Shown here: positions 1-64,000 of the stretch, in pieces
Position numbering within the stretch: the stretch's first letter is position 1
How the letters are laid out: each line of letters begins with the position of its first letter
Notes under the pieces: generated by a model
Database searches by the model: none
Seen by the model: only the letters and a program-made list of their open reading frames with translations
Told to the model about the DNA's origin: nothing
Program-made: the position numbers and the translations under genes
Assembly: GCF_005771675.1 (NCBI RefSeq)
Contig: NZ_VAJM01000003.1
Span: forward strand, 248,001-312,000
Direction of reading: 5' to 3'
Length of the DNA: 64,000 bases
Source of the DNA: Hymenobacter jeollabukensis
GTDB lineage: Bacteria; Bacteroidota; Bacteroidia; Cytophagales; Hymenobacteraceae

Positions 1-114
1 CCGCGCACCACCGTGGTACCGACCGGGGCCGCCGACCTCAACTTTTTGGAATCAGCCCAAGTATACGCAAGCAGCTCCCGCGCTTGTTCGCCTGACTTTT
101 CACAACCTCTCGCC

Positions 115-516
115 ATGGATTCGCTAACGCCCACCCCCGCTCACACACCCGATTTTCAGGTTCCGCTGGAAGTCACTGACGGCCAGCACTCGGCCCTCAT
201 CGACGACACGCTGGCCCTGCTCAGCGACGGGGCGCCCACCCAGGCCAACCAGTACGGGCTGACCGAAATTGACCGGTGGGCCGAAGTGCTGCGCGCCAGC
301 GAAAAGCCTGGCCTGGCCAAAATCATCAAGGAGCTGCAGCACCTGCGCGAGCAGCTCACCAGCTCCGACGCCGACCCGCACGCCGTGGCCGAAACCCTGG
401 CCACGCTGGGCGCCGAAACCGGCAAAGTGGCCGACGAAGCTTCCGCCGGCTACGGTCCGCCGCTGGCCCAGCTCGGCAAGCTGCTCATCAAGCTCGGCTC
501 CTCGCTTTCGCGCTAA
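115..516 (+). CDS. hypothetical protein, 133 aa
   Basis: Not recognised. The chosen ATG opens a polar protein with a proline-rich first 15 residues followed by mainly helical sequence with regular Leu/Ala spacing. It has no signal peptide or membrane segment, so it is probably cytoplasmic. An in-frame start further upstream (position 13) would add 34 residues of low-complexity sequence and looks less likely. The gene ends 30 bp before a strong terminator hairpin and appears to be a single transcription unit. Function unknown. Confidence 0.6.
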   Translation: MDSLTPTPAHTPDFQVPLEVTDGQHSALIDDTLALLSDGAPTQANQYGLTEIDRWAEVLRASEKPGLAKIIKELQHLREQLTSSDADPHAVAETLATLGAETGKVADEASAGYGPPLAQLGKLLIKLGSSLSR

Positions 517-545
517 GTCCAAAACCCGCGGCCCGGCCGCCGGTT

Positions 546-597
546 ATACGCTGCCCGCCGCACCGAACGTACTGTTCGGCTGCGGCGGGCAGCGTAT
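546..597 (+). terminator. rho-independent terminator
   Basis: A long, nearly perfect hairpin (arms begin ATACGCTGCCCGCCGCA and end TGCGGCGGGCAGCGTAT) is followed directly by TTTTT. It ends the preceding gene. Its T-run overlaps the -7 box of the next gene. Confidence 0.85.
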
Positions 598-602
598 TTT
601 TG
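595..602 (+). promoter_or_regulatory. -7 box TATTTTTG
   Basis: Perfect match to the Bacteroidota -7 consensus TAnnTTTG. It lies 6 nt before the ATG at 609, so the transcript would start at or next to the start codon. It is built from the last bases of the upstream terminator and its T-run. Confidence 0.6.
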
Positions 603-608
603 CACCTT

Positions 609-1619
609 ATGGCCGCTTCTTCCTCGCCCGACCTCACGCTCTACGACCCCTTCGCCCGCATGCAGCTGGTAGCCCCGGTGTGCTTTTTGTGCGGCACCGC
701 CGTCGACCCGGCCCGCGACAACGTGCCGGTATTCGCCCCCTGGCTGACGCAGCGCTACCAGCTGGCCGACAAGGAAATACGCCTGCTCGACCAGAGCAGC
801 ACCACCTTCCGGGAGCTGACGATTCCGTGCTGCCCGCGCTGCCACCACGAGCACGTCGACCGGCTGGAGGCCCGCATCGAGGCTGCCACCGCCGCCGACC
901 CCGCCGGCCTACGGGAGCTGGACGAGCAGACGCTGTTTTTGTGGCTGGGCAAGATGTTCTACGGCATCTTCGTCAACGAGCTGGCCCGGGAGCAGGAGCC
1001 GCTGATCAAGCCGCGCTACCCGCTGGCCGAAAACCGCACCCTGTTCAGCCGCTTCCGCTCGTTTTTCCAGGTGTTGCAGGCCCTGCGCGTGCCCATGGAG
1101 TTCGACGATTTCCAGCCCGGCTCCCTGTTCATCCTCAACGTCGACCTCGGCCCCGATGAGCCCGCCTTTGCCTACGAGGACGACCTGGCTACCATGGTGT
1201 TCAGCGTCCGCCTGGGCCGCGTGGTCGTCATCGGCTGCCTGCTCGACAACGACATGCTGCGCCACGTGATGCAGCGCGTGTACGATGACGCCCTCAGCCG
1301 CCCCCTGCATCCGGTGCAGCTGGCCGAGTTCAAAGCGCGCGTGTACTATGGCGCCTACCTGCTCAGCGCCATTCCCGAGTTCTTCCCGCGCCCCGTCAAG
1401 CCCGACGACACGGTGCTGGTGATGGATACCTTCCTCGACGACGTGACCGGCTCCGTGTTCAGCCCCTGGGACACCATGGCCTACGCCCAGACTCTGGAAG
1501 AGCTCTGGCTGCCCTGGCAGATCAGCCTGCGCGACATCCTGCAGAACCCGCGCGAGCCACTCAGCTACCTCTACGACGCCGACGGCCAGCCCCGTACGCT
1601 CACCACCTTCCCGGTATAA
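609..1619 (+). CDS. hypothetical protein with N-terminal Cys-pair motifs, 336 aa
   Basis: Not recognised as a named family. Near the N-terminus there is a CFLC pair (about residues 22-25) and, some 55 residues later, CCPRCHHEH, which together could form a zinc-binding knuckle. The remainder is a mixed alpha/beta cytoplasmic protein with no signal peptide or membrane segment. The ATG at 609 is chosen because a -7 box lies just upstream; the open frame continues further upstream but only through the preceding gene and its terminator. A strong terminator follows. The zinc-binding role is inferred from cysteine spacing only. Confidence 0.75.
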   Translation: MAASSSPDLTLYDPFARMQLVAPVCFLCGTAVDPARDNVPVFAPWLTQRYQLADKEIRLLDQSSTTFRELTIPCCPRCHHEHVDRLEARIEAATAADPAGLRELDEQTLFLWLGKMFYGIFVNELAREQEPLIKPRYPLAENRTLFSRFRSFFQVLQALRVPMEFDDFQPGSLFILNVDLGPDEPAFAYEDDLATMVFSVRLGRVVVIGCLLDNDMLRHVMQRVYDDALSRPLHPVQLAEFKARVYYGAYLLSAIPEFFPRPVKPDDTVLVMDTFLDDVTGSVFSPWDTMAYAQTLEELWLPWQISLRDILQNPREPLSYLYDADGQPRTLTTFPV

Positions 1620-1641
1620 GCAGCTCGACGCCAAAACCAGC

Positions 1642-1687
1642 CAGGGCCTTCCTCCGCGAACGATGCGCGGAAGAAGGCCCTGTTTTT
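1642..1687 (+). terminator. rho-independent terminator
   Basis: Inverted repeat CAGGGCCTTC...AAGGCCCTG with an internal TCCGCG/CGCGGA stem, followed by TTTTT. It ends the gene at 609-1619. The 140 bp beyond it, up to 1832, hold nothing I recognise. Confidence 0.85.
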
Positions 1688-1831
1688 GTTGCGGTTAGTT
1701 CGTAAGATGCTGACTATGAGCTTGCGGCAACACGGTGCTTTCCGCTGCCAAAGGTAGCGAAAGGTCACGCGCCAACGGGCAGCGGCTGCTTAGCGGCTGG
1801 TGGGTTAGCGAAGAAAGAAAAGCGTGGCTGC

Positions 1832-2362
1832 TTAACCGGCCTGCCACTCCGGCTGGGGAGCGGGGCGGGCGGGTACCGGCGTCAGGCGCACGTTGTGCCA
1901 CATATCGGACAGGTGCGCTTCTTTAGCTCCCACGAGCACGTCGAAGCAGTGCTTGTGGCGCCGGGCCATGGTATCATGGATAATGTATACGCCGTCGAGC
2001 TGCGGCGAAATGCCGCTTATACGCACCGAGTCGCCGTAATTGAAGGGGCCGCCCCAGTGTTTCAGCAGGTCGCGCGAAAGGGCGGCCCAGCGGCTTTTAT
2101 GGGTTTGGTGGGGCGAAATGCGGGAGTTGTCGGCCGTGACGAACGGTTCGTCATCGGTTTGCCCGGCTACGGCCATATAAACGGTGGCCGTTACGTGGTA
2201 AGTCGGTAGCTTCTTGGGTGGATGATAAGCTACCGCCTCGGGGGCTGGCGCGGGCTTCACTGCGGCCACACGCGGCGCCAGGTGCGCGGTGGGCAAGTGC
2301 CGGGGAACGGAAGGAGCAGGGGTGGGGAGGAAAAGGTAAAGCAGAAAAAGCGCTATAGACAT
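1832..2362 (-). CDS. 3D-domain (RlpA-like fold) exported protein, 176 aa
   Basis: The protein starts with a hydrophobic N-terminal segment (about residues 2-13) and a proline-rich linker. About residues 52-160 resemble the 3D domain: a T-x-TVY start, VTADNSRI, RWAALSRDLL, YGDSVRISG, then IIHDTMARR and CFDVLV, which carry the conserved aspartates of the family. 3D domains form a double-psi beta-barrel and occur in murein-active lytic transglycosylases and in proteins of unknown activity. An envelope or peptidoglycan-related role is likely; enzymatic activity cannot be claimed. It stands alone, divergent from the lipoprotein gene at 2741. Confidence 0.75.
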   Translation of the reverse strand: MSIALFLLYLFLPTPAPSVPRHLPTAHLAPRVAAVKPAPAPEAVAYHPPKKLPTYHVTATVYMAVAGQTDDEPFVTADNSRISPHQTHKSRWAALSRDLLKHWGGPFNYGDSVRISGISPQLDGVYIIHDTMARRHKHCFDVLVGAKEAHLSDMWHNVRLTPVPARPAPQPEWQAG

Positions 2363-2740
2363 GACGTTTGGGTTCGTGCACGCCCTCTTTCACCTGGGGC
2401 GGTTAAGGTCCGGCCGTCACGCGGTCGGGAATCATATGAATGAAGGAGGCCCGTTTGGCCTGACTTACCGGGTTCGGAGTTGGTCAAGGTAAATAATTAC
2501 TGGTTTTAAGCAATAATTTTTATGGTATAAATTATATAAAAGCCGTTTTGGCGCAGCCAGCAGCCAAAAAGAAGTCGTTAAACGGCCGCTTGCTGGAAAG
2601 GTTAGTGACGAGCTGCGCACCCGCCAAAGCAGGCGGCTAATAACATCAAACGCCAGGATGCAACCAGCGTAGTAGGGTAGGTCATTGGGCTGCGGAAGCC
2701 AGCGCCAAGGCCTTTCTACCCAAACCCAAACCCCCTTGCT
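2363..2740. other. divergent intergenic region with AT-rich stretch
   Basis: This 378-bp region separates divergent genes. Positions about 2485-2545 are strikingly AT-rich for this genome (runs such as TAATTACTGG and ATAATTTTTATGG) and probably hold the promoters. No single box matches the -7 consensus well. No coding sequence was seen. Confidence 0.5.
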
Positions 2741-3928
2741 ATGCGATACTTCGCCAACAACACCCAGGCTGTCCTGCTGCCCATGCTACTCGCGGCGGCA
2801 CTAGCCGGCTGCAACTCCGGGGCCGACAAAGGTACGACAACCGATTCAAATGCGCCGGCTGACTCCGCGTCCGCCGCTGCCGCTGCCCCCCAAGCGCCGG
2901 CCGATTCGCCGCTGCAACTCGTTGGCGAACTGCGTGAACCGCAGTTTGTAGGCGTGGCCGTGCTGCCCGACCAGCGGGTGCTACTCGTCTCGCCGCGCTG
3001 GGACTACAACCCCGTCAACCCCATTGCCATCCTCGGCCCCGACAACTCCGTGCAGCCCTACCCCGACGCCAAGTGGTGCACCTGGAACGACTCGGTGCGC
3101 ACCGAGCCGGAGAAGCACTGGATCAGCCCGCAGGCGGCTACTGTGGATAGGAGCGGCATGCTCTGGGTGCTGGACCCCGCCGCGCCTGGTCTGAAGTACA
3201 CCGTGCCCGGTGGCCCCAAGCTGGTCAAAATCGACCCCAAGACCAACCAAGTGGTGCAGACCATTCGGTTCGACCAGGCAGTGGCCCCGCGCAAGTCCTA
3301 CCTGAACGACGTGCGCATCGACCTGGATAACAACTACGCCTACATCACCGAATCCAGCCAGGGCGGTCTGGTGGTGGTTGATTTGAAGACCCAAAAAGCC
3401 CGCCGCGTGCTGACCAACCACCCGTCAGTAAAGGCCGAAGACATAAAGCTGAACGTGGAAGGCAACCCCATGCTCGACCCGATGGGCAAGCCCGCCAAGC
3501 TGCACTCCGACGGCATTGCCCTCAGCCGCGACAACAAGCACCTCTATTACCACGCCGTGACGGGCTACACGCTCTACCGCATCCCGACGGCAGCTTTGCG
3601 CAACGCATCACTGAGTGAGCAGCAGTTGGGCGCCCAAGTCGAAAACCTGGGCAAAACCCCGGCCTGTGACGGGCTGGAAATCGACGCCAACAACAACGTG
3701 TACATCACTGCCATCGAGCAGAACGCGGTGGTGCGCCGCACACCTGACGGTAAGATCGAAACGCTGGCCAAGGACGCACGCCTGCAGTGGCCCGATACCT
3801 ACTTCCTGACACCCGACAACACTTTGTACGTCACGGCTTCGGCCATTCACAAGACGCCGACCTGGAATAAGGGCGTGGGCAAGCAGAACCAGCCCTACCG
3901 CCTGTTCAAGATGCAGCTGCCCAAATAG
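2741..3928 (+). CDS. major royal jelly protein (yellow)-family lipoprotein
   Basis: The 395-aa protein begins with a lipoprotein signal (LAAALAGC, acylated Cys about residue 24) and a low-complexity Ala/Ser/Asp linker. The rest looks like an MRJP/yellow-type six-bladed beta-propeller: SPRWDYNP, WISPQAATVDRSGMLWVLD, a YLNDVRIDLDNN-YAYITES block, HSDGIALSRDNKHLYYHAVTG and LYRIPT are all typical of that family. Bacterial members are secreted or lipid-anchored and their substrates are mostly unknown. SMP-30-type lactonase-like activity is possible but not shown. It is monocistronic, with a GC-rich hairpin about 25 bp after the stop. Confidence 0.85.
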   Translation: MRYFANNTQAVLLPMLLAAALAGCNSGADKGTTTDSNAPADSASAAAAAPQAPADSPLQLVGELREPQFVGVAVLPDQRVLLVSPRWDYNPVNPIAILGPDNSVQPYPDAKWCTWNDSVRTEPEKHWISPQAATVDRSGMLWVLDPAAPGLKYTVPGGPKLVKIDPKTNQVVQTIRFDQAVAPRKSYLNDVRIDLDNNYAYITESSQGGLVVVDLKTQKARRVLTNHPSVKAEDIKLNVEGNPMLDPMGKPAKLHSDGIALSRDNKHLYYHAVTGYTLYRIPTAALRNASLSEQQLGAQVENLGKTPACDGLEIDANNNVYITAIEQNAVVRRTPDGKIETLAKDARLQWPDTYFLTPDNTLYVTASAIHKTPTWNKGVGKQNQPYRLFKMQLPK

Positions 3929-3953
3929 GAACACTCCACCACGGTCCCGCCAA

Positions 3954-3979
3954 CGGCCCGCTCAACTTTGGGCGGGCCG
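3954..3979 (+). terminator. GC-rich hairpin after the MRJP gene
   Basis: Arms CGGCCCGC and GCGGGCCG flank a short loop. There is no clear T-run, so it may be a weak terminator or a processing hairpin. Confidence 0.5.
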
Positions 3980-4105
3980 ATGCGTTAGCTAAAATTCTTT
4001 TCTTGCAGATTACTGCTTGCTTAAAGCGGTTTGGCTAACAATCGGCATTGTTGGGGTGTTGTATTACGTGTTGAAAAACAAGTCTATTCGTGTATGCGAA
4101 TGTAG

Positions 4106-4137
4106 ATTTGTGCTTAGCTGAATACACCTTACATTTG
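4106..4137 (+). promoter_or_regulatory. sucA promoter (TTTG-N20-TACATTTG)
   Basis: A -33-type TTTG (4106-4109) and a perfect -7 box TACATTTG (4130-4137) are separated by 20 bp, matching the Bacteroidota sigma-A arrangement. The expected start is near 4143, giving a leader of about 17 nt before the ATG at 4160. Confidence 0.75.
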
Positions 4138-4159
4138 CCTTCCCACCATAGCCGTTTAC

Positions 4160-7012
4160 ATGGACGCATACTCCTATATCGCCAACGCGCATGGCGACTA
4201 CATCGACCAGCTGTACCAGGCCTACAAGGCTGACCCGGAATCGGTAGACTTCGGCTGGCGCAAGTTTTTTGAGGGCTTCGACTTCTCGCAGACCTACCCC
4301 GAAGAGGGCGCTGAGCAAGCTACCGGCACCGGGGTGCTGACCACATCGGCCTCTACCATCGGCACGACGGCCATCGGCCCTTCTGACTCGGTTTCGGCCG
4401 ACAAGGAAACGGCGGTGCGCAACCTCATCCACGCCTACCGCAGCCGCGGCCACCTGGTGGCCCGCACCAACCCGGTGCGCGAGCGGAAAGACCGGCAGGC
4501 TCGCCTGAGCCTGGCCGACTTCGGCCTGAGCGACGCCGACCTGGACACGAGCTTCAAGAACGGCGAGCTGCTGGGCCTCGGCAGCGGCGCCAAGCTGCGC
4601 GACATCATCGACGCGCTGCAGAAGATTTACACGCGGACCATTGGGTTCGAGTATATGTACATCCGCGACCCGCAGGTGCTCGATTGGTTCCGCACCAAGG
4701 TGGAGAAAGACTCGCTGAGCTTCAACCCCGGTGTGGAGTACAAAAAGCGCATCCTGAGCAAGCTCAACGAGGCGGTGGTGTTCGAGAACTTCCTGCACAC
4801 GAAGTTTCTGGGCCAGAAGCGCTTCTCGCTGGAAGGCGGCGAAACCACCATTCCCGCGCTGGACGCCATCATTCAGAAGGGCGCCGAGCTGGGCGTGGAG
4901 GAAGTCATGATCGGGATGGCACACCGCGGCCGCCTGAACGTGCTGGCCAACATCATGGGCAAGACCTACGAGCAGATCTTCTCGGAATTCGAGGGGACGG
5001 CCGTGCCGGACCTGACCATGGGCGACGGCGACGTGAAGTACCACATGGGCTACTCGTCGGAAGTGGACGCGGCCGGCGGCAAGAAAGTGAACCTGAAGCT
5101 GGCCCCGAACCCCTCCCACCTGGAGGCGGTGAACCCGGTGGTGGAAGGCTTCGTGCGCGCCAAGCTGGACCACCAGTACGGCGGCGACTTCAAGAAAATC
5201 ATGCCCATCCTGATTCACGGCGACGCGGCCGTGGCCGGGCAGGGCATCGGGTACGAGGTAACGCAGATGTCGCAGCTGGAAGGCTACAAGACCGGCGGCA
5301 CCCTGCACTTCGTCATCAACAACCAGGTGGGCTTCACCACCGACTTCGAGGACGCCCGTTCGTCGATTTATTCGACTGACCTGGCCAAAATCATCGATGC
5401 GCCGGTGGTGCACGTGAACGGCGACGACCCCGAGGCCGTCGTGTTTGCGGTGCAGCTGGCGACCGAGTACCGCCAGCAGTTCCACGCCGATATCTTCATC
5501 GATATGGTGTGCTACCGCCGCCACGGCCACAACGAGTCGGACGAGCCGAAATTCACCCAGCCGGCGCTCTACAACATCATCTCGAAGCACCAGAACCCGC
5601 GCGAGGTGTACAACGCGACCTTGGTGCAGCGCGGCGACGTGGACAAGGAGCTGGCCAACCAGATGGACCGCGAGTTCCGCGACCTGCTGCAGGCCCGCCT
5701 CGACCTGGTGAAGCAGCAGCCGCTGCCCTACAAGTACCAGCCGCTGGAAAACGAGTGGCGCAGCCTGCGCCGCTCCACCAACGAGGACTTCGCCAAGTCG
5801 CCGGAAACGGGTATCAGCGAGGAAGTGGTGCAGAAAGTGGCCAAGGCGCTGACCAGCATTCCGGAAGGCTTCAAGCCCATCAAGCAGATTGAAAACCTGC
5901 TGAAGGAGCGCAACAAGATGTTCTTCGAGACGCGGGTGCTCAACTGGGCCGCTGGCGAACAGCTGGCCTACGGCTCGCTGCTGCTCGAAAACCACATCGT
6001 GCGCGTGAGCGGCCAGGACGTGCAGCGCGGCACCTTCTCGCACCGCCACGCCGTCCTGCACGACGCCGTTACCTCGGCCCCGTACACCCCGCTGAACCAC
6101 ATCGAGGGCGGACAGCCGGAGGAGCTGCGCATCTACAACTCGCTGCTGAGCGAGTACGCGGTGCTCGGTTTCGAATTCGGCTACGCCATGGCCAATCCCA
6201 CGGCGCTGGTTATCTGGGAAGCCCAGTTCGGCGACTTCGCCAACGGCGCCCAGACGATGATTGACCAGTTCATTGCCTCCTCGGAAAGCAAGTGGCAGCG
6301 CATGAACGGCTTGGTGATGCAGCTGCCCCACGGCTACGAAGGCCAGGGCCCGGAGCACTCCAACGCCCGCCCCGAGCGGTTCCTGCAATTGGCGGCCGAA
6401 AACAACATGGTGGTGGCCAACATCACCACGCCGGCCAACTTCTTCCATTTGTTGCGCCGGCAGTTGGTGTGGTCGTTCCGCAAGCCCTGCGTGGTGATGT
6501 CGCCGAAGTCCCTGCTGCGCCACCCGCTGTGCGTGTCGCCGGTGGACGAATTCACCAGCGGCACCTTCCGCGAAGTGCTCGGCGACACCTACGCCGACGC
6601 GAAGAAAGTGAAGCGCGTACTGCTGTGCTCGGGCAAGGTGTACTTCGACCTGCTCGAGGAGCAAACCAAGTCGGAGCGCAAGGACGTGGCCATCGTGCGC
6701 CTGGAGCAGCTGCACCCTTTCCCGCAGACCCAGCTGGCCGAGGAGCTGAAGAAGTACCCGAAGGCCGAACTGGTGTGGGTGCAGGAAGAGCCCGAAAACA
6801 TGGGCTACTGGAACTTCATGCTCCGCTACATGCGCCGCGAGCTGGCCGACGTGGTAGCCCGCAAGCCCTCCGCTTCGCCCGCCACCGGCTACAACAAGGT
6901 GCACGTGCAGGAGCAGAAGCAGATTGTGGCCCGCGCCTTTGAGCTGCCCACGGCCGCCGTGGCCGATAAGAACATCAAAGCCACGGCCGAAGTAGCCAAG
7001 AAGCAGGACTAA
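4160..7012 (+). CDS. sucA: 2-oxoglutarate dehydrogenase E1 component
   Basis: This 950-aa protein is full length for the family (about 900-950). It is the thiamine-diphosphate-dependent E1 that decarboxylates 2-oxoglutarate and reductively succinylates the E2 lipoyl group in the TCA cycle. The N-terminal YIDQLYQAYKADPESV block is the E2-binding region typical of OdhA/SucA. Other hallmarks are MAHRGRLNVLAN, HGDAAVAGQGIGYE, the ThDP/Mg region around VHVNGDDPEAV, RRHGHNESDEP, and the C-terminal SHRHAVLHD and GYEGQGPEHSNAR blocks. odhB follows 131 bp downstream on the same strand, with a palindrome between them. Confidence 0.98.
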   Translation: MDAYSYIANAHGDYIDQLYQAYKADPESVDFGWRKFFEGFDFSQTYPEEGAEQATGTGVLTTSASTIGTTAIGPSDSVSADKETAVRNLIHAYRSRGHLVARTNPVRERKDRQARLSLADFGLSDADLDTSFKNGELLGLGSGAKLRDIIDALQKIYTRTIGFEYMYIRDPQVLDWFRTKVEKDSLSFNPGVEYKKRILSKLNEAVVFENFLHTKFLGQKRFSLEGGETTIPALDAIIQKGAELGVEEVMIGMAHRGRLNVLANIMGKTYEQIFSEFEGTAVPDLTMGDGDVKYHMGYSSEVDAAGGKKVNLKLAPNPSHLEAVNPVVEGFVRAKLDHQYGGDFKKIMPILIHGDAAVAGQGIGYEVTQMSQLEGYKTGGTLHFVINNQVGFTTDFEDARSSIYSTDLAKIIDAPVVHVNGDDPEAVVFAVQLATEYRQQFHADIFIDMVCYRRHGHNESDEPKFTQPALYNIISKHQNPREVYNATLVQRGDVDKELANQMDREFRDLLQARLDLVKQQPLPYKYQPLENEWRSLRRSTNEDFAKSPETGISEEVVQKVAKALTSIPEGFKPIKQIENLLKERNKMFFETRVLNWAAGEQLAYGSLLLENHIVRVSGQDVQRGTFSHRHAVLHDAVTSAPYTPLNHIEGGQPEELRIYNSLLSEYAVLGFEFGYAMANPTALVIWEAQFGDFANGAQTMIDQFIASSESKWQRMNGLVMQLPHGYEGQGPEHSNARPERFLQLAAENNMVVANITTPANFFHLLRRQLVWSFRKPCVVMSPKSLLRHPLCVSPVDEFTSGTFREVLGDTYADAKKVKRVLLCSGKVYFDLLEEQTKSERKDVAIVRLEQLHPFPQTQLAEELKKYPKAELVWVQEEPENMGYWNFMLRYMRRELADVVARKPSASPATGYNKVHVQEQKQIVARAFELPTAAVADKNIKATAEVAKKQD

Positions 7013-7019
7013 GCCCGAA

Positions 7020-7050
7020 GTGGTAGTACGACTCTGAGTCGTACTACCAC
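7020..7050. repeat. 31-bp perfect palindrome between sucA and odhB
   Basis: GTGGTAGTACGACTC, one central T, then GAGTCGTACTACCAC: a perfect inverted repeat with 15-bp arms, 7 bp after the sucA stop. There is no T-run, so it could be a REP-like element, an mRNA-stabilising hairpin or an attenuating hairpin between the two subunit genes. Confidence 0.8.
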
Positions 7051-7143
7051 AATCGTTGAATGACACCTGCCGAGCCGGCAGCGCTACATTCCGCTTCCGC
7101 TTTCTAATTTCCCACCATCGACATCATTCCCACCAGCTAGTAC

Positions 7144-8808
7144 ATGGCTCTGGAAATCAAAATACCCGCCGTCGGCGAATCCATCACCGAAGTCACCATC
7201 GCCAAGTGGCTCAAGAAAGACGGCGAGGCCGTAAAGCGCGACGAAGTCATTGCCGAGCTGGAATCGGACAAGGCCACGTTTGAGCTGCCCGCCGAGGGCG
7301 ACGGCACGCTGAAAATCCGTGTGGCCGAGGGCGAAACCATCGGCATCGGTACCGTCATTGCCGAAATCGGCGGCGACGGCGCAGCGGCTCCGGCGGCTGA
7401 GGCCCCGAAAGCTGAAGCTCCCAAGGCTGACCCCGTCAGCAAAGGTGAGGAAAACCCCAAGGCCAGCGACCAGGCCGGCTACGGCGGCACGCCCGCCGGC
7501 GGCGCGGCTTCGGGTACGCCGGCTGCTCCGGCCGCCGCACCCGCTGCTGGCAGCGGCGAAACCAAGGAAATGAAGATTCCGGCCGTGGGTGAGTCCATCA
7601 CCGAGGTGACGGTGGCCAAGTGGCTGAAGCCCGACGGCGCCCAGGTGGCCCAGGACGAGGTCATTGCCGAGCTGGAATCGGACAAAGCCACGTTTGAGCT
7701 GCCCTCCGAAGCGGCCGGCATCCTGCGCCACGTGGCCCAGGAAGGCGAAACCATCGGCATCGGCGCCGTTATTGCCCGCATCGAAGGCGCGGGTGCCGGT
7801 GCTCCGGCGGCTGCCCCCGCGGCGGCTCCGGCCCAGGCTGCGGCGGCCGCTCCGGCGGCCCAGGCGGCCACCAGCAGCTCGGCTACCTACGCATCGGGCG
7901 TGCCTTCGCCGGCCGCTGGCAAGATTCTCGAAGAGAAAGGCATCAACGCGGGTGGCGTGCAGGGCACGGGCCGCGACGGGCGCATCACCAAGGAAGATGC
8001 GCTGAAGGCCCAGCCGCAAGCTGCTGCAGCCCCGGCCCCGGCGGCTGTTCCGGCCGCGAAGCCGGCTGCTGCACCGCAAACTGACAACTCGCAACCGGCA
8101 ACTGGCAACAGAAATCAGCGCCGGGAGCGGATGTCGAACCTGCGCAAGACGGTGGCCCGCCGCCTGGTGGCGGTGAAGAACGAAACGGCCATGCTCACCA
8201 CCTTCAACGAGGTGAACATGCAGCCCATCATGGACCTGCGCAACAAGTTCAAGGACAAGTTTAAGGAGAAGAAGGGCGTGGGCCTGGGCTTCATGTCGTT
8301 CTTCACCAAGGCCGTGTGCGTGGCCCTGCAGGAGTGGCCGGCCGTGAATGCCCAGATCGACGGCACCGACATCGTGTACAACGACTTCTGCGACATCAGC
8401 ATTGCCGTATCGGCGCCGAAAGGGCTGGTGGTGCCGGTGATTCGCAACGCCGAGCAGCTCAGCTTCGACGGCATCGAGAAGGAAATTGCCCGCCTCGCCG
8501 GCCTGGCCCGCGACAATAAGCTCACCATCGAGCAGATGACCGGCGGCACGTTCACCATCACCAACGGCGGCGTGTTCGGCTCCATGATGAGCACCCCGAT
8601 CATCAATGCCCCGCAGTCGGCCATCCTGGGCATGCACAACATCGTGCAGCGTCCCATCGCCGAAAACGGGCAGGTGGTCATCCGCCCGATGATGTACCTG
8701 GCGCTGAGCTACGACCACCGCATCATCGACGGCCGCGAGTCGGTGTCGTTCCTGGTGCGCGTGAAGGAGCTGCTCGAAGACCCGATGCGCCTGCTGCTGG
8801 GCGTGTAA
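7144..8808 (+). CDS. odhB: 2-oxoglutarate dehydrogenase E2 (dihydrolipoyl succinyltransferase), two lipoyl domains
   Basis: The 554-aa E2 transfers succinyl groups from lipoate to CoA. The order is lipoyl domain 1 (residues 2-77, Lys43 in [10 protein letters not shown]), an Ala/Pro linker, a nearly identical lipoyl domain 2 (about 141-216, Lys181 in the same motif), a second Ala/Pro linker, a peripheral-subunit-binding domain (about 255-292, [12 protein letters not shown] and [14 protein letters not shown]) and the catalytic domain (about 330-554) ending in [12 protein letters not shown] (His525, Asp529). E2 of the 2-oxoglutarate complex usually has a single lipoyl domain, so this resembles pyruvate dehydrogenase E2 in layout. 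Linkage to sucA and the succinyltransferase-type core support the call. Confidence 0.95.
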
Positions 8809-8830
8809 GCGTGGCAGTACGCTAAAAAAT

Positions 8831-8865
8831 AACGGCCCCGTTCTCATCGGAGAACGGGGCCGTTT
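8831..8865 (+). terminator. terminator of the sucA-odhB unit
   Basis: Perfect stem AACGGCCCCGTTCTC / GAGAACGGGGCCGTT with an ATCG loop, ending in TTTG. Confidence 0.9.
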
Positions 8866-9235
8866 GCATTGCACGGCGAAGTGAAGCCGGGCTGGCTGAT
8901 GTTCAAACGTTGTCCGGTTTTGGGAAAGGCTCAATCCGCGTTTATACCGTTATGGGAATAAGTAGCAGGCGCTGCGCAGGGGTAGAAACGGATTTGCGTA
9001 ATTTTTTTCGGGTTAAAATCAGGTTAAAGGTCAGGCTGTCAAGGTAGTTGTAATTATCGGTGCGAAGTGTTGGCACGCAGGGCAGTGCACGGCCGCAAAA
9101 TTGTATACCGCCGGTTGTCAGCAAGCATTTTACCCATTGAGGCGGAGCGCTGACTGCCACCTACCCACCCTTATTAGAAGTCGGTGGCTCGGACCAACAA
9201 CTGTTCCGGACCCCGGCCGATGATGCCACCTATTG
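8866..9235. other. intergenic region upstream of the Crp/Fnr gene
   Basis: About 370 bp without a convincing gene. It is less GC-rich than the flanks around 8990-9060 and presumably holds the promoter of the regulator at 9236. No clear TAnnTTTG box or operator palindrome was identified. Confidence 0.4.
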
Positions 9236-9946
9236 ATGAAACAAGTACCCTCTCTCGCGCCCACCAACTGCCAGGATTGCCCGCGCCGTCAGCAGTCGTT
9301 GCTTGGCTGCTGCCAACTGGCCGAACTGAACCTGGTGTCGACCACCAAAACCTTTCAGACCTACCAGAAAGGGCAGGTGATTTTCCGCGAAGGCAGCCGG
9401 CTCAATAGCCTCTATTGCATCTTCGAGGGCAAGGTGAAGATGACCAAGACCGGCGGCGACGGCAAAGCCCAGATCATGCGCTTCACCCGCGAGGGCGACA
9501 CTATGGGCTTTCGGGCCCTGATGAGCGACGCGCCCTACGCCTGCTCGGCCGTGGCCCTGGAAGACTGCGTGGTGTGCATGGTGCCTCGCACCGACGTGCT
9601 GAGTTTGATGGAGCAGAACACGCAGTTTACCCGCGCCCTGCTGCGCCACCTCACCGACTCGCTCAACGAGACGGAAACGCGCATGCTGCACATGACTTAT
9701 AAGCCCGTGCGCGAGCGGCTGGCCGGGGCCCTGCTGCTGCTGCACCGCACCTTCTGCGTCGATTCCGGCAACTGCGCTATTCCCATCTCGCGTGAGGATT
9801 TGGCCTCGCTCATCGGCACGGCTACCGAAACGGCCAGCCGGCTGGTGTCGGAGTTCAAGGAAGAAGGCCTGATTGCCACCAAGGGCAGCAAAATCACCAT
9901 CCTGAACGCCGCCACGCTGACGCAGATTTCGACGCAGTACGATTAA
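9236..9946 (+). CDS. Crp/Fnr-family transcriptional regulator
   Basis: The 236-aa protein has an N-terminal cyclic-nucleotide-binding-like beta-roll (about residues 35-130, with YQKGQVIFREG and LYCIFEGKVKMTK), a dimerisation helix and a C-terminal winged helix (ISREDLASLIGTATETASRL, about 180-200). The extreme N-terminus carries C12-x2-C15 and C25-C26, a cysteine arrangement that might bind an Fe-S cluster or respond to redox as in Fnr, although the spacing differs from E. coli FNR. The ATG at 9236 is preferred to the TTG codon immediately before it. Monocistronic, with a terminator downstream. Its targets cannot be deduced. Confidence 0.9.
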   Translation: MKQVPSLAPTNCQDCPRRQQSLLGCCQLAELNLVSTTKTFQTYQKGQVIFREGSRLNSLYCIFEGKVKMTKTGGDGKAQIMRFTREGDTMGFRALMSDAPYACSAVALEDCVVCMVPRTDVLSLMEQNTQFTRALLRHLTDSLNETETRMLHMTYKPVRERLAGALLLLHRTFCVDSGNCAIPISREDLASLIGTATETASRLVSEFKEEGLIATKGSKITILNAATLTQISTQYD

Positions 9947-10005
9947 GGGCAGCGTCGGCGGGCGGGGCTCAACTGCCGCGGTCGAATGTGCTTGATACCC
10001 AATAG

Positions 10006-10037
10006 CAACGGGCGCTCCGGAAACGGGGCGCCCGTTG
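10006..10037 (+). terminator. rho-independent terminator
   Basis: Arms CAACGGGCGC and GCGCCCGTTG, followed by GCGTTT. It ends the Crp/Fnr gene. Confidence 0.8.
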
Positions 10038-10344
10038 GCGTTTAAGCAACTTGACAGCTACGCAAGTAGGACTATTTTGGATTCATGAAAAGCTAGTTTT
10101 TGATGAGAATCAAAAACGAAATTGACGGCGGTCATTTTTTTAGGCGACTGTTTGCAGGAGTTTTGTAAAAGCAAATCGGCTGATTGATAGGTGGTTCACG
10201 CCGGGTGTAAAGCTCGCTTGCGGCAAAGGAGCGCAGCCAGCGCCGCAAGCAGCCTACCCGGCCACCAGCCAGTCTTAAAGCTTGATAAAATTGAATTTGC
10301 AAAAGTTGACTTCACAAACCCTCACATAAACAGTTCCCTCCCCA
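10038..10344 (+). other. upstream region of the first Roadblock-like gene
   Basis: About 300 bp. Positions 10065-10170 are AT-rich (for example TTTTTGATGAGAATCAAAAA, itself an imperfect inverted repeat) and probably contain the promoter. No coding sequence was seen. Confidence 0.4.
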
Positions 10345-10725
10345 ATGGCTTACTCCGTAAACAACCCCGCTGGCAAAATCGTCCAGAACGTCATCGACGA
10401 GCTGCCCACCCTGATGGCTATTGCCGTGGTGGACGTGACTTCCGGCATGTCGCTGGCCTCGCACACCAACTCGCCCAACATCAACCCCGACACCGCCGCC
10501 GCCTACAACACGGAAGTGGTGAAGCAGAAGCAGAAGGCTATGTCGGCCCTGAAGCTGACCGGCGAAATCATCGAGGATATCCTCATCACGCTCTCGAACC
10601 AGCTGCACCTGATCAAGCTGAACAACACGGGCAACAAGTTCATCTACCTGGTGGTGAACCAGCGCGACACCAACCTGGCCATTGCCCGCGAAGTGCTGCG
10701 CAGCCACTCGGCCGCCCTCAACTAA
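10345..10725 (+). CDS. Roadblock/LC7-like protein, paralogue 1
   Basis: The 126-aa protein resembles Bacteroidota proteins with a Roadblock/LC7-like fold: LMAIAVVDVTSGMSLASH forms the first beta hairpin, EVVKQKQKAMSAL the helix, IEDILITLSNQLHLI and FIYLVVNQRDTNLAIARE the last strands and helix. Roadblock proteins such as MglB and LAMTOR subunits act as dimeric platforms or activators for small Ras-like GTPases; no GTPase gene lies nearby. Two paralogues follow on the same strand (10955-11389 and 12179-12607). The family call comes from pattern recognition; the role is inferred. Confidence 0.7.
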   Translation: MAYSVNNPAGKIVQNVIDELPTLMAIAVVDVTSGMSLASHTNSPNINPDTAAAYNTEVVKQKQKAMSALKLTGEIIEDILITLSNQLHLIKLNNTGNKFIYLVVNQRDTNLAIAREVLRSHSAALN

Positions 10726-10954
10726 TACCAACGGTGCCTCGGCCGGTGCCTGCGCAGGGCCGGCCGACCACCGCGGTGCGCTCCGAATACCCTTCCTGAC
10801 CTCTACCAGCTCACATAACTGCCGCACGCAAGCGGCGACGCTCGGGTAGTCTGCGGTGGCTGAAGCATCAGCTGTGGCGGACTACCCGGTGGCGCTTGCC
10901 CACCGTGCCGGCGGCCCGAATGACTGCCCCGCCCGGGGCCGAACGCGAGGCTGC

Positions 10955-11389
10955 ATGAACATTCCTTTTCTCCAGAAGCTAACCGGCCCCGCGCTGCACC
11001 AGGTGGTGGGTGCCGGCCCCGCCAGCGCCGAGCGCCACGCTGCCGAAGGCGTGCTGCACCGCGTGCTGAGCGGCTTGCCCGAGCTGCTGGCCGCCGCGGT
11101 GGTGCGCATCGAGGGCGGGCAGCTGCTGGCCAGCTACACCACGGCCCGCGAGCTGAACCCCGGCAAGGTGGCCGGCTTCAACGCCGAGGTGGTGCGGCAG
11201 CAGCGGCTGGCCCTGGCCGCCCTGGGCCAGCCCGACGAGGCGCTGGAGGATATTCTCATTACGCTGCGCACCCAGCTGCACCTGCTGCGCGTGCTGGCCG
11301 ACGGCCGGCGCGTGCTCTACGTGGCGGTGGACTGCCGCGACACCAACCTGGGCATTGCCCGCGACGTGCTGCGCACCTGCGAAGCCTGA
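10955..11389 (+). CDS. Roadblock/LC7-like protein, paralogue 2
   Basis: A 144-aa divergent paralogue of the preceding protein. It shares LPELLAAAVVRIEGG, FNAEVVRQQRLALAAL, LEDILITLRTQLHLL, YVAVDCRDTNLGIARDVL. It carries an extra N-terminal segment of about 30 residues (starting MNIPFLQKLTG) and is much richer in Ala/Leu/Arg than paralogue 1. The ATG at 10955 is chosen because the frame upstream gives low-complexity sequence unlike the family. It sits 80 bp before a small membrane protein gene, probably in the same transcription unit. Confidence 0.7.
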   Translation: MNIPFLQKLTGPALHQVVGAGPASAERHAAEGVLHRVLSGLPELLAAAVVRIEGGQLLASYTTARELNPGKVAGFNAEVVRQQRLALAALGQPDEALEDILITLRTQLHLLRVLADGRRVLYVAVDCRDTNLGIARDVLRTCEA

Positions 11390-11468
11390 GCTGCCCGGCG
11401 GTGGGTGGAGCGGGTGGAGGCAGCAGTCAGATACTGTATTCTACCCTTTCTCCATTCCAATTTCTCAC

Positions 11469-12140
11469 ATGAGACTAACCGCTTCTCCTTTTGATCCGCA
11501 AACGGGCGACCTGCTGCCCGTGTACCGCGACGCCTACCTGCGCGGTGATTTGAGCCCGGCTTCGGCCCGCGCCGTGGAGGCTTACCTGCGCCGCGACGCC
11601 GACCAGGCCCACGACACGCTCACCCGCTGGCACCAGATTCAGCCCGAGGCCGAGGTGGCCGCGCCGGGCTGGGTTGGCCGCCAGATTCGGCACATTCAGG
11701 CCGAGCCGGCGCGCTTCCGCCGCCGCGCCGCCGGGCTGGTAACCTGCGCCGCCCTGGTGGGCGGGATGGTGTTTGCCGGCACCAATCTGCCCAACAACAA
11801 CCTGCCGACCGACAACCTGCCCACGGCCGAAACCGTCGAGCTGGTGGCCCCGGCCACTGCCGACGCTGCCAGCGCCATTCGCATGGTGACGGTGAAAGGC
11901 CGCATTCTGGGTCAGGATGGTCAGCCCCTGGTGGGCGCTACCGTGCTGCAGAAGGGCACGCGCTTCGGCGTGAGCACCGATGCCTCGGGCAGCTACGCCA
12001 TGCGCGTGCCCGCCGGCCAGCAGACGCTGGTGTACGGCTACGGTGGCTACCACGACCAGGAGCTGCAGGTGCAGAACGCGGCCCCGGCCAACGTAACCCT
12101 GTCGCCCCGCGCCAAGCAGCGCCGCTGGTTTCTTTTCTAG
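11469..12140 (+). CDS. membrane protein with CarboxypepD-reg-like domain, 223 aa
   Basis: The first ~85 residues are soluble and helical (LSPASARAVEAYLRRDADQA), resembling the cytoplasmic part of anti-sigma-like proteins but without zinc-ligand cysteines. A single transmembrane helix follows (about residues 90-110), then an Asn/Thr/Pro linker and a C-terminal carboxypeptidase-regulatory-like beta-sandwich (VKGRILGQDGQPLVGATV to GGYHDQELQV). Such domains are common in TonB-dependent receptors and envelope proteins of Bacteroidota. It lies between two Roadblock-like genes, 38 bp before the third, suggesting a shared envelope-linked process. Role unknown. Confidence 0.7.
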   Translation: MRLTASPFDPQTGDLLPVYRDAYLRGDLSPASARAVEAYLRRDADQAHDTLTRWHQIQPEAEVAAPGWVGRQIRHIQAEPARFRRRAAGLVTCAALVGGMVFAGTNLPNNNLPTDNLPTAETVELVAPATADAASAIRMVTVKGRILGQDGQPLVGATVLQKGTRFGVSTDASGSYAMRVPAGQQTLVYGYGGYHDQELQVQNAAPANVTLSPRAKQRRWFLF

Positions 12141-12178
12141 CCCGCCGCCGCGACGCGCCCGGGCCTAACGCTTACTCC

Positions 12179-12607
12179 GTGAAACCCAAGTCGTATCGTA
12201 AGAAAACCGCTACCAAACATGCCCGCGTGGCCGCCCAGCAGGCGGAAGTCACGGCCGGCGAGGTAGTGCAGCAGGTGCTGGCCGCGTTGCCCGAGCTGCT
12301 GGCCGTGGCCGTGGTGGATGCCCGCACGGGCACCAGCCTGGCCGCTCATTCCAACTCCGCCGACATTGCCCCGGCCACCGCCGCGGCCTTCAACGCGGAA
12401 GTGGTGCGCCAGAAGCAGAAGGCCCTCACGGCCCTCAACCTCATCGACGAGCACATCGAGGACATCCTGATTTCGCTCTCGAATCAGCTGCACCTGATGC
12501 GCCTCGCCGACGGGGGGCGCAAGTTCATTTACCTCGCCGTCAGCGCCCACGATACCAACCTGGCCACGGCCCGGGAGGTGCTGCGGGTGCAGGCCGGCAC
12601 GCTCTAG
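12179..12607 (+). CDS. Roadblock/LC7-like protein, paralogue 3
   Basis: A 142-aa paralogue of the protein at 10345, more similar to it than to paralogue 2: LPELLAVAVVDARTGTSLAAHSNS, FNAEVVRQKQKALTAL, IEDILISLSNQLHLM, FIYLAVSAHDTNLATARE. A Lys/Arg-rich N-terminal extension (KPKSYRKKTATKHAR) is unique to this copy and could contact nucleic acid or membrane. It starts with GTG, 38 bp after the membrane protein gene, and is probably cotranscribed with it. Confidence 0.7.
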   Translation: MKPKSYRKKTATKHARVAAQQAEVTAGEVVQQVLAALPELLAVAVVDARTGTSLAAHSNSADIAPATAAAFNAEVVRQKQKALTALNLIDEHIEDILISLSNQLHLMRLADGGRKFIYLAVSAHDTNLATAREVLRVQAGTL

Positions 12608-12675
12608 TCTCATGGCGCGGCGTCCCAACCCGCCGCGCTCCTTTTTCCTGCTCCGGCGGCCCCGCTGCCGCCCTG

Positions 12676-12736
12676 CGCCAACGACGCGCTCAGCCCCGGA
12701 TTTGGGTAGACCGGGCGCTGGGCGCGTCGTTTGGCG
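12676..12736. terminator. hairpin between convergent units
   Basis: Arms GCGCCAACGACGCGC and GCGCGTCGTTTGGCG surround a loop of about 30 nt. Placed between convergent genes, it could end both the Roadblock unit (+) and the isonitrile cluster (-). Confidence 0.65.
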
Positions 12737-12747
12737 TTGAGGCTGGT

Positions 12748-13908
12748 TTAGTAAGCTTGGCCGTGGGTTTGCTTCAGAATGAAGTCTGTTAGGAAGGGCA
12801 GGCGCCGCAGCACCTGGATGCCGGCGGAAGTCAACTGGGGCTGACCGAAAACCTGGTGAATCAGGCGGCCGGCGGTGATGCGCAACCTCAGCAGCTGCCG
12901 CCACTGCTGCGTGTACTGCTCTTCCAGCGCGGCGCGCGAGATACGGCCGGCCAGGAAGTCGAGCAGCAGCGGGTGGAGCAGGAAGCCCGCGTTCATGCCC
13001 ATGCTCATGCCGTTGCCGCAGAGCGGGGCAATGGTGCCGGCCGCGTCGCCGAGCATCAGCACGTGCTGGTCGACGGTGGACCGCTCCCGGAAGGTTATCT
13101 GGGAAATAACCACGGGCGTGAAGTCGCCGCGCTGGGCCGCCTCGATGTAAGGGCGCAGCAGCGGGTTTTGCATGAGCACCTGCCGCTCCATCTCGGCCAC
13201 GCTGTTGCCGTGGGCCCGCAGGTTGCGCAGGTCGCTGATGTAGCTGCAGTTGGTGAGGCCGCCGGGCAGGGGCGAGAGGCCGCAGTACCCGTCGCGGAAG
13301 TTGTGCATTTCCACCGTGGCGGCGGGAAAGTAGTCGAGCTGCAGGTGGTACTTCACGGCCACGAACTGCCGGCCCTGCCGGCTTTCGGCCAGGAAGGGCC
13401 GCTTGAGCTTGCCGTCGAGGTTGGCGTGCTTGCCCCAGGCGCCGCACACGGTCCGGGCCCGGAAAGTGGAGCCGGTGCTGGTGGTGAGGATAAACTGCTC
13501 GTCGGCAAACGTCACGTCGGTGACCTTGGTGCCCTCGTGGATGCTGGCCCCGTGCCGGGCGGCCAGCCGGGCCAGCAGCGGGTCCAGCTCGTAGCGGGTG
13601 ATGCCCACGCCGCCGATATCGAGCCGGTGGTGCAGAGCCACGCCGCTGGGCGACGAGAGGGTGAAGCGCGTCATCACCGGCAGGTTCATCTCGGCCAGCG
13701 GCACCCCGAGGCGGCACAGGAAGTCGTAGTTCTCCATCGAAATGTACTCGCCGCACACCCGGTGGAAGGGGTAGGTTTCCTTCTCGAACAGCACCACCCG
13801 GCGGCCCGACTGCGCCAGCTGAATGGCCAGCGTCAGGCCCGCCACGCCCCCGCCGACGATGGCGCAGTCGTAGACTTCGGCCGCTGTTTTATCGGTGAGG
13901 CTACTCAT
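12748..13908 (-). CDS. FAD-dependent oxidoreductase (geranylgeranyl-reductase-like), last gene of the isonitrile cluster
   Basis: This 386-aa flavoprotein has an N-terminal Rossmann motif (VGGGVAG, residues 18-24), a PFHRVCGEYIS block and a distal GDAAGTIAPLCGNGMSMGM motif. This is the pattern of the geranylgeranyl reductase / aromatic-ring hydroxylase group. The WxWxIP signature of flavin-dependent halogenases is absent, so halogenation is unlikely. The start codon overlaps the stop of the dioxygenase-UbiA gene by 4 bp (ATGA), indicating translational coupling. It probably tailors the product of the fused UbiA protein, either by reducing a prenyl chain or by hydroxylating or epoxidising the product; this is inference. 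Confidence 0.85.
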   Translation of the reverse strand: MSSLTDKTAAEVYDCAIVGGGVAGLTLAIQLAQSGRRVVLFEKETYPFHRVCGEYISMENYDFLCRLGVPLAEMNLPVMTRFTLSSPSGVALHHRLDIGGVGITRYELDPLLARLAARHGASIHEGTKVTDVTFADEQFILTTSTGSTFRARTVCGAWGKHANLDGKLKRPFLAESRQGRQFVAVKYHLQLDYFPAATVEMHNFRDGYCGLSPLPGGLTNCSYISDLRNLRAHGNSVAEMERQVLMQNPLLRPYIEAAQRGDFTPVVISQITFRERSTVDQHVLMLGDAAGTIAPLCGNGMSMGMNAGFLLHPLLLDFLAGRISRAALEEQYTQQWRQLLRLRITAGRLIHQVFGQPQLTSAGIQVLRRLPFLTDFILKQTHGQAY

Positions 13909-15677
13909 AGCGCAGCTTGCTTTTTGCGGTTCCGCAGCATCCGCACGGCAAACAGCACGCCCGCGGCCAGCAGGCTGGTGTAGGCCGTAGCATTCAGCCA
14001 CTGCGGTACTTTCATGCCGTTTTCCTTGAGCACGGTGGTAGCGGCCGGCTCGTCTTTGGGCGCAATCTGCCGATTGATGGCCGCGTAGCCCCGCGTGACG
14101 TGCACCAGCGCGCCGACCAGCGGCAGCAGGCCCAGGTACGCAGCCCGGGGCATTTTTTCGCTGCGGTACAGGTGCACGAAGGAGCCCAGCACCACCGCCC
14201 CGGCGCCCACCACGGCCGTCTGGGCCAGGCGCAGGCTGCGGTGCAGGCCCAGGGCTACCACCATCGTCTCGATGCCGGCGGCCTGGTCCTCGGTGTAGTC
14301 CTCCGCGTTGTTGAGCAGGATGACGGCCATCTGCAGCAGGCCGTAGGCAGCGGCCAGGGTGAGAACCGGACGGCGCGGGAAGTGCGTAACGAGGCTGCCG
14401 GTGTAGGCCATCGGCCCGAAGAACAGCACGGCCCACAGCGCCGGCAGCTGCCACAGCCCCCGCGACTTGAAGTGCAGCGGCTTCCACGAGTACTGGAAGC
14501 CCAGCGCCCAGCCGATGACGGTGAGCGGCACGAACTGCCAGCGCCCGGTGCGGCGCGTGAGCCAGAGGCTGATGAGCACCGTGCCCGCCACCGAGGCCCG
14601 CATCTGCCAGCGCACCCCGGCCTCGCCCAGCTCGAAAATGGCGTTGGACAGGTGGCTTTTGTAGATGGCGTCGAGGCGGCGGTCGGCGTAGGCGTTGACT
14701 AGGTCGCCGAAGTTGAACAGCAGGTAGATGCCGCCCAGACCCACGTACAGCTCCGGCCGGCGCAGGAAGCTTCGGTCCTCGGCGCTGAGCAGGATGGGAA
14801 TGACGAAAATCGGAATTTCGGCCAGCAGAAACTCGGTGCGGCGCAGGGCTTTGCTGTTCTTGAGGAAGCGCCGCAGCCCGCCGTCCTGGGGCCGGGCCAG
14901 TAGATTAATGCGCTGAATGTGCCGCTCGTTGGCCTGCAAAAACGCCTCCCGGCCGTGCAGCAGCGCGTGGTTGTCGGCCAGCACGATGTCGCCGCTCTGC
15001 CAGCGGTGGGTGTAGAACACCTCGGGCGCGTACAGGGCCGTCTGCAATTCCTGAATCAGGGCGGCCTGCTCGTCGGCCGAGGCGCCCAGCACCTCCACCG
15101 ATACCGGGTTCAGGTCGTGCACCGGCTCGGCGAAGCGCATGGTCGGCTCGCCCGTAACGGGGTGGGGCTGCACCAGCCGCTGGGTGATGACGCCGCCGTA
15201 GTGCACGATTTTCTCGGTGCGGTAACGCAGGGTGGCTTTTTCCCAACGCCGCCGCTGCGCGGGTTGGGCGCGGGCCAGGGCGCGGGTGGTGTCAGCGAAA
15301 GTGGTGCCGCCGTGGTCCTCGGGCCGCGGGGCCAGCAGGCACTGAAAGAAAATCAGGTACGGAATGCGGCCCACAAAGGCGCCGTCCCAGTGCAGGGGCA
15401 CGGCGGCCGGGGTGTAGAGGTAGTTCTTGGCATCGGCCTTCACCTTCAGCTCGTTGATGGCCCCGAACGGCCACTGCAGCGGCTCCCCGAGCTGCTGGGC
15501 GTAGAGGGCAAACTGCGGCTTGTCGAACAGCTCGAACCCGCGGAAAATCAGGATGCGGTGCTCTTGCACCCAGCTTTCGATCTGCGCGGCGGGAATATCG
15601 GCAATGGTGCGGCCGGGTTCGGCGGCGTGCACGAGCAGGCCGAAGGGCTGTTGGGGTTCGAGGAGGTAGGTGGACAT
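13905..15677 (-). CDS. PvcB/IsnB-like Fe(II)/2OG dioxygenase fused to UbiA prenyltransferase
   Basis: One uninterrupted 590-aa reading frame with two enzymes. Residues 1-265 are a TauD/TfdA-type dioxygenase with the iron facial triad H96-x-D98 (LHWDGAF) and distal His241 (NHALLHGREAF), plus Arg256 for 2-oxoglutarate; the LHWDG context resembles PvcB/IsnB, which oxidatively decarboxylate amino-acid isonitriles to vinyl isonitriles. Residues about 280-585 are a UbiA-type polytopic prenyltransferase with N328-x3-D332-x3-D336 (NAYADRRLD), YSWKPLHFKSRG and D460-x3-D464 (DYTEDQAAGIET). All expected catalytic acids are present. It lies 178 bp after a TetR-isonitrile synthase gene and overlaps the downstream flavoprotein gene by 4 bp. 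The prenyl acceptor is unknown. Confidence 0.88.
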   Translation of the reverse strand: MSTYLLEPQQPFGLLVHAAEPGRTIADIPAAQIESWVQEHRILIFRGFELFDKPQFALYAQQLGEPLQWPFGAINELKVKADAKNYLYTPAAVPLHWDGAFVGRIPYLIFFQCLLAPRPEDHGGTTFADTTRALARAQPAQRRRWEKATLRYRTEKIVHYGGVITQRLVQPHPVTGEPTMRFAEPVHDLNPVSVEVLGASADEQAALIQELQTALYAPEVFYTHRWQSGDIVLADNHALLHGREAFLQANERHIQRINLLARPQDGGLRRFLKNSKALRRTEFLLAEIPIFVIPILLSAEDRSFLRRPELYVGLGGIYLLFNFGDLVNAYADRRLDAIYKSHLSNAIFELGEAGVRWQMRASVAGTVLISLWLTRRTGRWQFVPLTVIGWALGFQYSWKPLHFKSRGLWQLPALWAVLFFGPMAYTGSLVTHFPRRPVLTLAAAYGLLQMAVILLNNAEDYTEDQAAGIETMVVALGLHRSLRLAQTAVVGAGAVVLGSFVHLYRSEKMPRAAYLGLLPLVGALVHVTRGYAAINRQIAPKDEPAATTVLKENGMKVPQWLNATAYTSLLAAGVLFAVRMLRNRKKQAAL

Positions 15678-15709
15678 AGGTAAGGCGGTATAGCGGAAAA
15701 AAGCAGGAC

Positions 15710-15760
15710 GTCATTCCGAGCGAAGCCGAGGACCCGAAGGTCGGTGTAGCCAAGCTCGCG
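15710..15760. repeat. dispersed intergenic repeat, copy 1
   Basis: Begins GTCATTCCGAGCGAAGCCGA and continues with CCGAAGGTCGGTGTAGCCAAG. A related copy lies at 58916-58966. The start also resembles the arm of the inverted-repeat element at 24927. It occupies the gap between the two main genes of the isonitrile cluster. Confidence 0.6.
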
Positions 15761-15855
15761 TGCTGCTGCCGGAGCGGTAAGCCAACGCGGGTATTACCGG
15801 CCAGCAAGATGCGGCGCTCTGGCTGGATATTCCGTGCAGTATTTGGCCACGAGGT

Positions 15856-17529
15856 TCAAGATTCCGGCCGCGTCACGAAATGGCTCGGCCGGCCGTCCTG
15901 CGCCACCAGCGTGGCGCCCAGCGCCTCGGCCTGCTGCCGCTTCATCAGCAGGTAGTCGTTGGGGCGGAGCAGCACCACGCCGTGCCAGGGCGTGAGCCAG
16001 TTGTCCACAGCGCGGGTGATGCGCAGGCCGATTTTATCGGCGTGTGGGTGCTGGGGGTGGATGCTCAGGCGCAGCGCGTGCGGAAACTCCTGGGCCAGCA
16101 GCCGCGTCCAGGCGTTGCTGCGCCGAATGACCTCGTAAGCCACCGCCTTGCTTTCCTCCTTTACCCGGCTTTTGCTCTTCTCCGGCGCCAAGGCCTGCCC
16201 GTCCTCGGCCACGAAGCGGTGAATGCCGTTGAACATGGCCCGCTGGCTGGCCGATTCGCGCACCCGCTGCTGCAATTCGGCCAGCGGCTCGGCGTACTCC
16301 GCCGTTATCCACTGCCGGGCCGCGTCAAAGTCGGTGGTTTCGATGAGGTCTTCCAGGTTGACCACGTCCAGGTCGCGGGTGCCGAGACGCTCGATGAGCT
16401 GCTTCAGGGCGTGGTTGTAGGCTGACACTTCCTCGTCGCTGACCTGCACCAGGTCGGCAAACACCCGGCCGTCGGCGCAGATGCTCAGGCGCGCGCCGGG
16501 CGCGTACACCTGCCGGATGTCGTCGCAGAGACTTTGCAAAGTGGTCAGCGCAATTTCCTCGCCCAGGTCGGGCAGCGGGCCCAGCACCTTCTGCCGGTTC
16601 GGCGACTTGGCCGGGAAGGCCGGCAGAATCAGATGAATTGGCTGGCCCTGACTGATGAAGTACTGCAGCCGCGGCAGGTGCAGGCCCAGGCACTGCGCGC
16701 AGGGCTCGGCGGCGCAGCCCTCCGAATTCGTGGCCTCGTCGCCCTCCAGCACTTTGCGGTGCCGCATAATCAGCTTTATCACTTGCCGGGCTTGGTCGAA
16801 ATCAGCCGGAGTCAGCTGCAGGAACTGCTCGACCACCTGGCTGACTTGGCCAAGGAGCAGCGGCGCGAGCAGGCTACCCAGTTGCGGCGCAGCCACGCTC
16901 AGGCCGGCGCTGATGAGGTCGAGGGCCTGCTGCGTGGCCGCGCCGTCGGGGCTGCGGTCGAGCAGGGCCAGCAGCAGCACGCCCCAGTGCGCGGCGTAAA
17001 GCGAGCGGACCAGGGCCGGCTGCACCTCGGGCGCAGGGGCATCGGCGGCACCCTGCACCACGGCCTCGAACAACGCCAGTCCGCGCAGACGAATGCTTTC
17101 GGTGTCGGGGCTGAGCACGCCGGCGGGCGCCTCGGCATCGATGAGGGAGGCGGCCAGGGCGCGCAGGGTAGGGCGGTGCGGGGCCAGCAGGCGGAGCTTC
17201 AGTTGCAGCAGCGCCCGGAACCGCTCGGCCAGCGGGGCGGCGGGTAGGTCGGCGGCGCGGGCTTCCAGCTCGTCGTGGATGCGCTGGTAGAGGCCGAGTA
17301 CGAAGTCGGTTTTCGAGCCGAAAAAACGGTAAGCCTCGGCCAGCGGCTGCCCGGCCGCAGCGGCAATATCGGCCACGGTTACCTGGTGGTAGCCGCGCTC
17401 GGCAAAGAGGCGCAGGCCGGTATCAAGCAGGCGCCGCCGGGCGGTGGCGGCAGCCCGGTAGGCGGAATCGGGAGGAGTCAAAATAGCAATGCGGATACGG
17501 GGACCGAAATGGTACCCCAATATCCGCAT
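15856..17529 (-). CDS. TetR regulator domain fused to isonitrile synthase (PvcA/IsnA/DIT1 family)
   Basis: Residues about 28-75 are a TetR helix-turn-helix (LFAERGYHQVTVADIAAAAG, then AEAYRFFGSKTDF), followed to about 225 by a helical TetR effector-like domain. Residues about 230-557 match the PvcA/DIT1 isonitrile synthase family: FPAKSPN (305-311), KVLGPLPDLGEE, YAPGARLSICADGRVFADL, NGIHRFV, AYEVIRRSNAW, RLSIHPQ (487-493) and TPWHGVVL (513-520). Known members convert Tyr or Trp plus ribulose-5-phosphate to an isonitrile. The domains are in one frame with no stop. The ATG at 17529 lies inside a large inverted repeat; a TTG at 17481 (residue 17) would give a conventional TetR N-terminus and leave that repeat upstream. 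An enzyme carrying its own DNA-binding domain could autoregulate. Confidence 0.9.
   Translation of the reverse strand: MRILGYHFGPRIRIAILTPPDSAYRAAATARRRLLDTGLRLFAERGYHQVTVADIAAAAGQPLAEAYRFFGSKTDFVLGLYQRIHDELEARAADLPAAPLAERFRALLQLKLRLLAPHRPTLRALAASLIDAEAPAGVLSPDTESIRLRGLALFEAVVQGAADAPAPEVQPALVRSLYAAHWGVLLLALLDRSPDGAATQQALDLISAGLSVAAPQLGSLLAPLLLGQVSQVVEQFLQLTPADFDQARQVIKLIMRHRKVLEGDEATNSEGCAAEPCAQCLGLHLPRLQYFISQGQPIHLILPAFPAKSPNRQKVLGPLPDLGEEIALTTLQSLCDDIRQVYAPGARLSICADGRVFADLVQVSDEEVSAYNHALKQLIERLGTRDLDVVNLEDLIETTDFDAARQWITAEYAEPLAELQQRVRESASQRAMFNGIHRFVAEDGQALAPEKSKSRVKEESKAVAYEVIRRSNAWTRLLAQEFPHALRLSIHPQHPHADKIGLRITRAVDNWLTPWHGVVLLRPNDYLLMKRQQAEALGATLVAQDGRPSHFVTRPES
17489..17529. promoter_or_regulatory. 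candidate TetR operator (41-bp imperfect palindrome)
   Basis: Outer arms ATGCGGATA (17489-17497) and TATCCGCAT (17521-17529) are perfectly complementary. Inside are GGGG/CCCC and ACC/GGT pairs around an AT-rich centre near 17508. It sits at the 5' end of the TetR-isonitrile synthase gene, where an autorepressor would be expected to bind. If translation starts at the TTG at 17481 the palindrome is non-coding. No standard -7 box was found next to it. Confidence 0.55.
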
Positions 17530-17581
17530 TACCTGGTATCTGGCGGGCGCCGTGGGAAGGAAAATGCCCGGCCGAAGCTGT

Positions 17582-17986
17582 TTACGAAACCGTCAGCGTG
17601 GTATTCCGGCTCGGGAACGAGGCGTCGAGCAGGGCGCCCAGGTTCAGGACTTTGTGGCGGGCTTCTTCGGCTTTGGGGCCGGCGAAATTTTCGCGCACGG
17701 CGGCGTCGAACAGGTTTTGCCAGCGGCGGCAGTTGGGGCCTTCCAGCGGCAGGCCCAGGTCGCTGGACGCGGCGGACTGGCGGCCGGTTTTGGGCCCGAA
17801 GAGGGCGGTGCTCCAGAAGTTGTAGAGCGTGAAGAGGTGATGCGGCCAGTGTACGCGGGCCACCGCGTTGAAGGCGGGGCTGAGCACTTCATCCTGATTG
17901 ACCTTCTCGCAGAACGTATCGACGAGCGTTTTCACGTCGGCTTCCCGCGTGATGTCGGTAAGAGCAGAGGCTGGAGCGTTTGTCAT
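17582..17986 (-). CDS. group III truncated-hemoglobin-like protein without the expected proximal His
   Basis: The 134-aa protein has the group III truncated globin layout: DITREADVKTLVDTF (B helix), VNQDEVLSPAFNAV, HWPHHLFTLYNFWSTALFG (E helix) and RRWQNLFDAAVRENFAG (G helix). In group III globins the proximal His lies about eight residues before the conserved Pro-Leu that precedes the F-x-RW motif. Here that stretch reads RQSAASSDLGLPLEGPNCRRW, with no His. Heme may be lost or coordinated differently. It lies 52 bp upstream of the TetR-isonitrile synthase gene on the same strand, and isonitriles are strong heme ligands, so a sensing, binding or self-protection role is conceivable. Confidence 0.75.
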   Translation of the reverse strand: MTNAPASALTDITREADVKTLVDTFCEKVNQDEVLSPAFNAVARVHWPHHLFTLYNFWSTALFGPKTGRQSAASSDLGLPLEGPNCRRWQNLFDAAVRENFAGPKAEEARHKVLNLGALLDASFPSRNTTLTVS

Positions 17987-18038
17987 AGAGCGAATGAGCT
18001 GGGGACCGAGATACGGCCGCGGTGAGGAACAGGTTGGG

Positions 18039-18069
18039 CTAAGATAGCGCAATCGATTGCACGGCCAAA
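18039..18069 (-). promoter_or_regulatory. promoter of the globin/isonitrile unit with central palindrome
   Basis: On the minus strand TTTG (-33) and TATCTTAG (-7, one or two mismatches to TAnnTTTG) are separated by 19 bp. The spacer contains the perfect palindrome GCAATCGATTGC (18049-18060), a good position for a repressor. The expected leader is about 45 nt. It may drive the whole minus-strand cluster. Confidence 0.55.
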
Positions 18070-18148
18070 TGATTGTTGTCATTTATCCTTGATTATCAGT
18101 GTTAATTGCAAGGAAATAAATCGGGCGCGAAGTCAATAACCGGTAAAC

Positions 18149-18184
18149 AAAAACGGCCCAACTGGAGCAGCCGGGCCATTTTTG
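18149..18184 (-). terminator. terminator of the glycosidase gene
   Basis: Minus strand: ATGGCCCGG...TTGGGCCGT hairpin followed by TTTTTG, about 25 bp after the stop at 18209. It separates the glycosidase from the isonitrile cluster. Confidence 0.8.
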
Positions 18185-18208
18185 GGTGGTAACGGGCGCG
18201 TCGCCGCG

Positions 18209-20992
18209 CTAAGGCAGGCGCGTCAGGCGCAAATGGTCGAGCATGGCCTGATTTATTTCGCCGTTCATGTTTTCGTTGGCCGCATCGAAGCGCAGCGTGA
18301 AAGTGCTGCGGCCTTTGGGCAGGCTTACCTGGATGGGGTTGGAATAGCCCCAGTCCGACCATTCGTCCACGCCGCGCTGGGGCAGCACTACCAGGCCCAG
18401 GGCGCGGTCATTGCGGTAGAGGGTGCGCAGGGCGCATTTGTTGCTGGTGTTGATGGGGCCGTTGCCGTTGGCGTAGCGAAAATCCAGCGCGAAGGAGCCC
18501 GCCGCCGGCAGGTCTACCTGGAAGGTCAGCTCCCGGTTCACGGTGCGGCTGATTTCCACGAAGCCCTTGCCCGTGTAGCCCTTATAGGGCTTGGTCGACT
18601 TTTTGGCGGCCGTTTCCAGCTGCACGTAGCGCCGGAAAGGCTCGGCCTCCACCGGCAGCGGCTCGGAGGCAAAGCCCTCAAAGCCCGCAGCATCCACGGC
18701 CACCACCTGGTACGCGGCGTAGGCCGTGGGCTTGGGCACCACGAACTCTGGTTCGGTGGTGCGGGCCGCAAATTGTCCGTTCAGCAGCACCTGGTAGGCC
18801 TTGGCGCCGGCCACCGGCGCCCAGCTGAGGCGGCCGGCCGCGTAGCGCACCTCCGGCGTCATCGGCGCCACGTGGTGGGGCACTTTGTGCTGCGTGGAGG
18901 GCGGCAGCGGCTCACTGGTCAGCTCGATGCGGACGGCGTGCGGGCCGGTGGTAGCGGCGGGCAGGCGGGCGTCGGGTAAGGGTTGGCCGTCCAACGTGAT
19001 GCTGCGGATTTTATTACCGAAGCCGGTCAGCTCGATATCCAGCGTGGCCTGGCGGTAATGGAAATTGGTGAGGCGGCGGGTGCCCCGTAGCGCCTGGGGC
19101 ACGAAGGGCTCGAAGGTCAGCCCGGCCACGTCGTAGCGCAGGCCGAACAGACCCTTGTACACCAAGCCCAGCGCACCGGAGAGGCTCCAGAGCATGTTGC
19201 TGCTGTTGACCTGGGTGCCGGCGTAGTCGCCGTTGGAGGCCACGAAGTTTTCCTTATTGGTCAGAAACAGCGCCGCCGGCCGGCTCACGGCGGCCACGCT
19301 TTCCATAAAGGCCGTTTCGTTGCCGGCTTTGGCGGCGGCCAGTCCCCAGAAGCTCTGCACGAAGGGCCACACAGCGTTGTTGTGGTAGGGCGGGATGCCC
19401 GGCGTCTGCGGGTACACGTACGGAATGCCGAAGTCCATGACGGGCATGTTGGCAATGACCTGCTGCGGCTGTTTGACCATGTTGTACAGCACCGCCAGGG
19501 CCGTACCTAGGGCTTCGGTGCGCGGCGCCGGCAGCAGTTCATAGAGCACGGAGGTGCGGCCGTATCGGTACGCCGCGAAGGCTCCGCGCTGTTCCTGCCA
19601 GAAAAATGCCTGGATACCGCGTCGCCCGTAGACGCCGCGCTGGTACGCCATCCAGTCTATCGACGACCCAGGGGAGCTGTCTGATGCTGGCTCCAGACGC
19701 TTCGCCATCTGGGCCAACACAAAATTAGCCTGCGCATGGACTACCGTCGTGCTCAGGGAAGTCGACTGGTAGATGTCCACCGGCTGCATCCACTTCGGGT
19801 ACGTTTGCTCGCGCCAGTCCAGAAACGACGTTTCGCCGTGCACCAGACCGCTGCGGCGTTGGTCGTAGATGTCGTTCTGCATGTCCTCCTCAATGGACTT
19901 CCGCACGATGGGGTACACCCGGCGCAGCCAGGCCTCGTCGCCGGTGCTGAGGTAGACTTCCCAGGCGGCCACGGCCCAGATCATGCGGTCGGTGGAGCAG
20001 GGGTAAGCGCCGCCGGTGCCGGTGTCCTGGATGATGCGGCCGTCGGCCGATACCTTGCGTAGCAGGCTGGTTTTGGCCACTTCGGGCTGAATGGCGGCCT
20101 GGGCCAGAATGATCGAGTAGCTGATGTCGCGCGTCCAGACGCCCGCCCACTCCTGCCCGGTGCGGAAGGTACCGTCGGGCTCCACGGCGCGCCGGGCTTC
20201 TTCCAGGGCCAGGTTGTAGAGCGCGTCGAAGAGCGGATAATCGGAGTGATACTGCGGCAGGTCGCGCACGTCGAGGCTGGCTTTCCAGCTTTGGGCGGTA
20301 GTTTTCTGCGCGTCGTGGGCGTTGAGCACCACGGTGGTTTCGTAGATGCCGTTCCCGTCGGGGTCAGTCAATTCCAGCCCGGGCTTGTTGATGAGGTTGT
20401 CGAAGTCCCAGCTCAGCGGGGCGGTGTTGCCGGCCACCAGCACGTGTTTCAGGTCCTGCTGGTACAGCTTCTGCCCGTTGTAGAGCTGGTAATAGCCCTG
20501 CTGCTTGAACGCGGCCAGCACCGGGCGCAGGTCCAGACGGATCTTGAGCGGTGTGTTGGGCGCCAGGTAGGTTTCGGGCGGCACCGGCGCGGGGCCCACG
20601 TACTGCCGGCCGAATACGATGAGCGGCGTTTCCAGCCCCGCGGCCCCGGCGCGCGGCAGGGCTACAAATACGTGGTCCTGGCCGGGCGGCATTTCGTTGT
20701 CCTTGCCGTTGAGGCTGAACTTAAAGCTCACCCGCGGGCTCTGGAAGGCGTTGGCCGGGCTCTGGTAGTTCGAGGTCAGCTCGGTGCGCGAGCGGGCGCG
20801 GGCCACGTATGGACCCTGCACCACGGAGTCGCGGTACACGGTGTAGGCGGCCGATTGCCACACGGGCCCAGCCGGGGCAGGGGGCGGGGTGGTGGCCGCG
20901 GGTTGGGTGGTCGATTTCGGCATCTGGCAGGAACCCGCCACGAGCAGCGGCACCAGCAGCAGGCGCAGCGGGAAAAACGGACGACAAAGCAT
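18209..20992 (-). CDS. six-hairpin glycosidase-like lipoprotein, 927 aa
   Basis: It starts with a hydrophobic signal ending LLVAGSC, compatible with lipoprotein processing, and a Thr/Pro linker. Residues about 45-250 look like an N-terminal beta-sandwich. About 265-690 resemble an (alpha/alpha)6 barrel: GQEWAGVWTRDISYSIILAQ, YPCSTDRMIWAVAAWEVYLSTGD, SFLDWREQTYPKWM, HNNAVWPFVQSFWGLAAAK. This layout is shared by GH63/amylo-glucosidase-like and GH15-like clans; the exact CAZy family and substrate are not assignable by eye. The last ~200 residues resemble Fn3 and carbohydrate-binding sandwich modules. The ATG at 20992 is preferred over a TTG five codons upstream. Probably a periplasmic or surface glycosidase. 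Confidence 0.75.
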   Translation of the reverse strand: MLCRPFFPLRLLLVPLLVAGSCQMPKSTTQPAATTPPPAPAGPVWQSAAYTVYRDSVVQGPYVARARSRTELTSNYQSPANAFQSPRVSFKFSLNGKDNEMPPGQDHVFVALPRAGAAGLETPLIVFGRQYVGPAPVPPETYLAPNTPLKIRLDLRPVLAAFKQQGYYQLYNGQKLYQQDLKHVLVAGNTAPLSWDFDNLINKPGLELTDPDGNGIYETTVVLNAHDAQKTTAQSWKASLDVRDLPQYHSDYPLFDALYNLALEEARRAVEPDGTFRTGQEWAGVWTRDISYSIILAQAAIQPEVAKTSLLRKVSADGRIIQDTGTGGAYPCSTDRMIWAVAAWEVYLSTGDEAWLRRVYPIVRKSIEEDMQNDIYDQRRSGLVHGETSFLDWREQTYPKWMQPVDIYQSTSLSTTVVHAQANFVLAQMAKRLEPASDSSPGSSIDWMAYQRGVYGRRGIQAFFWQEQRGAFAAYRYGRTSVLYELLPAPRTEALGTALAVLYNMVKQPQQVIANMPVMDFGIPYVYPQTPGIPPYHNNAVWPFVQSFWGLAAAKAGNETAFMESVAAVSRPAALFLTNKENFVASNGDYAGTQVNSSNMLWSLSGALGLVYKGLFGLRYDVAGLTFEPFVPQALRGTRRLTNFHYRQATLDIELTGFGNKIRSITLDGQPLPDARLPAATTGPHAVRIELTSEPLPPSTQHKVPHHVAPMTPEVRYAAGRLSWAPVAGAKAYQVLLNGQFAARTTEPEFVVPKPTAYAAYQVVAVDAAGFEGFASEPLPVEAEPFRRYVQLETAAKKSTKPYKGYTGKGFVEISRTVNRELTFQVDLPAAGSFALDFRYANGNGPINTSNKCALRTLYRNDRALGLVVLPQRGVDEWSDWGYSNPIQVSLPKGRSTFTLRFDAANENMNGEINQAMLDHLRLTRLP

Positions 20993-21137
20993 AAACAAGC
21001 GGCGCAAATAACGCTGCGGTGAAGCTACGCAACGCCACCGGCTTCGACTCCGGTACCCGCATTTTTCGCCCCGGCTTCACCCTGCGGCCCCGATGCCCGT
21101 AAGCTTCCGCGGCGGTTCATTCAGCCGCCTTTTCACG

Positions 21138-21629
21138 ATGGCTTCTTCCTCGCCCTTTTGGCAAACCCTCGGCCTCGGCGCCGTGGCCGGCATGCGCTCC
21201 ATGACGGCCCCGGCCCTGCTCAGCAGCGCCCTGCGCCACCATCCCTCAGGCCGCCTCGCCCACTCGGCCCTGAGCTGGCTGCAAACGCCCGCCGCGGCCA
21301 ACACTCTGAAAGCTTTGGCCGGCGCCGAAATGGCCAGCGACAAACTGCCCAACATGCCCGACCGCACCGCGCCGCCCGTGCTGGCCGGCCGCGCCCTGTC
21401 GGGGGCTCTCATCGGGGCGGTGCTCTATAAAACTAACCGGGGCAGCCTGCTCAAGGGCGCCACCGTGGGTGGACTGGGCGCCGTGGCCGGCTCCTTCGCC
21501 GCGCTCTACCTGCGCAAACTCACCACCCAGCGCACCCCGCTGAAAGAGCCCTGGGTGGGCCTGCTGGAAGATGTGCTGACCGTGGCCACCGGCAAAGCCG
21601 TGCTCGGCAGCCACCAGCCGAGGCAATAG
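21138..21629 (+). CDS. DUF4126-family membrane protein
   Basis: 163 aa. The GAVAGMRSMTAPALLSSAL start, LAGAEMASDKLPNMPDRT and LAGRALSGALIGAVLY are characteristic of DUF4126, a small integral membrane family of unknown function with about four hydrophobic segments and glycine-rich turns. The ATG at 21138 puts the conserved block at the N-terminus; the longer frame adds 15 residues unlike the family. Convergent with the LytTR regulator gene, with a repeat hairpin between the stops. Confidence 0.8.
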   Translation: MASSSPFWQTLGLGAVAGMRSMTAPALLSSALRHHPSGRLAHSALSWLQTPAAANTLKALAGAEMASDKLPNMPDRTAPPVLAGRALSGALIGAVLYKTNRGSLLKGATVGGLGAVAGSFAALYLRKLTTQRTPLKEPWVGLLEDVLTVATGKAVLGSHQPRQ

Positions 21630-21631
21630 TG

Positions 21632-21705
21632 AATGAGCGAGTGAGTGAATGAGTGATTCTCGTTCATACAAATCACTCACTCACTCGCTCGCTCATTCAC
21701 TCATT
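21632..21705. repeat. GAGT/ACTC tetranucleotide inverted repeat (bidirectional hairpin)
   Basis: The left arm is an imperfect array of GAGT/GAAT/GAGC units (21632-21657) and the right arm (21672-21705) is its near complement, ATCACTCACTCACTCGCTCG and so on. It fills the 78 bp between two convergent stop codons and would fold into one long hairpin in either transcript. Confidence 0.75.
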
Positions 21706-21707
21706 GA

Positions 21708-22484
21708 TTACCCCTCCAGCCAGCGGCGGAAATCGGGCGTCTGGGCGGTGCTGGTGGTCAGCGTTACGTCGGGTAGGGGGCGCAGCTTCACCAGCAGGCG
21801 GTTGTTGAAGTAGGGCTCTACCTTCTCCACGAAGCCGATGTTGACCAGCTCCGAGCGGTTGAGGCGGCCGAATTGAGCCGGGTCGAGCTGGCGCTCCAGC
21901 TCGGTGAGCGTGCCGCTGAGCGGGTAGCGCGTGCCCTGCCGGTCGATGGCAAACACCACGCCCTCGTCGGCCTGCAGGTACACCACGTCTTCTACTGGCA
22001 GAATGTAGAGGCTATTGCGCTGGCGTACCGAGAAGCGCTGCCGGTAGGCGGGCGCGGCGGGGCGCAGGGCCTGGCTGAGCTGAGCTAGCACCTCGGCGCT
22101 CAGCCCGCCGGCCGCTGGGGTCAGGCTGCGGCGCAGCTGGTGGTACTTGTCGAGCGTATGGCCGAACTGCTCGGCAGTGAAGGGCTTGAGCAGATAGGCA
22201 ATGCCGTTGACCTGAAACGCGGGCAGCAGAAACTGGTCGTAGGCCGTCACGAAGATGATGGGACAGGTCACCTGCACCTGCTGGTAGAGGGCGAATACGT
22301 TGCCGTCGAGCAGCTCGATGTCCGAGAAAATCAGGTCGGGCATGGGGTTTTCGGCAAACCAGGCCAGGCCCTTGGCAATGCTGCGCACCACCTGCACCAC
22401 CTGCGCGGCCGGGTCGTGCACGTTCAGGTACTGCACCAGCTGCCGCGCCGACAGCTCTTCGTCTTCGATGACGAGCACGTTCAT
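21708..22484 (-). CDS. LytTR-type response regulator
   Basis: 258 aa. A receiver domain (residues 1-120) with acidic pocket E7/D8, phosphoacceptor D55 in FSDIELLDGN, Thr in VTAYDQF and Lys in LLKPF is followed by a LytTR DNA-binding domain (about 150-258: FSVRQRNSLYILPVEDVVYL, NRSELVNIGFVEKVEPYFN). It is encoded 3 bp downstream of its partner kinase, a classic LytS/LytR-type pair. Targets are unknown; no LytTR-type direct-repeat operator was found nearby. Confidence 0.95.
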   Translation of the reverse strand: MNVLVIEDEELSARQLVQYLNVHDPAAQVVQVVRSIAKGLAWFAENPMPDLIFSDIELLDGNVFALYQQVQVTCPIIFVTAYDQFLLPAFQVNGIAYLLKPFTAEQFGHTLDKYHQLRRSLTPAAGGLSAEVLAQLSQALRPAAPAYRQRFSVRQRNSLYILPVEDVVYLQADEGVVFAIDRQGTRYPLSGTLTELERQLDPAQFGRLNRSELVNIGFVEKVEPYFNNRLLVKLRPLPDVTLTTSTAQTPDFRRWLEG

Positions 22485-22487
22485 AGG

Positions 22488-23516
22488 CTAAGCGGGAATA
22501 GCGGGCACCGCCTGCTGCGCCAGCAGCGGAACCGTCACGGTAAAAAACGCGTCGCGCTGCACCAGCAGCTCCGCGTCGGCCAGCAGGCGGTACCGCTCGC
22601 GCAGGTTGTGCAGCCCCGTGCCCGTCGAGTCGGTCGGGGTGCGCTTGGGGGCCACGCGGTTGCGCACGGTCAGGGCGTCGGAATGCACGTCCAGGGTCAC
22701 CAGCAGGGGCACATCGTCGCCGCCGCGGTTGTGCTTGATGGCGTTTTCGATGAGCACCTGCAGCGTGCCGGGTACCACCAGCCGCTGGTGCAGCTCGGCC
22801 TCCGCCACATGCAGCGTGGTCTGGAAGTCGTAGGCCTGCCCAAAGCGGTGGCGCAGCAGGTAGATGTATTCCTCGGCGAAGCGTAGCTCCTCGGCCAGCG
22901 GCACCAGGTCCGCGTCGCGGTGCCGGATCAGGTAGCGGTACAGCGAGGAGAAGCAGCTCAGGAAGTGGCTGGCTTCCTCGCGGTCCTGCTGAATGAGGGC
23001 GTAGAGGATGTTGAGGTTATTGAACAGAAAGTGCGGGTCGATCTGGGCGCGCAGGGTTTTCAGCTCGCTTTCGGCCTGGGCCTTCTGCACCCGCAGCAGC
23101 CGGTGCTGGGCGTCGAAGTAGCTCTTGCCCATCATCAGCACGCCGAGCACGCCGTAGCTCTGGGCGTGGTGCATGATACCCCAGATCAGGCGCCGAAAAG
23201 AGAACGGGCCGAAGTCGCGCAGAATTAGCTCGTAGCCGAAAAAGTACAGCAGCCCGCTGCCGACGGCAAAGCCCACAAACGCGAGCAGGCCGTGGAGCAG
23301 GTGCCCGCGGGCCAGCTGCCGCAGAATCACGAATACCAGCACGTACACGGCCGCCGTGTCGAGCACGATGTTGTAGAGAATGGCCGGCACGGCCTGCCCC
23401 CAGCTGAACTGCACCACGTACCCGTAGCCGATGATGGGCGCCGCCAGCAGCCAGTACAGCGCGATGACGCGGTAATCGGAGGCGCGCAGGCGGTTGGTGA
23501 AAAAAGTGGGCACGAG
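22488..23516 (-). CDS. LytS/YehU-type sensor histidine kinase
   Basis: About 342 aa from the GTG at 23516. Four to five transmembrane helices (about residues 15-150) are followed by a coiled segment and a His_kinase domain with LRAQIDPHFLFNNLN (phosphoacceptor His) and a HATPase region (VLIENAIKHN, STGTGLHNLRER). The open frame extends to 23657, but a perfect -7 box at 23571-23578 lies inside that extension, so the shorter start (GTG 23516, or TTG 23528) is preferred. It shares an operon with the response regulator. Its stimulus is unknown. Confidence 0.88.
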   Translation of the reverse strand, partial: LVPTFFTNRLRASDYRVIALYWLLAAPIIGYGYVVQFSWGQAVPAILYNIVLDTAAVYVLVFVILRQLARGHLLHGLLAFVGFAVGSGLLYFFGYELILRDFGPFSFRRLIWGIMHHAQSYGVLGVLMMGKSYFDAQHRLLRVQKAQAESELKTLRAQIDPHFLFNNLNILYALIQQDREEASHFLSCFSSLYRYLIRHRDADLVPLAEELRFAEEYIYLLRHRFGQAYDFQTTLHVAEAELHQRLVVPGTLQVLIENAIKHNRGGDDVPLLVTLDVHSDALTVRNRVAPKRTPTDSTGTGLHNLRERYRLLADAELLVQRDAFFTVTVPLLAQQAVPAIPA

Positions 23517-23570
23517 GGGGCGGAGCAAAACGGAGCGGGCGGCTGCGAAGCAGCACCGGGCAAACCACTT

Positions 23571-23578
23571 CAAAAATA
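23571..23578 (-). promoter_or_regulatory. -7 box TATTTTTG of the LytS/LytTR operon
   Basis: Perfect TAnnTTTG match on the minus strand, about 55 nt before the GTG at 23516. It decides against the longer reading of the kinase. No good -33 box was seen at the usual spacing. Confidence 0.6.
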
Positions 23579-23839
23579 CACGCAATCCGCCGGAGCACCG
23601 GGCGCCCACCAAACCCCTATGGAACAGCCCGGCCAAAGCCCGGAACACCTCTTGCACAGTGTCAGGCTTTGGCCGGAATGGTAATCAGTAATTGTGTGGG
23701 TAGCGGAATAGCGGAGCGAGTACGATTGGTGCTGCAAAGGTGCGCTGCCCGGCGGCGGCGCTCCAGGCCATTCCGGCGAAGGCACCGAAAATTCAAACAA
23801 ACCCCACGAAATCGGGTACGAGCCGGCGCCCGCCGGGCT

Positions 23840-24808
23840 TCAGCGCCGCGTCGGCACGGCGTCCGCACCGGCGACGGGCACGGCCGGCTTGCGGCGGCCA
23901 CCGAGCACCACCAGCATCACCGCCAGCACGATCAGGACCGCCCCGCCACCCATCTGCGCATTCAGCGGCTCGCCGCCCACGGCCTGGCCCAGCAGCACCG
24001 CCACCACCGGGTTGACGAAGGCGTAGGTGCCCGCCAGGGCCGGCTCCACCGTGCGCAGCAGCCAGATGTAGGCCGAAAAGGCTATCCACGAGCCGAACAC
24101 CACCAGGTAGCTGAAGGCCACCCAAGGCTGCCAGCCGATGCCGCCGAGGTGAAACTGCGCCGCCTCGCCGTGCAGCAACCCGGCCAGCAGCAGGAAAAAT
24201 CCGCCGCAAAGCATCTGCATGCCCACGCCCAGGAAGGGTGAGCCGCCCACCGGCTTCTGCTTCGATACCAACGAACCCACCGACCACATAAAGGAGGCGC
24301 CCAGCACGATGGCCACACCCAGCACCGGGTGCCCCGGAATGAGCACCGCCGCCGCCGGGCGGGTGCTGGCCAGCAAATACAGTCCGCCCACGCCCAGGGC
24401 CAGCCCCGCCGCCACCGTGGCCGTGGGCCGCGGCGACACCCCGCTCAGCCAGCCCAGCACGGCCAGAAACATCGGCACCGAGGCCACCAGCAGGGCGGCC
24501 AGGCCCGAGGGAATGTACTGCTGCGAAAACGTGGTGCCGCCGTTGCCAAACAGCAGCAGGCACAAGCCCACCACCGCGGCCCGGCCCCAGTCCTGCCGGG
24601 TGGGGCCGGGGCCGCCGCTGAGCCGCACGGCCGCGTACTGCACGCTGCCCGCCACCAGAAAGCGCAGGCCCGAGAGCAGCAGCGGGGGCCAGGCCGTCAG
24701 CGCCGTCTTGGTGGCCAGGTAGGTAGAGCCCCAGATCAGGTAAATGGCCAGCAGCGCCGCGCCGATGAGCAGGGGCGCGGGGCGGGCAGGAGAGGAAGCA
24801 ACGGACAT
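23840..24808 (-). CDS. EamA-family (DMT) transporter
   Basis: A 322-aa protein with about ten transmembrane helices in two EamA repeats, containing the typical YLIWGSTYLATK, GLRFLVAGSVQ and, in repeat 2, GYAFVNPVVAVLLG-like blocks (TYAFVNPVVAVLLGQAVGGE). Members export amino acids and other metabolites; the substrate is not predictable. The ATG at 24808 is chosen over an upstream TTG. Divergent from the SDR gene, with a nested inverted-repeat element between them. Confidence 0.92.
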   Translation of the reverse strand: MSVASSPARPAPLLIGAALLAIYLIWGSTYLATKTALTAWPPLLLSGLRFLVAGSVQYAAVRLSGGPGPTRQDWGRAAVVGLCLLLFGNGGTTFSQQYIPSGLAALLVASVPMFLAVLGWLSGVSPRPTATVAAGLALGVGGLYLLASTRPAAAVLIPGHPVLGVAIVLGASFMWSVGSLVSKQKPVGGSPFLGVGMQMLCGGFFLLLAGLLHGEAAQFHLGGIGWQPWVAFSYLVVFGSWIAFSAYIWLLRTVEPALAGTYAFVNPVVAVLLGQAVGGEPLNAQMGGGAVLIVLAVMLVVLGGRRKPAVPVAGADAVPTRR

Positions 24809-24926
24809 ACGGTTCAACAGCGCAACGCCGCGCCAACCAGCGGCGCAGCCTTCTACGAGGCCGCAAACCTACTGGACGCCCCGGCGGCATCCAACCCGGA
24901 TCTTGCGGCCGACGTGTCACCCCACC

Positions 24927-25110
24927 GTCATTGCGAGCGAAGCGAAGCAATCTTTCCTCTCGCGGCACAAACGGTGCAACACGTACTACCCGAAAACAGC
25001 ACCGCCCGAAACCTCGCGTCTGTATTTTCGGGCTGTGCTGTTTTGGGTTTGTATGTATTCTGGCGGCGGTGCTACTAGAGGAAAGATTGCCGCGCTTCGC
25101 TCGCAATGAC
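24927..25110. repeat. nested inverted-repeat (MITE-like) element
   Basis: Outer arms start GTCATTGCGAGCGAAGCGAA and end CGCTTCGCTCGCAATGAC, complementary over about 30 bp with small mismatches. An inner hairpin pairs CGAAAACAGCAC...GCCCGAAA with TTTCGGGC...GTGCTGTTTTGG. The 184-bp element lies in the 359-bp divergent spacer between the EamA and SDR genes and encodes nothing convincing. Confidence 0.8.
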
Positions 25111-25155
25111 AGCGGGGTGAACCGCTGCAAGCGCCACCGTAGCCCGCCAACTGCT

Positions 25156-25163
25156 TACCTTGG
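25156..25163 (+). promoter_or_regulatory. -7-like box TACCTTGG of the SDR gene
   Basis: One mismatch to TAnnTTTG; it ends 4 nt before the ATG at 25168, implying an essentially leaderless transcript. Confidence 0.45.
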
Positions 25164-25167
25164 CGGT

Positions 25168-25953
25168 ATGAGCTTTCAGAACCAGGTGGTGTGGGTAACG
25201 GGCGCCTCGGCCGGTATCGGTGAGGCCCTGGCGCGGGCATTTGCCCGGGCGGGTGCCCGCCTCGTGCTGTCGGCCCGCAACGAAGCCGAGCTGCAACGCG
25301 TGGCCGCCTGCACCCCCGCCGAAACGCTGGTGGTGCCGCTGGATCTGGCCGATGCCGCCAGCCTGCCCGCCAAGGTGCAGCTGGTGCTGGCCCATTTCGG
25401 CCGCCTCGATGTGCTGGTGAACAACGGCGGCGTGAGCCAGCGCAGCCTGGCGCTGGAAACCTCGCTGGAGGTGGACCGCCGCCTGATGGAGGTCAACTAT
25501 TTCGGCACGGTGGCGCTGAGCAAGGCCGTGCTGCCGCAGCTGCTGGCCCAGGGCAGCGGGCGCATTGTCACCATCAGCTCGCTCGTGGGCAAGTTCGGCA
25601 CGCCCTACCGCTCGGCCTACGCGGCCAGCAAGCACGCCCTGCACGGCTTTTTCGACTCGCTGCGGGCCGAGCTGCACGGCTCGGGCGTGGGTATTACCAT
25701 CCTCTGCCCGGGCTTTATCCGCACCGGGGTGTCGGTAAATGCGCTGACCGGCGACGGGCGCGCCCTCGGCACCATGGACGAAGCCACTGAGCAAGGCCTG
25801 GCCCCGGCCGAATTTGCCCGCCGGGCCCTGCCCCTTATTGCCCGCGGCGAAAACGAAGCCTACATTGGCGGCCGCGAAACCCTGGGCGTGTTCCTGAAGC
25901 GCTTCGCGCCGGGCTTGTTTGCCCGGTTCCTCACGCGGGCCAAGGTGCGGTAG
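25168..25953 (+). CDS. short-chain dehydrogenase/reductase (SDR)
   Basis: 261 aa. Classical SDR features: TGASAGIG cofactor motif (residues 11-18), NNGG, catalytic Ser in TISSLVGKFG and YxxxK in SAYAASKHAL, and CPGFIRTG. A NAD(P)-dependent oxidoreductase acting on a small hydroxyl or keto compound; similar proteins are annotated DHRS7-like or YqjQ-like. The short ATG at 25168 follows the promoter box and gives the canonical N-terminus. Confidence 0.93.
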   Translation: MSFQNQVVWVTGASAGIGEALARAFARAGARLVLSARNEAELQRVAACTPAETLVVPLDLADAASLPAKVQLVLAHFGRLDVLVNNGGVSQRSLALETSLEVDRRLMEVNYFGTVALSKAVLPQLLAQGSGRIVTISSLVGKFGTPYRSAYAASKHALHGFFDSLRAELHGSGVGITILCPGFIRTGVSVNALTGDGRALGTMDEATEQGLAPAEFARRALPLIARGENEAYIGGRETLGVFLKRFAPGLFARFLTRAKVR

Positions 25954-26128
25954 CAAGGATATGTATTTGGTAACGATGGTTACTGGTAATGATTTTGAAA
26001 CTGGTAACTGTTATTACTAGTGCGCACTCAGTTGTGAATAATAATCTGAGTGGCGACGCAATGCGGCTATAACAGCGCTGATTCGTCGAATCTGCCGGCC
26101 CGACGCAGCTTCAGCCGTGGGTACGGTG

Positions 26129-26136
26129 TATTTTTC
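26129..26136 (+). promoter_or_regulatory. -7-like box TATTTTTC of the M1 peptidase gene
   Basis: One mismatch to TAnnTTTG; it ends 3 nt before the ATG at 26140, so the mRNA is probably leaderless. Confidence 0.45.
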
Positions 26137-26139
26137 GCC

Positions 26140-27822
26140 ATGCGTTTCCCCTCTGCTTTTTCCGTGCTTCGGGCTGCTCTGGGCGCCGTGGCCCTGCTGG
26201 CCTTGCCGCGCTTCGGCACGGCCCAGCTACTGCAAGCCAAGCCCGCCTTCACCCGCGCCGACTCGCTGCGCGGTACCCTCACGCCGCCGCGCAGCTGCTA
26301 CGACGTCAACTATTACCACCTCGACGTCAAGCTCGATATCGGCCAGAAGGCCATCAGCGGCTCCAACCTGTTCCGCTTCACCGCCACGCAGGACTTCACG
26401 CGCCTGCAGTTCGACCTCTTCGCCAACCTGAAAGTGGAGCGCGTGGCCTACAAGGGCCAGAACCTGCCCTTTACCCGCGAGGCCAACGCGGTGTTCGTGA
26501 CCTTCCCGCAGCCCATCCGGCAGGGCAGCCGCGACGAATTCACCGTGTACTACGGCGGCAACCCCACCATTGCCCAGCGTGCCCCCTGGGACGGCGGCTT
26601 CGTGTTCACCGAGCACGGCCCCGGGCAGCCCTGGGTGGCCACAGCCTGCCAGGGCGTGGGCGCCAGCATCTGGTGGCCCACCAAGGACCACCAGTCCGAC
26701 GAGCCCGACTCGATGCTGATCAGCGTGACGGTACCCAAGGGGCTGACGGACGTCTCGAATGGGCGCCTGCGCAAAACCACCCAGCTCAAGGGCAACCTCA
26801 CGCGCTTCGACTGGGCCGTCACGAACCCCATCAACAACTACGACGTGGCCCTGAACGTGGCGAACTACGCGCACATCGGCGACACGTACCAGGGCGAGAA
26901 GGGCCGGCTGACGCTGGACTACTGGGTGCTGCCGGAAAACGTGGACAAGGCCAAAAAGCAGTTCGGGGCCAACGTGAAGCCCATGCTCAAGGCGTTTGAG
27001 TCGTGGTTCGGGCCGTACCCGTTTTATGAAGACGGCTACAAGCTGGTGGAAACGCCGCACCTGGGCATGGAGCACCAGAGCGCCGTGGCCTACGGCAATA
27101 AGTACCTCAACGGCTACCTGGGCCGCGACCTGTCGGGCACCGGCTGGGGCACCCGGTGGGACTTCATTGTGGTGCACGAAAGCGGCCACGAGTGGTTCGG
27201 CAACAACATCACCTCGAAGGACATTGCCGACATGTGGATTCACGAGTCGTTTACCACCTACTCGGAAAGCCTGTTCGCCGAAAGCCAGTTTGGCAAACCG
27301 GCCGCGCTGGAATTTTTGCACGGGATGCGGCGCAACATCCAGAATGACGCACCTATTATCGGGCCCTACGGCGTGAACCGTGAAGGCTCGGGCGACATGT
27401 ACCCCAAGGGCGCCGTGCTGCTGAACATGGCGCGCACGGTGATTAACGACGACCAGAAATGGCGGCAGATTCTGCGCGGGCTCAACCAGCAGTTCTACCA
27501 CCAGACCGTCAGCACCGAGCAAATCGTGGGCTACATCAACCAGCAGGCCGGCCGCGACCTGACCAAGATGTTCGACCAGTACCTGCGCCACCCCAGCATC
27601 CCCACTCTGGAAATCCGCTTCGAGCCGGATGGCCGCCCCGTGGCCCGCTGGATTGCCGACGTGCGCGGCTTCGATATGCCGGTGCGGGTGCGCGCCAAGG
27701 GCGGCGAATGGCGCCTGATTCAACCCACGACGACGTTTCAGGCCGTCGACGTGCCCGGTCTGAGCAAGGACAACCTTGAAGTCGACACGTTCAACTACTA
27801 CATCGGCGTGCTGGTGGAGTAG
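26140..27822 (+). CDS. secreted M1-family metallopeptidase
   Basis: 560 aa with a signal peptide (about residues 1-29, ending FGTAQ). An N-terminal beta-saddle (CYDVNYYHLDVKLDI) precedes a gluzincin catalytic domain with H346-E347-SG-H350 (VVHESGHEWFGN) and Glu369 (WIHESF), spaced as in M1 enzymes. The exopeptidase GxMEN-type motif reads GMEHQSAVAYG, as in many bacterial M1 proteins. It probably removes N-terminal residues from peptides in the periplasm. The C-terminal helical domain of larger M1 enzymes is missing; a short beta domain ends the protein. The next gene starts 43 bp later with its own -7 box. Confidence 0.93.
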   Translation: MRFPSAFSVLRAALGAVALLALPRFGTAQLLQAKPAFTRADSLRGTLTPPRSCYDVNYYHLDVKLDIGQKAISGSNLFRFTATQDFTRLQFDLFANLKVERVAYKGQNLPFTREANAVFVTFPQPIRQGSRDEFTVYYGGNPTIAQRAPWDGGFVFTEHGPGQPWVATACQGVGASIWWPTKDHQSDEPDSMLISVTVPKGLTDVSNGRLRKTTQLKGNLTRFDWAVTNPINNYDVALNVANYAHIGDTYQGEKGRLTLDYWVLPENVDKAKKQFGANVKPMLKAFESWFGPYPFYEDGYKLVETPHLGMEHQSAVAYGNKYLNGYLGRDLSGTGWGTRWDFIVVHESGHEWFGNNITSKDIADMWIHESFTTYSESLFAESQFGKPAALEFLHGMRRNIQNDAPIIGPYGVNREGSGDMYPKGAVLLNMARTVINDDQKWRQILRGLNQQFYHQTVSTEQIVGYINQQAGRDLTKMFDQYLRHPSIPTLEIRFEPDGRPVARWIADVRGFDMPVRVRAKGGEWRLIQPTTTFQAVDVPGLSKDNLEVDTFNYYIGVLVE

Positions 27823-27830
27823 GGGCGCCG

Positions 27831-27838
27831 TACGTTTG
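27831..27838 (+). promoter_or_regulatory. -7 box TACGTTTG
   Basis: Perfect TAnnTTTG match 27 nt before the ATG of the alpha/beta hydrolase gene. It gives that gene its own promoter although the M1 gene ends only 9 bp earlier. Confidence 0.65.
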
Positions 27839-27865
27839 CGCCCTCTCTCAATCTTACCAGTTTCC

Positions 27866-29398
27866 ATGCTCCGACTACTCGCCCTGTGCATCCTGGGCCT
27901 CATTGCCCGGGCGGCCCACGCGGGCGCCGGCTTCGCCGACCTTCAGCCCGGCCCGCACAGCGTCGGCTTCCGCGTGGTGCAGCAGTACGACTACTCTCGA
28001 GCCTACCGCGAGACAACCGACCTGGTCACTGGCAAGCCCTACGCGGGCGAGCGGGCCCGGCCCGTGCAGACGCTGGTGTGGTACCCGGCGCAGAAAGGCG
28101 GCAGCCCGCTGCGTTATGCCGATTACGTGCGCACCGAGGCCACCGACGAAATCTTCGGCCGCCCCGAAGCGGAGTTGACGGCCTACCTGGATGGCCGGCG
28201 GCAGTGGGCCATGGCCCGAATCGGGGCCAAAGCCGCCCAGGCCATGCTGGAGCAGCGTATGTGGGCCGTATCGAACGCCGCGCCCGCCGCCGGCAAGTTT
28301 CCGGTGGTCATCTACGCGGCCGGGGGCGGCGGGGCGGCCCACGAAGCGGCCGACTTCTGCGAGTACCTCGCCAGCCAGGGCTACGTGGTGCTGGCCAGCC
28401 GCAGCCTCGGCACCCGCACCTACCCGATGAACTTCGACCCGGAAGGCCTCGACACCCAGTCCCGCGACATTCGCTTCCTGCTGTCCTTCGCCCACACCCT
28501 GCCCCAGGCCGACGCCGCCCACGCGGCCGTGGCCGGCTGGAGCTGGGGCGGCCTGGCCAATGCCCTGGCCGCTGCCCAGGACAACCGCATCGGCGCCATC
28601 ATCAGCTTCGACGGCACCCAGTACCGCGAGCAAACCAAGGCCATTGCCCGCACCCGCCTCACCGTGCCCTGGCTGTACGTGCAGCGCCGGCCGGCCTCCG
28701 TGCGCGAGCTGGCCGCCGACGGCATGGAAACCACCGCCATCCTGCTCAACGAGGCCCGGTACGCCGACCTTTACCACGTGGTGATGAACCCGCTGGAGCA
28801 CATCGACTTTTCGACGGCGGCCCTGCGCGTGGCTTCGCCGGCGCATTTCACCGACTACTCCCGCGCCGAAGTGAAAGCCGCCTACCGCTGGAGCTGCCGC
28901 TACGCCCTCGAATTCCTCAACTTCACCCTGAAGGGCAACGCCACCGGCCAGCAGTTTCTCGACCGCACGCCCGCCCAAAACGGCGTGCCCGCCCACACCG
29001 CCCTGGCCTACCACCTGCCCGCCCAGGCCGGCCCGGTGCCCACGCAGGCCAGCTTTGCCGCCGCGCTGGCCCAGCAGGGCTTTGGCAAGGCCCTGGACAT
29101 CTACCGCCGCCTGCAGCAGCAGGAGCCCACGTTTGCCCTCTCGGAAGGCGCCCTGAACACCTGGGGCTACCAGCTCATGCGCGAGGCTCACGATTTGCCC
29201 GCCGCCCTGGCCATCTTCCGCCTCGGCACCGAGGTCTACCCCACCGACGCCAACCTCTTCGACAGCCTGGCCGAAGCCGACGAAAACAACCACGACACCG
29301 CGGCCGCCATTCAGCACTACCGCCGCTCCCTGGAGCTGAACCCCGGCAACACTAACGCCCAGCAGCACCTGAAGGCGCTTGGAGCCGCCGGGCAGTAG
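27866..29398 (+). CDS. secreted alpha/beta hydrolase with C-terminal TPR repeat
   Basis: 510 aa with a signal peptide (cleavage after ARAAHAG-type sequence near residue 18). The body is an alpha/beta hydrolase resembling the platelet-activating-factor acetylhydrolase/dienelactone group: FPVVIYAAGGGG oxyanion region, nucleophile Ser226 in GWSWGG, ISFDGTQ and a late His in PLEHIDF. The C-terminal ~120 residues contain a TPR-like unit (AAAIQHYRRSLELNPGNTNAQQHL). Substrate unknown; esterase or lipase activity in the periplasm is likely. It is followed by a large repeat element. Confidence 0.85.
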   Translation: MLRLLALCILGLIARAAHAGAGFADLQPGPHSVGFRVVQQYDYSRAYRETTDLVTGKPYAGERARPVQTLVWYPAQKGGSPLRYADYVRTEATDEIFGRPEAELTAYLDGRRQWAMARIGAKAAQAMLEQRMWAVSNAAPAAGKFPVVIYAAGGGGAAHEAADFCEYLASQGYVVLASRSLGTRTYPMNFDPEGLDTQSRDIRFLLSFAHTLPQADAAHAAVAGWSWGGLANALAAAQDNRIGAIISFDGTQYREQTKAIARTRLTVPWLYVQRRPASVRELAADGMETTAILLNEARYADLYHVVMNPLEHIDFSTAALRVASPAHFTDYSRAEVKAAYRWSCRYALEFLNFTLKGNATGQQFLDRTPAQNGVPAHTALAYHLPAQAGPVPTQASFAAALAQQGFGKALDIYRRLQQQEPTFALSEGALNTWGYQLMREAHDLPAALAIFRLGTEVYPTDANLFDSLAEADENNHDTAAAIQHYRRSLELNPGNTNAQQHLKALGAAGQ

Positions 29399-29420
29399 CC
29401 GGGCGGGCAGCAGAACGACA

Positions 29421-29634
29421 ACTCCCCTCCTCAGATGAGGAGGGGACGCTTTGGCGCCAGCCAAAGCTGGGGTGGTTGACCGTCGTTGCTGACTCCAGAA
29501 CAGTTAGTCCGAACGACTCTGCGCCCTCTGCGGCAACTTCCGCGCCCTCTGCGGGCTAAACAACATCAGCAACGACGCAACCACCCCAGCCGTTGCTGGC
29601 GCAACGGCGTCCCCTCCTCCAATGAGGAGGGGAG
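29421..29634. repeat. ~214-bp composite inverted-repeat element
   Basis: Left half ACTCCCCTCCTCA-gat-GAGGAGGGGACG, GCGCCAGC, AGCTGGGGTGGTTG, GTCGTTGCTGA; right half contains the complements TCAGCAACGAC, CAACCACCCCAGC, GCTGGCG, GCGTCCCCTCCTC and TGAGGAGGGGAG in mirrored order. Sub-hairpins occur in each half. It occupies most of the 340 bp between the hydrolase gene and lpd and is typical of a non-coding MITE/REP-like element. Confidence 0.8.
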
Positions 29635-29699
29635 CTGACCGCTCATCAACCTTTCCCGCGGCCGCCGTGTTTTCCCTTACGGCGCTGGGCATTCTGCCT

Positions 29700-29707
29700 T
29701 ACCTTTG
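29700..29707 (+). promoter_or_regulatory. -7 box TACCTTTG of lpd
   Basis: Perfect TAnnTTTG match, with C following; 31 nt before the ATG at 29739. It shows that an upstream in-frame start at 29622 is not used. Confidence 0.7.
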
Positions 29708-29738
29708 CCCGCAGCGCTTCATCAACCCGATTTTCAGC

Positions 29739-31145
29739 ATGAACCAATACGACGTTACCGTCATCGGCTCCGGCCCCGGCGGCTACGTGGCGGCCATCCG
29801 CTGCGCCCAGCTCGGCTTCAAAACGGCCATCATCGAGAAATACGACACGCTCGGCGGCACCTGCCTGAACGTGGGCTGCATTCCCTCGAAGGCCCTGCTC
29901 GACTCCACGGAGCACTTCCACAATGCCGGCCACACCTTCAAGGAGCACGGCATCGAGCTGAGTGGCCTGCAGATCAACATGAACCAGCTCATCGACCGCA
30001 AAAACGGGGTGGTGAAGGCCAATGTCGACGGCATCCAGTTCCTGATGAAGAAAAACAAAATCGACGTCATCAAGGGCGTCGGTTCGTTCATCGACAAGAA
30101 CCACATCAGCATCGTGCCCCGCGAAGGCGGCGAGGCCCAGCAGATTGAAACCAAGAACGTCATCATTGCCACCGGCTCCAAGCCCACGGTGCTGCCGTTC
30201 ATCGCCCAGGACAAGGAGCGCATCATCACCAGCACCGAGGCCCTGAACATCCGCGAGGTGCCCAAGCACATGATTGTCATCGGCGGCGGCGTCATCGGCC
30301 TGGAAATGGCTTCCGTCTACGCCCGCCTCGGCGCCAAGGTGTCGGTGGTGGAGTTCATGGACTCGCTCATCCCCACCATGGACCGCGGCCTGGGCAAGGA
30401 GCTCAAGCGCATCCTGGGCAAAATCGGCATCGAGTTCTTCCTCTCGCACAAAGTCACCGGCGCCACCCGCCAGGGCGACACCGTGACGGTAACCGCGACC
30501 AATCCCAAGGGCGAGGAAGTGAAGTTTGAGGGCGACTACTGCCTGGTGGCCGTGGGCCGCGTGCCCTACACCGCCGGCCTGAACCTGGAAGCCGCCGGCG
30601 TGCAGCTGGAAGAGCGCGGCCGCATCAAGGTCGATGAGCACCTGCAAACCAACGTGCCCGGCATCTACGCCATCGGCGACGTGACTCGGGGCGCCATGCT
30701 GGCCCACAAGGCCGAGGAAGAAGGCGTGTTCGTGGCCGAGCGCATTGCCGGCCAGAAGCCCCACGTGAACTACCTGCTCATCCCCGGCGTGGTGTACACC
30801 TGGCCCGAAGTGGCCGGCGTGGGCTACACCGAAGAGCAGCTGAAAGAGCAGGGCCGCGCCTACAAAACCGGCTCCTTCCCCTTCCGCGCCTCGGGCCGCG
30901 CCCGCGCCAGTATGGACCTCGACGGCTTCGTGAAGGTGCTGGCCGACAAGGAAACCGACGAAATCCTGGGCGTGCACATGATCGGTCCGCGCATCGCCGA
31001 CCTCATTGCCGAAGCCGTGACGGCTATGGAGTTCCGCGCCTCCGCCGAGGACGTGGCCCGCATGAGCCACGCCCACCCTACCTACGCCGAAGCCATGAAG
31101 GAAGCCTGCCTGGCCGCCACCGAGAACCGGGCGATTCATATGTAA
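29739..31145 (+). CDS. lpdA: dihydrolipoyl dehydrogenase (E3)
   Basis: 468 aa. FAD-binding GSGPGGY (10-16), redox-active disulfide C42-x4-C47 in GGTCLNVGCIPSK, NAD-binding GGGVIGLEMASVYARLG, second FAD block YAIGDVTRG and the C-terminal MSHAHPTYAEA His-Glu pair are all present. It reoxidises dihydrolipoamide of 2-oxoacid dehydrogenases and probably serves the sucA/odhB complex encoded 20 kb upstream, as well as pyruvate or branched-chain complexes and glycine cleavage. It has its own promoter. Confidence 0.98.
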   Translation: MNQYDVTVIGSGPGGYVAAIRCAQLGFKTAIIEKYDTLGGTCLNVGCIPSKALLDSTEHFHNAGHTFKEHGIELSGLQINMNQLIDRKNGVVKANVDGIQFLMKKNKIDVIKGVGSFIDKNHISIVPREGGEAQQIETKNVIIATGSKPTVLPFIAQDKERIITSTEALNIREVPKHMIVIGGGVIGLEMASVYARLGAKVSVVEFMDSLIPTMDRGLGKELKRILGKIGIEFFLSHKVTGATRQGDTVTVTATNPKGEEVKFEGDYCLVAVGRVPYTAGLNLEAAGVQLEERGRIKVDEHLQTNVPGIYAIGDVTRGAMLAHKAEEEGVFVAERIAGQKPHVNYLLIPGVVYTWPEVAGVGYTEEQLKEQGRAYKTGSFPFRASGRARASMDLDGFVKVLADKETDEILGVHMIGPRIADLIAEAVTAMEFRASAEDVARMSHAHPTYAEAMKEACLAATENRAIHM

Positions 31146-31165
31146 TCCTGCACGGCAGTAACCGT

Positions 31166-31963
31166 ATGCGGATACAGTGCAATGTTTGCAAAGGCAGCCT
31201 GCTCATGGCTGCCTTTGTTTTGTTAATGGGGTGTGGGGGGCAGCCGGCGGATCAAACCCAGGCTACCGCTCCGGTAGCTGAACCAGCGGTAGCGTCAGCG
31301 GCTTTCGTGATGCCAGCCCCGATGTCCAACCTTGCAATCCACGATAGTATAGGGCCCGTGGAGCTGGCTTGGCAACGGGTGGACCTTTCAGGCTTGCAAA
31401 CGGCCGCCGCTAGCGGAATGCAAGTGGATACGCTTCTGGGAAGATTCCTGCAGGTGCGGGAAGTCGACCAAGCTCCACGGCTGTTTTACCAACCAACTCC
31501 AGGCTCAAGTGTCTGGACTGAAGTTCAGTTGGCACTGCCTGAGTGGGACGATAATTCGTGGTGGCGCAACGGCAATGGCACAGTTGTCCTTGATACACTG
31601 AATTTGGACGGTCGCGGAGCGCCCGAAGTTTTAGCCACCGTCGAGACGTATCACATGGGCTCGGGAAGTGGCAGCCGCTGGGTGTACCAAGCCGTGCTGG
31701 ATGTTAGCGCCAAACCGGTTTTGCTGCTGAGGGGCTTAACGGAAATCGAGGAAGAAACTCATGGCCCCGGGGCAGAGGGTACGCCTGCGGATGAATTAGT
31801 CGTTAGCTGTGAAAGGAAAATGGCGCTGCGTAACCACGAAGTGGTTGTTGGAGCTACTTACACGGTAGGTAAGCCCGACTCAGTTACCTGCGCTATCCTG
31901 ACGAAGCTCCCCGCCGGCCGCTACCGCTATCAGCACGGCAACATTGTTCGCGTCGGGAACTAG
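31166..31963 (+). CDS. hypothetical lipoprotein, 265 aa
   Basis: A lipoprotein signal (VLLMGC, Cys about residue 23) is followed by an Ala/Pro/Thr linker and a beta-rich domain with TVVLDTLNLDGRGAPEVLATVETY, reminiscent of VCBS/FG-GAP-like repeat-reporter proteins of Bacteroidota. Base composition is clearly less GC-rich than its neighbours, hinting at later acquisition or relaxed codon use. It starts 20 bp after lpd and may be cotranscribed; a strong terminator follows. Function unknown. Confidence 0.75.
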   Translation: MRIQCNVCKGSLLMAAFVLLMGCGGQPADQTQATAPVAEPAVASAAFVMPAPMSNLAIHDSIGPVELAWQRVDLSGLQTAAASGMQVDTLLGRFLQVREVDQAPRLFYQPTPGSSVWTEVQLALPEWDDNSWWRNGNGTVVLDTLNLDGRGAPEVLATVETYHMGSGSGSRWVYQAVLDVSAKPVLLLRGLTEIEEETHGPGAEGTPADELVVSCERKMALRNHEVVVGATYTVGKPDSVTCAILTKLPAGRYRYQHGNIVRVGN

Positions 31964-31973
31964 ACAACCAAAA

Positions 31974-32002
31974 AGCCGCCCGCCACAACGTGGCGGGCGG
32001 CT
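31974..32002 (+). terminator. rho-independent terminator
   Basis: Perfect stem AGCCGCCCGCCAC / GTGGCGGGCGGCT with a 3-nt loop, then CCCGTTTC. Confidence 0.85.
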
Positions 32003-32028
32003 CCCGTTTCAGCAGTACCTGGCGGCGG

Positions 32029-32250
32029 CTACCCTAGCAGCTCGTCCCGGCGGCGGGCAATGCCGGCTCTGGTGGTGGTGAACAGCGCGGTCAGGGTGTC
32101 GTTCTGCTCTTCGTCCACGTCGTCGATGAGGGCGGAGCCGGGGTCTTGGCAGATGCGCTTCTCCCGCCGCAAGAAAAGCCTCTGAGCAGTTAAGCAGGCA
32201 GAAACAGATGGAGCACAAGCATACGACGCGGGAGTAGTCCATTCACTCAC
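32029..32250 (-). pseudogene. possible small gene or 3' remnant
   Basis: A 73-codon open frame. Its C-terminal half (ALIDDVDEEQNDTLTALFTT, then IARRRDELLG) reads like a genuine acidic/helical protein end, whereas its N-terminal half (Cys/Ala/Ser-rich) does not. It may be the tail of a decayed gene whose front is lost; the adjacent upstream DNA is AT-rich and non-coding. No family recognised. Confidence 0.3.
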
Positions 32251-32497
32251 CTGTACCCGAGCATATTCTATTTTTCCCAGCTTTTATCTGAATGCAGCAA
32301 AAGGCGAAAAAACAGAAAAAGCTTGAAATCGACTGGATATAGCCCGAAAAAACGCCTTGGGGACTATTGATGACCAGAAAACCACTCGAATATTTTTCCC
32401 GAGAGTTATTTTATCTGCAAAAAAGCTAGGAAAAAGCAGATGAGCTTGCCGCTGACTGTTTATCTTCCCCCAGGACTAGTTATTCCCATCCCTGCTA
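32251..32497. other. AT-rich intergenic segment
   Basis: With the doubtful frame before it, this makes about 490 bp with no firm gene. Positions 32255-32470 are markedly AT-rich with A-runs (GGCGAAAAAACAGAAAAAGC). Probably the promoter region of the gene at 32498; no consensus -7 box was identified. Confidence 0.4.
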
Positions 32498-33190
32498 ATG
32501 GCTACCACCGATACGCCCGCCGCTGCGGCGGCTCCGAAGCCTAAACGCTACCGCGGCCAGTTGCCGCTGACCGAAACGCTGCTGGCCAGCCTCGCCCTCA
32601 CCGTGGCGCGGCACTGGCAGCAGGCCGAGCTGCCCGCGCTGCTTTGGCTCAGCAAAGCCGACCTGCTCGCCCAGGCCGAAGCCTACGAGCAGCACCGCAC
32701 CGCCGCCGACAACTCCGGGGATGAGCGCCCGCCCCAGGCTCGCCGCCTGCTGGCCCTCGACAAGGAGTTCGATGCGGCGCTGAAGCACGTGAAAAACTAC
32801 CTGAAGGAGGCCTACGACTGGGAAACGGCCCGCGGCTACCTGCCCGCCTTCGGCATCAGCACGGCGCGGTATACGCTGCCCCGGCGGCGCGTGGAGCGGG
32901 TGCAGGCGCTGGCGAAGCTGCTGGAAAGCCTGGCCGCGCACGGCCTGGCCGACCGCAAATACGGCAGCACCTACTGGCAGCCCCGCTACGCGGAATACGC
33001 CGCCCTGGTGCAGCTCAGCCTCGATTCGGCGGGGCAGCGCAGCGGCAAGGTGCGCACGAAGGTGCTGGGGGAGCGGCAGCTGCGCCAGGCCTTGCGGGCC
33101 CTCATCCACCACATCAAGGCCAACTACCCCACCACGCACAACGCCCAGCTGCGCGTCTTTGGCTTTCAGAAGGAGAGTTACGACGGGTAG
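32498..33190 (+). CDS. hypothetical protein, 230 aa
   Basis: Not recognised. A helical soluble protein with an Ala/Pro-rich N-terminus and Lys/Arg-rich patches; motifs such as LDKEFDAALKHVKNYLKEAYDWETARGY and the C-terminal RALIHHIKANYPTTHN suggest a helical bundle (read here in pieces, the first starting at about residue 87). No signal or membrane segment. Probably a conserved hypothetical of this lineage. Confidence 0.7.
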   Translation: MATTDTPAAAAAPKPKRYRGQLPLTETLLASLALTVARHWQQAELPALLWLSKADLLAQAEAYEQHRTAADNSGDERPPQARRLLALDKEFDAALKHVKNYLKEAYDWETARGYLPAFGISTARYTLPRRRVERVQALAKLLESLAAHGLADRKYGSTYWQPRYAEYAALVQLSLDSAGQRSGKVRTKVLGERQLRQALRALIHHIKANYPTTHNAQLRVFGFQKESYDG

Positions 33191-33296
33191 CGGCCCGGCG
33201 TCTGGCAGCTGACTTGGGGCGGACCGTGCGTTGGCCGGCCCCGAAACCGGTTACATTCGGGCGCCGCTGACCCCCGACCCGCACCCCGCCTCCCCC

Positions 33297-33728
33297 ATGC
33301 CCGCGCCCGACCCGCTCCGCTTCACCAACGCCGCCGCCACGGTGCAGCCCGACCCCGAGGGCTTCGCGCTGATGCGTTGGCAGCCCGGCCCGCACACCCT
33401 GGCCGACTACCAGGAGGCTATGAACGCGCTGCTGCGCATCATCCGCGCGCTGGGCACGGGCAAGGCGCTGGTGGATAACCGGTGGGTCGACTCCATCACG
33501 GTGGAAGAGCAGCAGTGGGTAATGACGCACTGGCTGCCGCGGGCCGTGGTGCAGGGCAATTACCGCTACGCGGCCCTGCTGAGCCGGCCCGAGCTGCTGG
33601 CCTGGCTGGGCAGCGTCGATCAGCAGCTGCTCGGCTGGCCCCAGGCGCCCACCTACGTCGCCTTCGACGAGGAAGCAGCGGCCCGGCGGTGGCTGCGGCA
33701 GCAAGTCGTGGTCGGCTCGCACATCTGA
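33297..33728 (+). CDS. hypothetical protein, STAS/SpoIIAA-like fold possible, 143 aa
   Basis: No family assigned with certainty. The pattern GFALMRWQPGPHTLADYQEA, LGTGKALVDNRW, then a late PTYVAFDEEAAARRWLR resembles Bacteroidota proteins with a SpoIIAA-like/STAS alpha-beta fold, where a short helix ends each strand. No signal peptide. The ATG at 33297 follows a weak TACATTCG box at 33252. The neighbours are unrelated small genes. Confidence 0.65.
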   Translation: MPAPDPLRFTNAAATVQPDPEGFALMRWQPGPHTLADYQEAMNALLRIIRALGTGKALVDNRWVDSITVEEQQWVMTHWLPRAVVQGNYRYAALLSRPELLAWLGSVDQQLLGWPQAPTYVAFDEEAAARRWLRQQVVVGSHI

Positions 33729-33843
33729 GGCAGCCCGGCCGGGCCCGGGCACAACCTTCCGGCCCGCGCCTGCGAATAACAGAGTCCCGACCAGCGCCTT
33801 GGCCCTAAGGCGGCGCGGTGCTGGCCCCTTACTCCGTACGGCT

Positions 33844-34251
33844 ATGGGCAAGAAGCACAAGAAGAGCAAGAAGCAGGACAGCGTGTCGGACAGCCTGCTC
33901 GACGCCACGGCCCTCTCCATCAAGAAGTACCGCAAGGTCACCGATGAAATTGCCAAGCTCAGCCCCCTGCAGAAGCTGGTGGGCGGGCTGGCGGTGGTGG
34001 CAGCGGGCTACTACTACCTCAAAAACCTGCAGCACTCGGACGATTGGCGCGACTCGCCGGTGGCCGGGCTGCTGCCGCTGCCCTGGCGACCCGCGCCCCG
34101 GCACCAGGCAACTTACCGGGAAGCCGACATCGAAGATGCCGACGCCGAGCCCGTGCCCCCGCCGCGCCCGCACAAGGCTCACAAAGCACATAAGCCGGAG
34201 AAGCACGCCCACGACTTCGGCAAAAAAGCCGCCAGTCCCGACGACGAATAG
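33844..34251 (+). CDS. small Lys-rich protein with one membrane helix, 135 aa
   Basis: A highly basic N-terminus (GKKHKKSKKQD) and a helical region lead into a hydrophobic segment (LVGGLAVVAAGYYYL, about residues 44-58) and then an acidic/His/Lys-rich C-terminal tail (PHKAHKAHKPEKHAHDF). The layout matches the smaller protein at 34548, suggesting paralogues. Probably membrane-associated; function unknown. Confidence 0.65.
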   Translation: MGKKHKKSKKQDSVSDSLLDATALSIKKYRKVTDEIAKLSPLQKLVGGLAVVAAGYYYLKNLQHSDDWRDSPVAGLLPLPWRPAPRHQATYREADIEDADAEPVPPPRPHKAHKAHKPEKHAHDFGKKAASPDDE

Positions 34252-34264
34252 CGCAGCTGCAACA

Positions 34265-34396
34265 GTAGAGACGCGACCCATCGCGTCTCGTCGTTGGACG
34301 GTTGGCGTTGAATGGCTGGCGTTGAACGGTTGGCGTTGAACGGCACACCTGTAACAACTTCAGCAACGATTGAGACGCGATGGGTCGCGTCTCTAC
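34265..34396. repeat. 132-bp element with perfect 25-bp terminal inverted repeats
   Basis: Left end GTAGAGACGCGACCC-ATCGCGTCTC (34265-34289), right end its exact complement (34372-34396). Each end is itself a hairpin (GAGACGCGA/TCGCGTCTC). Inside are three tandem 14-bp units GGTTGGCGTTGAAT, GGCTGGCGTTGAAC, GGTTGGCGTTGAAC (34300-34341). It has the form of a MITE and separates two similar small genes. Confidence 0.85.
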
Positions 34397-34547
34397 GTCA
34401 ACGGGTGGGTGGGCCACTGCCGGGCTTGCGGCTCGGCAGTGGTGTTAAGAATGAGCATGGCGGCAACCTTCCGCCGGGCAGTTGCGCATACTCCCTGTTC
34501 GGCCCACGCCACCGGGGCTCCTCTTTCCACATTCAAGCACTTGCGTC

Positions 34548-34781
34548 ATGACGAAGAAAAAAACCAAGGCCGCGAAGAAGAACAAGTCCCTGCTCAGCGG
34601 CGCCGCCAAGTCGCTGCGGAAGCTGAGCACGACCAAGAAAGTGGTGGGCGGCTCGGCCCTGTTGGCCCTGGGCCTGGGCTACCTGGCGCAGCGCCGGGGC
34701 CTCTTCAGCGCCCTCATCGGCGGCGACACCGACGCCAACACGGGCGAAAGCCTGAGCTCCATGGAAGGCGCCCGCCTGTAA
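34548..34781 (+). CDS. small Lys-rich protein with one membrane helix, 77 aa
   Basis: Starts TKKKTKAAKKNKSLLSGAAK, then LRKLSTTKKVVGGSALLALGLGYLAQ containing one hydrophobic helix (about residues 34-47), and ends in an acidic/Ser tail. It resembles a shortened version of the protein at 33844 (Lys-rich start, KxVGGxAxLA helix). The ATG at 34548 gives the compact form. Function unknown. A terminator lies 57 bp after the stop. Confidence 0.65.
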   Translation: MTKKKTKAAKKNKSLLSGAAKSLRKLSTTKKVVGGSALLALGLGYLAQRRGLFSALIGGDTDANTGESLSSMEGARL

Positions 34782-34837
34782 GAACGAGCCGGCGGCTAGC
34801 GGCTTTCCTGCTACCCGCCGCCTGCCGCGCCCGGCAA

Positions 34838-34884
34838 AAACAGCCCGCGACTGATGCCCCGCCCGCGTCGGCCGCGGGCTGTTT
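34838..34884 (+). terminator. rho-independent terminator
   Basis: Arms AACAGCCCGCG and CGCGGGCTGTT with a long loop, ending TTTG. Confidence 0.7.
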
Positions 34885-35058
34885 GTTGACGCGTTTTTGG
34901 CGGGCGGCATCGGCTTTTTTGCCCGCGGACCATCGGTAGCGCCGTCGGGCCGGGGTCGATTGGGCGGCGGAAAGACTGATTTGCTATAAAAAGTTCAGTC
35001 TTTCCGAATAAAATTCGCTGGAACTGATCCTTTTAGGGTAGTTCGTAGTTACAGGCAT

Positions 35059-35274
35059 ATGTCAACTCCCAACAGACGCCCCCGTGGGGCAAAAGCCGCC
35101 GAACCGGCCCCGATGGTTACCCTCTCGCACGCCGAGCACATGGAGAAGCTCCAGGCACGCGAACAGGGCAAAACCGTGATGTACAAGCAGGACGCTTGGG
35201 GCCACATCGAAACCCGGTTTGTCCGTACCCAGAACGTAAAAGCCTGGGAAGCCAAAGGATTTGTGGTGCGTTAG
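35059..35274 (+). CDS. small conserved hypothetical protein, 71 aa
   Basis: A basic N-terminus (STPNRRPRGAK) is followed by a compact domain: VTLSHAEHMEKLQAREQGKT, YKQDAWGHIETRFVRTQNVK, AWEAKGFVVR. No signal or membrane segment. A strong hairpin terminator follows within 35 bp, supporting a real, independently transcribed gene. Family not recognised. Confidence 0.6.
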   Translation: MSTPNRRPRGAKAAEPAPMVTLSHAEHMEKLQAREQGKTVMYKQDAWGHIETRFVRTQNVKAWEAKGFVVR

Positions 35275-35305
35275 CCGCCACGCTATACCGACTTGCACTA
35301 GTTGT

Positions 35306-35334
35306 AATTGCCCAGGGCCTTGCTCTGGGCAATT
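35306..35334. terminator. hairpin between convergent genes
   Basis: AATTGCCCAGGGC / GCTCTGGGCAATT with a CTT-type loop, followed by TGTTT on the plus strand; the minus-strand gene ends at 35350, so it may serve both. Confidence 0.8.
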
Positions 35335-35349
35335 GTGTTTGGGACCCGC

Positions 35350-35952
35350 CTACCGCGCCCGCGGCGGGCACTGCCGGGCCGGACAGGCCACCAACGCCCG
35401 GGCCGGCAAGCCGCCGGGCCCGTCGTCGAGGCTGAAGCGAACGGGCAGCGGCAGGTGGTAATAATCCGGCCGCAGCCGCGGGGCCACCACTTCGATGGGC
35501 GTTTCCTGGTCGATGGGAGTGCCGCCGTACTCCTGCTCGTAGTGCAGGTAGGGCGCGTCGGCGGTCGGCGCGGCGGAATCGTGGCGGCGCACGCGGTAGC
35601 CGATGTGCAGGCGCACCAACCCGGCGGGGCGCACCGTGGGCCGGGCGTACCAGGCGGGGCGCTGGGTTTCGCGCAGCTCCTCCAGCCAGCCCTCTGTGAA
35701 TTCGATGGTGTAGGCCCCGTAACGGATGCGGCGGGGCGTAACCAGCACGGTATCGAGCAGCACGCCGGCGGCCCGGGCTTCGGCGGCGCTGGCGCAGGAT
35801 AGTATTTGGGGCCCTTCTTCGTGCGTGAGGTGGCTGCCCATCACGGCCAGGGCGTAGAGCAGGCCGCCCAGCACGTTGTAGAGGCAGAAAATACCGAAGG
35901 GCAGGGCCAGAAACCACCACAGGGGCCGGCTGGATTCAGGAGCGTTGGACAT
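35350..35952 (-). CDS. hypothetical membrane-anchored protein, 200 aa
   Basis: One N-terminal transmembrane helix (WWFLALPFGIFCLYNVLGGL, about residues 11-35) is followed by a soluble beta-rich domain (LLDTVLVTPRRIRYGAYTIE, LVRLHIGYRVRRH, YEQEYGGTPI). No known family recognised. The ATG at 35952 is preferred over one five codons upstream. It stands alone. Confidence 0.6.
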   Translation of the reverse strand: MSNAPESSRPLWWFLALPFGIFCLYNVLGGLLYALAVMGSHLTHEEGPQILSCASAAEARAAGVLLDTVLVTPRRIRYGAYTIEFTEGWLEELRETQRPAWYARPTVRPAGLVRLHIGYRVRRHDSAAPTADAPYLHYEQEYGGTPIDQETPIEVVAPRLRPDYYHLPLPVRFSLDDGPGGLPARALVACPARQCPPRAR

Positions 35953-36050
35953 GGGCGCGGAAGGCAAAGTAAGATCTGGCCCAAAGGTGCCCGACCGGCC
36001 GGCGCCGGCGCTTGATAAATATCAATTTCCACCGCCGACGCCAGAAGCAC

Positions 36051-36084
36051 GAACCGCCCTCGCAACTTGCTGCGGGGGCGGTTC
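36051..36084. terminator. hairpin GAACCGCCC...GGGCGGTTC
   Basis: Arms GAACCGCCCTCGCA and TGCGGGGGCGGTTC around a 6-nt loop, between the reductase gene (ends 36177 on the minus strand) and the membrane protein gene. It probably ends the reductase transcript, although no strong T-run is seen. Confidence 0.6.
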
Positions 36085-36176
36085 GGCGTGTGAGTTGGAA
36101 GTGGCTTGCTGGGGGCTACGTCATAGGCAGAGCGTGGTAAAGAACACCGTCAGTTGAGAGGGAAGAACCGGGCTTA

Positions 36177-36731
36177 TCAGCCGCGTTTGGGCTCGTAGTG
36201 CTGCACCACGATGCCGCAGGCAAAGGCCTGGGCCCGCACCAGCGTCAGGGGCTGGGTGCCGCTCAGCTCGCCGAAGATGGGCAGCCCCCGCCCGATGGCC
36301 ACCGGGTTGACGAACAGGTGGTACTCGTCGATGAGGCCGTGGCGGATGAGGGCCGAGACGAACGTGGCCCCGCCGTAGGCAATGATGTCGCCCCCGGGCT
36401 GCTGCTTGAGCTGGTTGATTTCGGCCACCAGCTCGCCCTGGGCCAGCGCGGTGCCGGGCCACTCGGAGTGGGTGAGCGTGTGGGTGAAAACCACTTTCGG
36501 GGTGCCGTTCATCGTGGCGGCGCCTTCGGCCTCGGGGTGCGCGGCCCAGTGCGGAATGAAACCCTGCGCGAGCTTGCGCCCGAGCACGATGCAGTCGACG
36601 GGCGTGGTCAGGGCCGTGACGTAATCCTTCAGTTGGTCGTCCCAGGCGAAGGTCAGCCAGTCCATTTCGCCGTTGGGGCCCGCCATGAAGCCGTCGACGG
36701 TCATCTGCACCTGCAGCTTTAGTTTTCTCAT
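36177..36731 (-). CDS. dihydrofolate reductase-family protein (RibD C-terminal domain)
   Basis: 184 aa: LKLQVQMTVDGFMAGPNGEM at the N-terminus, DCIVLGRKLAQGF, and IIAYGGATFVSALIRHGLID with VNPVAIGRGLPIF are typical of the RibD C-terminal/DHFR-like reductase family (YyaP/YwjB-like). These proteins bind NADPH through the GGATF region; physiological substrates are mostly unknown. The VOC gene lies 54 bp upstream on the same strand, so the two may be cotranscribed. Confidence 0.9.
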   Translation of the reverse strand: MRKLKLQVQMTVDGFMAGPNGEMDWLTFAWDDQLKDYVTALTTPVDCIVLGRKLAQGFIPHWAAHPEAEGAATMNGTPKVVFTHTLTHSEWPGTALAQGELVAEINQLKQQPGGDIIAYGGATFVSALIRHGLIDEYHLFVNPVAIGRGLPIFGELSGTQPLTLVRAQAFACGIVVQHYEPKRG

Positions 36732-36785
36732 CGGAAGTAGTTGCTGGTTGTGCGGTGTACGCCGGTTAAGATAAGCCGCCGGCCG

Positions 36786-37226
36786 TTACGCCTGGGTTTC
36801 GGCCGGGGCGGCCGTCGCGGGCTGCTGCGCGAAGCTGGGGTCCATGTAGAGGATGTTCCAGAGGTGGCCGTCGAGGTCCTCGAAGTTGCGGGCGTACATG
36901 AACTCGGCGCCGTGCTCATCATCCGGCAGCGACTGGCCCCCGCCTCCCAGAGCCGCGTCGACAAGGCGGTCGACCTCGGCGCGGCTGTCGACCGAGAGGC
37001 AGATGATGGCTTCGTTGGCCTGGCGGGCGTCGGTAACGGCTTTGGGCGTGAACGTCTGGAAGAAGGCTTCCACCAACAGCATCACGTAGATATCGTCGCT
37101 GATGACCATGCAAGTGGCCTTTTCGTCGGTGAACTGCGGATTGAACTGGAAGCCAAGCCGGGTGAAAAACGCCACCGAAGCGTTCAGGTCGCGGACGGGC
37201 AGGTTGACAAAGATTTTAGTTGCCAT
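36786..37226 (-). CDS. VOC-family protein (glyoxalase/bleomycin-resistance-like)
   Basis: 146 aa with two beta-alpha-beta-beta-beta units: IFVNLPVRDLNASVAFFTRLGF begins unit 1, and EAIICLSVDSRAEVDRLVDA with YARNFEDLDGHLWNILYMD forms unit 2. Known members include glyoxalase I, extradiol dioxygenases and drug-binding proteins; this group (PhnB-like) has no firm substrate. A perfect -7 box lies 27 nt upstream. Followed on the same strand by the RibD-like reductase gene. Confidence 0.92.
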   Translation of the reverse strand: MATKIFVNLPVRDLNASVAFFTRLGFQFNPQFTDEKATCMVISDDIYVMLLVEAFFQTFTPKAVTDARQANEAIICLSVDSRAEVDRLVDAALGGGGQSLPDDEHGAEFMYARNFEDLDGHLWNILYMDPSFAQQPATAAPAETQA

Positions 37227-37252
37227 GGTCGTGAGGTTAAATGGTTACATGA

Positions 37253-37260
37253 CAAAAATA
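37253..37260 (-). promoter_or_regulatory. -7 box TATTTTTG of the VOC gene
   Basis: Perfect TAnnTTTG on the minus strand, 26 nt before the ATG at 37226. Confidence 0.65.
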
Positions 37261-37420
37261 CGGCGTCAATCAGCCCCAGGGGTAGGCTAAATGCGACAAC
37301 CTGCGGGGTGGATTGCGACAAAATTTTTAGCAATTCAGGATGTAGATTAGGGTTGATGAGCCGGCAGCCGGAGGGGCTGCTGCATCCGCGGTAGGAGGCG
37401 TAGATAGGGGATAAAAGAAC

Positions 37421-37500
37421 GTCATGCTGAGCTTGTCGAAGCATCTCTACCGCTTCGTTGCGTCGTTCGGTAGAGATGCTTCGACTGCGCTCCGCATGAC
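37421..37500. repeat. GTCATGCTGAGC inverted-repeat element, copy 1 (80 bp)
   Basis: Left arm GTCATGCTGAGCTTGTCGAA + GCATCTCTACCG; right arm CGGTAGAGATGCTTCGA + CTGCGCTCCGCATGAC. The arms pair over most of about 32 bp. A second, longer copy with perfect arms lies at 57050-57195. It ends 23 bp from the rlmF stop codon. Confidence 0.85.
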
Positions 37501-37523
37501 GGTCTTTTCCAGTGGCCTTGCGC

Positions 37524-38516
37524 TTAGAAGGCCGGCGCCGTCGGAGCCGCCGGCGCGGCCCAGCGCTTCTGCCGCCACTGCTGCCGCTCTTCGGCGCTCA
37601 AATACGTCCAGGCCACGAAGCGGCTCACCTTGTGGCCCTGCGTCATCGGCACGGTGCGCACCTCGATGGCGCCCAGCTTCTTCAGCGACTTGTAGAGGCC
37701 CGGCAGCGTGTCCTTCTTCGACACCAGCGTGGTAAACCAGTAGCAGTTGGGGCGCAGGTGGGCGCTTTCCTCGGCCATGCGCCAGAGGAAGGTAGCCTCG
37801 CCGCCGGGCGTCCACAGCTCGTGGGCCTGCCCGCCGAAGTTCAGCACCGGCACGGGCGCCCGGCCGGTGCCCAGGTTGCGCGCCTTGCGCTGGCTGGCCG
37901 CTTCCGCTTCGGCGGCCGAGGCGTGGAAGGGCGGGTTGCACAGGGTCAGGTCGAAGTGCTCGGAGGGCTTCACCACGCCGCTGAAGATGTCGGTAGCGTG
38001 GGGCTGCAGGCGGATATCGACCACGCCGCTGAGCGGGCGGTTGGCCGCCACAATCTGCCGGGCCACGCGCACGGCCAGCGGGTCGACCTCGGTGCCCACG
38101 AAGCGCCAGCCGTACTCGTGGTGGCCGATGATGGGGTAGATGCAGTTGGCGCCCACGCCCACGTCGAGCACCCGGATGCCCTTGCCGCGCGGCACCACGC
38201 CCGCGTTGTCGGCGGCCAGCAGGTCGGCCAGGTGGTGCAGGTAATCGGCGCGGCCGGGAATGGGCGGGGTGAGGTAGCCGGCGGGCAGGTCCCAGTTATC
38301 GATGCCGTAGAACTGCCGCAGCAGGGCCTGGTTGAGGGCTTTTACGGCGGCCGGGTTGGCAAAGTCGACGCTGGCCTCGCCGTGGACCGTCGTCACGAAG
38401 GGCGCCAGCGCGGGCGAAGTGGCGGTCAGCTGCGCGAAGTCGTAGCGGCCGCGGTGGCGGTTGCGCGGGTGCAGGCCGTCCTTGTCGGCAGGGGAGGGGG
38501 CAGAAGCAGGCAGCAT
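37524..38516 (-). CDS. rlmF: 23S rRNA (adenine1618-N6)-methyltransferase
   Basis: 330 aa, close to the length of E. coli RlmF. LHPRNRHRGRYDFAQL, FANPAAVKALNQALL, VLDVGVGANCIYPIIGHHEYGW (SAM site) and the adenine-N6 motif NPPF in DLTLCNPPFHAS are characteristic of the RlmF family. It methylates A1618 of 23S rRNA during ribosome assembly. The lysoplasmalogenase gene lies 76 bp upstream on the same strand. Confidence 0.95.
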   Translation of the reverse strand: MLPASAPSPADKDGLHPRNRHRGRYDFAQLTATSPALAPFVTTVHGEASVDFANPAAVKALNQALLRQFYGIDNWDLPAGYLTPPIPGRADYLHHLADLLAADNAGVVPRGKGIRVLDVGVGANCIYPIIGHHEYGWRFVGTEVDPLAVRVARQIVAANRPLSGVVDIRLQPHATDIFSGVVKPSEHFDLTLCNPPFHASAAEAEAASQRKARNLGTGRAPVPVLNFGGQAHELWTPGGEATFLWRMAEESAHLRPNCYWFTTLVSKKDTLPGLYKSLKKLGAIEVRTVPMTQGHKVSRFVAWTYLSAEERQQWRQKRWAAPAAPTAPAF

Positions 38517-38592
38517 AGGGCAGGCGCAAAAAAGGGAAGTGGTCGGCGACCCGCAAGCCGGGCTGCCGGATACAAAGCTAGCCAGCCCGCCG

Positions 38593-39300
38593 TCAGGCGC
38601 GGGCCCGGGCCGGAGCGGGCCGGGGCTCGGTCACGGTTTCGTGGAGCAACAACCCGCGCACGATGCTCAGCTGGGCAGCGCAGTAGGTCAGCATGATCCA
38701 GAAACCGGCCAGCGGCAGCGGCGCGAGAAACTTGTTTAGGGCCAGCACGGAGTCGGATACCAGAAACAGCGCCGCCCCGGCCGTCACCCACCAGGCGCTG
38801 CGGGCGGTGGTGCGCCCGGTGCGGGCCAGCGCGCCGAGCACCATCAGCACCAGCACGGCCGCGTACAGCAGCACCGGCAGCCGCAGCGGGCCCAGGTGCG
38901 GATATAGGGCGGTGAGCAGCAGCACGCCCGCGCCCACCACCGGCGCCGCCAGCCACCAGTGCTGCCCCGTAGTGCGGGCCGGACCGCCCCATTGGTGGCG
39001 GCGGTAGGCCCACAGGTAGCCCAGGTGCGCCCCCAGAAACGCGAGCAGCCCGCCGATGAAAAACAGCGGCTGCCGGTCCGACTGAAACAGCAGCAGCACG
39101 TCGCCGAGCCAGGACAGGGCCAGGGCGGCCAGCACCGCCGGGGCCGGTCGCGGGGCCGCCTGCTGGTAATACAGGCCCAGACTGAGCAGCAGCAGCGGTT
39201 TGCAGGCGTAGTGCAGGGCGGGCGGCAGCGCGGGTACGAGCATGGCCAGCAGCTCGCCGGCGGTGGCCAGCACGAACAGAAACAGGAAGGCGTTTTTCAT
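38593..39300 (-). CDS. lysoplasmalogenase (YhhN/TMEM86 family)
   Basis: 235 aa with about eight transmembrane helices. HYACKPLLLLSLGLYY, SWLGDVLLLF, FFIGGLLAFLGAHLGYLWAY and LFLVSDSVLALNKF, with acidic residues inside helices, are the YhhN signature. Members hydrolyse the vinyl ether bond of lysoplasmalogens in the membrane; bacterial substrates may differ. A basic, Ala/Pro-rich C-terminal tail follows the last helix. Confidence 0.9.
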   Translation of the reverse strand: MKNAFLFLFVLATAGELLAMLVPALPPALHYACKPLLLLSLGLYYQQAAPRPAPAVLAALALSWLGDVLLLFQSDRQPLFFIGGLLAFLGAHLGYLWAYRRHQWGGPARTTGQHWWLAAPVVGAGVLLLTALYPHLGPLRLPVLLYAAVLVLMVLGALARTGRTTARSAWWVTAGAALFLVSDSVLALNKFLAPLPLAGFWIMLTYCAAQLSIVRGLLLHETVTEPRPAPARARA

Positions 39301-39333
39301 CGGGGCGGGAGCAGAAGCCTAAGGAAGCAAAAA

Positions 39334-39368
39334 GCGGCTCACGCCCGCCAGCTGCCGGCATGAGCCGC
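39334..39368 (-). terminator. hairpin GCGGCTCA...TGAGCCGC
   Basis: On the minus strand it lies just after the DUF922-like gene (stop at 39397); the T-rich side reads TTTTTGC after the stem. Confidence 0.65.
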
Positions 39369-39396
39369 CGTTTCGTCGGCGCCAGACTGGCCCGGT

Positions 39397-40254
39397 TCAG
39401 ACCTTGATCTTGATGCTGATCTGCTTGCCGGCGTAGGGCTGCAGGGCGCGCAGCTCCTGGTCGATGCGGGTGCGCCAGGCGGCCGTCCGGCTGCGGTCGG
39501 CGTACGCCTCGCTGTCGTACTGATCCTGCAGCGTCTGGCACTCCGTCATTACTTTCTGGTACAGCGCGTCCTGCTGGCGGGCCAGCTCCCGGGTGTCGGG
39601 CGTCTGCTCCTGAAACAGCTTGGTGAGGCGGCGGGCGTACACCTCGCTGATGTCGAAATGAATCTGCTCGTGGGCCAAGGTCTGCTCCGCGTCGCGGGTG
39701 CCCTTGAAGTAGGAGTTCTGGCAGTCGAAGTAAGTTTCCACGCTCAACTGCACCGCGCCGGTGTAGAGGCGGCCGGCGTAGTGGTAGCGGATGCCGCTGT
39801 TGGTGGCCGCTTCGAAGGGGCGGTTGGCCGGGCTGCCCTTGAAGTCGGCGCGGCGCAGGGGGCGCAGTGGGTGCCACAGCAGCTCCTTCTCGTAGGGCGT
39901 CACGTCGGCCACGCGCAGGGCCCGGGCACGGATGCGGTGGCAGGTGCTGCCCAAGGGGCTGGGCGGGCGGTGCTCGTCGATGCGCAGCACGTTGGCCCCG
40001 AGCTGCCGGGCCCGCGCACTGGCCAGCGCCACCACGGTTTCGTACTCGCAGTCGACGCTCAGGCCCGCGTCCTTGATCTGAATGGTGCCCAGCTCCTGCG
40101 CCGGGGCGTCGAAGGGCTCGGTTTCTTTCACCACCACAAAGCCCTCCTGTTCGGGCAAAGGCGGGGTGGCGGGGGCGGTGGTTTTCACCACGACGCTCGG
40201 GGCGCAGGCCGGCAGGCTCAGCGCCAGCCAGACAACGGCGGCAAGGCGTTTCAT
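39397..40254 (-). CDS. DUF922-like lipoprotein, putative zincin
   Basis: 285 aa with a lipoprotein signal (SLPAC, Cys17). After a domain of about 100 residues with VVKETEPFDAPAQELG comes a DUF922-like region: RRADFKGSPANRPFEAAT, then H195-E196-Q-I-H199-F-D201 (LAHEQIHFDI), a HExxH-type zinc motif, and a C-terminal helix with LQDQYDSEAYADRSRTAAWR. A probable envelope metallopeptidase; activity is inferred only. A second protein of this type is encoded at 61246-62415. Confidence 0.75.
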   Translation of the reverse strand: MKRLAAVVWLALSLPACAPSVVVKTTAPATPPLPEQEGFVVVKETEPFDAPAQELGTIQIKDAGLSVDCEYETVVALASARARQLGANVLRIDEHRPPSPLGSTCHRIRARALRVADVTPYEKELLWHPLRPLRRADFKGSPANRPFEAATNSGIRYHYAGRLYTGAVQLSVETYFDCQNSYFKGTRDAEQTLAHEQIHFDISEVYARRLTKLFQEQTPDTRELARQQDALYQKVMTECQTLQDQYDSEAYADRSRTAAWRTRIDQELRALQPYAGKQISIKIKV

Positions 40255-40411
40255 CGAAGTATAAGTGAAGACAGCGGGTCCGCACGGAGTAGCTGAAATC
40301 AGCCCGCAAGGCCCCAGGTTAGGGTGGAATATCCCCGCAAAGTTCGCACAAAACGCCCGGCTACCCGCGCCGTGCGCGGGGTTGGCGGCCCCAGGGCCTC
40401 GCCACGAAGCG

Positions 40412-40446
40412 CGAAAGGGCTGCCCCACGCCGGGGCAGCCCTTTCG
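40412..40446 (-). terminator. terminator of the GH64 gene
   Basis: Perfect stem CGAAAGGGCTGCCCC / GGGGCAGCCCTTTCG around ACGCC-type loop, 23 bp after the stop at 40469 on the minus strand. Confidence 0.7.
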
Positions 40447-40468
40447 AACTGCTAATTGCCGCGGCGGC

Positions 40469-42730
40469 TTACTTCATAAAGCGCCGCGTCAGGGTTTGCC
40501 CATCCTTACCCGTTACCACCAGCGTGTACACGCCGGCCGGCAGCTTGGTCACGTCCATTGTGCCATCTGCTTCCAGCTGTCCGCTGATGACGGGCTGGCC
40601 GTACTGGTTCCGGATGCGGTACTGCGCGCCGGTCAGCGGGGCGTCGGTGCTCAGGCGCAGCTGGTCCACGGCCGGGTTAGGGTAGAGCACGGCTGTCAGC
40701 AGGCTGCCCGCCGACTCGGTTTTTTCCGGCTGCACGGCGTGGCTCAACTGGCCAAGCGTAGGGGCCGTGGCCGCCGCGCGGGCGGCGCCGGCCTTGCTGA
40801 TGCGCACCCAGTTGAGGTTCCAGCCGGCCGACTGGGCGTAGATGCCGAAGTTGTAGGTGCCCGCGTTGATGGTGACGGTCTTCGACACGGTGGTCCAGGT
40901 TTGCCAGCCACCGGTGCCCGGAATGGTGGTGTTGCCGAACTGAATCGAGCCCGCGTTCAGGTCCGCGGAAATGGTGCCGCCGCTGGCCCCGCTGGCCACC
41001 CGGTACTCGATAAGGTAGCTGCCGGTGGTGGGGAAATTAATGTTGTTCCACACCAGGTAGTCGCCCGCGTCCACGTAGCCCATGTCCTGCCCGCCGCCGG
41101 TGTCGGAGCAGGCTTCCACCGTCATGCCGTTGTTCACGTTGGCGGCTTCGGCCTGTAGCGTCACGCTGAAGGCCGCCGAGGCCGCGCGCACCCGCACGGA
41201 GGTGGCTTTGTCGTTCCAGTTGCTGGTGCCCAGGGCGTTGTTCACCAGGCAGCTGTTGCCGGCGCTGCCCACCGTGAGGGAGCTGCCCGAGAAGTTGTCG
41301 TTTTCATACAGCACCACCTCGTAGCCGCTGTTCACTTTGAGCGAGGAAATGTCGTCGTTTAGGATGCCGCGGCTCTGCAGGGCGCTCAGGGTGTAGTCGC
41401 CCACGGGCAGGGCCGTGGCGGTGCCGGTGTAGTTGCAGTCCTTGTACATGGTAGCCACGCCCGATACCGGCGGCTGGCCGATGCCCACGAAGCCCCCGAA
41501 CGTGGCTACCACCTTGGTCGGCTGGGGCGTGTGCAGGGTCGAGGACTGGTCGTTCACGTCGTCGTAGGCGAAGCCGTAGCTCAGGTTGTCCACGCTGATG
41601 CCGCCCTGGTGCCAGAACTTGGAGTAGTAGTTGGCCGGGCCGGTCACGTAGTACTGCGCGGCGTTGTACCAGTTCTGCTGGCCGGGGTTGGTGGTCGTGG
41701 TGTTCACCACGTGGCGGTTGATGGCCGCGCACAGCTGCGACTGTACCACCAGGTCACAGTCCCCGTCGCTCACGCGGTTGTCCAGGGCGCCCTTGCCCTC
41801 CAGCACTTCCTGGGTCGTGGGCTTGCGCGCCACGATGCCCGTGCGCCCCGCAAAGCCGCCCGACTGGCCGACCACCGTCAGCCGCCCGTTGCTGATGCGA
41901 CCCTTGAATACGCCCGCGTCGCCGGCGTAGAAAATCAAATCCTCGTTGACGTACTTGCTCCAGATGGCGTCGAGGTAGGCGCCGAAGTAGTTGGCGTAGG
42001 CCCCGCCCGCCTGAAACGGCGCCGACTTGCCGGGGCAGGTGATGGTACCGGCCGAGGCGTTGCGCAGGCCCTGAAACTCGGTCGGGGCGAAGCTCTGGTA
42101 GGCCGCCAGGATGTCGGCGTGGCTTTTCTGCTCGCCGGCGCGCTTGTAGAAGCCGCCCCCGCCCCACAGCTCCAGGCCCATCGGGTAGTTGTAGGAGTCC
42201 ACGCGCGTGGTGTTGCCGAAGAAGCCGTACTGGTTGTTCGTCAGCTCGATGAACTCGTAGCGGATGCCCTTGTTCGGGTCGTTGGGGTTCTGAAAGTCCG
42301 GCGCGGCGTAGCCCGAGGGCGCCCCCGAAGCACCGAAGAAGTACAGATACAGCTGCTGGCCCTGCGAAATGAACACCCGGCAGCCCGCGATGTAGGGCAG
42401 CGTAAAGGTCTTGTTCGGAATGCTGCTCAGCCGCGTAAAGCAGGCCGCGTACTTGGAATTCTGCCCCGGCCCGGTGTTGCCGTTGTAGGTCGGCCCCGTC
42501 ACCGTATTGTACGAGGCCGACATGGGCAGCACCTGCCCGTTGGCGGCATTGATCCACACGTGGTTGCCGGCCCCGTCGATGCCCACGATGGCCACGTACA
42601 GGTCGGTGTCGGCGTAGGGCGAGTTGTTGGCAATGGTAAACGGAATGCTGCCCTGGGCCCGGGCGCCGAGCGGCCCGAGCAGGGCCATGAGCAGCACGGT
42701 CAGCACTGACAAAAGGGTAGTTCTTTTCAT
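40469..42730 (-). CDS. secreted GH64-like beta-1,3-glucanase with beta/gamma-crystallin, CBM6 and T9SS domains
   Basis: 753 aa. Signal peptide (about 1-25, GARAQ), then a GH64-type domain (about 26-400: IPFTIANNSPYADTDLYVAI, RYEFIELTNN, YPMGLELWGGGG, then FYAGDAGVFKG), a beta/gamma-crystallin pair (about 425-515: ATMYKDCNYTG, VVLYENDNFSGSS), a CBM6-like module (about 525-645: LQAEAANVNNG, GDYLVWNNINF, GTYNFGIYAQSAGWNLNWV) and a type IX secretion C-terminal domain (AVLYPNPAVDQLRLS to LTRRFMK). It is expected to be exported through T9SS to degrade or bind beta-1,3-glucans such as fungal walls. GH64 with a crystallin domain is an uncommon arrangement. Confidence 0.88.
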   Translation of the reverse strand: MKRTTLLSVLTVLLMALLGPLGARAQGSIPFTIANNSPYADTDLYVAIVGIDGAGNHVWINAANGQVLPMSASYNTVTGPTYNGNTGPGQNSKYAACFTRLSSIPNKTFTLPYIAGCRVFISQGQQLYLYFFGASGAPSGYAAPDFQNPNDPNKGIRYEFIELTNNQYGFFGNTTRVDSYNYPMGLELWGGGGFYKRAGEQKSHADILAAYQSFAPTEFQGLRNASAGTITCPGKSAPFQAGGAYANYFGAYLDAIWSKYVNEDLIFYAGDAGVFKGRISNGRLTVVGQSGGFAGRTGIVARKPTTQEVLEGKGALDNRVSDGDCDLVVQSQLCAAINRHVVNTTTTNPGQQNWYNAAQYYVTGPANYYSKFWHQGGISVDNLSYGFAYDDVNDQSSTLHTPQPTKVVATFGGFVGIGQPPVSGVATMYKDCNYTGTATALPVGDYTLSALQSRGILNDDISSLKVNSGYEVVLYENDNFSGSSLTVGSAGNSCLVNNALGTSNWNDKATSVRVRAASAAFSVTLQAEAANVNNGMTVEACSDTGGGQDMGYVDAGDYLVWNNINFPTTGSYLIEYRVASGASGGTISADLNAGSIQFGNTTIPGTGGWQTWTTVSKTVTINAGTYNFGIYAQSAGWNLNWVRISKAGAARAAATAPTLGQLSHAVQPEKTESAGSLLTAVLYPNPAVDQLRLSTDAPLTGAQYRIRNQYGQPVISGQLEADGTMDVTKLPAGVYTLVVTGKDGQTLTRRFMK

Positions 42731-43252
42731 GGGGAGTTGGTTGTGGTGGGAAATGGTAGAAAGCACGCCCGGCGCGGCGTAGCAGCACCGGGAAAAGCAG
42801 GCGCACCCCCGCCTCCCGGCCGTAGCGGCGGCGAGGCGGTGACGAAGTCAGCGGAAACGATAGCGCAGCGGGGCGTCGGCAAGGCGCGAATGGCGGGGAA
42901 ACCACCGGCCGGCCCGGGCTGCGGAGCCTAAGCTAATGGGCTTTTACCCGGAAATAAAAATGCCGTTTCGGCCCGTTCTGGCTGGCTCCGGTCGTGGCTG
43001 CACGCTTAGCGCACACACCGCCGCGCCGCTGCCTTTCCCTGCTTTTTTCGCCCCAAACCCCGGCTTGTCTAGTCGGCAGGCAACAGGATGAACTTGCCGT
43101 TGCCGGTTAGGCCACACGTTCGGCGCGGATAAAAAACAATCGGTTGGCTCGATTTTTTTTGCACTTACCTCAGCCGGCTGGTATTGCTCCGGCTCCCCGG
43201 CTGCCTGCCGGCCCCGCGTTGCGCCGCCGCCTTTTCCGTAGCTTGCCCGCCT
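42731..43252. other. 522-bp divergent intergenic region
   Basis: Lies between the GH64 gene (-) and the DUF1697 gene (+). No gene or long repeat was seen; only the short -7-like box at 43239 is recognisable. GC-rich up to 43100, then mixed. Confidence 0.4.
43239..43246 (+). promoter_or_regulatory. -7-like box TAGCTTGC of the DUF1697 gene
   Basis: Near match to TAnnTTTG, ending 6 nt before the ATG at 43253; suggests a leaderless mRNA. Confidence 0.4.
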
Positions 43253-43798
43253 ATGACGACCACCTACATTGCCCTGCTGCGCGGCATCAACGTGGGCGGG
43301 CACCGGGTGAGCATGGAGGCGCTGCGCCAGCACCTGGCCGCCCTCGGCCTGCAGCGCGTGCGCACCTACATCCAGACCGGCAACGTGTTCTTCGACGCCC
43401 CCGCCGACCTCGACCGCGCCCAGCTCACCGCCCGCATCGAACAGCATCTGCAACAGGCCCTGGGCTACGCCGTGCCCACCTTCCTGCGCACCACCGACGA
43501 ATTGGCCCAGCTGCTGGCCCTGCAGCCCTTCGGCCCCGACCCGGCTCCCGACACCCAACGCCGCTGCCTGATGCTGCTGGCCCAGCCCGCCCCCACGGAC
43601 CTAGTGCTGCCGCACCGCTCCCCCAAGGGCGAGTACGAAATCGTCCACCTCACCGGGCAGGAGGCCTTTGTCGTGTGGCACCTGCAGGATGGCCGCCCGC
43701 CCTCGTCCACCACCTTCCTCGACAAAACCCTGGGCAAGCTCACCACCACGCGCTTCGTGCACACGGCCGTCAAAATCCTGGAAGCCGCCCGGCAGTAA
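43253..43798 (+). CDS. DUF1697-family protein
   Basis: 181 aa. YIALLRGINVGGHRVSMEAL, the TYIQTGNVFFD strand and GEYEIVHLTGQEAFVVWHL, KLTTTRFVHTAVKIL are the hallmarks of DUF1697, a widespread cytoplasmic family of unknown function often found as single genes. The ATG at 43253 gives the canonical start. Followed at once by a repeat element. Confidence 0.92.
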   Translation: MTTTYIALLRGINVGGHRVSMEALRQHLAALGLQRVRTYIQTGNVFFDAPADLDRAQLTARIEQHLQQALGYAVPTFLRTTDELAQLLALQPFGPDPAPDTQRRCLMLLAQPAPTDLVLPHRSPKGEYEIVHLTGQEAFVVWHLQDGRPPSSTTFLDKTLGKLTTTRFVHTAVKILEAARQ

Positions 43799-43799
43799 G

Positions 43800-44003
43800 C
43801 CTCACCCCCGGCCCCCTCTCCAAGGGGGAAATGCGCATCAAGCATTTCTTCGGGGGAGCCTAACGCCTTGCCCGTACCAGCCCCGACTATTACCCGTAAT
43901 AAAAAAACAAACCGGCCCGCCGCTCCAAGGAGCAGCGGCCGGTTTGTTTATGCCTTGACGTCAGGCTCCCCCTCTCTTTTGGAGAGGGGGCTGGGGGGTG
44001 AGG
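43800..44003. repeat. CCTCACCCCC...GGGGGTGAGG inverted-repeat element
   Basis: Left end CCTCACCCCCGGCCCCCTCT (43800 on), right end GGAGAGGGGGCTGGGGGG + TGAGG (to 44003); the ends pair over about 22 bp. Each side also carries a small CCCCTCT/AGAGGGG-type hairpin. A terminator (43906-43948) sits in the middle, so the element fills the whole space between the convergent DUF1697 and cold-shock genes. Confidence 0.75.
43906..43948. terminator. bidirectional terminator
   Basis: AACAAACCGGCC...GGCCGGTTTGTT with inner GCTCC/GGAGC pairing, A-rich on one side and TTTA on the other, between convergent genes. Confidence 0.8.
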
Positions 44004-44007
44004 CCCC

Positions 44008-44520
44008 CTACTCCGCGGCGGGAGCCGCCGGGGCAGCCGAAGCGGCCGGCGGTGCCGGAGCTTCGTAGCGGCGCACGCCGGTAGCGTTCAGGCCTTTGGG
44101 CCCGCGCATCACTTCGAAGGTCACCTTGTCGCCCTCGCGCACCTTGTCCACCAGCTCGTTGACGTGCACGAAGATGCTGTCCTGGCTTTGCTGGTCCTTG
44201 ATGAAGCCGTAGCCCTTGGCCGTGTTGAAGTTGGTGATGATGCCTACGCGGGCCGACGAGCCCGAAGCGTCGTCGTCGTCGCGGCGGCGGGCACCGAGCT
44301 GGATGTCGTCCAGGCTGATTTCCTCCCGCTTCTTGTTGGGGTCGGGCGGCGTGGAGGTGATGTTGCCGAACTCGTCGACGTAAGCCAGCATGTCTTCCAG
44401 GTTCTGGCCTTTTTTGGCATTGGCCTGACGCTCCTCGCGGCGGCCTTCCTTTTCCTGGCGCTTCTTCTGGCGCTTCTTCTCGTTCTCGCGTTTGTTAAAT
44501 CCTTCTTGTCCTTTTGCCAT
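44008..44520 (-). CDS. cold-shock-domain protein with basic N-terminal extension
   Basis: 170 aa. Residues 1-40 are highly charged and Lys/Arg/Glu-rich, then an acidic linker, then a cold-shock domain (about 91-152) with RNP1 KGYGFI, RNP2 IFVHV and GDKVTFEV, ending in an Ala/Pro tail. It binds single-stranded RNA or DNA and probably acts as an RNA chaperone. The charged extension is common in Bacteroidota members and probably strengthens RNA binding. Monocistronic. Confidence 0.93.
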   Translation of the reverse strand: MAKGQEGFNKRENEKKRQKKRQEKEGRREERQANAKKGQNLEDMLAYVDEFGNITSTPPDPNKKREEISLDDIQLGARRRDDDDASGSSARVGIITNFNTAKGYGFIKDQQSQDSIFVHVNELVDKVREGDKVTFEVMRGPKGLNATGVRRYEAPAPPAASAAPAAPAAE

Positions 44521-44671
44521 GGTTTACTGCGGGGAATGAATACTGCCGGACCGCGAAGTACCGCGGGCCGCCGACAGACGGATGAAGATAGGGCAAAAAA
44601 CAATTGCCACCTTGTAATAGCGCACAAAGCCTCTCACTTTGTTCCCGCCCGCCGCTACTATCTCGCCTCCG

Positions 44672-46711
44672 ATGAAACAAACCCTGCCCCCGCTGACCGC
44701 CCTGCTCCTCAGCCTGCTGGCGGCCGGAGCCCGGGCCCAGACCCCCGCCCCGGCCGCCGACAGCGCCACCTTCCTGCTCCACAAGTTCGAGCAGCGCATC
44801 GGCAAGGAAACCTACCGCCTCACCCGCTCGGCCCAGCAGCACACCTACGACGTGCAGTTTCGCTTCGTCGACCGGGGCACGCCGGTGCCGCTGCGGGCGC
44901 GCTTCACCCTCACCCCCGGCGGCGAGCCGCTGAGCCTGGTGGCCAAGGGCAATACCTCCCGCTTCTCTACCATCAACGACTCGCTGCAGATGCTCGACGG
45001 CGGCACCCGCCTGCGCGTCCATCACGCCCAGGGCGAGGATATAACCGACCTCAAGCTCGACCCCAAAGCCGCGCACTTTCCCACCAGCGGCTACTCGCCC
45101 GCTACCGGGCAGTGGCTGCTGCTGCGCTACTGGCAGCAGCACGGCCGCCCCGCCGCGTTGCCCTTGCTGCCCGCGGGTACGGTGCGCATCCGCGAAGACG
45201 GCCACGACACGCTCACCTTCGAGAACCGGCCCCTGGTGCTGACGCGCTACGTGCTCAAGGGCCTGGTGTGGGGCAACGAGCTGCTCTGGACCGACCCCCA
45301 GGGCCGCCTCGCCTGCATCATCACCAACGACGCCGAGGGCGACAAAATCGAGATGCTGCGGCAGCCTTACGCCGCCCTGCTGCCCACCCTCATTGCCCGT
45401 GCCGCCACCCACGGCATGCGCCTGTTCGCCGCCGAAATGGCCGCCGGCCCGGCGCCCGGCCCGGCCCCGCAAACCGCGAAATCAACCAAACCCGCCGTGT
45501 TGGCCATCGTCGGCGGCACCGTTATCGACGTGGTGCAGGGCATTTCGCTGCCCCGCGCCACGGTGCTGGTGGAAGGCGGCAGGATTACCCAGGTCGGGCC
45601 CGCCGACAAGGTGCGGGTGCCCAAGCAGGCGCAAGTCATCCGAGCCGAAGGCAAAACCATCGTGCCGGGCCTCTGGGACATGCACGCCCACTTTCAGCAG
45701 GCCGAGTGGGGCCCGGCCTACCTGGCCGCCGGCGTCACCACCGTGCGCGACTGCGGCAACGAGTTCAGCTACATCAACGCCATCGAGCAGGCCATCAACT
45801 CGGGCCGCGGCGTGGGCCCGCGCATCCTCAAGGCCGGCATCATCGACGGGGACGGCAAACGCCCCCTGGGCATCGTGCGGGCCAATAACGCTGCCGAAGC
45901 CGCCCAGGTGGTGCAGCGCTACAAGGCCGCCGGCTTCCAGCAAATCAAGCTCTACAGCTCCCTGCGGCCCGACGTGGTACAGGCCATCTGCCAGGAAGCC
46001 CACCGGCAGGGCCTCACGGTCACCGGCCACATCCCCGACGGCATGACGGCCCTGCAGGGCATCAACGCCGGCATGGACCAGATCAACCACCTGCCCTTCG
46101 TGGCCCAGCTCTTCACCAACCGCCCCGACCGCACCCTGGTGCTCGACGACACCACCGCCACCCGCGTCATCGGCATCCTCAAGGCCCGCGGCACCGTCAT
46201 CGACCCTACCCTTGGCGTCTACGAAATCACCGCCCGCAGCGCCCAGGACGACATCCGGGCCATCGAGCCCGACTTCCAGCGCCTGCCCCAGCCCCTGCAA
46301 GCCCTGTTTCAGAGCATGGGCACCACGCCCGAGCGCGCCGCCCAGGCCCGGCCCATCCTCGCCAGCTTCGGCCAGCTCACCCGCCGTCTATACGACGCGG
46401 GCATCCCCATCGTGGCCGGCACCGACATGGGCTTCCCCGGCAGCAGCCTCGCCCGCGAGCTGGAGCTCTACGTGCAGGCCGGCCTCACGCCCCTGCAGGC
46501 CCTGCAGTGCGCCACCATCACCCCCGCCCGCGTCATGCAGCTGCAGCAGCGCAGCGGCTCCATCGAAGCCGGCAAGCAAGCCGACCTGCTCATCCTCGAC
46601 GCCAACCCCCTGGAGCAAATCCGCAACGTCCGCCGCGTCCGGCTCGTCATCAAGGAGGGCCAGGTGTACGAGCCGGCACGCATGCGGGAGCTGGCGGATT
46701 TTGGGAAGTGA
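44672..46711 (+). CDS. secreted amidohydrolase-family protein, 679 aa
   Basis: A signal peptide (about 1-23, AGARAQ) is followed by an extra N-terminal domain of about 240 residues (FEQRIGKETYRLTRSAQQHT, LVAKGNTSRFSTINDSLQML) resembling a beta-rich DUF. From about residue 275 comes an amidohydrolase barrel: DMHAHF (metal His pair), QIKLYSS, TGHIPDG, QINHLPF and GTDMGFPG (metal Asp), closing with SIEAGKQADLLILDANPL. These match imidazolonepropionase/prolidase-type amidohydrolases. Hydrolysis of cyclic amide or peptide-like substrates in the periplasm is likely; substrate unknown. Confidence 0.9.
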   Translation: MKQTLPPLTALLLSLLAAGARAQTPAPAADSATFLLHKFEQRIGKETYRLTRSAQQHTYDVQFRFVDRGTPVPLRARFTLTPGGEPLSLVAKGNTSRFSTINDSLQMLDGGTRLRVHHAQGEDITDLKLDPKAAHFPTSGYSPATGQWLLLRYWQQHGRPAALPLLPAGTVRIREDGHDTLTFENRPLVLTRYVLKGLVWGNELLWTDPQGRLACIITNDAEGDKIEMLRQPYAALLPTLIARAATHGMRLFAAEMAAGPAPGPAPQTAKSTKPAVLAIVGGTVIDVVQGISLPRATVLVEGGRITQVGPADKVRVPKQAQVIRAEGKTIVPGLWDMHAHFQQAEWGPAYLAAGVTTVRDCGNEFSYINAIEQAINSGRGVGPRILKAGIIDGDGKRPLGIVRANNAAEAAQVVQRYKAAGFQQIKLYSSLRPDVVQAICQEAHRQGLTVTGHIPDGMTALQGINAGMDQINHLPFVAQLFTNRPDRTLVLDDTTATRVIGILKARGTVIDPTLGVYEITARSAQDDIRAIEPDFQRLPQPLQALFQSMGTTPERAAQARPILASFGQLTRRLYDAGIPIVAGTDMGFPGSSLARELELYVQAGLTPLQALQCATITPARVMQLQQRSGSIEAGKQADLLILDANPLEQIRNVRRVRLVIKEGQVYEPARMRELADFGK

Positions 46712-46855
46712 CGGACGCGCTCAGCACCCAACTAAGAGCCAGAAATTCGTTATCAGGCCGGCTTGGCGTAGTTTGGCGGGCAGGTCTGCACGCACTATTC
46801 AAAGCGAAGCAGCGCCGGCCACGGTAGTTTTTCATTTCCCATCCTTTACGCTTGC

Positions 46856-49800
46856 ATGAAACACCCATTACGCTCACTTATTCCCGTAATCCGCCGCGCG
46901 CCCTGGCTGCTGCTGCTCATGCTGCTGGCCGGTAACGCCGCCCACGCCCAGACCACGCCCGCCTTCGGCGCCGCCTGGGCCACCGGCACCGTGGCCTCGC
47001 CCCTGAACAGCCTGAGCTATATCAGCGCTACCGCCCGCGACGCGGCCGGCAACGTGTACGTAGCCGGCAACTTCATCGGCACCACGGGCTTCGGCAGCCT
47101 CTCGCTCACCAGCACCGACCCCTACGTGCCCTACGGCGGCGGCGACGCCTTCGTGGCCAAGCTCGACGCCAGCGGCAACTACCTCTGGGTGCGCAGCGCC
47201 GGCGGGCTCAACGGGGACGGCATCACGGCGCTGGCCGTGGACGCCGCCGGCAACGCCTACGTGACGGGCATCTTCGGTACCCTGGCCACCGGGCTTACGC
47301 CCAGCAGCGCCGCCATCACCATCGGCACCACCACGCTGACGGCTACCACGCCCGGCATCGACAACAAGTTCGTGGCCAAGCTCGACGCCGGCGGCAACTG
47401 GCTCTGGGCCCGCCGCACGGACACCCGCACCGACCGCTTGGCCGTGGATGCCAGCGGCAACGCCTACCTGACGGGCTCCTTCAGCACGGCCACGGCCACG
47501 TTCGGCAGCACCACGCTTTCCAACGCCGCGGCCGGCACCTTCGGCAGCTCCGTCTTCCTGGCCAAGCTGGACGCCGCGGGCAGCTGGCTGTGGGCCAAAG
47601 GGGCCGGCGACACCGGCACCAACGCGGCCCGCGACGTGGCCACCGACGCCAGCGGCAACGTGTACCTGAGCGGCTCGTTCCAAAGCTCGATTGCGCTGGG
47701 CAGCACCACGCTCACGGCCAGCGCGGCGGGCGCCGCCTTCGTGGCCAAGCTCGATGCGGCCGGCAACTACCTCTGGGTACGGCAGCTCGCCGCCCAACCC
47801 TTCTTGGCCGCCGACGGCAGTGGCAACGTCTACGTGGCCGGTCTGTTTCAGAATTCGATTACGCTGGGCAGCACTACGCTTAGCGCCGGCACGGCGGGCT
47901 ACGCCGGCTACAGCGTTTACTTGGGCAAGCTGAGCGCCACGGGCGCCTGGCTCTGGGCTAGCGCCTCCAGCGGCAGCGGCACCCTTAGCTATCAGTCCAC
48001 CACCAACATCGGAGGAGTGGCCGTGGACGGCAGCGGCAACGCCTACGTAACCGGGCAATTCAACGACCTGGCCATCAGCTTCGGCAGCAGCACGCTCACC
48101 AACACCTCCGCCTACTCCTCGGCGGCCGACGCCTTCGTGGCCAAGTGCGACGCGCAGGGCAGCTGGCTCTGGGCCCGGCAGGTGACCGGCGCCGACAGCG
48201 AGGGTAGTGTCGGCCTCGGCGCCGATGCGGCCGGCAACGTTTGGCTGGTTGGGTACACCGTGGGCGAGATGGTACGCCTCGGCAGCACCACCCTCACCGT
48301 CGCCAACAGCTTCAGCATCGGCTCCCGGATATTCAGCTTCGTGGGCAAGCTCGACGCCCAGGGTACCTGGCTCTGGGCCCGCGCCCCCGACAACGGCGGC
48401 AGCGGCAGCCAGTGCACCCAGTCCGTGCCCGACGGCAGCGGCAACCTCTACGTGGCCGGTTCCTTCAGCGGCACCGTGGCCTTCGGCAGCACCACCCTCA
48501 CCAGCCGCGGCTACGACGACGTCTTCGTGGCCAAGCTCGACGCCAGCGGCAACTGCCTCTGGGCGCAGCAGCTGGGCAGCGCCGGCCCCGAGGTAGCCTA
48601 CGACCTGGCCCGCGACGCCAGCGGCAACGTGCTGGTGACGGGCTTCTTCGGCGGTACGCTCACCCTGGGCAGCACCACGCTCACCAGCCCCACCACGTTC
48701 GACCCCCACGCCTTCGTGGCCAAGCTCGACGCCAGCGGTACCCCCATCTGGGCCCGCAGCATCGGCACCTATTCGTATCCCAGTGCCAATAACCCGCGCT
48801 ACGGCAATTCCCTGGCCACCGACGCCAGCGGCAACGTGTGGTTGGCCGGCGCCTTCAGCGGCACCGCCACCTTCGGCAGCACCTCCCTCACCGCCACTTC
48901 CGGCTACGCCCCCGATGCCTTCGTGGCCAAGCTCGACGCCAGCGGCACCTGGCTCTGGGCCCGGCAGGCCGTCGGCAGCGCCCATGACGACGTGCGCGGC
49001 CTGGTCCTGGACGCGGCCGGCAACGCGTACCTGGTCGGTTCCTCCGTCAGCAATACGCTCAGTTTTGGCTCCGTTTCCCTCAGCAATACCAACCCAGGCA
49101 GCAACGGCTTCGTGACCAAAATCGACCCGGCCGGCACCTGGCTCTGGGCCCGGCAGGTGGGGGCCAACGTGGCCGACGTGGCCCTGGATGCCGCCGGCAA
49201 CCTCTACGTGGCCGGCAGCTTCTTCGGCGGCCCGCTCACCCTGGGCAGCAGCACCCTCGCCAACCGCGGCAGCTCCGACGTGTTCGTGGCCAAGCTCGAT
49301 GCCAGCGGCAACGCCCTCTGGGCCCGCTCGGCCGGCGGCGCCGCCTACGACGTGGCTCAGCGGCTCGTGCTGGCCCCCAACGGGACGCCCTGCCTGATGG
49401 GCTCATTTGCCAGCACGGCGGCTAGCTTCGGGGCATCCTCGCTCACCGCCAACGGCATCAACGACATGTTCCTCTCCCAGCTCGACGCCCAGGGCAACTG
49501 GCTCTGGACCGCCCAGGCCGGCGGAGCAGGCAATGATTTTGGTCAGGGCCTCAGCGTCGACGCCAGCGGCAACCTGTACCTGAGCGGCTATTTCGACGGG
49601 CCCACGGCCAGCTTCGGCGCCCTCAGCCTCACCTCAGCGGCCTCGGGCAAGGAGCGCGGCTTCGTGGCGCGCCTGCCGGCCGTCGTCACCAGCCAGCGCC
49701 CGGTCGCCCGCCTGGCTCCCTTGCAGCTCTATCCCAACCCCGCCGCTGGCCGCCACGTGCGCCTGCTGGCCACTGACCTGTCGGGCGCCACGGCCGAGTT

Positions 49801-49966
49801 GCGCGTGCTCAACAGCCTGGGCCAGCTGGTGCGCCACGAAACCCGGCCGCTGCCTGCTCGCCGCCTGGACTACACGCTGGAGCTGCCCGCGCTGCCCGCC
49901 GGCGCGTACACCGTGCAGCTGCGCACCGCCGCCGGCACGCACACCGGCCAGCTGCTGCTGAACTAG
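46856..49966 (+). CDS. secreted beta-propeller (SBBP-type) repeat protein with T9SS domain
   Basis: 1036 aa. A signal peptide (to about residue 32, AAHAQ) is followed by roughly 14 repeats of about 60-65 residues built on DAFVAKLDASGNYLWVR ... VDAAGNAYVTGSF ... FGSTTLT, typical of SBBP-like beta-propeller or beta-sheet repeats in Bacteroidota. It ends with a type IX secretion domain (PLQLYPNPAAGRHVRLLATD to THTGQLLLN). Probably a surface or secreted adhesive or binding protein. The repeats are also near identical in DNA (many copies of TTCGTGGCCAAGCTCGACGC), so copy number may vary by recombination. Confidence 0.9.
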   Translation: MKHPLRSLIPVIRRAPWLLLLMLLAGNAAHAQTTPAFGAAWATGTVASPLNSLSYISATARDAAGNVYVAGNFIGTTGFGSLSLTSTDPYVPYGGGDAFVAKLDASGNYLWVRSAGGLNGDGITALAVDAAGNAYVTGIFGTLATGLTPSSAAITIGTTTLTATTPGIDNKFVAKLDAGGNWLWARRTDTRTDRLAVDASGNAYLTGSFSTATATFGSTTLSNAAAGTFGSSVFLAKLDAAGSWLWAKGAGDTGTNAARDVATDASGNVYLSGSFQSSIALGSTTLTASAAGAAFVAKLDAAGNYLWVRQLAAQPFLAADGSGNVYVAGLFQNSITLGSTTLSAGTAGYAGYSVYLGKLSATGAWLWASASSGSGTLSYQSTTNIGGVAVDGSGNAYVTGQFNDLAISFGSSTLTNTSAYSSAADAFVAKCDAQGSWLWARQVTGADSEGSVGLGADAAGNVWLVGYTVGEMVRLGSTTLTVANSFSIGSRIFSFVGKLDAQGTWLWARAPDNGGSGSQCTQSVPDGSGNLYVAGSFSGTVAFGSTTLTSRGYDDVFVAKLDASGNCLWAQQLGSAGPEVAYDLARDASGNVLVTGFFGGTLTLGSTTLTSPTTFDPHAFVAKLDASGTPIWARSIGTYSYPSANNPRYGNSLATDASGNVWLAGAFSGTATFGSTSLTATSGYAPDAFVAKLDASGTWLWARQAVGSAHDDVRGLVLDAAGNAYLVGSSVSNTLSFGSVSLSNTNPGSNGFVTKIDPAGTWLWARQVGANVADVALDAAGNLYVAGSFFGGPLTLGSSTLANRGSSDVFVAKLDASGNALWARSAGGAAYDVAQRLVLAPNGTPCLMGSFASTAASFGASSLTANGINDMFLSQLDAQGNWLWTAQAGGAGNDFGQGLSVDASGNLYLSGYFDGPTASFGALSLTSAASGKERGFVARLPAVVTSQRPVARLAPLQLYPNPAAGRHVRLLATDLSGATAELRVLNSLGQLVRHETRPLPARRLDYTLELPALPAGAYTVQLRTAAGTHTGQLLLN

Positions 49967-49980
49967 CAGCGGCTGCTCCC

Positions 49981-50029
49981 AACGCCAACGGCGCCCGTCT
50001 GCTTCGTGCAAACGGGCGCCGTTGGCGTT
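49981..50029. terminator. long bidirectional terminator hairpin
   Basis: AACGCCAACGGCGCCCGT pairs with ACGGGCGCCGTTGGCGTT across a 13-nt loop, between convergent stops at 49966 (+) and 50052 (-); T-rich end on the plus strand. Confidence 0.9.
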
Positions 50030-50051
50030 TAGGGCCGGGCCTTTTGAGCTG

Positions 50052-50597
50052 CTAGGCCAGCCCCAGCCGCTCCAAGTCCTCACGGCGCAGCTCCCAGAGC
50101 TTCACCGGCTGCTCGAAGTTGAGGCTGCCCGGCGTGCACACGTGCTCCCGCACGAAGCGGAAGCCCAGCTGGGCCAGCGCGTGGTTGGGCGCCGGGTTCA
50201 GCGCGTACGGCTCGCAATACAGCCGTTGCAGCGCGTAGGCCGCGAAGAAGCGCGGCAGCGCCAGCCGCACCAGCTGCCGCCCCAGGCCCTGCCGGCGCCC
50301 CGGGGCATTCCACAGATGCAGGTGCATGTAGGCCTGCTCGCCGGGCCGGATCTGGTTGATGTTGCAATGCCCCACGGCCCGCCCATCCACTTCCCAGATC
50401 AGGCAGTACGATTGTTTTTCGGGCAGCGGGGTGTTGAGCTGCTGGGTGAGCATGGCCGTCCAGCCGGCGCGGTCGGGCACTTTAGCCAGATCCACGCCCA
50501 TACCGGTCAGGTGCGCGGGCGCAGAACCCAGCCAGTAATCGGCAATGCGCGGAATGTCGTCGGCACGCAGCTCGCGCACGGCTAGGGTAGGGGGCAT
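50052..50597 (-). CDS. GNAT-family N-acetyltransferase (RimJ/RimL-like)
   Basis: 181 aa. LAVRELRADDIPRIADYWLG, CLIWEVDGRAVGHCNINQI, the acetyl-CoA loop NAPGRRQGLGRQLVRLALP and PNHALAQLGFRFVRE are typical of GNAT acetyltransferases. Substrate unknown. The ATG at 50597 is chosen because a -7-like box sits 4 nt upstream and the longer frame runs into the neighbouring gene. Confidence 0.9.
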   Translation of the reverse strand: MPPTLAVRELRADDIPRIADYWLGSAPAHLTGMGVDLAKVPDRAGWTAMLTQQLNTPLPEKQSYCLIWEVDGRAVGHCNINQIRPGEQAYMHLHLWNAPGRRQGLGRQLVRLALPRFFAAYALQRLYCEPYALNPAPNHALAQLGFRFVREHVCTPGSLNFEQPVKLWELRREDLERLGLA

Positions 50598-50601
50598 GGG
50601 C

Positions 50602-50609
50602 GGAAAATA
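50602..50609 (-). promoter_or_regulatory. -7-like box TATTTTCC of the acetyltransferase gene
   Basis: Minus-strand near match to TAnnTTTG, 4 nt before the ATG at 50597; similar to the TATTTTTC box in front of the M1 peptidase gene. Confidence 0.35.
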
Positions 50610-50686
50610 GGACGATGCGGTCCGCAAGTAGGCAGCTTTTGGCGAAACCGCCGCCTTCACCCACCGCCCACGCGCCCGCCGCATAC

Positions 50687-52180
50687 TCACCAGCTGCTGC
50701 CCGCGCCGCCCCCGCCCGAGGAGCCCCCGCTGCTGGAGCTGCTGCTGCTGGACGACGAGGAGGAACTGCTGGACGACGAGCTGCTGCGCGACGAGGGGTC
50801 CGGCAGCTGGGCAATGGTGTAGCGCTCCTTGGTTTCGTAGCCGCAGTGTCGGCAGCGCTTCCGCGCCCAGCCCCAGCCGCTGGAGTACCGGGTAGCCGCC
50901 TGCACCACCTGCCGGCCCCCGTCGCGGAAAGTGCGGTAGTGGCACTCAGGGCAGGGCTCGGCGTCGGAATCGGGGTTCTGGTAATCCAGCTTGAGCGTGT
51001 GCTGGCAGGCGTCGCAGTGCCACACGTCGTAGTCCACCGATTTGAGCTGCTCTTCCGTTTGCTGGCCCGCGTCCAGGTACGGGTCTTCGTCGGTTTCGCT
51101 GAGGCGGCGCATGGGCTGCCCGCAGTGGGGGCAGGCGTAGGGCGCCTCGCGCAGCTCCTGCAGCTGGCGGCGGTAGCGGGGCCAGTACCGGGCCAGCGGC
51201 AGCGGAAATGCCCAGGCCGTGAAGCCCAGCCCCTGGTGCGCCAGCTGCAGATTCCGGTACTGCTCGTGCCGGGGCAGCGCCGCCCACTCGCCAAGCTGCC
51301 GGCGGCGCACGCCCCGCAGATACCACAGCGTATACAGCCAGGGCGCCACGTAGCCCAGGCCCAGCAGCAGCCCGGCCTTCAGCGCCGCGCTGCTGGACAT
51401 CAGCAGCGCAATGGCCAGGCCAACCGGCACCAGCAGCACCATCAGGGCCAGGTAGCGCCGGGGGCTGCCCTTGGTGGTGGCGTACCACAGCAGCCCGTAG
51501 AGCAGCAGCATGGCCAGCCACGCCACCACGCCCCCTATCACCACCCCGATGCCGGGCTCCGCCGCTTGCGCCGCCGCCAGCGCGTTGACGTCCACGTCGG
51601 CCACCTGTACCCGCGTGCCGTCGGGCCAGTAGGCGGGCGGCACCGAATCGGCCCCGGCGGCGGTCATGTTGCCGGTGCTCAGCTGGCGGATGACGGCCGC
51701 CACGCCCTGGCGTACGGCCTCGTCGGTCTGCCCCGCCCGCAGCGCCGGCACCATGTAGCGCTGCTGAATGCGGTAGCAGACGACGTCGGGCAGGTCGGCT
51801 TCCAGTCCGTAGCCGGTTTCAAACTCCACGCGCCGCTGATCCATCACCAGCAGAATGAGCAGGCCGTTGTCCTTGGTCTCATCCCCGATTTTCCAGCGGT
51901 TGAACAGCGCCGTGGCCGCTGACTTCGGCACCGCCTCTCCGATGCTGCGTGCCACCGCCACGTCGATGTGGGCCCGGCCGCTCTGGTCCAGGGCCTGCAG
52001 GGTGGCGTTCAGGTCGGCCACCGTACCCGCGTCCAGCACGTGGTCGGGGTTGCTGACGTAGGATTCGCCCAGCCGCTTCGGGTCGGGAATCTGCGTCAGG
52101 TAGGCATCGGGGGCCTGCGCCGCGGCCGGCACGCCGGGGAGCAGCAGAAACAGAAGAGCGGGCAGCAGCAAACGAAGCAT
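50687..52180 (-). CDS. TPM-domain protein with zinc ribbons and polyserine tail
   Basis: 497 aa. A signal peptide (about 1-22, PAAAQ) and a TPM domain (about 35-165: SNPDHVLDAGTVADLNATLQ, DVAVARSIGEAV, NGLLILLVMDQRRVEFETGY) are followed by two or three transmembrane helices (about 205-285). The cytoplasmic part has four Cys pairs (CPHCG, CDAC, CPEC, CRHCG), resembling zinc ribbons, then about 20 consecutive Ser codons and a Gly/Ser-rich end. TPM proteins of the YgcG type are linked to envelope maintenance and photosystem repair; the exact role is unknown. Combining TPM with zinc ribbons and polyserine is unusual. Confidence 0.85.
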   Translation of the reverse strand: MLRLLLPALLFLLLPGVPAAAQAPDAYLTQIPDPKRLGESYVSNPDHVLDAGTVADLNATLQALDQSGRAHIDVAVARSIGEAVPKSAATALFNRWKIGDETKDNGLLILLVMDQRRVEFETGYGLEADLPDVVCYRIQQRYMVPALRAGQTDEAVRQGVAAVIRQLSTGNMTAAGADSVPPAYWPDGTRVQVADVDVNALAAAQAAEPGIGVVIGGVVAWLAMLLLYGLLWYATTKGSPRRYLALMVLLVPVGLAIALLMSSSAALKAGLLLGLGYVAPWLYTLWYLRGVRRRQLGEWAALPRHEQYRNLQLAHQGLGFTAWAFPLPLARYWPRYRRQLQELREAPYACPHCGQPMRRLSETDEDPYLDAGQQTEEQLKSVDYDVWHCDACQHTLKLDYQNPDSDAEPCPECHYRTFRDGGRQVVQAATRYSSGWGWARKRCRHCGYETKERYTIAQLPDPSSRSSSSSSSSSSSSSSSSSSSGGSSGGGGAGSSW

Positions 52181-52183
52181 CGG

Positions 52184-52191
52184 ACAACGTA
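52184..52191 (-). promoter_or_regulatory. -7-like box TACGTTGT of the TPM gene
   Basis: Minus strand; ends 3 nt before the ATG at 52180, so the mRNA would be leaderless. One mismatch to TAnnTTTG. Confidence 0.35.
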
Positions 52192-52307
52192 AAGGCCGGG
52201 CGGCAGGATCAGATAGCAAGATATTCCTCCGCAGTACCGCAGCCGACTCGGCCCCTGGCACCGCAGCGCCTGCTTAGCTGAACAATACTGCTGCAAGCCG
52301 CGCCGCG

Positions 52308-52913
52308 TTACACCAGCGCCTGCAGCTCGGTCACCTCCCGCACTTCGCCCGGCGCCAGCCCATCCAGCGTCAGCCCGCCGATGCGCACGCGCACCAGCCG
52401 CAGCGTGGGAAAGCCCACGGCGGCCGTCATCTTGCGCACCTGCCGAAATTTGCCCTCGGTGAGCGTAATCGATACCCAGCTGGTGGGGCCGTGCCGCTCG
52501 TCGCGGATGGGGCGGACGCGGGGCGGCAGGTCGGGGGGCGCGTCGAGGCGGCGGGCCCGGCAGTCGGTGGTCTGGTATTTCACGTCGCGCAGCCCGATTT
52601 CCACGCCCAGCTGCAGCCGGGCCACGGCCTCGGCCGTTATCAGCCCGTCCACCTGGGCGTAGTATTCCTTTTCCACCCCGCCGTTGCGGATTTGCTCGCT
52701 CACCCGGCCGTCGGTGGTGAGCAGCAGCAGCCCCTCGCTTTCCTCATCGAGGCGGCCGATGGCCATGACGCCAGCGGGAAAGTCGTGCAGCTCGCCCAGG
52801 AAACGCTTTTTGCGGGCCTCGCGGGCGTCCTGACTCACAAACTGGCTGAGGTAGCCGAAGGGCTTGTGCAAGAGAAAATGGCGGTGCGGCGGGGGAAAGG
52901 CCGGTAGGTTCAT
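52308..52913 (-). CDS. pseudouridine synthase, RluE-like (RsuA family)
   Basis: 201 aa. It lacks an S4 domain, as RluE does. LLHKPFGYLSQF opens the domain; the catalytic Asp56 lies in AIGRLDEESEGLLLLTTDG; EKEYYAQVDG and LTEGKFRQVRKMTAAVG are also diagnostic. It isomerises a uridine in 23S rRNA, as E. coli RluE does at U2457; the target here is inferred by similarity. Confidence 0.93.
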   Translation of the reverse strand: MNLPAFPPPHRHFLLHKPFGYLSQFVSQDAREARKKRFLGELHDFPAGVMAIGRLDEESEGLLLLTTDGRVSEQIRNGGVEKEYYAQVDGLITAEAVARLQLGVEIGLRDVKYQTTDCRARRLDAPPDLPPRVRPIRDERHGPTSWVSITLTEGKFRQVRKMTAAVGFPTLRLVRVRIGGLTLDGLAPGEVREVTELQALV

Positions 52914-52984
52914 GCGCTAAACAGTCGACGCGGACCCCAAAGATACGGCCCGCCGCCGAGGGGCCACCCGGGGCCGCGCCAGCG

Positions 52985-54622
52985 TTATTCGGCCCGCCCG
53001 CTCACGCGCCGGAAGCCGCCGGGCGTGGTCTGGTAGCGCACGCCCTCGATGATGGTAATCTGGTTGTCGGGCAGCTCGCTGAGGTTCGTGAGGTCCGTAT
53101 CGAGGGTGTGCAGGGAGTAGCCGTAGCGGCGGGCCAGGGCCAGGTACTTGGGGTTGATGTGGTCGGTGACGCCGCAGAGGATGATTTTGACCGGCAGCCG
53201 GGTGCCTTCCAGCAGCTTGGTGTCACGGGGGAAAGTGTGGTTGTCGGCCACCAGGATGATGTCCTGCGCCTCGGGCGCCAGCTGGTGGGCGCGCAGCAGG
53301 GCCTCGCAGTCGTTTTCGGGCGCGTCGCCGCCCCCGCCCGCGCCCATGGCCTCGATGACGCGCTGCCGGATGCGGCCGTAGTCGTTGGTGCGCGCGTCGT
53401 AGAGGCCGCCGGTCTGGCCCAGGCGCTTCTGCTTATCGGGCAGGTCGTCGCCGTCGTTGAAGAACACGAAGGTTTTCTCGGGGCCCGCGGCGGCCAGCTG
53501 CAGCCAGATCAGCAAATCGGCGGTGTAGGGGTACATGCTGCCGGTCACGTCGGCCACCACCGTCTGCTTCTGCCAGTCGGGGTGGCGCTCCAGCACCCGC
53601 GTCACCACGTTGGGGTCGGGGTTGGGGATGGGGTCTTCCTCGGTGGCGTCGCCGGGCCGCAGCTGCCGGGCCTGGCAGCCGTCGCGCAGCAGCTTCACGC
53701 GGTACTTGCGCATGAGCGAGTCGGCCAAATAGTAGCCCGTCACCTTGAAGCCCTGCTGCGGGCGCAGCGGCAAACTCAGGCGGCCCGTGACGGTGAAGGG
53801 CAGGCGCTGCTTGCCCAGCAGAAAACCGTCGGTGAAGGCCAGGCCCTCGGCAATGGCGCCGGTCAGCTCCTCGGGGCAGGGCGGCGCGGCGGCCCCGGCC
53901 GAGTCGACGGCGGGCAGGCGCACGTTCAGCACCTTGCCCTGGCGGCTGACTTCGGCCTGAAACGTGACGGTGCGCGGCCGGCGGTCCTTCTGGGTGCAGT
54001 CGTAGGCCTTTTTGATGCGCTTGGTGAGCTTGCGCAGCTTGTCTTCCACGTGCGGGTAGCCGCAGGCCAGCGGCTTGCCCGGCGACTTGCGCACGGCCCG
54101 GATGCGCTCAATCTTCTTCTCGGTGGCATTCAGCCGGGCCGTGAGCCGACCGATTTCAGCTTTGGTATCGGCCTTGGTATAGCGCTTTTCGATGTAGAGC
54201 ACGAAGCCGTGGAAGTACTGCTGGCACTCGTCGGGCGTGGTGCAGCCGGTTTGCTCGATGAGGTTCCAGGTAATACTCGGGTCCATGAGCAAACCGGGCA
54301 GCCGCTCGTCGAGGTTGCGCAGGCGGTCGATGTTGAGCTGGCGCTGGCTGAACTTGGGGTCGAAGCGGTAGGCCGAGTACACCAGATCCACGCGCACCAG
54401 CTGCCGCTCGCGCAGGCGCAGGGCGGCCAGCTCGGGGCCCGAAAACGTGGAGGGCAGCGTGAGCAGCTGATAGCCGCTGTCGGGCTGGTAGCGCCGCAGC
54501 TGGTAGGCGCTAAGCTGGTCGTAGAGGGCTTCGATGACGCGGGTGGGCGTGGGCTGCTGGGCCCGGGCCGGTGCCGCGCCCAAGGTCAGAAAGACGAATA
54601 ACAGGAGTAGGAATGCGCGCAC
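52985..54622 (-). CDS. secreted protein with VWA-like domain, 545 aa
   Basis: Starts with GTG and a signal peptide (RAFLLLLFVFLTLGAAPARAQ split near residue 21). The first ~200 residues are helical and Arg/Leu-rich with paired cysteines (CTTPDEC). About residues 345-530 resemble a von Willebrand A fold: VVADVTGSMYPYTADLL (MIDAS-like DxTGS), FVFFNDGDDLPD, GGGDAPENDCEALLRA, DIILVADNHTFPRD. The family is not named with certainty. Probably a periplasmic or surface binding protein. Alternative start codons exist upstream; GTG 54622 best fits the signal peptide. Confidence 0.75.
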   Translation of the reverse strand: MRAFLLLLFVFLTLGAAPARAQQPTPTRVIEALYDQLSAYQLRRYQPDSGYQLLTLPSTFSGPELAALRLRERQLVRVDLVYSAYRFDPKFSQRQLNIDRLRNLDERLPGLLMDPSITWNLIEQTGCTTPDECQQYFHGFVLYIEKRYTKADTKAEIGRLTARLNATEKKIERIRAVRKSPGKPLACGYPHVEDKLRKLTKRIKKAYDCTQKDRRPRTVTFQAEVSRQGKVLNVRLPAVDSAGAAAPPCPEELTGAIAEGLAFTDGFLLGKQRLPFTVTGRLSLPLRPQQGFKVTGYYLADSLMRKYRVKLLRDGCQARQLRPGDATEEDPIPNPDPNVVTRVLERHPDWQKQTVVADVTGSMYPYTADLLIWLQLAAAGPEKTFVFFNDGDDLPDKQKRLGQTGGLYDARTNDYGRIRQRVIEAMGAGGGGDAPENDCEALLRAHQLAPEAQDIILVADNHTFPRDTKLLEGTRLPVKIILCGVTDHINPKYLALARRYGYSLHTLDTDLTNLSELPDNQITIIEGVRYQTTPGGFRRVSGRAE

Positions 54623-54723
54623 GGGCAAAACGGAGCTAAGGCGGGAAGCTACGAAACGTCCGGCCACCGCGCGGGCGTATGCGGCCAGCCCGCGGTGCGC
54701 GTCAGATACGGCCCTAAACCAAG

Positions 54724-54760
54724 CAGCGGCTGAAGCGCCGGGTGGGAGCTTCAGCCGCTG
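54724..54760. terminator. hairpin CAGCGGCTGAAGC...GCTTCAGCCGCTG
   Basis: Perfect 13-bp stem with a short loop in the gap after the DUF2807 gene (stop 54821, minus strand). Confidence 0.7.
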
Positions 54761-54820
54761 CGGCGTTTTTCTTCAGGAGGCCGGCAGTTCTAGAACGAAC
54801 CACGAACAACGAAAAACGAC

Positions 54821-55495
54821 CTACCGTTGCCGGGCCTTGCCTTTGTAGTGCACGTCGCTGGCGCCGGAGCTGTGCGCGTTCAGCTCGCCGTCGACGTACA
54901 CGAAGGCGTCGCTGGCGCCGGAGGCTTCCACCTGGGCCTGCTGGCTTTGCAGCTCGTAGGCGCGGTAGTCGCTGGCGCCGCTCACGTGCACCTGCTGGCG
55001 CTCCACGCGGCCGGTGAGGCGAATGTCGCTGGCGCCGCTGGCGTGGGCCGTGAGCTGCTGGGCGGTGAGCTGCAAGGTCACGTCACTAGCGCCGCTGGCC
55101 TTGATGCTGAACTGCTCGGCCGAAATCGGGGAAGCGCCCTTCACGTCGCTGGCGCCGCTGACTTCCACGCCCGAGAGGCGCGGGCTGGTCACGTACACGG
55201 TCACCTTCTCGGACTTGCCCCAGTTCATGCCGCCGGACTTTTCGCGGTAAATCTTCAGCGTATTGCCGTCCACTTCGGTGCGCACCTGGGCCAGCACGCT
55301 GGGGGCGGCTTCCACTTTCACTTCGGCCGGGCCCTGGCGCAGCACCACGTTGATGGCGCCGCTGGCGCGCACCTGCTCGAAGCTGCCGACGGGGCGCAGC
55401 TGGGCGCCGGCGTCCTGGGCCAGCGCGGCCAGGGCCGAAGTACCAATGAGCGTGGCCGTGAGGGCAGCGGAGCGGAGAGAGAACAGACGTTTCAT
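54821..55495 (-). CDS. head GIN domain (DUF2807) exported protein
   Basis: 224 aa. Signal peptide (to about residue 26, ALAALAQ) and a DUF2807 beta-helix: SFEQVRASGAINVVLRQG opens it, followed by at least six SGASD-containing rungs (VEVSGASDVKGA, IKASGASDVTL, AHASGASDIRL and so on). Such proteins fold into a short right-handed beta-helix, located in the periplasm or on the surface, of unknown function. The SGASD rungs also make the DNA repetitive (GCTGGCGCCG many times). Confidence 0.92.
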   Translation of the reverse strand: MKRLFSLRSAALTATLIGTSALAALAQDAGAQLRPVGSFEQVRASGAINVVLRQGPAEVKVEAAPSVLAQVRTEVDGNTLKIYREKSGGMNWGKSEKVTVYVTSPRLSGVEVSGASDVKGASPISAEQFSIKASGASDVTLQLTAQQLTAHASGASDIRLTGRVERQQVHVSGASDYRAYELQSQQAQVEASGASDAFVYVDGELNAHSSGASDVHYKGKARQR

Positions 55496-55719
55496 AGCTT
55501 GGAAGAAGGGTTGCGATGGAGTGTTCGGGGTGGTAGATGGGCCGGCGCGGTGAAGCGTTGCCTGAAGAGGCGCTACTTTTTTCGTCGCGGCAGAAGCGTG
55601 TATTCGCGTCTTGGCTAGTCGTGGTACCGTGCGCCGGGCCGGCGGCGGCTGAGGTCCGGCGCAGCAGCGGCCGTTGAGCTCAGAGCCAGCGGCCGGTGGC
55701 AAAGCCGGCGGGCAAATCG

Positions 55720-55727
55720 TAGGTTGC
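55720..55727 (+). promoter_or_regulatory. -7-like box TAGGTTGC of the S41 gene
   Basis: Near match to TAnnTTTG, 23 nt before the ATG at 55751. Confidence 0.4.
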
Positions 55728-55750
55728 GGTTGGTTTATGTCCTGGTCACC

Positions 55751-57001
55751 ATGAACAAGCTCAAGCACTTGCTCGCCGCCGCGCTGCTGCTGGCGCTGCC
55801 ACGGCCCGCGCCGGCCCAGGCCGGGCCGCCCCCGCTGGCGCCGGCGCAGTACCGCGAAGACGTGGCCTTTTTCTGGCAGACCGTGCACGACGACTACGCC
55901 TACTTCGACCGGAAGCAGACCGACTGGGAGCGGGTGCGGGCCCGCTACCTGCCCCAGGCCGATACGCTCCGTTCGCGCCGGGCCCTGGTGCGCCTGCTCG
56001 AAACCATGCTGGCCGAGCTCTACGACCACCACGCCGCCCTCGGCACCAACCGCCCCGACTCGCCTCGCCTGGTGCCCTCCGGCAGCGACGTGTACGCCGA
56101 GTGGGACGGCACCCGCGCCGTGGTGCGCGACGTGCGCCCCGGCTTCGGCGCCGCGCTGGTGGGCGTGCGGCCCGGCACCGAAATCGTGGCCGTGGACGGC
56201 GTGCCGGTGGCCGAAGCGGTGGCCGCTTACCTGCCCGCCTGCCTGAAAACCGCCGACCCCGCTGCCCGCACCTACGCCCTGAACGTGCTGCTGGCCGGCC
56301 GCCACGACGCCGAGCGGCGCTGGCAGCTGCGCCAGGGCACCTCGCGCAGCGATGTGCGCCCCGACCACCCCCGCCCGCTGCTGGAAAACAGCAGCCACCC
56401 GCGCCGCCTCGAAAGCCGCCGCTACGGCCGCACGGGTTACATCCGCCTGCACAACAGCCTCGGCGACAACGGCCTGATAACGGCTTTCGACAGCGCCCTC
56501 GACTCGCTGCTGGATACCCGCGCCCTGGTGCTCGACCTGCGCGACACGCCCAGCGGCGGCACCACCACCGTGGCCCGGGCCATCCTGAGCCGCTTCGTGG
56601 GCCGCGAGCAGTACTACCAGCAGCACGAGCTGGTGGCCGAGGAGCGGGCCTACGGCGTGAAGCGCAAATGGGCGGAGCTGGTAAGCCCGCGCGGCCGCCG
56701 CTACGCCGGCCGCGTGGTGGTGCTGGCCGGCCGCTGGACGGGCAGCATGGGCGAGGGCCTCGCCATCGGCTTCGACGCGCTGCCGCAGGTTACGGTAGTC
56801 GGCACCGAGCTGGCCGGGCTGAACGGCGCCATCTACTTCTACCGCCTGCCCAACTCCGGCATCGGCTTCAGCCTGCCCACCGAAAAGCTCTACCACGTCG
56901 ACGGCACCCCGCGCGAAGACTACCGCCCCAAAGTGCTGGTGCCGCCCGCTGCTCCACCCACCGACGCCGCGCTGGACAAAGCCCTGCGGCTGCTGAAGTA
57001 G
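55751..57001 (+). CDS. S41-family (tail-specific) peptidase
   Basis: 416 aa with a signal peptide (about 1-22, PAPAQ). YREDVAFFWQTVHDDYAYFD is the usual N-terminal helix of bacterial S41 proteins, followed by a PDZ-like insertion (AALVGVRPGTEIVAVDGVPV) and the catalytic core: TGYIRLHNSLGDNG, LVLDLRDTPSGGTTT and the Ser nucleophile in GRWTGSMGEGLAIGF. It probably cleaves C-terminal regions of exported proteins. Monocistronic, followed by a repeat element. Confidence 0.9.
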   Translation: MNKLKHLLAAALLLALPRPAPAQAGPPPLAPAQYREDVAFFWQTVHDDYAYFDRKQTDWERVRARYLPQADTLRSRRALVRLLETMLAELYDHHAALGTNRPDSPRLVPSGSDVYAEWDGTRAVVRDVRPGFGAALVGVRPGTEIVAVDGVPVAEAVAAYLPACLKTADPAARTYALNVLLAGRHDAERRWQLRQGTSRSDVRPDHPRPLLENSSHPRRLESRRYGRTGYIRLHNSLGDNGLITAFDSALDSLLDTRALVLDLRDTPSGGTTTVARAILSRFVGREQYYQQHELVAEERAYGVKRKWAELVSPRGRRYAGRVVVLAGRWTGSMGEGLAIGFDALPQVTVVGTELAGLNGAIYFYRLPNSGIGFSLPTEKLYHVDGTPREDYRPKVLVPPAAPPTDAALDKALRLLK

Positions 57002-57049
57002 GCACCGCAACCGGAGGCCCGTGTGGAAAGTCGTTTGAGTTGATTGGCC

Positions 57050-57195
57050 GTCATGCTGAGCCTGTCGAAGCATCTCTACTGCTTTGCCAGATAGTAAGTC
57101 TGGCGCCAGCACGCGGGATGTATCGGCTACGCTCGACATGACGCCCTGCCGAATTCAACGACGCGGTAGAGATGCTTCGACAGGCTCAGCATGAC
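57050..57195. repeat. GTCATGCTGAGC inverted-repeat element, copy 2 (146 bp)
   Basis: Left arm GTCATGCTGAGCCTGTCGAA + GCATCTCTAC (57050-57079) and right arm (57166-57195) are exact reverse complements over 30 bp. The interior (about 86 bp) is not shared with the shorter copy at 37421-37500. It lies between the S41 gene and the first pectate lyase gene and has the form of a MITE. Confidence 0.88.
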
Positions 57196-57278
57196 CGTGC
57201 TGGAGTTTTTCGAGGCTGCCTAAATCAGGTAAGGGCAGGATCAGAGTTGTTCAGCCAACCTCATCCGGCGTCCGGTGA

Positions 57279-57309
57279 CAACGTTGCCGATATCGATTGC
57301 GCAAATAAA
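57279..57309 (+). promoter_or_regulatory. conserved upstream motif of pectate lyase 1
   Basis: CAACGTTGCCGATATCGATT + GCGCAAATAAA, 47 bp before the ATG. It is identical at 29 of 31 positions to the site before the second pectate lyase gene (62519-62549), although the surrounding DNA differs, so it is a strong candidate shared operator or activator site. Confidence 0.65.
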
Positions 57310-57355
57310 CGGCGCGGGCGCGGGCCGATTTGGCCGGGTATTTCGGTAATATTCA

Positions 57356-58879
57356 ATGCCAAGGCGGCTGCGTGCGGCTGCTCTCGGCCGATTCCCACTC
57401 TCTGCCCGATTTCCGTTGCGACTCCCCTGGATTTCCCTGTTCCGCGCGCGCGCTGCTGCGCGCCTTTTTGCCGTTGGGGCCCCCTGGGCCGTGTTACTGA
57501 CCACGGGTGCCCAGCCCGCCGCTGCCCAGCGGCTGGCGTTTCCGGGTGCCGAGGGCGCGGGCCGTTTCACCAGCGGCGGCCGGGGCCAGGCAGCGGCGCC
57601 GACCACGGTGTTTGAAGTCACCAACCTCAGCGACGACGGCCAGCCCGGCTGCCTGCGCCACGCCCTCACGGCCCCGGCGGCGGCGCGCACCGTGGTGTTC
57701 CGGGTGGCGGGCACCATTCACCTTGCCTCGCCGCTGACCATCAGCAAGGACAACACCACCCTGGCCGGCCAAACCGCGCCCGGCGACGGTATCTGCCTGG
57801 CCGACTACCCCGTGAGCGTAAAAGCCAACAACGTCATCGTGCGCTTTATCCGCTGCCGCATGGGCGACAAAAACCAGAACAAGGGCCAGGTCGACGGGGC
57901 GGGCGGCGACGATGCCTTCGGCGGGGGCTTCGGCAAGAAGAACATCATCATCGACCATTGCTCCGTAAGCTGGAGCACCGACGAAGTGTTCAGCTTCTAC
58001 AACGGCGACTCGCTCACGCTGCAATGGAACCTCATCACCGAGCCGCTGAACTACTCCTATCACTTCGAAGCGGGCGACAAGGACTTCGAGCACCACGGCT
58101 ACGGCGGCATCTGGGGCGGGCAGCACGCCTCGTTTCACCACAATCTGCTGGCCCACTGCAACTCGCGCACCCCGCGCTTCAACGGCAGCCGGCAGGCCAA
58201 GCAGAACGGCTGGGAAAACTGCGAGCTGCGCAATAACGTGTTCTACGACTGGGGCGAAAACAACGTGTACGGCGGCGAAGGCGGCAATTACAACGTGGTG
58301 CACAACTACTACAAGTACGGCCCGAGCACCAAGGAATCGGTGCGCTACCGGGTGCTGAATCCCTACAAGTCGGAAACCCTGCCCTTCGGGAAGTACTACG
58401 TGGCCGGCAACTACGTCGACGGCTCGCCCGAGCGCACCGCCGACAACTGGAAGGGCGTGGACCTGCAGGGCGGCGGCGACAAAGCAGCGGTCCGCACCGA
58501 CCGAGCCCTGAACCTGGGCCCCGTAACGGCCGAAACGGCTCAGCAGGCTTACGAGGCCGTGCTGCGCGGGGCCGGCACCGTGCGCCCCCACCGCGACGCG
58601 CTGGACGAGCGCGTGGTGCAGGAAGTGCGCAAGCGTAGCGGCAAGCTCATCGACGTGCAGGGCGGCTACCCCCACGGCACGCCCTACGAGGTGTCGAAGC
58701 AAGCCTGGCCGGTGCTGAAGGCTGGCGAAGCCCCCGCCGACGCCGACCACGACGGCATGCCCGACGCCTGGGAGAAAAAGCGCAAGCTCAACCCCCAGGA
58801 CGCCGCCGACCGCGCCAGAGTGGGCGCCGATGGCTACACCATGCTGGAAGCCTACCTGAACGAGCTGGCCGCGCAGTAA
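57356..58879 (+). CDS. secreted pectate lyase (PL1 family) 1
   Basis: 507 aa. A long N-terminal leader with the hydrophobic segment around residues 40-55 precedes AFPGAEGAGRFTSGGRG, the usual start of Bacteroidota PL1 lyases. The right-handed beta-helix carries TIAGQTAPGDG-like (TLAGQTAPGDGICLADY), IIDHCSVSWSTDE, YGGIWGGQHASFHHN, RTPRFNGSR and VQGGYPHGTPY. The C-terminus has a DADHDGMPDAWE calcium-binding (thrombospondin-3-like) motif. It cleaves polygalacturonate by beta-elimination. A paralogue lies at 62677. No T9SS domain is visible. Confidence 0.92.
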   Translation: MPRRLRAAALGRFPLSARFPLRLPWISLFRARAAARLFAVGAPWAVLLTTGAQPAAAQRLAFPGAEGAGRFTSGGRGQAAAPTTVFEVTNLSDDGQPGCLRHALTAPAAARTVVFRVAGTIHLASPLTISKDNTTLAGQTAPGDGICLADYPVSVKANNVIVRFIRCRMGDKNQNKGQVDGAGGDDAFGGGFGKKNIIIDHCSVSWSTDEVFSFYNGDSLTLQWNLITEPLNYSYHFEAGDKDFEHHGYGGIWGGQHASFHHNLLAHCNSRTPRFNGSRQAKQNGWENCELRNNVFYDWGENNVYGGEGGNYNVVHNYYKYGPSTKESVRYRVLNPYKSETLPFGKYYVAGNYVDGSPERTADNWKGVDLQGGGDKAAVRTDRALNLGPVTAETAQQAYEAVLRGAGTVRPHRDALDERVVQEVRKRSGKLIDVQGGYPHGTPYEVSKQAWPVLKAGEAPADADHDGMPDAWEKKRKLNPQDAADRARVGADGYTMLEAYLNELAAQ

Positions 58880-58915
58880 GCCGGAACGGAAAAAGCGGAA
58901 GGAGCAGACTGGAAC

Positions 58916-58966
58916 GTCATCCCGACGAAGGAACCGAAGGTCGACGTAGTCAAGGACCTTGCTCGA
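58916..58966. repeat. dispersed intergenic repeat, copy 2
   Basis: GTCATCCCGACGAAGGAACC + GAAGGTCGACGTAGTCAAGG, related to 15710-15760. The rest of the 370-bp gap 58880-59249 shows no gene. Confidence 0.55.
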
Positions 58967-59249
58967 ACCACGCACAACGCCAAAGCGCAGCCACCAATGC
59001 CCACTCGTCCGGGCGCGGTGGTTGCGCTTCGGCGTTATCAGCAAGCGTCAGCACTTCGTAGGTGGCGGCGGTGCGGGGGGCAGGAAGGTACTGCCTTCGT
59101 CAATATGATGCCCGAACGGGCCTCGCTAAGGGGCTGGCTAGCACGGCGGGTAACGGCCCCCGGCAACCCCGACCGTAGCTGCCCCGTACCTAACGCCCAA
59201 CATAGCCGCCCGGCTATGCTGCATTCCCCCTTCTCTGACCCCTACGACC

Positions 59250-59909
59250 ATGAAACGCAACATTCTGTTGCTTGCCGCGGCAGCCGGCCTAGCCCTGACC
59301 ACCGCCTGCAACCAAGATAAGCCCGCCGCCGTCGACGCGGCCACCACGCCCTCGGCCGATACCGCCGTGGTGGTGGACAACGACGTGAGCGGCGCCGATA
59401 CCACCATCTACCAGGACCAGGCTTACCGCACCGCCGACCAGGTGGCCGCCGACCTCGGCTACCAGAACGACACGGCCCGCGTGCGCCGCCTGCGCACCAC
59501 CTACTACACCCGCGCCCAGCGCATCGGCGACCTGGACGACGCCACCGACACCGCCGGCCGCACTGCCACCGTGCGCCAGATCAATACCGACACCGACACG
59601 GAAGTGCGTACCATCGTGAACGACGACGCGAAGTACCGCACCTACGAAACCAACCGCACCCGCTACTACAGCGACGGCAGCGCCGTAACGACGACCACCA
59701 CCACGACCACCGCTGAGCCCGTTCGGCGCCCGCGCCGCCGCGGCCCGCGCATCGTGAAGTACGAGAACAAGGGCGGCGAGGTGAAAATCGTGTATTCGAA
59801 CGGCACCACCGTGAAAATCGACAAGGACGGTGACCGGAAAGTGGAGTACGCCAACGGCACCAAAGTGAAGCGCGACGCCGACGACGGCCAGGTGAAAATC
59901 AAAGACTAG
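59250..59909 (+). CDS. hypothetical lipoprotein, 219 aa
   Basis: Lipoprotein signal (ALTTAC, Cys20), then an acidic/Thr-rich stretch, a helical region (YRTADQVAADLGYQNDTARV), a run of Thr residues, a basic cluster (RRPRRRG) and a C-terminal series of short Lys/Gly/Asp beta motifs (GGEVKIVYSNGTTVKIDKDG, RKVEYANGTKVKRD). The tail repeats look like a small beta-solenoid or hairpin stack. Family unknown; envelope location is likely. Confidence 0.75.
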   Translation: MKRNILLLAAAAGLALTTACNQDKPAAVDAATTPSADTAVVVDNDVSGADTTIYQDQAYRTADQVAADLGYQNDTARVRRLRTTYYTRAQRIGDLDDATDTAGRTATVRQINTDTDTEVRTIVNDDAKYRTYETNRTRYYSDGSAVTTTTTTTTAEPVRRPRRRGPRIVKYENKGGEVKIVYSNGTTVKIDKDGDRKVEYANGTKVKRDADDGQVKIKD

Positions 59910-59931
59910 TCCGCGCCTGCTCCCCAACACC

Positions 59932-59967
59932 CCGCGCCCCGGCTTCCTTCTGGAAGTCGGGGCGCGG
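59932..59967. terminator. bidirectional terminator
   Basis: CCGCGCCCCGGCTTCC / GGAAGTCGGGGCGCGG between convergent stops at 59909 and 59998. Confidence 0.85.
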
Positions 59968-59997
59968 TAGTCTCAGGCCGTTGCGAAGGCCAATGAG

Positions 59998-61197
59998 CTA
60001 ATCCAGCAGGGCCGCTTCGGCCGGGGCCGGGGCGGCCACCGCGCCTTCGTCGGCCCGCAGGCGGCTGACCAGCGCGAAGAGCACCAGGCCCAGCCCGGCC
60101 ATCAGCGCGAAGGCCCAGCGCAGGTTGGCCGCTTCGGCCACGAAGCCCACCAGCGGCGGCACCACCAGGAAGCCAAAGTAACCCACCGTGGAAACGGCCG
60201 CAATGGCCGGGCCGCCGCTGAGCCGGGCCGAGCGCCCGGCCATGCCGAACACCAGCGGCACCACGCAGGCCACGCCCAGGCCCACCAGCGCGAAGCCCAC
60301 TGCCGCCACCAGCGGCACCGGCACGGCGGCGGCCAGCAGCAGCCCGCCGGTCATCAGTAGCCCGCTGCCGCGTAGCAGCGTGGGCACCCCGAAGCGGCTG
60401 GCCAGGGTGTCGCCCACGAAGCGGCCGGTGGTCATGGCCACCATGTACACGGCGAAGCCCACGGTGCCCACCGGCGCGTGCGCGGCCTTGGCGAAGTAGA
60501 TGGCGCTCCAGTCGTACATGGTGCCCTCGCAGGCCATGGAGGTAAACGCCATGAGGCCGAATTTGAGCAGGGTTTTGTCGGGCCAGGCAAAGCCGGGGCG
60601 GGCCGGACCGCCGGTATTGGGCGGCAGCGGCAGGGTGCCGGGGAAGAAGGCCAGGGCCAGCCCGGTCAGCAGCAGGGCCACGCCGAGGAAGTGGTAACCC
60701 GGCGCTACGTGCAGGGCCACCAGGCCCGCGCCCACGGCCGCCGCCGCGAAGCCCGCCACGCTCCACACGCCGTGAAAGGTGGCAATGATGGAGCGCGGGT
60801 ACAGGGCCTGCACCCCCACCGATTGGGCGTTGACGGCAATATTGAGCAGGTTGCGCGAGGAGCCGAAGCAGAACAGCAGCACCACCAGCTGCCAGGTGTG
60901 CGCCGCGAATCCCAGCAAAGCCAGGGCCACATTGTAGAGCACCGCGCCCACCAGCATGATCTGCCGGGAGCTGAAGCGCTGTAGCAGTAGGCCGGTGACG
61001 GGCAGGGTCAGCATCAGCCCCGCCGGCAAAGCCAGCAGCACCGAGCCCAGCTGCGCTTCATTCAGCCCCAGCTGATGTTGAATGGTGGGAATGCGCGAGG
61101 CCCAGGTGGAAAACCCAAAGCCCGAAACCAGGAAAAACAGCGTCACCGCCACCCGCGCCCGCGTCGCCGCAGCCGAACCCGTCGTCATAGTTTTCAT
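59998..61197 (-). CDS. MFS transporter
   Basis: 399 aa with about twelve transmembrane helices. GFSTWASRIPTIQHQLGLNEA and the later YMVAMTTGRFVGDTLASRFG resemble the sugar/Fuc-type MFS group (YbjJ-like). The substrate is not assignable. Single gene with a TACCTTTA -7 box upstream. Confidence 0.93.
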   Translation of the reverse strand: MKTMTTGSAAATRARVAVTLFFLVSGFGFSTWASRIPTIQHQLGLNEAQLGSVLLALPAGLMLTLPVTGLLLQRFSSRQIMLVGAVLYNVALALLGFAAHTWQLVVLLFCFGSSRNLLNIAVNAQSVGVQALYPRSIIATFHGVWSVAGFAAAAVGAGLVALHVAPGYHFLGVALLLTGLALAFFPGTLPLPPNTGGPARPGFAWPDKTLLKFGLMAFTSMACEGTMYDWSAIYFAKAAHAPVGTVGFAVYMVAMTTGRFVGDTLASRFGVPTLLRGSGLLMTGGLLLAAAVPVPLVAAVGFALVGLGVACVVPLVFGMAGRSARLSGGPAIAAVSTVGYFGFLVVPPLVGFVAEAANLRWAFALMAGLGLVLFALVSRLRADEGAVAAPAPAEAALLD

Positions 61198-61213
61198 AAG
61201 CAGAAGCGGCCGG

Positions 61214-61221
61214 TAAAGGTA
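61214..61221 (-). promoter_or_regulatory. -7 box TACCTTTA of the MFS gene
   Basis: Minus strand, one mismatch to TAnnTTTG, 16 nt before the ATG at 61197. Confidence 0.5.
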
Positions 61222-61245
61222 GGACGGAACCGGCTGCTGGCGCGC

Positions 61246-62415
61246 CTACTTCACTCCGTAGCGCCGCAGTTCGGCCTCGATGCGCGCATTCCAGCGCTGC
61301 TGGGCGGCCTGGTGCTGGCCGTGGCCGGTTTCGGCGTCATATTGCTCCTGCAGCTGGTTCATCTCGCGCCAGGACTGCAGAAACTGGAACTGCATGCGGG
61401 CGTCGTAGTTGTCGAGGGTGAGGCTGTCGGGCGTCACCTTGCGCTTGAAACGCTCGGCCACCAGCTGCACCAGGTCGAAATGGCGTTGCTCGTGGTTAAG
61501 CGAGTACGCGTCGTGGGCCGAGGGCAGCAGCCAGGAAGAGGTGCGTACCACGAACACCTTGGTTTGCAGGTGCAGGTGGAGCACGCCGTTGCGGGCTTCG
61601 TCCTGGGCCGTGTAGGCGAAGCTGGGAAACACCGCGCCCACGGCCCCGTGGCGCGGGCGCGGCACGGCCAGGAAGTCGTTGTAGGTGAGCGGGTGGGCGG
61701 GCGAGTACAGCAGCGTGTCGGCGTCGGGCTGAAAGGGGTAGTTGCTGGGGTGCACCTGCAGGCGTTGGGCCAGCTTGGCGTTGGCGGTGGCTTCGCGGTT
61801 CATCCAGCCGTCGAAGTACTGCAGGGCGGCCACCAGCGCCTGCCGTAACGCGGGCTCGGCCGCGGCGTAGGAGCTGCTGAGCGGCCGTTGGTAGCGCGCC
61901 GCGCCGGTGTAGGTGGTCAGCGCGATGGGGCGGCCGCTGCGCTGCCACTCGAAGCTCAGGGCCAGGGTGAGTTTGCCGGTGGCCCAGCCCGGCGCGCCGG
62001 GGCTTTCCTGCAGGCGGCACTCGCGCAGCCGGATGGTGACGGGGCGCAGCCCGGCCGCGCGGGGCACGCTCCGGGCCACAAACTCGCGGATGGCCGCCAG
62101 ACCGCCGCCCCGCAGATCCACAGCTTCGGCGGGCGGCGGGAGCTGGTCTGGCCGGGCGGGGCGCGGCAGCAGGTAAGCCACGGCCCCGGGCTCGGCCCGC
62201 TCATCGAGCACGGCCGCCACGTAGAACTGCGTGGGCGTAATGGCGGCGGGCACCGGCTGCAGCGCCAGCGTGGGTATCGGTGTCGCGGGGCGGCCTTGCC
62301 GGCCCAGGCCCGGCAGCGTCGCCAGCAGCCAGGCCAGGGCCACCGACCGGTGGCGGAGCGCCCCGGGCTTGCGCGCGGCTAATTGCAGAAAATGAAGAAT
62401 TCGGGAAGCAGACAA
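61246..62415 (-). CDS. DUF922-like protein, putative zincin (paralogue of 39397)
   Basis: About 389 aa. The region HPLTYNDFLAVPRPRHGAVG, HDAYSLNHEQRHFDLVQLVA (H308-E309-x2-H312) and the C-terminal LQEQYDAETGHGQHQAAQQR matches the lipoprotein at 39397-40254 (LAHEQIHFDI, LQDQYDSEAY). The N-terminal ~250 residues differ and contain a beta-rich domain (VTIRLRECRL, LTLALSFEWQRSGRPIAL). The start is uncertain: no ATG is available, so a TTG at 62415 is proposed, giving a hydrophobic segment at about residues 24-37. Confidence 0.65.
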   Translation of the reverse strand: MSASRILHFLQLAARKPGALRHRSVALAWLLATLPGLGRQGRPATPIPTLALQPVPAAITPTQFYVAAVLDERAEPGAVAYLLPRPARPDQLPPPAEAVDLRGGGLAAIREFVARSVPRAAGLRPVTIRLRECRLQESPGAPGWATGKLTLALSFEWQRSGRPIALTTYTGAARYQRPLSSSYAAAEPALRQALVAALQYFDGWMNREATANAKLAQRLQVHPSNYPFQPDADTLLYSPAHPLTYNDFLAVPRPRHGAVGAVFPSFAYTAQDEARNGVLHLHLQTKVFVVRTSSWLLPSAHDAYSLNHEQRHFDLVQLVAERFKRKVTPDSLTLDNYDARMQFQFLQSWREMNQLQEQYDAETGHGQHQAAQQRWNARIEAELRRYGVK

Positions 62416-62518
62416 CGCGGTGGCGGCTAGGCGGTGTCTGCCTAACGCTGACGCCGCCAGTGCAAGTTCAGCTAAGGCCTCGGACGGCCCTGGTGTGCTG
62501 TGGGCGTCGCCGCATTGG

Positions 62519-62549
62519 CAACGTTCCCGATAACGATTGCGCAAATAAA
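62519..62549 (+). promoter_or_regulatory. conserved upstream motif of pectate lyase 2
   Basis: CAACGTTCCCGATAACGATT + GCGCAAATAAA, 29/31 identical to 57279-57309, here 127 bp before the start codon. A shared regulatory site for the two pectate lyase genes. Confidence 0.65.
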
Positions 62550-62676
62550 AGCCCCAAACCCGCCGTGTTCGGGCCCGCGGCGGCAGTAGTATTAGCTTGT
62601 ATTTAAGCGTGTCGGCGCCAACGGCGCCGGCGGCCTCCCGGGGCCGCGTCGCGCTTTTTCTTCCGCATTCCTCCCT

Positions 62677-64000
62677 ATGACCCGACCTTTTACTTTTCTG
62701 CGCGGCGCAGCGGCTGCCGCGCTGCTGCTGGCCGCCCCCGCGCTGCACGCCCAGCAGGTGGCCTTTCCCGGGGCCGAGGGCGCCGGCAAGTTTACCACCG
62801 GCGGCCGGGGCAAGGCTGCGGCGCCGACCACGGTGTTTGAAGTAACCTCGCTGTCCGACGCTACCGGTGCCTCCACCACGCCCGGCACGCTGCGCTACGC
62901 CCTGACGCAGACGGCCACCGCGCGCACCATCGTGTTCCGGGTGTGCGGCACCATCCACCTCACGTCGCGGCTGAGCATTAACAAGGCCAACACCACCATT
63001 GCCGGCCAGACGGCCCCCGGCGAGGGTATCTGCATTGCCGACTACCCGGTGAGCATCAGCGCCAACAACCTCGTCATCCGCTTCCTGCGCATCCGTCTCG
63101 GCGACCGGTTTCAGAAAATCGTCGATGCCAACGGCAACCCCGTCAACGGCTCGGGCGACGGCGACGCGCTCAGCGGCACCGGCTACAAAAACATCGTGGT
63201 GGACCACTGCACCATGAGCTGGTCCAACGACGAGGCCTTTACCGTGTACAGCGGCGACTCGACCACCCTGCAGTGGAACCTGATCAGCGAGCCGCTGAAC
63301 TACTCCTACCACTTCGAAACCGGCGACACCGACTACGAGCGGCACGGCTACGGCGGCATATGGGGCGGGCAGCACGCCTCGTTTCACCACAACCTCTTTG
63401 CCCACTGCCTGAGCCGCACCCCGCGCTTCAACGGCAGCCGCTACGTGAACATCAACGGCTGGGAAAACTGCGACTTCCGCAACAACGTGCTCTACAACTG
63501 GGGCTCCAACAACGTGTACGGCGGCGAAGGCGCCAACTACAACGTGGTGGGCAACTACTACAAGTTCGGCCCGAACACCAGCAACAGCGCCAAGTTCCGC
63601 ATCCTAAACCCCTACAAGCAAACCAGCACGCCCACGCTGCCCTACGGTAAGTACTACTTCACCGGCAACTACGTGGACGGCAGCTCCAGCGTGACCAACC
63701 GCAACTGGCTGGGCGCGCTGATGAACGGCGGGAGCGTGGCCGACACCGCCACGGCCCGCGTGACCACGCCCTTCCCGCTGATTCCGATTCCGGCCGAAAC
63801 GGCGCAGCAGGCCTACGCGGCGGTGCTGCAAAACGTGGGCTGCGTGCTGCCCGCCCGCGACACCCTCGACCAGCGCATCATCAACAACGTCCTCAACCGC
63901 ACCGGGCGCATCATCGACGTGCAGGGCGGCTACCCCCACGGCACGCCCTACTCCGTGTCGCAGACGGCCTGGCCCAGCCTGACCTGCGGCGCCGCCCCCG
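62677..64000 (+). CDS. secreted pectate lyase (PL1 family) 2, C-terminus beyond window
   Basis: 441 residues visible. Signal peptide (about 1-25, ALHAQ) and the same PL1 core as the gene at 57356: AFPGAEGAGKFTTGGRG, TIAGQTAPGEGICIADY, VVDHCTMSWSNDEAF, YGGIWGGQHASFHHN, RTPRFNGSRY, YGGEGANYNVVGNYYKFGPN, VQGGYPHGTPY. The two proteins are clearly paralogous along their whole length. The missing part beyond the window probably holds a Ca-binding tail or T9SS domain. It is expected to depolymerise pectate outside the cell. Confidence 0.92.
   Translation, partial: MTRPFTFLRGAAAAALLLAAPALHAQQVAFPGAEGAGKFTTGGRGKAAAPTTVFEVTSLSDATGASTTPGTLRYALTQTATARTIVFRVCGTIHLTSRLSINKANTTIAGQTAPGEGICIADYPVSISANNLVIRFLRIRLGDRFQKIVDANGNPVNGSGDGDALSGTGYKNIVVDHCTMSWSNDEAFTVYSGDSTTLQWNLISEPLNYSYHFETGDTDYERHGYGGIWGGQHASFHHNLFAHCLSRTPRFNGSRYVNINGWENCDFRNNVLYNWGSNNVYGGEGANYNVVGNYYKFGPNTSNSAKFRILNPYKQTSTPTLPYGKYYFTGNYVDGSSSVTNRNWLGALMNGGSVADTATARVTTPFPLIPIPAETAQQAYAAVLQNVGCVLPARDTLDQRIINNVLNRTGRIIDVQGGYPHGTPYSVSQTAWPSLTCGAAP

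Follow-up and report, generated by a model that had tools for sequence, protein, structure and literature searches.

To our knowledge, neither the paerucumarin (pvc) nor the rhabduscin (isn) pathway contains a UbiA enzyme, and the tailoring genes of both are of other kinds. Vinyl isonitriles are known to be prenylated on the way to hapalindoles, ambiguines, and welwitindolinones, as described in excerpts of PMC4236562. Two types of PvcB-family enzyme are distinguished in excerpts of PMC9467999: the PIsnB type, which forms a vinyl isonitrile and has Lys/Arg at position 107 and Asn/His at position 188, and the PvcB type, which forms an isocyanoacrylate and has Leu at 107 and Cys at 188; single substitutions at either position left the product unchanged, making these residues a correlate only. 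Here, we analyze a locus in a 64,000-nucleotide stretch of Hymenobacter jeollabukensis DNA (hereafter, the window), for which a first-pass annotation had proposed a prenyl-isonitrile cluster of four same-strand open reading frames (ORFs). All four are found, on the minus strand, as is every feature given below.

Two fusion proteins

The ORF listed at 15856..17529 encodes a fusion of TetR to PvcA. Residues 34-78 match the TetR family PF00440 at 45.4 bits (cut-off 24), and the solved TetR protein PDB 3c07 covers residues 19-203. The isonitrile synthase (PvcA/IsnA) domain lies at 15919..16665; in the Pfam search, residues 289-537 score 265.7 bits on PF05141 against a cut-off of 26.4, spanning profile positions 2-268 of 273, and the PvcA crystal structure 3e59 aligns to residues 268-551 with an E value of 2e-70 and 241 bits, which bears out the proposed family of the C-terminal half. 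The amino acid used by this synthase is not settled, because the NCBIfam model for L-tyrosine isonitrile synthase, NF045653, gives 258.7 bits, well under its equivalog cut-off of 600. The isonitrile synthase call is not new, since RefSeq names both plasmid copies of TetR-PvcA "L-tyrosine/L-tryptophan isonitrile synthase family protein." In a PvcA-domain tree of 28 rows, the 20 fused copies form one group, whose support is modest (89/83) and comes with long-branch warnings, so that the TetR fusion likely, though not certainly, arose once.

The start of TetR-PvcA is likelier to be TTG 17481, giving a protein of 541 residues, than ATG 17529; the latter sits inside a 41-bp interrupted palindrome (17489..17529; 9-bp arms and a 23-bp spacer), and the L037 copy begins M-T-P-P, consistent with the TTG start. 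This palindrome, just upstream of the likely start, is a weak candidate for an operator: 40 of its 41 bases are conserved in the sister species, and no copy was found at the 16 remaining loci from the window's family. We rejected the idea of one TetR operator common to the loci, as the palindrome is shared with the sister species only and chance alone often produces 9-bp inverted repeats in the window, at about 0.5 per 260 bp.

The gene at 13905..15677 encodes the second fusion, which joins an Fe/2OG oxygenase of the TauD/PvcB-like kind to a UbiA prenyltransferase. Residues 27-257 score 123.4 bits on PF02668 (TauD; cut-off 27), and the solved relatives of this half are PDB 7tcl (E 5e-54) and PvcB itself, PDB 3eat (E 1e-51, 179 bits). 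In the PvcB-like domain (14907..15599), the metal ligands H96, D98, and H241 and the carboxylate-binding R256 are invariant in alignment A1 and in two distant copies from other families; the His-Asp-His ligands, the carboxylate-anchoring Arg, and its Trp partner are kept throughout the 18 copies of the family and in the distant pair as well. These roles were assigned by alignment to residues named in the excerpts of PMC9467999, with H250 and R265 counted by hand. Among the 20 copies, position 107 is Val in 12, Ile in seven, and Thr in one, and position 188 is always Ala. These residues fit neither class, so a vinyl isonitrile outcome is not predictable from them; their hydrophobic character is nearer to that of the isocyanoacrylate-forming PvcB type.

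The UbiA domain (14079..14771) scores 56.2 bits on PF01040 over residues 303-533 (cut-off 34.2). Both of its Asp-rich motifs (residues 328-336 and 456-464) are kept in 18 of 18 family copies; the distant pair has them in the forms NxxxDxxxD and NxAEDxxED. Chlorophyll synthase and MenA are its best NCBIfam models, all under cut-off, and a sequence comparison with solved structures gave nothing significant (best UBIAD1, E 0.07). When five other UbiA proteins of the same genome were compared, the best reached 27% identity over 180 residues (E 7e-4; L057). The AlphaFold model of the whole fusion protein is poor, with a mean pLDDT of 47.2.

Both fusions are thus confirmed by domain scores, with the isonitrile synthase, TauD, and UbiA families each above its Pfam cut-off, and by solved relatives. 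At all 20 loci, each fusion reads through as a single open frame, and the single stops flagged in some copies fall at the ends of those genes; assembly artifacts are therefore an unlikely source of the fusions.

Spread of the cassette and its neighbors

The cassette is carried by some Bacteroidota, mostly Hymenobacter. A neighborhood survey of 200 genomes of the window's family recovered 18 loci, all with TetR-PvcA, TauD-UbiA, and the FAD gene in one constant order; the 18 genomes with a PvcA match are also the 18 with a TauD-UbiA match. Two of the loci are on Hymenobacter plasmids, and among the flanking protein families none is shared by more than 5 of the 18. Sixteen of the loci, the two on plasmids included, were met in two separate searches, recognized as the same contigs by length, and counted once. 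Two genomes from other families of the class also carry both fusions, at 47% (TauD-UbiA) and 40-42% (TetR-PvcA) identity, and at one of these distant loci the two fusion genes overlap by one base. The FAD gene has no match near either distant locus, so the core consists of the two fused genes, and the FAD gene is an add-on in the version of the cassette from the window's family.

In the window, the FAD gene (12748..13908) overlaps the TauD-UbiA gene (13905..15677) by the 4 bp that the first-pass annotation had reported, but this coupling is particular to the window, the other 17 loci having gaps of 33-393 bp instead (approximate, as starts were chosen by script). The FAD copy at L039 carries an in-frame stop; it was counted as present among the 18 yet omitted from alignment A2. 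Alignments A1, A2, and A3 contain 15, 14, and 15 rows, respectively, with the plasmid loci and the stretches taken by place left out. One further genome has the FAD gene on a 3.4-kb contig with no PvcA or TauD-UbiA match and is not among the 18.

The fourth ORF, a truncated-globin-like gene at 17582..17986, probably lies outside the cassette. It scores 13.7 bits on PF01152 against a cut-off of 21 and matches the solved group III truncated hemoglobin 2ig3 (E 9e-5). A globin adjoins the cassette at just 4 of the 18 family loci, lies 5 kb off at one more, and was not found within the sequence stretches around the two distant loci. Its proposed membership is not upheld, and we rejected it as part of the core because so few loci have it adjacent; the four that do also have a flanking gene in common, so the adjacency is explicable by descent from one site. 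As for other elements, an Rfam search of 9000-22000 gave nothing above the gathering score, no sigma-70-type promoter was found (0.5 expected in shuffles), and terminators were not in excess (3 found, 3.9 expected). A PHROGs search gave a single match, which covers just the nucleotide-binding end of the FAD protein.

A proposed pathway and its rivals

The sequences themselves show the domain content, both fusions, the retained motifs, the constant gene order, and the distribution of the cassette. From there we infer chemistry, substrate, step order, regulation, and role: the cassette probably regulates itself and makes, in the membrane, an isonitrile with a prenyl tail. The PvcA half of TetR-PvcA would convert an aromatic amino acid, more likely tyrosine, to the isonitrile, which the PvcB-like half would desaturate to a vinyl isonitrile or isocyanoacrylate; the UbiA half would then prenylate the ring in the membrane, the fusion of the two passing an unstable isonitrile straight to the membrane site. 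In the window's family only, the FAD enzyme would oxidize the ring, with a catechol or a hydroquinone as the probable result. Regulation may come from the TetR half, which would detect the amino acid or an isonitrile and repress its own gene. The product might serve in metal binding or as a defensive membrane lipid; according to excerpts of PMC5109203, iron is bound by one isonitrile from a pvc cluster, the ring of which is dihydroxylated. The prenylated isonitrile of the earlier proposal remains the natural reading, because the isonitrile synthase is linked across the loci to an oxygenase of the PvcB family and to a UbiA domain that has both Asp-rich motifs; the reductive step suggested with it does not.

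That step, in which the FAD enzyme would reduce the double bonds of the prenyl tail to give a saturated isonitrile lipid in an otherwise unchanged pathway, is unlikely. A UbiA protein is the neighbor of the FAD enzyme, UbiA and a reductase are paired in chlorophyll and archaeal lipid pathways, and the best NCBIfam match of this member of the geranylgeranyl-reductase/aromatic-monooxygenase superfamily is the geranylgeranyl reductase model TIGR02032. However, the 106 bits obtained are under the cut-off of 158.8, and the nearest relative of the enzyme, a paralogue with 45% identity within a type III polyketide synthase (PKS) operon of the same genome, scores 101.7 bits on the same model, so that the match is not specific and we discarded it as evidence. 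In addition, the best solved matches are halogenases and monooxygenases, and the gene is missing beside both fusions in other families. Because the PKS-operon paralogue scores alike, the analysis favors an aromatic hydroxylase, as judged from sequence; the enzyme scores 49.5 bits on PF01494 and 54.3 bits on PF01266, and its AlphaFold model is poor (mean pLDDT 48.5).

Quite improbable, in our view, is a cassette in which the isonitrile is a consumed intermediate and the end product is an ordinary prenylated phenol or quinone: the Ala at position 188 is nearer in character to the Cys that isocyanoacrylate formers have there, and isocyanoacrylate hydrates readily (PMC9467999, excerpts), but besides its own genes the cassette is accompanied by no enzyme family at more than 5 of the 18 loci. 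The alternative to which we give the least credence is that the UbiA half does not prenylate, transferring phosphoribose or cyclizing a terpene instead, with the isonitrile decorated otherwise. UbiA enzymes can use PRPP, phosphoribose transfer of this type serving in arabinose donor synthesis, and the UbiA beside the Burkholderia isocyanide synthase probably does so: in the Burkholderia stagnalis plasmid cluster, a fusion of the PvcA-PvcB type is accompanied by an SDR, a DprE1-like gene, and a stand-alone UbiA with a relationship to decaprenyl-phosphate phosphoribosyltransferase. In the present case, however, the best UbiA models are chlorophyll synthase and MenA (below cut-off), phosphoribosyltransferase models are not among the matches, no SDR or DprE1-like gene is linked, and the FAD enzyme belongs to a different family.

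Returning to the prenyl-tailed isonitrile, we put forward a broader reading only tentatively, as one somewhat less likely to be right than wrong: Bacteroidota would make membrane-anchored, prenyl-tailed aryl isonitrile lipids under a TetR switch, ring-oxidized in Hymenobacter, and PvcB-UbiA would be a third functional type of PvcB. Such a lipid, bound to the membrane and either metal-binding or quinone-like, would belong to a kind of molecule of which we know no description. The proposed pathway, if real, would place isonitrile biosynthesis in Bacteroidota; searches of open-licence PMC texts returned nothing for "isonitrile" with Hymenobacter or Bacteroidota, or for "isonitrile synthase" with Bacteroidetes. 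Lipid-tailed isonitriles would represent a new cellular means of placing a metal-binding group in the membrane. The two-gene core makes the cassette small enough for expression testing.

Comparison with described systems

The type III PKS-methyltransferase-FAD operons (hierridin hidABC and srsABC) resemble the locus through the FAD enzyme, whose paralogue at 45% identity belongs to an operon of such make-up; unlike here, their head group is polyketide-derived and no isonitrile is involved. The FAD enzyme reaction in these operons is itself not settled in the excerpts of PMC10896814. In the Burkholderia stagnalis plas2 isocyanide cluster, as here, PvcA- and PvcB-family proteins have a UbiA gene and an FAD enzyme close by, but PvcA is joined there to PvcB and not to TetR. 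Similarity to the paerucumarin and rhabduscin systems extends to 241 bits with PvcA, 179 bits with PvcB, and kept metal ligands, whereas the selectivity residues conform to neither the PvcB nor the PIsnB type.

The hapalindole, ambiguine, and welwitindolinone clusters share an isonitrile synthase, an IsnB desaturase, and isonitrile prenylation with the proposed pathway. As described in the excerpts of PMC4236562, these cyanobacterial clusters differ in having separate genes, many extra genes, and unfused regulators, and their prenyltransferase P1 is a separate, ABBA-like protein without the (N/D)DXXD motif, in place of the UbiA domain found here. We, too, found no described pathway with such a set of genes, but prenylation of a vinyl isonitrile is itself known in these pathways, a precedent that the first-pass annotation does not mention. 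As far as we have found, the novelty lies in a PvcB-UbiA fusion linked to a TetR-PvcA fusion.

Composition of the cassette in the window

All four minus-strand genes proposed in the first-pass annotation are present. The gene at 15856-17529 (minus strand) encodes the TetR-isonitrile synthase fusion described there, as a TetR domain (Pfam PF00440, 45.4 bits) and a PvcA/DIT1 domain (PF05141, 265.7 bits) both score above their curated cut-offs, the latter being the match of the C-terminal half to the isonitrile synthase family. The PvcA half matches the solved PvcA structure 3e59 (E 2e-70), residues 19-203 of the TetR half align with a TetR structure, and this is the only PF05141 protein in the genome. 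The second fusion, at 13905-15677 (minus strand), was likewise confirmed as a PvcB-like dioxygenase joined to UbiA, with TauD (123.4 bits) and UbiA (56.2 bits) domains above curated Pfam cut-offs and a TauD half close to the solved structures 7tcl (E 5e-54) and 3eat (PvcB; E 1e-51). The FAD enzyme (12748-13908, minus strand) also exceeds its curated Pfam cut-offs. The adjoining gene at 17582-17986 (minus strand) had been called a truncated globin; its similarity to group III truncated haemoglobin holds (E 9e-5), but its Pfam score is below the cut-off (13.7 vs 21 bits), leaving a weak globin. Predicted structure models of the FAD and TauD-UbiA proteins were too poor for use. Elsewhere in the window, three plus-strand ORFs (10345-10725, 10856-11389 and 12179-12607) share an EDILI(T/S)L..QLHL pattern and are paralogue-like.

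The TTG at 17481 appears a likelier start for the TetR-PvcA gene than the listed ORF start, because homologues begin some 14-17 residues further in; the homologue at locus L037, for example, starts M-T-P-P, and the window equivalent is TTG-ACT-CCT-CCC. An interrupted 41-bp palindrome extends from 17529 down to 17489, with 40 of 41 positions kept in the sister species and no counterpart at the other 16 family loci. It may be an operator, a candidate that is a lead only, since 9-bp inverted repeats are so frequent in this region (about 0.5 per 260 bp).

Distribution and the two-gene core

Of 200 genomes of the family Hymenobacteraceae, 18, belonging to two of six genera, encode a PF05141 protein, and the TauD-UbiA protein occurs in the same 18. 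Searches of the order (8/390 genomes) and the phylum (2/395) returned members of this family only. Named genomes scanned with a sequence pattern yielded 14 loci, each of them Hymenobacter, and a plasmid collection gave two Hymenobacter plasmids carrying the cassette, pHsw1 and one of strain DG01; all of these are already among the 18 family loci. The gene order TetR-PvcA, TauD-UbiA, FAD is kept at 18/18 loci, the window included, and a single FAD gene contains an in-frame stop (L039, on the same contig as L032), with both fusion genes there open. In flanks of up to about 9 kb per side, no non-cassette protein family occurs at more than five of the 18 loci, and therefore the cassette is a discrete and probably mobile unit. 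The sole flanking family to reach five loci is the globin. Globin and cassette lie next to each other at four loci (the window, L036, L048 and, in the sister species, L035), which share a downstream gene that by eye is dihydrolipoamide acyltransferase-like; L048 has two globin-like copies.

Across 395 genomes of the class, a TauD-UbiA profile picked out four proteins, two of them from other families. At both distant loci TetR-PvcA comes first, with 40-42% identity along nearly its whole length, and is followed by TauD-UbiA with 47% identity; at one, the two genes overlap by one base, and at L072 all four domains were confirmed by Pfam. Neither the FAD enzyme nor the globin has a match in 20 kb at these loci. 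Because both fusions are present there without an FAD match, the core of the cassette is the two fused genes, which three families of the class share; the FAD gene is an add-on of the Hymenobacteraceae version. Other genomes of the two distant families lack TauD-UbiA (0/12 and 0/34). Directly after the L072 cassette lies an eCIS_core-domain protein (10954-12135; 41.3 bits), and at the other distant locus, L071, an ORF at 301-768 (reverse-complement numbering) looks like a contractile-tail tube protein.

Active sites and proposed pathway

In the PIsnB study (PMC9467999), H101, D103 and H250 bind the metal and R265 with W74 holds the substrate carboxylate; the equivalents are conserved in all aligned copies. 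The same study assigns K/R at 107 with N/H at 188 to vinyl isonitrile formers and L at 107 with C at 188 to isocyanoacrylate formers, and reports that single changes at either position did not switch the product. Among the 20 fused copies (18 family loci and the two distant ones), position 107 is Val (12), Ile (7) or Thr (1) and position 188 is always Ala, while the ring-pocket residues M105 and Y106 are replaced by Ala and Phe in all 20. Since positions 107 and 188 fit neither published class, the fused enzymes are, by sequence, a third type whose product is not predictable from these residues. The UbiA half retains both Asp-rich motifs in 20/20 copies and matches the models for chlorophyll synthase and MenA best, though under the cut-off of each. 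In the linker between the TetR and PvcA halves (16675-16716, minus strand), a C-x4-C-x2-C motif lies close to a His and could bind metal. Its C-x2-C part occurs in 10 of the 20 copies, both distant ones among them, and is absent from the other ten; a Burkholderia PvcA (L052) has a similar motif.

Judging from the domains, the PvcA half would convert an aromatic amino acid to an isonitrile, the PvcB-like half would desaturate it, the UbiA half would prenylate it at the membrane, and the FAD enzyme, where present, would oxidize the ring. The amino acid is more likely tyrosine, because a phenol is a common UbiA acceptor. The PvcB-UbiA fusion may hand an unstable isonitrile directly to the membrane site, and the TetR-PvcA fusion may allow the pathway-opening enzyme also to report on its own substrate or product. 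Metal binding or a defensive lipid are possible roles for the product. The pvc-cluster product 2-isocyano-6,7-dihydroxycoumarin is reported to bind iron (PMC5109203) and a fungal isocyanide synthase is raised under low copper (PMC9381783).

A reductase-like role for the flavoprotein, as first annotated, is less well supported. Its best NCBIfam match is indeed the geranylgeranyl reductase superfamily, at 106 bits against a cut-off of 158.8, and its closest relative within the genome (45%), adjoining ORFs that by eye are type III polyketide synthase (PKS)-like and methyltransferase-like, scores much the same on that model (101.7). Of four plasmid relatives looked at among 37 records, those of Paracoccus and Psychrobacter lie beside genes annotated as type III PKS and as methyltransferase, that of Agrobacterium has a methyltransferase neighbour only, and that of Bernardetia has neither. 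A hydroxylase is reported in Streptomyces type III PKS operons (PMC9927152, PMC8086630), and the role of a Planctomycetota FAD enzyme in such an operon is described as open (PMC10896814). Because relatives occur in type III PKS operons and the paralogue scores alike on the reductase model, ring oxidation of a prenylated phenol seems the more likely role.

Comparison with known systems

Open-licence PMC literature on isonitrile, UbiA and biosynthesis yielded two papers with one mention of isonitrile each, and nothing on isonitrile synthase with Bacteroidetes or on isonitrile with Hymenobacter or Bacteroidota; among the matches listed for isocyanide synthase with "tetr-" words, none is about a bacterial fusion by title or abstract. 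TetR-PvcA matched 14 plasmid records, of which the 12 non-Hymenobacter ones match only from residue 232, without the TetR part. The combination of isonitrile and prenylation is already known; the fused make-up of the cassette appears undescribed in the literature covered, the fusions having been compared within Bacteroidota and the plasmid collection.

In a Burkholderia stagnalis plasmid cluster (L053, 4193-16741), an isocyanide synthase and a PvcA-PvcB-type fusion accompany a sugar-binding transferase-like gene and three genes of UbiA, DprE1-like and SDR type; the cluster possibly makes a pentose-bearing isonitrile. It is similar to the window cassette in placing isocyanide synthases beside a UbiA gene; however, its UbiA resembles phosphoribosyltransferases and comes with DprE1-like and SDR genes. 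Hapalindoles likewise combine an isonitrile with prenylation, but their prenyltransferase is described as ABBA-like (PMC4236562), whereas the window cassette has a UbiA domain.
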